The position numbers were made by a program, and so were the translations under genes. The notes beneath the pieces were generated by a model, which was not told the DNA's origin, did not search any database, and was given only the letters and a program-made list of their open reading frames with translations. From a virus, in IMG/VR virus record IMGVR_UViG_3300034418_011173, positions 1-22,548 of that record: a stretch of DNA of 22,548 bases. One strand, 5' to 3'. Below, piece after piece: positions 1 through 22,548 of the stretch (positions within the stretch are counted from its first letter, which is position 1; every line of letters starts with the position of its first letter).

Positions 1-877
1 GAAAATTTTGTCTTACTCTAAAGTCTATATTTCCGTTTTGTACTGTATTAGAAATAACACCGTTATTGTTATCAATGCCTAGTGATAGTTCATTGTTTAC
101 ACCTAATCTTAACGCATCTGCATTGCGAATTCTTATTGGATATAGTGTTGAACTTTCTACATCACCTCTTAAAAAATTTGTAGCAGCAACTACATCTTTT
201 CCTATTATTAAATTTTCAGCTTTTTCTGCTACGCCGTGATATTTTACAAAATTTTCTTGTGCATCTGTAGTAGCAAGAACGTCTCCTTGAGATAATGCTA
301 AATTAATTCCTGGTTTAATTTCTTTGCCTACAAATCCTTGTATAGTTTGTTTCGGTGTAAAAGTTTGATTTGATACAATAGCTATTGCATTTTTTTCTAC
401 TTCTAATACAACTACATTATATTCTTTATTATCTGTAGCAACAATCTGTTTTACACTTGCACCAGTAGTCAATCCATCACTAAATTCTGGACCTACTAAA
501 ATCCAGTTACTGCCGTTAAACAAATATAACTGTTGAGAGCTTCTATCTACCCATAAATCACCCGCAGCGCTGTCTGCTACTTCAGGTATTGTTAATGTTT
601 TTTGTAGTCCGCCAGCACTAGAAAATTTTGTACCATCATAAACTTTAAGTTGTTCTACAAAATTATCATACCAAAGTTGCCCTTCTATTGGATTTGTAGG
701 TTCTAAAGGACTAGAAAAATTCTCCAATAATCTTATTAAATCTTCAGCAATTACTTGTCCATAACCAAGTGAGTTTTTACCTGGAATTTTTAAACTAGTT
801 TCAGTGTTAATAGTGTTATCTTCAACTTCTATTGGATTTTTTGCTGTATTATCGGAAAATTCTATAGTATAGGGCAT
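1..877 (-). CDS. Tail-fibre-like virion structural protein, 5' part (3' end beyond left edge)
   Basis: Translating the minus strand from the ATG at 877-875 gives an open frame of 292 codons with no stop up to the left edge, so the C-terminus is missing. The protein begins MPYTIEFSDN. It carries two copies of a short motif: GQLWYD followed by LKVYDGT and GG (about residues 65-90), then GDLWVD followed by LYLFNGSNW and GP (about residues 105-132). This motif is common in fibre or peripheral tail proteins of marine T4-like phages. Later parts are beta-rich and end, as far as seen, in a stretch rich in Gly/Asn. A TGAGGA ribosome-binding sequence at 884-889 lies 6 bases before the ATG, inside the last codons of the preceding gene, whose stop is only two bases upstream. 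The two genes are therefore probably translationally coupled. Role as an adsorption fibre or its base is inferred from motif and position; exact identity is unknown. Confidence 0.72.
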   Translation of the reverse strand, partial: MPYTIEFSDNTAKNPIEVEDNTINTETSLKIPGKNSLGYGQVIAEDLIRLLENFSSPLEPTNPIEGQLWYDNFVEQLKVYDGTKFSSAGGLQKTLTIPEVADSAAGDLWVDRSSQQLYLFNGSNWILVGPEFSDGLTTGASVKQIVATDNKEYNVVVLEVEKNAIAIVSNQTFTPKQTIQGFVGKEIKPGINLALSQGDVLATTDAQENFVKYHGVAEKAENLIIGKDVVAATNFLRGDVESSTLYPIRIRNADALRLGVNNELSLGIDNNNGVISNTVQNGNIDFRVRQNF

Positions 878-879
878 GG

Positions 880-1494
880 TTATTCCTCATTAAATCCTGT
901 TAAACTTTGAATTCGTACAGTATAATCAACTTGTATTAATCGATTTAAACTTTTTTGTACTGGGTGAAAAATTACATGTGTTAACAATCTTCCCTCACCG
1001 TTAGCATCATATGAAACTAAACCTAGTTCATCAAAAATAAAAGTTCCGTCTGTTATTTGAGAATTATCAAATGCATCTTGACCTTCTGGCTCACTATAAT
1101 CTAATAAACAAGATACTAACACATCTGTATAATTTGTACCGCTTACATGTCTAGTTTCTATTTTGTTTCTAAAAGGATCTAAATTATTAACACTGTTGTC
1201 ATCAATAACTTTAACATAAGTTTGGTTGTAAAGACTTGCGTTAGTACCTGTGCTGTTTGGCGTTAAGTATGTGATAATACCTGTAGGATCGACATTAGTT
1301 CCGCCGTTACCGAATGCCATTTGATATATAAATCCATCACCATTGTTACCAATACTTTCAGCTAAACTAATGCTCATGTTTTCGTAATGTATAGCATTGC
1401 GCTTATTAATTAATATTTCGCCAGAGTCTGGGTCATGAATTTTTATGTGACCCTCAATGTGCACTCCGTTAAAATCCTTCATACTATCATTCAT
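880..1494 (-). CDS. Conserved structural protein of 204 aa, probably tail or baseplate-associated
   Basis: The protein opens with an HIEGHIKIHDPDSGEIL segment, followed by KRNAIHYENMS (about residues 32-42) and MAFGNGGTNVDPTG (about residues 59-72). I associate this pattern with small structural proteins next to fibre genes in marine T4-like phages, but I cannot give it a T4 gene number. It has no signal peptide, membrane segment or visible catalytic motif. The start at 1494 is preceded by TTAGGAT, a usable ribosome-binding sequence; Met5 at 1482 is a possible alternative. A late-promoter-like box lies about 20 bases upstream, so the gene probably leads its own late transcript with the fibre-like gene that follows two bases after its stop. 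In T4 the slots after gp7 hold gp8 and gp9, so a baseplate connector role is plausible. It is much shorter than T4 gp8 (334 aa), and homology is not shown. Confidence 0.7.
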   Translation of the reverse strand: MNDSMKDFNGVHIEGHIKIHDPDSGEILINKRNAIHYENMSISLAESIGNNGDGFIYQMAFGNGGTNVDPTGIITYLTPNSTGTNASLYNQTYVKVIDDNSVNNLDPFRNKIETRHVSGTNYTDVLVSCLLDYSEPEGQDAFDNSQITDGTFIFDELGLVSYDANGEGRLLTHVIFHPVQKSLNRLIQVDYTVRIQSLTGFNEE

Positions 1495-1513
1495 TTTAAT
1501 ATCCTAATAATTA

Positions 1514-1521
1514 TATTTATC
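1514..1521 (-). promoter_or_regulatory. T4-type late promoter box, GATAAATA
   Basis: The minus strand reads GATAAATA in the 34-base gap between the stop of the giant gene (1529) and the ATG of the 204-aa gene (1494). It matches the NATAAATA form reported for late promoters of T4-like cyanophages and differs from T4 TATAAATA only at the first base. Its distance fits a very short leader that still contains the ribosome-binding sequence at about 1500-1506. No start-site data are available. Confidence 0.6.
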
Positions 1522-1528
1522 TGACCTT

Positions 1529-4500
1529 TTACTTGAATACATTTTGTAAAAATATTGCAGGCGCAGTATTACTAGTTGCTAAAGTTTTACCTTCTTCATA
1601 CCAAAGCATGCCTTTTTTACGAATTACAAGTATTTTTACATTTTCAGGAGGTGTATTTTCTAAACGTAAAGTATTACTGTTTACTACAGTAAATTCTGCC
1701 GAAACTTCCTCGTCACCTTCGGGTGAATCTTTTGCGATAGAGTCTACTATATTACCTTCATTATCGGTGTATTCAAATCTATATTTGTCTATTGCATTTT
1801 TGCGTAATCTAGTACCTGCAACAAAAACTTCAAACTCTGTTTCGTCTGTTGGTGTAAAATCTAACTCATATTCATTTGAAGTACCATCAGCTGTAAACAT
1901 TGTAGTAGTTATTTCGTCTTTGTAAGGTATTGTATGCTCTGCATTAATATACAGTACTTGTTGATTCTTGCTATGCAAGACAGGTGTACCTGTTCCTAAA
2001 GTACCACGCCGCAACTGTGATAATACATTGCCATCTCTTACAAAATATTCTATACGTTCGCCATCAATCCAAATCACACCAGGTTTATCGTTAACACCTG
2101 GTGTAGGTAATAAATCTGCAGATTTTAACACAAGTTTTTTATCATACCAATTTAAATCATCTGCTAGCATGTATTTTTGACTTTCGGTAATAGCAGAAAA
2201 TGTTGTTCTATTTAAAATGTCTTTAAATTGTTGCCAACTAAATTGTTGCTGTCTAGGTCCAGCTGCAAAATGTATTACTAAAAACTCGTCATCTACATCA
2301 ACGCTTGTTAACAAATTAACAAATGTTTTTGTAGAATCCAACAAGTAATCTACGTTAGGAGTTAAGAACTGATTATTTTTTGCAATCCAAACGTATTGAG
2401 CATCATACGCTTCTACAGAAAGTTGTATTTTTTTATTCCAAATATTTGCTAATTTTTTATACTCTTTACTATTTACAGGAATTCCTGTTGTTGACTTTAC
2501 TGTAATTCTATTTCGTAATATCCCTTGATGAACAAAATTATCAAATGAATATATTTTTATTACATCATTTTCTGCATATACATTACTAAATGTAACTGTA
2601 GTATTATCAACTTCAAAAACATCACCATTGAAATTACCAAATTGATATTCAGCATTGTGACGTAAATATACCTTTAATTGCTCTCCTGCTATAACAGTAA
2701 AGACTGTTTCGTTAATAGTAATTTTTCCTTCTTCTGGTATCCAAGTAAATTCTTCATTGTAGATTAATTCTTTATCTTCAACAAAAACTTCTAATTGATA
2801 GCCAGGAACATTACCTAAGTCAATTTGCTGATTATCTAAACTATACTCATACACATTATTTTGTAATGTAAATTCTTCATAGTAGCCCGGATCTAATACT
2901 TGATCATTCACTGTAACAACCGTATTCCACTCTGCTAAATCAATACCATCACTATTTGACGTTATCGGATATGATATCGAGTTACCGTCAGCTATAAAAG
3001 TTTCTACATTTATTTGACTATAATTTATAGTTTCGCTAGGACTAAAAATACTGTATTGAATAGTAGCATCTTCTATGATTGGTTCAGCAAAATTAATAAT
3101 TGTAAAATCTTTACCGTCATTTAATATTTGATGGTCAGCTGCTATTCCGTTAATAGATACAATACTTTGTAAATTTTCTACATATGGCACATCTGTGATA
3201 ATGTTAATTGTACTACCATCGCTTATAAATGTTTCAGATGCTAAAATATCTGATCCACCAGGGGTAAAATTACTAATATGAATAATTTCACCTGTAGAAG
3301 GTGCTGTGTTAAATTCTACAGTAGAATTAATAAAACTAACAGAATAATCATCACTATCTACTATATTGCCATTGTTTCGTACAATTATTTGATTTGTTGT
3401 AAATAGATTTCCATTAATTGCAAATTCTGTTGTAATATTATCGCCGTAATGAATGTCAGACGATATAACACTAGATCCGTTATTTGTTTTTTGCTGTACA
3501 ATAATATTTAATGTATCTAAAACTTGTCCTGGTACATGTTCTTCTACACTACCACTTGTAGTTGGCGTAACAAAATTATCGCCGTCTATAGTAATATCGT
3601 TAGCAAGAATACCTTGCGCATTTCCATACGATAGCTCACCGCCTGATATTTTTGTATCTAAACTATCAGGCATCGGAGCAAACGTACCATCACTTGAGGT
3701 TTTTCTAATTATAAGTGTATCGCCTTGACTCACTTTTATTTCTGCAAAATTAGAAGCATTTGGCATTCTAAATTCGTCTAAGTAGAGTGTCTGCGTAACT
3801 CCGTCGCCAACTAGAGATTCCATTATTGCATTAGGATTATCTACAACAGTTGATCCATCATAATTAGTATCATCTAATCTTACATTATTAAGATATACGT
3901 TATACACTACGCCATTTTCTAATGGTTTTGATAAAGTTATCTCTGTTGTAGATCCGTCAAAGTTAAAAATCTCATCTTCGTTTGTGTTTACATATGCATC
4001 CCATGCACTATTAAACCAAACATCGTTGTCCCATCCTTTTATATTGTCAAATTCTAATCCTTTAACTTCTACACCACCGTAATCTACTCCCAACATTAAC
4101 TGCGATAGTTCTTTACCTTTTCCATCTGTTATAGGCGTATATACTTTTCCTATTCTATCAGCAGCATTAAGCATATCAATGTTTTTGTTGTATTCTACTC
4201 TAACGTCAACATTAGAATCTATAGGAGTAGTAGTAGTAATTTGGCCTAAAAGTCTTGTATAACCTTTACTAGTATCTTCTACGTTTTCATACGAGTATTC
4301 GCTTGATAGTAGTTCTATATTATCAGCAAATACTTTAATGTTCGTTAGTGTTAAATCCATAGGCCAATTTAGATCATACACTAAATTAGATCCGCTAGCT
4401 ACAAAATTTTCTACAACAGATAATTGTGTAACAACGTAGTTACTTGAAGTTCTATCAAATTTTATTTTGCTTTTAAGTGATCTTACTTTACTATTGCCTA

Positions 4501-7500
4501 TTTCAATACTAATTTTTGCAGGATATCCTTCATCTGTTAAGTTTGAAATTAATTGCACATCAGGCACAGACAAATATCCACTGCCTGGATTTATAATTTC
4601 ACATTTTTTTAGTTTACCATTTGTGCCTATATAAGTTTTAATTTCTGCACCAGACCCTGTTTCACTAAACAAATTAACTACCGGAGGTGTTCTATAACCA
4701 GATCCAGGATCTACAATTTTTACAGATATTACTTCAAAACTACAATTGTCTATCCAATTTTTGTTAGGATATGCCGATACAAAACGATTATCTACTTCTA
4801 CAGAGTTATTAACAAATTTTGTTTTTGGAACTACAATTGCATTAGTTTCTTCGTCATATACTACGCCTAAATCAAAATCACTTATCATTGATCTAGCTTT
4901 TTCTAATCTATCATAGTTACTTACATATTCTCTAATTTTACTTTTGTAAGGTTTTACTTCTTCTATATATTCTTCATAACTTGGAAGATTATCATTATTA
5001 AAAGTAATGTCTTTACGTAAACTACCTACGTTATGTTTTGCTTTTATAAAGCTAGTTTTAAATAACCAATCAACATTATTTTGTTCACTTAAAATATATC
5101 TTATACTCGCAAAGAACAATTTATTAAATTGATTTAAAAGATCATTTACAAAAATATTGTTTTTAATTGCATACAGAATAATTCTTAATTCGAAAATAGG
5201 AATAAAGTCATATAATTTGATATCAAAACTATTACTGTCATAACCAAACGGTAACGGTCTAAACAATCTATCTGATAGTTGTATTGTACCGTTTTGTCGT
5301 CCTATAGTTTCATAATCTAAAGTATAATCTAAACTATTTGTTGTGTCTACTCTTTTAAGTAACAACCAGCCGCCACTACCAACATTTTGTATTTTAACTG
5401 TTTGGCCAAATCCTATATTAGCTGTATATAGTTCGTGGGTATTTTTTATTATGTGATTAATTTCTACATTTGAATTCAATCCTTCAGCATACCAATCAGC
5501 ATAATCCCAATATAAAGTAGTATCATATTTTTGTGTTACTATTCTACTCCATTCATTAACAACTGTATCTCTTTCGTATATACTCCATTTGTTACTTACT
5601 TTTATATCGTTGTTAACTAATACTCTATATCCTCGTACAACAGCAATAGTGTCTTTATTATAATTTTCGCCTGGCTCTTCAATTACTACTGATGTAACTT
5701 TGCCAATGCTATCTATTGTTGTACTTAATACTGCGCCAAAGCCTTGACCTGCTACTGTAATTGTAGGTGCTCTTTTATAACCTCTTCCTTGATCAACAAT
5801 AGTTGTTCTTACAATTTTACCATTTTCGATAGACAAGGAAATCCTAGCACGTTTTAGTTTATCTGTTTTAATATCTGCTAAATCATCATATATGTCTACT
5901 ATTTGGTCGTATTCATTTGTATCAACTGTAGGAGCAGGATCTTTATCCAATAAAGGTGATAGATCTTTGTTATCTACAATTAAATTATCCTTCAAAACAT
6001 AATTTATTCTTTCTACAACTTGTTTTAACGCTTCATTTCTATTTACAAACCATGACTGCCTGGGGGTAAACAAATTACCATACTTATATTTGTTAGGTAT
6101 TGCAGGATCAGGCACCGGTCTTTGATAGTCATCATACCCGATTAAACTGTCAAACCATTTTAATATTACGTCGTCATTAGGTTGACTTGTTTCTAGATTT
6201 TCTGTTGTAATTTCATATTGAATGTGTGTTTTATTATTTTCACCGCCAGTATTGTACGTTTGCACACTTAAGACTATATCGTCACTTGTTAAATATTGTT
6301 GGACATTATTAAGTAAAAATGTGTTTCCATTTATAAATGAAACAAATTCTATACCAGCACTTACTGGATTAGAAATAATTTTTTCTATATCTGTGATGTT
6401 TAAATTTCTACCTTCTAGATTTGGTACTGTTGAGCTACGGCGTACCCAGAAATAATATCTTGCAACAAAACTTCTACTTACAGGATCATATTTCTGCTTA
6501 GTTACATAGGCGTTGTTTCCATATTTAGAAATACCACTAGCAATTCTTCTTTCAGATACTGCAACATCATGATCTAACGGTAGGAGAGTACTTTCGATCC
6601 ACTCATAAACTGTTACAGTACTATCAGGAAGTAATTTATTCCAAGTTTGTGCATTATATACTAAATCGTTTTGATATGAATTATAAAACGATGTTTCTTT
6701 TATATCCCACCAAACTTTACCAACGTGCTCAGGTCCCCATGGTATACCTGTATCAAAAATGATATCTTTGTCTTGTTTTTTAAGAGCAGCAATTATTTTG
6801 ACATTATAAACTGCTGGATCATCAGGTGTTTTAAAACTAATTTCCTGTTCTGCAATACCTGCAATTTTTCCTTGCTGCGGATCTATATAATCTAGATATT
6901 TTATTATACTATTTGTTCTAGTATTGTATAAGAATACTTTTTTAATTTTATTTACATCAACTGTATCCTGTAATGATCTTTTCATAGACCACATTGAATT
7001 ATTAATAGGATCAGTTAGTTTAAAGTTGTAAATTTCTCCTACACTATTGTTTTCGTCTTCATCTACAACTTTTACAGCATTTGAGAAATATATGTTATTT
7101 TTCTTTAACACCATGCGTTTTCCAAAATCAGGAATTACATTATCTGTAGCCATTAATTTTTGAGATAATAAAAACTCTCCGTCTAAATTATCATATACAT
7201 AGACTATGCCTTGATTTAAATTAGCATATGCAAAATTTGTAAATCCTAAATCAAACGTTGTTGAATTATTATCATATGTTGTATCAATTATAGAATCTGC
7301 ATTCTTGGCATACACTGCTAATCTTTCACCATCGAAGTCAATTTCAGTTGCAAACTGCTCATTTTTTAGATAATTTGCATTTTCTAATGTATCTATTAAT
7401 TCAAAAATACCATTTATTTGCTTATATATTAATACTCTACCTTCATTTGCCCTAACTGTATCATTGAGAGGCTCATTTACTGCAATAAACATACCATTAC

Positions 7501-10500
7501 CACTGATCGCAACCTTAGTCGCGAAACCAGAAACAGTACTATCAACTATATTAGTAGAATCATCACCAGTGCCAATAGTTTGACTTAATTGATATAAGCC
7601 ATCTATATTTCTATAAACTACTACAGCAGAAGGTTTGTCTAAATAAGTTACACGAGCTACTAAAACTTCGCCATTGTCACTAACATCAAAACTAGAACCA
7701 AATGTTTCTAGTAATTCTTGATTAAGAATTGTGCTATAATCTACACTGTCGTTAATAACAACTGTGCCTGTATTGTTAGGTATAAAACCTACATAATCTA
7801 TAAATTCAGAATTCTCTATCCAGTCGTTTATATCAAACGGTTTTGGCACTAAGTTTGTTTTTGCTGTGTATAATGACCCATTAGGATCATCTAGATATAT
7901 TACATCTCCAGTTCTGTAGTTTAATGTTTCGTCAAATGCACCTTTATATTTTTTAAACTTAGAAAATTCCCAATTATAAGTTTCTGAATCTGCACTACCA
8001 TTATTTACAAAATATATTTTTCCCGGTAATATTGTGTCTTCATTTCCTTTTGCACCTACAAATGCTTTATACAAATCATTGTTTCTTCTTATTTTTACAT
8101 TCGAACCTAAATGTCTGTTTGATTGTCTGTCAGTAACTGTGTAATGTCCTAGTAGTTCAAATCCTTGACCTAGTATTTTGTAAACTGAATACATGCCTTC
8201 ATTAATAAAATCGCTTGCTGTTCCATTTACGTCTGCTGGAATATTAAAAACTTCTTGCCAAAAGTTGTTAACTACTGACGGCGCTTCATTTATTATAGGA
8301 CTACCTGTAATTTCTCTATCTGTGTAAACCCAATATTCTGCTCCTATTAATTCATTTTGCCCGGTGTAAGGTATTTCAAAAACACCAACTGTAAAACTTA
8401 CTGTGTTTTCAAATATTAAAAGTTTTCCAATGTTTAACGTATCTTGTCCGAGACTTACAGAGTTTACTACACCTATTTCTCGATCAATTTGATATACAGG
8501 ACTAGGATCATCCGGTATTGCTAAAAATTCTATTGCAGCAGAGTCGGCAAAGTTTGCACCTTTACTCCACAACCCTGTTGTATTTTTTACAAATAATTTT
8601 ACATTAATACCGTTGCGCTCTACAAACTTTACAATTGCTGTTGCATTTGTATTTTTATCTCTTATGGTCTGTCCTATTTTAGGCTGATATGGCTCTCCAA
8701 GTACTGTAAACTTGGTAAATTCTATGTTAATATACCCGTCCCAAATGTCAACAATTTTATGTGCTTTGTTAAATTGAGATAGTGATAATCCTATTTCTGC
8801 TGTACTATTAGTAACCCCGTTTGTGTAATTAGGAAGTTGATTTGCAAATAAATTAACTTCATCATTAATAGAAACTGTATCAGAAAAATCTTTAGGTACT
8901 CTTACTGCAAATCTAGTATCTAAAATTTCTCCGTTCTCATCGTCGGCGTTAGGGAAACCTTCATTACTAAACACTTTTACATATGAATTTAGATTATTTT
9001 CGCTATCAACACTTGTATTATTATAATCATAAATGTTATAATATAAGTTGCTGCTAGTTGAATCATCGCTAATATCTACATACACCAACCCTCTGCCTTC
9101 GTCAGTAAAAGTAGATGATGTATTAACTGTGTAAGTTGGTGTTTCAATATACCAAAAACCACCATATGCATCCGAAACACTGTCTAGTTGCTTCTCAAAG
9201 TCGCCAATAAATTCACCTGTTTGTGAGAAAAACAGTGATCCTGCAGAATTAAATGTTCCTACAACGTTTCCTAAGTACACAATATATTTGTCTTCGTCAT
9301 TAGAAGCAACATATTCCACTGTACCTGATCCAGTAGCTGATTGAACCAAATCGCCTTCTTGCGGCGCATTAGTTATACTAACAAAATATAAAGTTACATC
9401 AACTGATTTTCTTATTACGTGTTGAGAATTAAAAAATGTGTCATCAATACCTGCATATTCGTTATTAAACGGCACGGTTGATACTAAAGGATCTTGGTCT
9501 TGATACGCTTTTGATATAGTATTCCAATTAAACTTTACTTGATACTCTTCAGCACTTCTAGTATTGTCATAAAGCAGTTTCGGAGCTCGTACTAAAATGT
9601 GATTGACTGGATCAGTAAACGCTATTCTATCTGTATTAGTTCTAAGTGCATAATTGCCCACTATAAAAATAGGAATAGATGCTTGACTGTTGTCATCTAG
9701 CGGAATAATATTATTAGCTACAGTATCAAACGTATTAAAGGAATTTCCATCTAATGCAGGCACTAAGCTAAATTGTGCCTGCCATAATCTATCTTTGTAG
9801 TTTACAATATCATCTCGACTATAAGTTGCGCTAGTAGAAAAATTATCTTTATATTTTGTTTTTACATTAGATGCAGTAGGTGAACCTATTATTATATAAG
9901 GTCCAAAAGTATCTACACTACTACCGAATTGCATATTATTTGCAATATTTGTGTCAGGCTCTATAACATCATTAATTACCCAATTAGAGGATAAACTTTT
10001 TCTACTATAAACCCAAACCTTTCCGTCTCCGTTGCCGGGATCGCCTACTGCTAAAAGATTATTATTATTATTTGCTGCTAAACTATATCCGTACGTACCA
10101 CTGTAAGGAGTTTCTGTAAATTTAGGTCCTTGAAACTTTTCAAACAATTCAAACTGGTTATTATTATCTAACACAACCCAATTTTTGTCATTGCCATAAT
10201 TGTCTAACCAAACACTAATATTATCTTCGAATGTTTTTTGAAGTGCATTATTAGCATCAGAAACAGAAGTAAACCTAGTTTTTACTAATTTTGTAATAGA
10301 CGCTTTAATATCATTGCCTATAGGCAATTCTTGGGTAAACTTAATTTCTAAACTATCGTTGTCTTTTTTGGTTACCTGGCCGAAATAATTCACACTAGGA
10401 TCATGTTGAGTATTAGTTAATGTTACAGAGCTATCTGCTAATACTTCGCCTTCGGTCTTGCCAGTTATATAAACATTATTAATACCAATAATATCTCCAA

Positions 10501-13500
10501 CTTCTATATCAGTTACCGGTTGTTTAAAAGTAATCTGTGTAGAATAAAAACTAGTTGTTTCTGCATCGAATTTTTCAAGACCTAATTCTGATATAACTTG
10601 CTCAACAGGAGCTCCAGTACGATCAGTTTCTAAAAATCCTCTATTATTTTCTTCGTCTATTCTTCTTTGAATTCTAAAATATCTTTCAAATTCTGCATCG
10701 AAATCTTCTCTACTTATTACTCCGGCTAACAATTCTGTATTTAAACCTACATTCTGTGTAGTAACTTTTGTAAAAATATTAAAATCAATACTCTTTATTT
10801 GTAGGTCAGCTTCTGTATGTCTATACACACCCCAATCTTCATTATCTTTACCAAATATCCATAAGTATTCATTTTTCCCTAAAACGTTTGTTGGATTACC
10901 TATAATTTCTTCTAACTTGTATAGTTGCTGTTTCACATCATCTTTATGAACGTAACCTGAATCGTTTACAAAGCTTGTAAGTTGGGTTTTTGCAGGGAAC
11001 GGTGCTGTATCGTCTTTAGTCGGTAAATAAACCTCATAATTAGGAATAGTATAAGTGGTATTATCTATTGGGTCACTGTCAGAAATTTGTATAAGTTGTG
11101 GATTTACTACAAATTTAGATTCATCTAATTTTACTTCAAATTCATCAAATGTATCAGAATTTCCGTAAAGACCATCTCTAATTGCCCATTCTTCGTAAAA
11201 TTCTAAACTGTCTTTTTCATCGCTTGCTAACGCATCAAATAATTTAGAAAAAGCGTTAGGAGTACCTTTTTCTAGTATCATCCCTTGATAAAATTTATAC
11301 TGACTTACATCATCATTTATTATATTTTCTAAATATTCTCGTTTTTGATAACCGATTAAATGTTGTGCAAATTTTTGTTGATCTGTGTCAAAATTATCAC
11401 TGTCTAAATCGTAAAAATCTGCAAATTGATTTACCTTATATTCAAAGTTAGGATAAAGCCCTTGTCTCGGTTTTTCTTGTAATTCTGTCCAATAACTTGC
11501 ATCAAAAAATTCTAAACCTGGCACTTCTGTATTTGCTACATAAAAGCTTTGGTCGTAATTAACTAAATCGCCAATTTGATATGATTGATTAGCATCCCAT
11601 TGAGTATATGTCGAATCTTGATAGAAAAATCCAGGTATATTAGCACTACCGTTCCACTCATCAGTTCTGTAGCCTATAATTTTTATACGTTCTTGCCTAT
11701 AACCTGGTATAGTATCGTATATAGTATCATTAAACACTGTTTGGTTGTTTAACACAACTACGTGTTCTTTTTGTATTAGCGGTAACTCTAAATGATATAT
11801 ACCTTGGCCGGTTTCTTCATCATTAATGTATAAGAAAAAGTTATTATCATTACGGCCCAAAGACGACGCATCAGATATTAACGCTTCACTGTTAGCATTT
11901 AACAATGTATAATCGTTAGGACCATTATTAATATCTCCTACAACAGAATATTCACTTTTTAATTCTAGATAATTTGCACTAGGACTTAAAGATATTACAC
12001 TACCTTCGTCTAATCTAAATAATGTCCAGAACAAAAATTCTCTAACAGAGTGTACCCAATCATATACTACATTTTCGGTATCTTTGTAATATTCAAATAC
12101 AAAACCTTTAGATTGTAAATATTCGCTATATCCAAGTAAGAAATCTACAACATCTTGCTCTTTTAACAATAATGTACCATAAGGGATTTCAGTTACTGAT
12201 TGCTTAAAACCTTTTCTAATAATTGCATTTTTACCGCCTACAATTGGCAATTTAGGCAATTTTTCAAAAAATTCTGTTTTAAATTCTAAATCTCTATTAG
12301 CTACTTTACATCTATAAAAAGTGTTATTATTCTTTACAACAGTACCAACAGTGTAATACTGCCCACTTTTCCACAGTACATACGGTTCACTTACTCCGCC
12401 TACATTTATTGCATAATCTGCACTAGATTCATAGTGCGGTATAATATTAAAATAACCTTTAGACTTACTATAGCCTTTAATCAAAAACCCCTCTTCTTTT
12501 CTTTCAATAATTACAGCACTATAAGTTAATAAATCAACTGGCGTACTTTCGTTATAAATTATTTCGTAATCTTCATCTGGTACAAATACATTCCCTTTAT
12601 TAAGCGGAGTTCGACTATCTAGTATAAGTTTAAGTTTACTTTTTTCTGTAAATCCAGCAAATTTAAATCCAACTTGATTAGTAATACTTACTAAATCACT
12701 CTTATATTTTGAATAAGTCTCTGGAATCATTTTATTATAATTAGCAATATAATTCACAATTCCACTTGTAAAGTTGTAAACATCATCGATGTTATTAGGT
12801 GGAAAAATAATATCTTCTAATTTAAATCTAGAACCTGTTGGTTTATAAACAATATTGCCCGCAACATCTCTAACTTGGTTATTTCGGTCATATGCAGTTG
12901 CGAAAAATTCATTTGGCTTGTTTAAACCGTAAGCTATTAACAATGAGAATGCAAATTCACTACTTCTGCGCCACGCTGCTTCAACTGGTGCTCCGTCACC
13001 AAACACAAAAGGTTTTTCAATTTCAACAAAATCATAATAACCTAAAAGTCCTATTTCTATAGGACTAATTAAATCACCGTGTTCGTCAACTGGCAGAATA
13101 TCTAACAGTCCAGGACGTTTGTATTCGTTTAGATATATAGGCCTAGTATTGGGTTGTCTAACTATACCTTTTTCTATATCTTCCCATAATAAAAAATTAT
13201 CTTTTGTATACGGAGCTTCGCCATAAGTGTCTTGCCACCATTTAGGTTCTATTGTGAAGCCTAACATTTCCCAAGGTGCAATATTTGGTCTATCGGTATC
13301 ATAATAATACTTGTAAATTTCTCGCCAATATCCAGGTAATTTTTCGTATTTTAGATCTGTACTATTACTAAAATTGTATGTAAAACTATTATCTCTTGCA
13401 AAAAAATCATGAGAATGATAATCATTACTTACAAGTGCTGACCATTCTAAAAACTCTGCAACAAATGCTTTATTCAAAACAGATTTTTTAATAGAGTTTG

Positions 13501-16500
13501 ATCTAAAATATCCAGGAAGAATTTTGTTTATATCAAAAACTTTTGAATCATATTGAACTTTTACATTATTAAATATTCTTTTTTCTAATTCTAATAGTAA
13601 ATCGTCTCTATAATCGTCATAAGCTTTTATCAAAGACCCGTCGTGGCCTTGTATCATGTAAACTGGTGTTTGCAGTGTAGTGTCTAGATATTTTTTTGGT
13701 TCGTATAAAGGGTAAAGCCCTAGTTTACTAGGAGTAGGCGGTACATAACTTGCATTTGTATTTTCATACTCGTATATAGTAATAATATCTTGAGGATTTT
13801 TATCCGCAGTAACAACTGCATATCCTTCTGTATTAAATGTATAATCTTTACCGTGAACTAATTGCATATCGTTTAGATAAACATAAACAGCTTTAGCCGA
13901 CATTTCATCTAAAGTAAAATTATCTGCTAAAGGAAAATATATTTCATCACTGTCTTCAATTTCATGTTCTGTTTGTATATTACCACTATATGCAATCATA
14001 TCACTAAAATAAAACGGATTAGAATTATTTTTATTTCTCGCAAATTCTTCTAAAATTTTATCAACGTGAATTTTTGTCTCGCCACTAAAACCTAAAGTTT
14101 CGCTTATGTTTATAAATTCCCTTTTAAATTTTGCATATTCATTTTTTGCAAATCTTATAGATTTTACAAAATTAGCATTATCATCAGTTATATGATACAG
14201 TGATAAATTTAAAGGTACACTATGTTGTAAGAATCTTCTACCATTTTTATCAATATTTGATAAATCTCTAAGATTTCCAACACCAGGATACAAACCTATA
14301 AAATCTTTAGTATTTTCTACAATACTAAACACGTGGTCGTTAACTTCACCGAGTGTAAATGTATCTAAATTTTTATTTCCCGGATTTCGTTCTAAAGAAT
14401 AAGGAAATTCATACTTACCGTTTTGATTTTTAGGCAAGCTACTTTGTGTTTTAATTACAAGAACATCACCTTCCTTTAGGTCTTGTACAAAATTTATTTT
14501 TGCATATTTAGACGGATCTTCAACGATTGAATAATCGGTGTCTTTTATTAACAAATTATTGTTTTTAAAAATAACAGTGTTTATTTCATCTATAAAGTCA
14601 GAACTATTCTCATATACATCTAAGTATACGTTTACAAATGTATTGTCGTATACAACTTGCCTTACAACTGGTTGTTTATAATCAGTTACTTTTTTCCATT
14701 GTGTTTCGACCGAATATTCTGTTCTATTTTTATATCGATATATATAACCTTTATTTGTATTTTGATCTTGAACATTGTCGTCAATTACGTAAGAAAACGT
14801 ATCTTGACCATAATTAGATTCAAAAACAATATCGCCTACATTATTAATATTTTGGTAACTTAAAGGAAAACCTAACTCGCTATCGTTTACACCTGTGCCA
14901 GTTTTATATGATAAGATTTTGTTTCCAATAAAAGTACTTGACGGATATTCAACTTCGTCACTAAAACTATTTCCATTGCTATCAAAAAGGTCAAATAACG
15001 GAGATTGATTCACTGTTGTTTTTCGTTGGCTTACAGTCCAATTATTATTACTGTAAGATAAAACTTTTCCTGCGTATTCTAAGCCTCTGCGCACTGCTAC
15101 AGTTTCATTTTCTAATGGGTCTGTATCATCTGTCTCAACTAAAGTTATTTGTCTTACATTTGACACTACTGCATCATTTTCAAGTGTCCCGTCGTATGTA
15201 ATAAATTTAACTTGATATATTTTATTTGTTACTAAGGGGTCAGTGTCTGCTAAAAACAAAACACGCATGCCGTCTGCTAATTCTACATTATCAACATTAT
15301 AGCCTATACTACCTTCGATAGTCGAAAAAACATCCTTAGTAAAATCGTCAATTAAATCAATATTTTCTTTAGCTTTAGTGCCGTAATTATACAATTTTAA
15401 ATTAGGGTCAAATTCTATAATAGGTCTACTTGCTCTAAAATTTTGATCTAATTCTAAATCACTATTTGTAAGTTTTGCTGATAGTTCTATTATTTCTCTA
15501 TGGAACCATCTATTGTGCCTAGACCATAAATTGCCGTTCATTGCTGATCGATTTATTGTGAAATAATCTTTTTCTAAAGGATAGCCTAATGCTTTGTCAA
15601 AAGGTAAAGAGTCAAACTCAATATTATCAAATTCAATGTCTACTTCTTTTGTATATTCAGACGGCACTAATAAATGATTTTCTTCAACTAACTTTATTGC
15701 TTCGCCTACGCCTTCAACATAAAAAGTTTTATTTTGATAAAATTCTGGTTCTACTTGACCTATAAATTTAATTTTCATGCCGTTAGAAAATGCAACTCCG
15801 TTACCCGAAGTATAATTTTTCTTTTGTAAAACTTCAGACTCTACATCAATAAATGCTGCTTCTTCTATGTTTTTAACTTGTATTCTTCCATGTATGTTTA
15901 TATCTTCTGTAGAAACATACCAAAGATCATCAGGGGCAGATTGACTTAGTTCTAATGTAACTGTGCCTTGTTCTAATCCCTGTATGTCAACTCCCTCGTA
16001 TAGAAGTATTGTACTACTGTCAAGATCAAATTCAGATTGATCTGTTAATTTTGTCCTAAACACTATAGGAAAATTAGGTACATCAACATCGAATCTATAC
16101 TTTACTCCTCTATAAAGAGTTAAAGTAGGATTAGGAGTAAGCCCGTCAGGAGTAAAAATATAACTGTAAGAGTCTAAATTATCACTTAATCTTACAGTAT
16201 ATGTGCTATCTACTTCTACACTATTACCTGCAATACTTATAGCCTGTGGACCATTTGGCAACCAATAATATTCTCTAAAGTTAGAAAACTTATCCCAGTC
16301 AATATGTGGGTTCCATGCATAAAATTCTTGTGCAGTTAATTCACTATAGTCTTCAGTTGCACTGTTAAAGTTTGATAAAGCGTTTGTATAATCGTTAAAA
16401 TCTTTATAAAAAACTGTATCATCTAAATTATTTTTAATTACAGCAGCAGGTTCAAACTTGTAATTGTTTCTTTGTGGTGTTACATCATTAACATAAGTAT

Positions 16501-16711
16501 CAGACGACACATAAGCTTTTGCATCTCTTCTTCCTACATAACCGTTTACCCTATCAATTAAACCAGGTGATATTAATCTATCTAAGGTTGCATGTAAAAA
16601 TTTATTGTTTTTTGGTGTCCTATAGATCTTAGGTAAATGATCAGAACTTGTTCTCTTAGATGATCCATTTACTGGAAGATTAGGTTCATTTTGAAAATTA
16701 TCGTAAGCCAT
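1529..16711 (-). CDS. Giant modular virion structural protein (5060 aa) in the gp7/gp8 position
   Basis: An uninterrupted 5060-codon frame starts three bases after the gp6 stop. A GGAGG lies 12 bases before its ATG, inside the end of gp6, which suggests translational coupling. In T4, gp6 is followed by gp7 (1032 aa) and gp8, so this is probably a baseplate wedge or tail-tip protein. The N-terminus (1-160, with FREYYWLPNGP near its end) looks like the start of large structural proteins in marine T4-like phages. Modules seen by eye: paired GM modules (about 294-353, 464-524); carbohydrate-binding-like modules (about 1441-1481, 1698-1748, 2288-2331, 2918-2968); a split seven-bladed FG-GAP-like propeller (about 2200-3240); GxGY repeat pairs (about 3625-3691, 3991-4058); DG-type beta modules (about 4098-5033); and IDGERIEYF/LRRGTLGT (about 4875-4900). 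I find only three cysteines and no membrane segment or protease motif. The reading frame is certain; the virion role is probable; homology to gp7 is not shown. Confidence 0.88.
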   Translation of the reverse strand: MAYDNFQNEPNLPVNGSSKRTSSDHLPKIYRTPKNNKFLHATLDRLISPGLIDRVNGYVGRRDAKAYVSSDTYVNDVTPQRNNYKFEPAAVIKNNLDDTVFYKDFNDYTNALSNFNSATEDYSELTAQEFYAWNPHIDWDKFSNFREYYWLPNGPQAISIAGNSVEVDSTYTVRLSDNLDSYSYIFTPDGLTPNPTLTLYRGVKYRFDVDVPNFPIVFRTKLTDQSEFDLDSSTILLYEGVDIQGLEQGTVTLELSQSAPDDLWYVSTEDINIHGRIQVKNIEEAAFIDVESEVLQKKNYTSGNGVAFSNGMKIKFIGQVEPEFYQNKTFYVEGVGEAIKLVEENHLLVPSEYTKEVDIEFDNIEFDSLPFDKALGYPLEKDYFTINRSAMNGNLWSRHNRWFHREIIELSAKLTNSDLELDQNFRASRPIIEFDPNLKLYNYGTKAKENIDLIDDFTKDVFSTIEGSIGYNVDNVELADGMRVLFLADTDPLVTNKIYQVKFITYDGTLENDAVVSNVRQITLVETDDTDPLENETVAVRRGLEYAGKVLSYSNNNWTVSQRKTTVNQSPLFDLFDSNGNSFSDEVEYPSSTFIGNKILSYKTGTGVNDSELGFPLSYQNINNVGDIVFESNYGQDTFSYVIDDNVQDQNTNKGYIYRYKNRTEYSVETQWKKVTDYKQPVVRQVVYDNTFVNVYLDVYENSSDFIDEINTVIFKNNNLLIKDTDYSIVEDPSKYAKINFVQDLKEGDVLVIKTQSSLPKNQNGKYEFPYSLERNPGNKNLDTFTLGEVNDHVFSIVENTKDFIGLYPGVGNLRDLSNIDKNGRRFLQHSVPLNLSLYHITDDNANFVKSIRFAKNEYAKFKREFINISETLGFSGETKIHVDKILEEFARNKNNSNPFYFSDMIAYSGNIQTEHEIEDSDEIYFPLADNFTLDEMSAKAVYVYLNDMQLVHGKDYTFNTEGYAVVTADKNPQDIITIYEYENTNASYVPPTPSKLGLYPLYEPKKYLDTTLQTPVYMIQGHDGSLIKAYDDYRDDLLLELEKRIFNNVKVQYDSKVFDINKILPGYFRSNSIKKSVLNKAFVAEFLEWSALVSNDYHSHDFFARDNSFTYNFSNSTDLKYEKLPGYWREIYKYYYDTDRPNIAPWEMLGFTIEPKWWQDTYGEAPYTKDNFLLWEDIEKGIVRQPNTRPIYLNEYKRPGLLDILPVDEHGDLISPIEIGLLGYYDFVEIEKPFVFGDGAPVEAAWRRSSEFAFSLLIAYGLNKPNEFFATAYDRNNQVRDVAGNIVYKPTGSRFKLEDIIFPPNNIDDVYNFTSGIVNYIANYNKMIPETYSKYKSDLVSITNQVGFKFAGFTEKSKLKLILDSRTPLNKGNVFVPDEDYEIIYNESTPVDLLTYSAVIIERKEEGFLIKGYSKSKGYFNIIPHYESSADYAINVGGVSEPYVLWKSGQYYTVGTVVKNNNTFYRCKVANRDLEFKTEFFEKLPKLPIVGGKNAIIRKGFKQSVTEIPYGTLLLKEQDVVDFLLGYSEYLQSKGFVFEYYKDTENVVYDWVHSVREFLFWTLFRLDEGSVISLSPSANYLELKSEYSVVGDINNGPNDYTLLNANSEALISDASSLGRNDNNFFLYINDEETGQGIYHLELPLIQKEHVVVLNNQTVFNDTIYDTIPGYRQERIKIIGYRTDEWNGSANIPGFFYQDSTYTQWDANQSYQIGDLVNYDQSFYVANTEVPGLEFFDASYWTELQEKPRQGLYPNFEYKVNQFADFYDLDSDNFDTDQQKFAQHLIGYQKREYLENIINDDVSQYKFYQGMILEKGTPNAFSKLFDALASDEKDSLEFYEEWAIRDGLYGNSDTFDEFEVKLDESKFVVNPQLIQISDSDPIDNTTYTIPNYEVYLPTKDDTAPFPAKTQLTSFVNDSGYVHKDDVKQQLYKLEEIIGNPTNVLGKNEYLWIFGKDNEDWGVYRHTEADLQIKSIDFNIFTKVTTQNVGLNTELLAGVISREDFDAEFERYFRIQRRIDEENNRGFLETDRTGAPVEQVISELGLEKFDAETTSFYSTQITFKQPVTDIEVGDIIGINNVYITGKTEGEVLADSSVTLTNTQHDPSVNYFGQVTKKDNDSLEIKFTQELPIGNDIKASITKLVKTRFTSVSDANNALQKTFEDNISVWLDNYGNDKNWVVLDNNNQFELFEKFQGPKFTETPYSGTYGYSLAANNNNNLLAVGDPGNGDGKVWVYSRKSLSSNWVINDVIEPDTNIANNMQFGSSVDTFGPYIIIGSPTASNVKTKYKDNFSTSATYSRDDIVNYKDRLWQAQFSLVPALDGNSFNTFDTVANNIIPLDDNSQASIPIFIVGNYALRTNTDRIAFTDPVNHILVRAPKLLYDNTRSAEEYQVKFNWNTISKAYQDQDPLVSTVPFNNEYAGIDDTFFNSQHVIRKSVDVTLYFVSITNAPQEGDLVQSATGSGTVEYVASNDEDKYIVYLGNVVGTFNSAGSLFFSQTGEFIGDFEKQLDSVSDAYGGFWYIETPTYTVNTSSTFTDEGRGLVYVDISDDSTSSNLYYNIYDYNNTSVDSENNLNSYVKVFSNEGFPNADDENGEILDTRFAVRVPKDFSDTVSINDEVNLFANQLPNYTNGVTNSTAEIGLSLSQFNKAHKIVDIWDGYINIEFTKFTVLGEPYQPKIGQTIRDKNTNATAIVKFVERNGINVKLFVKNTTGLWSKGANFADSAAIEFLAIPDDPSPVYQIDREIGVVNSVSLGQDTLNIGKLLIFENTVSFTVGVFEIPYTGQNELIGAEYWVYTDREITGSPIINEAPSVVNNFWQEVFNIPADVNGTASDFINEGMYSVYKILGQGFELLGHYTVTDRQSNRHLGSNVKIRRNNDLYKAFVGAKGNEDTILPGKIYFVNNGSADSETYNWEFSKFKKYKGAFDETLNYRTGDVIYLDDPNGSLYTAKTNLVPKPFDINDWIENSEFIDYVGFIPNNTGTVVINDSVDYSTILNQELLETFGSSFDVSDNGEVLVARVTYLDKPSAVVVYRNIDGLYQLSQTIGTGDDSTNIVDSTVSGFATKVAISGNGMFIAVNEPLNDTVRANEGRVLIYKQINGIFELIDTLENANYLKNEQFATEIDFDGERLAVYAKNADSIIDTTYDNNSTTFDLGFTNFAYANLNQGIVYVYDNLDGEFLLSQKLMATDNVIPDFGKRMVLKKNNIYFSNAVKVVDEDENNSVGEIYNFKLTDPINNSMWSMKRSLQDTVDVNKIKKVFLYNTRTNSIIKYLDYIDPQQGKIAGIAEQEISFKTPDDPAVYNVKIIAALKKQDKDIIFDTGIPWGPEHVGKVWWDIKETSFYNSYQNDLVYNAQTWNKLLPDSTVTVYEWIESTLLPLDHDVAVSERRIASGISKYGNNAYVTKQKYDPVSRSFVARYYFWVRRSSTVPNLEGRNLNITDIEKIISNPVSAGIEFVSFINGNTFLLNNVQQYLTSDDIVLSVQTYNTGGENNKTHIQYEITTENLETSQPNDDVILKWFDSLIGYDDYQRPVPDPAIPNKYKYGNLFTPRQSWFVNRNEALKQVVERINYVLKDNLIVDNKDLSPLLDKDPAPTVDTNEYDQIVDIYDDLADIKTDKLKRARISLSIENGKIVRTTIVDQGRGYKRAPTITVAGQGFGAVLSTTIDSIGKVTSVVIEEPGENYNKDTIAVVRGYRVLVNNDIKVSNKWSIYERDTVVNEWSRIVTQKYDTTLYWDYADWYAEGLNSNVEINHIIKNTHELYTANIGFGQTVKIQNVGSGGWLLLKRVDTTNSLDYTLDYETIGRQNGTIQLSDRLFRPLPFGYDSNSFDIKLYDFIPIFELRIILYAIKNNIFVNDLLNQFNKLFFASIRYILSEQNNVDWLFKTSFIKAKHNVGSLRKDITFNNDNLPSYEEYIEEVKPYKSKIREYVSNYDRLEKARSMISDFDLGVVYDEETNAIVVPKTKFVNNSVEVDNRFVSAYPNKNWIDNCSFEVISVKIVDPGSGYRTPPVVNLFSETGSGAEIKTYIGTNGKLKKCEIINPGSGYLSVPDVQLISNLTDEGYPAKISIEIGNSKVRSLKSKIKFDRTSSNYVVTQLSVVENFVASGSNLVYDLNWPMDLTLTNIKVFADNIELLSSEYSYENVEDTSKGYTRLLGQITTTTPIDSNVDVRVEYNKNIDMLNAADRIGKVYTPITDGKGKELSQLMLGVDYGGVEVKGLEFDNIKGWDNDVWFNSAWDAYVNTNEDEIFNFDGSTTEITLSKPLENGVVYNVYLNNVRLDDTNYDGSTVVDNPNAIMESLVGDGVTQTLYLDEFRMPNASNFAEIKVSQGDTLIIRKTSSDGTFAPMPDSLDTKISGGELSYGNAQGILANDITIDGDNFVTPTTSGSVEEHVPGQVLDTLNIIVQQKTNNGSSVISSDIHYGDNITTEFAINGNLFTTNQIIVRNNGNIVDSDDYSVSFINSTVEFNTAPSTGEIIHISNFTPGGSDILASETFISDGSTINIITDVPYVENLQSIVSINGIAADHQILNDGKDFTIINFAEPIIEDATIQYSIFSPSETINYSQINVETFIADGNSISYPITSNSDGIDLAEWNTVVTVNDQVLDPGYYEEFTLQNNVYEYSLDNQQIDLGNVPGYQLEVFVEDKELIYNEEFTWIPEEGKITINETVFTVIAGEQLKVYLRHNAEYQFGNFNGDVFEVDNTTVTFSNVYAENDVIKIYSFDNFVHQGILRNRITVKSTTGIPVNSKEYKKLANIWNKKIQLSVEAYDAQYVWIAKNNQFLTPNVDYLLDSTKTFVNLLTSVDVDDEFLVIHFAAGPRQQQFSWQQFKDILNRTTFSAITESQKYMLADDLNWYDKKLVLKSADLLPTPGVNDKPGVIWIDGERIEYFVRDGNVLSQLRRGTLGTGTPVLHSKNQQVLYINAEHTIPYKDEITTTMFTADGTSNEYELDFTPTDETEFEVFVAGTRLRKNAIDKYRFEYTDNEGNIVDSIAKDSPEGDEEVSAEFTVVNSNTLRLENTPPENVKILVIRKKGMLWYEEGKTLATSNTAPAIFLQNVFK

Positions 16712-16713
16712 TA

Positions 16714-19700
16714 TTAATATGATCCTCCAGTATTATTAGACGAATTACTAGTAACTGATAAATTAGAACTTTGAATTCCTACATTTAATGAATTAGTAGA
16801 ACTAGTAATTGCTCCATTTGCTTGTATCTTTGTTGCTGTTATTTCGTCTATGATTTCTATATCGGTGATTTCAACTCCACTAATGAAAAGTTCATCAGCT
16901 TCTGCTTTTACTTCAAATAAACTTCCAAATACTGTGTTAACATTATTAGGAACAACAACAAAACTTACTAAATTTGGGCTTAATTCTTTCATCACATATG
17001 CAGTTAATTCACTAAAATAAAAAGTGTCGCCAAAATTCCAATTGTCTAAGGCAAAAAATTCTGTAATTGCTGTTAAACACTGTGATTTAATATCATTATC
17101 ATTTACTACTGATTCTGGATTTTTTACTATTTTAAAAGTTGCTTGCAATTCACTATCTGCCTTTGAACCAAAAATAATTTTATACTTTACAGGATTATAA
17201 ATAATCTCATCACTTACTGATTTTATGTCAACTAAATTTTTATTAAAATCTAAAAATAGTTGATCGCTGCTAGGCGGTAATGGTTTTTCACCTGCATTCC
17301 TTAAATATTTTCTAAATTGAATATCATATCCTTTTGTAAGCACAAAAACATCTATTAAATTACTAACACTAGGGTCTAATCTTTTATCTTGATCAGCCGA
17401 GTGTACATAATGAAATTTTAAGTCATCACGACCCGAAACTGCTATATAGTCTGCAAGAACAGACAAACTATTAGTTTCTTTATTTAATACCTCAAAATAA
17501 TTTTCTTTAATATAATAAAATATTTGTCCATCATCATATAAACTTGTAGTTGCTAAAGCACCTTTTTCTGACAAGGAAACAATTTCCCCATTAGTGTTAG
17601 GAAAATACAAGTACTGTTCACTACCGTCTGCATATTGTACTTTCTTTCTAAAGATAATTTTATTTTGACTATTAACTTCTTCATTTACAATAATATCAAA
17701 CAAGTCAGGATCATCTACTACACCGTCTTCGTCAGAATCAAAAAAGCTTACTTCCATTTTACTACTGTCAACATAGCCATCTCTATCACGATAACTAGCA
17801 ATTACTTCCCAATCATAATCAACAGTAAATGAATCTGTTGAATCAGGTTTACTGTTAATATTTAAAACTGAAATTTTGTCTTTAACTGTTTTTCCGCTTG
17901 ATCTATTAAAAACTTTATCAGAAGAATCATAATAAAATCTAATTTCATTAGGACTTTCAAACAGATACTGAATACCTCTATATGTAATTGTATACGTATC
18001 ACCTTTAGGTTCAAATAGCAGTAGCCAACTTCGATCAGCTTGTTGACTACTTGTGCTTCCAGTTTGTGATATACTAAAGTCATCAAAAATATTCAAATTA
18101 TCTAGCGTTATAACATCCCAGCGAGCAGTATTAATATCAAATCTCAATCCAAAAGTATTTTTAGCAAATACTTGATCAATTATTTGAGTTTGTGTATCAG
18201 TAAACAATTCAAATGATAGTCTCGGAATAATTTGATCTAAAATTGCTCCTGTAGGTATAATGTCAGTTAATTTAACCGGGCCACGACCGTCATCAGTCAA
18301 CTCGGTGCCATTTCCGTCTACACTATAAACTTTAGTCCAAATATAGTCAACAGAATCTAAATGATCTGCATTTCCGTCCATAAGAGCATTATTATTATTT
18401 TTCATAAAATGCTTACCTTCAGGAGCAACAAATTTTAATAAACAGTTTGGTGTAATATATTTTAAAGTAGTAGTAGTAAAGTCACCTATTATTTGTAACT
18501 GACCACCTAAATTATTAAAATATCCTGTGTTTTGATTTGTCTTATTTGTAACACTTGTCCAAAAATTATTAAAATCAGATACTTTTATTTTTGTAAACTC
18601 GCTATAGTAAAAATTACGTAGATTATAATTAGATAAGATAGGTGTAATAGTATTTGCTATTGCGCCTGCAATGTCAGCTCTAGTTTGCCAAGCAAATTTC
18701 TTTTTAAATTCTACTTTATTTTTTGTTAGAATACCATCATTACCATACAAGTTAGTTTTACTATATTTGCCTGTGCTATCTAATAAATCAAAATATCTAC
18801 TAATACCACTGCTGGTTCTATTAACACTTTTTACTTTTATAATATCAGAATTTCTAGCTAATGGCGCAAGTTGATAGTCTTCCGCCGTAATCATTCTATT
18901 TTGAGTATAGTAGTTTGCAGGAGCATTAATTTTGATACTTTCGTTAGACTCTGTACTAGCTCCATTGGTTAACTCGTAACTTAAATTACATATTATTTTA
19001 AGTGTTTCAGTTTTACCTGCATTACTTGTGTAAGGTATACTCATACTTACAATAGATATTTGATTAGGATCTACACTTGTTACGTCAGGAGAGCTTGTTC
19101 TATAATAGGCTCTAAATTTGCCTAATGGAATATTTCCAAAGGTACCATCACCAAATACTAAACTAATACGATCATCTATTCTAGTTAACACACTGAAAAT
19201 ATTTTTAGTATTTTTTTCCAAGTTGTTATAAATTACATTATTACCTTCAGTAGATGCAACCTTGGTCCATTCTTCTTTTTCAAAATCTTGAGCATCTAAA
19301 GAATAAAGCCAAACATCAGATTCGTTTACTTGTGTGTCATCAACCGCTACAACTTGATTACTATATCCTTCGTTGAGCTCAAAATCACCATTAACCATGT
19401 TACCTTGTCTAAAATGGAAAAAATAACCTGTATTTGAGCTTTGATTTCCTTTGCCGTCAGATCTATAAAGGAATGCAAATTTATTACCTAAAAAAGGAGC
19501 TTCTTCTATAATATTTCCATCTTCGATACCAGTACTAACTATTTCAAAATTTCTGTTTATACCGTTTATATTTCTAGTAAACGGTACGACTGGAATACCT
19601 TGATTTTCAGAATTAATTCTATATTGCTGTGTTACAATTCCATTAATTATTTCTTCTTGTATAGGATTGCCAATACCTGCACCACGAGGCAAAGCAGCAT

Positions 19701-20181
19701 TTAAAATACGAGTAAACTTACTATTCCAATTAGGATCTGTTGAATCATTAAATGTAATATTACCGCCATTTAAACTAAATCCATTTTCATCTTTTACTTC
19801 TTCAGAAGTTGATATTGAAACTATTTTTAACAATCCGTTTACTGGCTGTACACGTTTAGGTTGATAACTTAGAAGTCTAGCAAGACGTAACACACTTTCT
19901 CTGCGTTCTGCTGTTTCTAAGAAATTTTCTCTAGCATTTAAATCAGTTCTAAATGAAAAGTTTTGTCCTAAAAATGCTATTAAATCAATTAGAGCTACAT
20001 ACTCACTTGATTCAATATAATCATTAAAATCTTCTGGATAATTACGTCTTAAGTACGTAATCATTGTTCTACGTAAATTATCAAAATCGTAAGAAAGGAA
20101 TTCTGCATTTCTAAAACTTTGATATATGCGCTTCCAGTCTTCGGCTACTAACAATCTATTTTGTCTATCAGTATTTGACAT
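16714..20181 (-). CDS. 6: Baseplate wedge protein gp6, expanded (1155 aa)
   Basis: gp6 is the baseplate wedge protein that, as dimers, forms the ring around the hub in T4-like phages. The N-terminus is typical: a DFDNLRRTMITYLRRNYPEDF segment with surrounding residues (about 33-55), then ALIDLIAFLGQNFSFRTDLNAREN (about 63-87), then AERRESVLRLARLLSYQPKR. A baseplate-J-like core follows at about 427-465 (MITAEDYQLAPLARNSDI). The C-terminus has NWNFGDTFYFSELTAYV (about 1045-1062), a VVVPNN segment and an FGSLFEV/ELFISGVEI ending, all characteristic of gp6. T4 gp6 has 660 aa, so about 500 residues are extra, mostly between about 480 and 1000. This includes an acidic DSDEDGVVDDPD loop (about 814-826) of calcium-binding type. 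The start at 20181 is supported by AAAGG at 20189-20193, 7 bases upstream, and by a late promoter box. The stop lies three bases before the giant gene. Confidence 0.93.
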   Translation of the reverse strand: MSNTDRQNRLLVAEDWKRIYQSFRNAEFLSYDFDNLRRTMITYLRRNYPEDFNDYIESSEYVALIDLIAFLGQNFSFRTDLNARENFLETAERRESVLRLARLLSYQPKRVQPVNGLLKIVSISTSEEVKDENGFSLNGGNITFNDSTDPNWNSKFTRILNAALPRGAGIGNPIQEEIINGIVTQQYRINSENQGIPVVPFTRNINGINRNFEIVSTGIEDGNIIEEAPFLGNKFAFLYRSDGKGNQSSNTGYFFHFRQGNMVNGDFELNEGYSNQVVAVDDTQVNESDVWLYSLDAQDFEKEEWTKVASTEGNNVIYNNLEKNTKNIFSVLTRIDDRISLVFGDGTFGNIPLGKFRAYYRTSSPDVTSVDPNQISIVSMSIPYTSNAGKTETLKIICNLSYELTNGASTESNESIKINAPANYYTQNRMITAEDYQLAPLARNSDIIKVKSVNRTSSGISRYFDLLDSTGKYSKTNLYGNDGILTKNKVEFKKKFAWQTRADIAGAIANTITPILSNYNLRNFYYSEFTKIKVSDFNNFWTSVTNKTNQNTGYFNNLGGQLQIIGDFTTTTLKYITPNCLLKFVAPEGKHFMKNNNNALMDGNADHLDSVDYIWTKVYSVDGNGTELTDDGRGPVKLTDIIPTGAILDQIIPRLSFELFTDTQTQIIDQVFAKNTFGLRFDINTARWDVITLDNLNIFDDFSISQTGSTSSQQADRSWLLLFEPKGDTYTITYRGIQYLFESPNEIRFYYDSSDKVFNRSSGKTVKDKISVLNINSKPDSTDSFTVDYDWEVIASYRDRDGYVDSSKMEVSFFDSDEDGVVDDPDLFDIIVNEEVNSQNKIIFRKKVQYADGSEQYLYFPNTNGEIVSLSEKGALATTSLYDDGQIFYYIKENYFEVLNKETNSLSVLADYIAVSGRDDLKFHYVHSADQDKRLDPSVSNLIDVFVLTKGYDIQFRKYLRNAGEKPLPPSSDQLFLDFNKNLVDIKSVSDEIIYNPVKYKIIFGSKADSELQATFKIVKNPESVVNDNDIKSQCLTAITEFFALDNWNFGDTFYFSELTAYVMKELSPNLVSFVVVPNNVNTVFGSLFEVKAEADELFISGVEITDIEIIDEITATKIQANGAITSSTNSLNVGIQSSNLSVTSNSSNNTGGSY

Positions 20182-20199
20182 ATGAAAACCTTTGAAATA

Positions 20200-20219
20200 T
20201 TTTACATATTTATGTAAAA
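20200..20219. repeat. Perfect 20-bp inverted repeat over the gp6 promoter
   Basis: TTTTACATA and TATGTAAAA are perfect 9-base inverted arms separated by two bases. The palindrome contains the whole late promoter box (20207-20214) and ends 19 bases before the gp6 ATG. It could be a binding site for a dimeric regulator, a weak hairpin in the gp25 message, or chance in AT-rich DNA. The stem is nearly all A-T and has no following T-run, so it is not a good terminator. Confidence 0.6.
20207..20214 (-). promoter_or_regulatory. T4-type late promoter box, CATAAATA
   Basis: The minus strand reads CATAAATA in the 58-base gap between gp25 (stop at 20240) and gp6 (ATG at 20181). It fits the NATAAATA late-promoter form reported for T4-like cyanophages. 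The 25 bases between box and ATG include the AAAGG ribosome-binding sequence. It probably starts a late transcript carrying gp6 and the giant gene. Confidence 0.65.
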
Positions 20220-20239
20220 ATTAAGCACGTAGAAAACTT

Positions 20240-20722
20240 TTAGTAACTTCTTTGATCTGTATAATCCCTAGACGAAGGTATTAAATAACCTGCTCTATTA
20301 TCAAATCTCAATTGCAAGTATTCTGATATGTCATAAGCCAAATAAGTAATGTCGCATTGTATTTGCACGCCGTGGTCATAGGAATCAACTATAATTTTTT
20401 TTGCTGTTACCCTTGGATCAAAATTGATAATTTCTGTTACGTTTTCAGCAATTGCTTCTTTTAAAACTTCAGTTAATGGATCGAACAAAACATCCCAAAT
20501 TATACAGCCAAACTCTGGATCTGATAATTTTTCACCTTGTCTAATGTGAAAGTGATTTATTATGTCTTGACGTATACATTCTAAGTCATATATAGATACA
20601 CTTTTTCTAGATGGATTTGTTGTGCTAAATCCTCTATAGGTATTGCCTGGCAAGCCGTAACTTTGTTTTTTTGCTGTCGGTACAACAACTTCTTTGTATA
20701 TCTTTTTTTCTATACGAGACAT
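20240..20722 (-). CDS. 25: Baseplate wedge protein gp25
   Basis: gp25 is a small wedge protein with a lysozyme-like fold but no enzymatic role; it joins the gp6 ring to the inner baseplate and is related to sheath-initiating proteins of other contractile injection systems. The family signature is clear: IRQDIINHFHIRQGEKLSDPEFG with the GEKLSDPEFG core at about residues 62-71, then IIWDVLFDPLTEVL and a conserved IINFDPRVTAKKI stretch (about 95-107). The length is 160 aa against 132 in T4; the extra residues form a basic N-terminal arm (about 1-40). The ATG overlaps the gp5 stop by one base (TAATG), with AGAGG nine bases upstream, so translation is probably coupled to gp5. Confidence 0.94.
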   Translation of the reverse strand: MSRIEKKIYKEVVVPTAKKQSYGLPGNTYRGFSTTNPSRKSVSIYDLECIRQDIINHFHIRQGEKLSDPEFGCIIWDVLFDPLTEVLKEAIAENVTEIINFDPRVTAKKIIVDSYDHGVQIQCDITYLAYDISEYLQLRFDNRAGYLIPSSRDYTDQRSY

Positions 20723-22548
20723 TAGAATATACCTCTTCCTTTTATACTGTATTCACGACAGTCGACATGCATAGCAGACTGATAACCTTCGGGCGGTGTT
20801 GCATAATTTGATTCATTTACTTCTAAACCTGAATATGACAAGTTATGTTCAGGTGTTTCACCCCATTTAGTAAAAGGCGCAACCAGCTTGTATGGTTCAT
20901 TTAATTCTTCATGTTTCCATGGATATCCAGATGGTAATCTTCCTAAGTTAGTTTTCAACATATAAAAATTAGGGTCTTCGTAAAAATGTACTAAACCATT
21001 ATGTGCGGTTTCATATTTTACCATAGGAACTGTATGCCAATAACCATGTCCGCCTACATCTTCCATACCACTTACAAGATTCCATTCTTGTGCTACTTCA
21101 TGCGGAGGGTTAGTAGCAAGTACCGCCTTTAACACTAAATCTCCATGCTCTAATGCGCTTCTATTACCAGATCGGTGTGTTCCTACTAATTCTAAAAAAG
21201 GACCTGGTATGTCGTCGTATAAGTCGAGACCTTTAGTTGCTACTTCTTGATAAGAATATCCTATACCAATTCCTTCTAAACCTTTTCCAGGTTGTTTGTA
21301 ACCTTCTACTCCTTCCGGAACCTGTTCGCCTTCATGCGGAACATCTAATGGGAAAGATTTTGCAATAAAATTATCTCCACGATTATGCATATGAAACTTT
21401 AGATTTCCGTTTTTAATATTATCACTACCTACTTCGTAATCACCTTCAAACGTTGAAATACCAAATCCATTAGTGGTAATAATTTCCAATCTACCGTCTA
21501 CAACCTCTAAAGCAAATTGAATTTCACCTCTGCCTCGGTGAAGGTCACCGCCTTCACCGCCTGGAGATTGATCTGCGTTATCTACTGCTTCGCCACTGCT
21601 GCGGCCAGTTCCTGCTGCTATACCTAGATCTTTTCTCTGTTCGATATAGATTTTACGCATTGCAGACATGTTTATTTCGTCACAATCTATGTTAATCTGA
21701 TGACCATGTAAATTAATTTGTGACTGACCATCTATTTCAGGCGAGCCTTCTAGACTTTGAGTTCCTATATGCACTCCGTCTTTTGCAAATACATCTATTT
21801 TACCATTACTGGACATATTAATCCAAGACATCCCGTTAGCATGTCGTATGTGAATAAAATCTTCAGAATTATGCATTATAATTCTATGTCCTGTTCGTGT
21901 TTGTAAACGCATATGCTCATTTAGATAAGAATCTAACATAACACCTTCAGTTTCACCGCTGTCGTTACCGCCCGGATCTGGCGAAACGTTCCATGGTGTA
22001 GTGCCTGAATAATCTCTATGAGCATACCACGGACTTGTTTTTCTTGAATATCCTACAAACCCGTCATCCATTAAAATAACAGAACCACCTACACGCATTC
22101 TATAATATTCATTTTCGTCTTTACCTACAGTTTGATTATATATATTTCTGTTCCGTGGTCCCCAGTGAGCCCAATGACCTGGGGAACTCCAGCCATAGAC
22201 ATTCGACGGGGTGTCTCTTCGAGCTCCACTTGTAACTGTTGCACTTAATTCTAAATGATCTGTAATTCCCGAAAAATCTTCCATTTTTTTTCGTATACGG
22301 GTATTGTTATCAGTTGGTACAACATCATTCTTTCCTCTGTCATGTTTGTCAACAGCAGCTTCCCAGGCATCCACAGTTTTCTTATTATAATTTGCTTCCA
22401 TATTGTTGAACATATTTGCATTCATGTACATGTCCCACATGTAACTTAAAATAAATGCCTCACCGTCGCCGCCTTCGACCACGCAAACAATACACATGAC
22501 ACCAGTATCAGGAGGTACTGCCCAAAACCCATAAGATGTTTGAGATTG
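20722..22548 (-). CDS. 5: Baseplate central hub/spike protein gp5, 5' end beyond right edge
   Basis: gp5 forms the trimeric spike at the centre of the baseplate. The frame stays open from the first Met (22497) to the window edge, adding 17 codons that read QSQTSYGFWAVPPDTGV, a typical OB-fold segment of gp5. The Met at 22497 is therefore internal and the true start lies outside. Numbering from the edge, the OB-fold end covers about 1-45. A SPGHWAHWGPRNRN region follows at about 123-136, then RVGGSVILMDDG. A spike region of short beta repeats comes next (RLQTRTGHRIIMHN at about 215, NGKIDVFAKDGVHIGT, INLHGHQINIDCDEINMS, up to about 305), resembling the VgrG/gp5 needle. A long C-terminal extension (about 305-608) has no recognised domain. 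I see no T4-type lysozyme domain between OB-fold and spike, where T4 gp5 carries one. The stop overlaps the gp25 ATG. Confidence 0.9.
   Translation of the reverse strand, partial: QSQTSYGFWAVPPDTGVMCIVCVVEGGDGEAFILSYMWDMYMNANMFNNMEANYNKKTVDAWEAAVDKHDRGKNDVVPTDNNTRIRKKMEDFSGITDHLELSATVTSGARRDTPSNVYGWSSPGHWAHWGPRNRNIYNQTVGKDENEYYRMRVGGSVILMDDGFVGYSRKTSPWYAHRDYSGTTPWNVSPDPGGNDSGETEGVMLDSYLNEHMRLQTRTGHRIIMHNSEDFIHIRHANGMSWINMSSNGKIDVFAKDGVHIGTQSLEGSPEIDGQSQINLHGHQINIDCDEINMSAMRKIYIEQRKDLGIAAGTGRSSGEAVDNADQSPGGEGGDLHRGRGEIQFALEVVDGRLEIITTNGFGISTFEGDYEVGSDNIKNGNLKFHMHNRGDNFIAKSFPLDVPHEGEQVPEGVEGYKQPGKGLEGIGIGYSYQEVATKGLDLYDDIPGPFLELVGTHRSGNRSALEHGDLVLKAVLATNPPHEVAQEWNLVSGMEDVGGHGYWHTVPMVKYETAHNGLVHFYEDPNFYMLKTNLGRLPSGYPWKHEELNEPYKLVAPFTKWGETPEHNLSYSGLEVNESNYATPPEGYQSAMHVDCREYSIKGRGIF

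Follow-up and report, generated by a model that had tools for sequence, protein, structure and literature searches.

A 5060-residue protein in the gp7 slot of a T4/RaK2-like baseplate operon, probably equivalent to the third scaffold subunit of the wedge

In phage T4, gp7 is a six-copy monomer of the baseplate wedge, assembled with gp10, gp8 and gp6 (PMC3004832). A homologous scaffold is found in phage XM1, where (gp16)2-gp17 corresponds to (gp6)2-gp7; domain I of XM1 gp17 consists of residues 1–79 and 107–133, and the short insert between them (80–106) is buried in the tail-spike density (PMC10457771). T4 gp7 comprises 1032 residues with a KG motif at residue ~738, while P2 gpI, XM1 gp17 and the Tail_P2_I family follow a gp6 homologue in the same manner and measure about 180–240 residues. 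In marine T4-like phages T4 gp7 has been described as absent, with 'VrlC' in its stead (PMC7029224). Cyanophages P-SSM2 and S-SSM7 possess annotated gp7 genes of 15,588 bp (5195 aa) and 9,024 bp (3007 aa), respectively, both in the same slot; their products match T4 gp7 with E-values of 8.4e-5 and 2.6e-8, and at the KG motif with an hhalign P of 1.4e-9. S-SSM7 has two distinct ~9-kb genes annotated as gp7, and a small gene separates them.

Giant proteins of 3,000–5,600 residues are common in the gp7 slot of marine and jumbo phages, yet they are annotated just as 'virion structural protein'. Phage AP-J-162, a relative of Atu_ph07, encodes a 4455-aa structural protein straight after a 1198-aa wedge protein (PMC11242549). 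Mass spectrometry of CBB virions detected CBB_236, a direct homologue of the protein described below (PMC5259590). In phage phAPEC6, gp245 (381.9 kDa, 17 unique peptides) is listed right after the baseplate wedge protein gp244 and, judging by position and size, is probably the same protein (PMC7247149).

The stretch of DNA analysed here (the window) is a 22,548-base IMG/VR virus record, the phage of which is known here from metagenome contigs only. It contains the following genes:

20240..20722, minus strand: gp25, baseplate wedge protein/sheath initiator, 160 aa (PF04965, above cut-off)
16714..20181, minus strand: gp6, baseplate wedge subunit, 1155 aa (phrog_10646, E 3e-281; phrog_219)
1529..16711, minus strand: giant baseplate-wedge protein gene of the PHROG 10938 family, 5060 aa
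880..1494, minus strand: conserved protein of about 200 residues (204 aa) directly downstream of the giant gene (phrog_11259, E 7e-67, a family without function)

In reading order, a 591-aa ORF (20722–22497) is followed by gp25, gp6, the giant gene, the gene of the 204-aa protein and a cut gene; the start codon of the giant gene lies 2 bases past the gp6 stop. The gp25–gp6–giant order parallels P2 W-J-I and T4 6-7, and in all 77 relatives with enough sequence (IMG/VR loci) the gene immediately ahead of the giant, in the same orientation, is gp6. The first-pass annotation had placed the giant in the gp7/gp8 slot of a T4-like baseplate operon, without naming its strand, which is minus. The operon and the position after gp6 are borne out by the PHROG and Pfam identification of gp6 and gp25 upstream on the same strand; the gp8 part found no counterpart, as the T4 gp8 model PF09215 gave no match in the window at E ≤ 10.

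The giant ORF has an ATG start, a TAA stop and no internal stops over 15.2 kb, with codon-position GC even along its full length, and an ORF so long cannot be of chance origin. The calculated mass of the product is 574.9 kDa (pI 4.55, three cysteines only), so the previous estimate of 560–570 kDa was right about its very large size and slightly low. Unusual length alone would speak for an assembly artefact joining several genes. Two other IMG/VR contigs cover window positions 3400–21774 (99.8%) and 11732–22548 (99.4%) gap-free, which backs residues 1 to ~4437 by at least one further contig and refutes such joining for this part; because both contigs are free of indels over these stretches, the length of the gene is not an artefact. 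Together with 21 other long IMG/VR contigs bearing unbroken frames of 4458–5624 aa, this makes the artefact practically negligible as an explanation, and the unbroken 5060-aa frame stands as originally reported. The same frames in metagenomic relatives make 5060 residues an ordinary size. The rarity that the first description had implied does not hold, given hundreds of relatives and the larger P-SSM2 gp7 in the same slot.

The window giant is a further member of an already known, widespread family. Both halves of the protein match PHROG 10938 (E 6.9e-252 and 1.8e-75), with the profile match spanning most conserved blocks; the PHROGs category of this family is 'head and packaging', though its genomic context is tail/baseplate. 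A tblastn search with the giant retrieved ~60 isolate phages, nearly all of them jumbo, megablast against phages gave no match, and relatives of its first 1300 residues occur in 307 IMG/VR stretches. An IMG/VR scan with residues 2901–3599, by a pattern method of limited reach, returned a near-identical contig only. Isolate homologues measured 3,138–4,555 aa. The giant directly follows gp6 in Cassandra (3857 aa), Atu_ph07 (4449), RaK2 (3326), CBB (3340), Vibrio 2.275.O (3771) and Phosso (4555), and in XacN1 it follows a wedge gene. In SCTP-2 the giant (3807 aa) lies ~90 kb from gp6, which is on the other strand; among the phages examined, the gp6–giant synteny is broken there only, and a second huge gene (gene 141, 9291 bp) immediately precedes this giant. 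In one 61%-identical relative (L015, position 19204) the frame stops after 3068 aa near the contig end; beyond the stop the similarity is found in a different frame, and the likely cause is a frameshift or an error of assembly.

RaK2-like and other jumbo proteins of PHROG 10938 are homologous to the window protein over much of residues ~1–1975 and ~3230–3960, at ~23–32% identity, and the window protein is longer. The parts of the giant protein are as follows:

15857..16213, minus strand: cupredoxin-like beta domain, residues 167–285 (AF2 model, VIA-align Z up to 10.4)
12722..13729, minus strand: confidently predicted helical domain kept in jumbo relatives, residues 995–1330 (alignment; AF2 pLDDT about 80–95)
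12242..12379, minus strand: CBM5/12-like (chitin-binding type) insert, residues ~1445–1490 (VIA-align)
11534..11602, minus strand: CBM_5_12 insert, residues 1704–1726 (Pfam E 6.6e-10, above cut-off)
11102..11509, minus strand: candidate gp7/gpI (trifurcation) core element, residues 1735–1870 (conservation and hhalign)
7022..10864, minus strand: length-variable arm, residues ~1950–3230 (flanking anchors; coverage dip at 1901–3100)
9866..9943, minus strand: FG-GAP repeat, residues 2257–2282 (PF14312, E 1.1e-5, 26.0 bits against a cut-off of 23)
4832..7024, minus strand: second block conserved with jumbo phages, residues 3230–3960 (sequence alignment)
4535..4735, minus strand: G-x-G-Y repeat module, residues 3993–4059 (phrog_460, E 2e-14)
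1532..4414, minus strand: C-terminal part, residues ~4100–5060 (weak Phage_T7_tail match, E 0.0098)

The two CBM5/12-like inserts sit in a beta region of the giant. Residues ~1445–1490 superimpose on CBM5/12 structures (VIA-align Z ~6–6.6, rmsd 1.1–2.0 Å over 41–45 residues) with a marginal sequence match, and a PDB sequence search with the giant likewise gave chitin-binding modules only, at marginal E-values; the second insert (1704–1726) falls in an alignment gap in jumbo isolate relatives and is extra in comparison with RaK2. The arm between the anchors, in which the FG-GAP repeat lies, measures 83 residues in RaK2, 115 in CBB, 323 in Cassandra, 413 in SCTP-2, ~1250 in the window giant and 1525 in Atu_ph07. 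The G-x-G-Y module also occurs in cyanophage baseplate proteins, for example the S-H9-2 'baseplate wedge component'. A repeat HMM built on the giant's own internal modules is circular and supports no repeat claim; the C-terminal modules are thus described as repeat-like, a property not statistically established.

The first-pass annotation proposed a gp7-like N-terminus, to be sought in the first 1000–1500 residues, fused to a long receptor-exploring arm. Comparison with a seven-member T4 gp7 alignment gave hhalign probabilities below 1% in every window up to residue 1600, and single T4 gp7 produced no usable match to residues 1–1190 or 995–1990. An AlphaFold (AF2) model of residues 1–1190 (54 sequences, mean pLDDT 75), compared with the PDB by Foldseek and VIA-align, matched mainly multicopper oxidases and cupredoxins, with no gp7 chain listed. 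VIA-align maps this similarity to the Greek-key beta fold of residues 167–285, which superimposes on cupredoxins with an rmsd of 2.1–2.8 Å over ~100 residues. No column of this domain has more than 30% His, Cys or Met; with no copper ligand kept, it is best regarded as a cupredoxin-like structural module. A phage baseplate protein thus carries a cupredoxin-like domain with all copper ligands lost.

A gp7-type signature was found further along the chain, at residues ~1735–1870. Conservation of the aligned giant peaks at residues 1751–1850, where mean identity to the window reaches 75% and 68%; in DNA comparisons by blastn with L014 and L015, two relatives at 61% identity, no other part of the gene can still be aligned. 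This region contains FYQGMILEKGTPNAFSKLFDAL, and its KGT motif lies near residue 1815. In the alignment of the P2 gpI family a KG(T) motif with a helix after it is a typical feature, and T4 gp7 carries FYSTKGIEASYKFLFKVLY. In hhalign comparisons, residues ~1735–1870 matched P2 gpI with P 0.0036–0.0047 (other windows P at least 0.11, reversed profile at least 0.16; 0 of 250 column permutations) and the cyanophage gp7 N-terminus with P 0.0023–0.0027 (55 columns at P 0.0023; non-overlapping windows at least 0.064). Against a combined T4 and cyanophage gp7 profile, residues 1700–1849 reached P 8e-4 and a probability of 24% (non-overlapping windows at least 0.16; 0 of 200 permutations for residues 1735–1870). 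A jumbo-only profile of seven isolates singled out the same stretch (P 0.003 and 0.006), and the matches are in register on KG(T) across the reference profiles. Homology of residues ~1735–1870 to the gp7 core is, on this profile evidence, weakly supported: the matches are short (13–55 columns) with hhalign probabilities of at most 24% and ~24 windows tried, and a probable kinship among the reference families means that their support is not independent. P2 gpI and cyanophage gp7 show no significant match to each other.

Scans of the window with PF09684 (Tail_P2_I), TIGR02242 and PF21428 (Gp7_helical) gave no match at E ≤ 10, and neither did an NCBIfam scan give any; the giant resembles T4 gp7 weakly at the KG motif, and the Pfam helical domain of T4 gp7 was not detected in it. 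Fold searches with the models of residues 1–1190 and 995–1990 listed no gp7 chain; the helical core is poorly modelled in them (pLDDT about 35–55 at ~1735–1870), and a gp7 fold may yet be present there. Such poor prediction as a monomer could fit a helix that forms in an obligate complex. A BFVD search returned mainly giant-family members and CBM-bearing phage proteins, and a Mu gp48 search close relatives only. Cyanophage giant gp7s resemble the window giant in the gp25–gp6–gp7 slot, similar size, G-x-G-Y-type modules and KG(T) motif; however, no end-to-end homology was detected, and their motif is at about residue 200. Searches of eight complete jumbo genomes turned up neither a further T4-type gp7 nor, at E ≤ 1, a Tail_P2_I protein. 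An N-terminal LPxxYR motif, a candidate for the half of the gp7 core that is missing, looked plausible by eye and was rejected as not significant by profile.

We consider it likely that the giant corresponds to gp7 and serves as the third scaffold subunit in the baseplate wedge of a T4/RaK2-like contractile phage. This reading is favoured by the gp25–gp6–giant order with gp6 invariably upstream in the 77 loci, by the PHROG 10938 match combined with the presence of the homologue CBB_236 in virions (PMC5259590), by the recognisable T4 gp7 KG motif of the same-slot P-SSM2 and S-SSM7 giants, by the coincidence of the KG(T) matches with the most conserved stretch, by the lack of a separate gp7 or Tail_P2_I protein in the eight jumbo genomes, and by the precedent of XM1 gp17, whose domain I is split by a short insert (PMC10457771). 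The view of the giant as a very large virion structural protein agrees with the relatives seen in virions, directly for CBB_236 (PMC5259590) and, for phAPEC6 gp245, as judged from its position and size (PMC7247149). The assignment is weakened by the short, low-probability core match obtained with ~24 windows and related references, by the silence of the Tail_P2_I, TIGR02242 and Gp7_helical models and of the fold searches, by the low pLDDT of residues ~1735–1870, by the lack of a significant match between P2 gpI and cyanophage gp7, and by the SCTP-2 giant encoded ~90 kb from gp6.

The use of 'VrlC' for gp7 could also mean replacement instead of homology (PMC7029224), and the most serious competing explanation, to which we give perhaps one chance in a handful, is that gp7 was replaced by an unrelated baseplate protein, the giant, whose KGT likeness is convergent or fortuitous. 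The weak, short profile matches, the lack of any Pfam-level gp7 or Tail_P2_I match and the reported absence and substitution of T4 gp7 in marine relatives (PMC7029224) would all fit this; yet with each of three reference profiles, and again with the jumbo-only profile, the top score falls on the same residues, always in register; these residues also form the conservation peak, and the gene occupies the gp7/gpI slot. Far less probable is a tail fibre or adhesin merely encoded in the wedge operon, with carbohydrate-binding-like modules touching the host surface: CBM5/12 matches, an FG-GAP repeat, variable arms and similar small modules in the Milano and 7-7-1 receptor-binding/tail-fibre structures suggest such a role, whereas the most conserved regions are internal and distinct from the binding modules, the linkage to gp6 is strict, and residues 995–1330 form a compact conserved helical domain. 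The original version, a gp7-like N-terminus followed by an exploring arm, appears equally improbable; it shares the slot after gp6 and accommodates the large remainder with carbohydrate-binding-like modules, but profile comparison gives no gp7 signal in residues 1–1500 and the N-terminal model returns cupredoxin-like matches only. These results bear on the N-terminus; a receptor-exploring arm as such is conceivable.

If the giant is indeed the gp7 equivalent, analogy with T4 gp7, XM1 gp17 and P2 gpI suggests one copy per wedge and six per tail, adding about 3.4 MDa by simple arithmetic. The short conserved helical element at ~1735–1870 would pair the giant with the gp6 dimer, its KGT element sitting in the gp6 trifurcation. 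The outer baseplate may be formed by the other ~4,900 residues. A single chain, enlarged by insertions and a variable C-terminus, could then do the work of T4 peripheral proteins such as gp8–gp11, as a platform for fibres, in surface contact and in relaying the contraction trigger. The number of copies, the pairing with gp6 and what the arms do are all drawn from analogy with these systems. We further speculate, tentatively, that the universal gp7/gpI core is split, with an N-terminal helix (~22–55) bundling with gp6 and the KGT element, ~1,750 residues further on, closing the trifurcation; on that view the outer baseplate as a whole would consist of segments inserted into or added onto one wedge chain, in place of the separate peripheral proteins of T4. 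Profile comparison did not detect the N-terminal half (~22–55).

The giant protein and its slot were already known from PHROG 10938, P-SSM2 gp7 and the 'VrlC' remark (PMC7029224). What is new is a weak but repeated sign, at the sequence level, of a gp7 core located roughly one third into the chain. Among the papers searched, none was found to assign the RaK2-type giant to gp7, an assignment that we infer here with moderate confidence. It would give a function, that of a wedge scaffold, to one of the largest phage protein families, and would show a wedge component of ~180 residues growing nearly thirty-fold with a small conserved core kept.

The genes flanking the operon show further features. 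Genes of about 200 codons occupy the place corresponding to 880–1494 in Cassandra, Phosso, SCTP-2 and Vibrio 2.275.O. At the opposite end, the 591-aa ORF upstream of gp25 gave no Pfam or PHROG match and is open to the window edge, where it is possibly cut; its GC content climbs to 40%, against ~31% elsewhere, and it looks like the C-terminus of a spike/hub protein.
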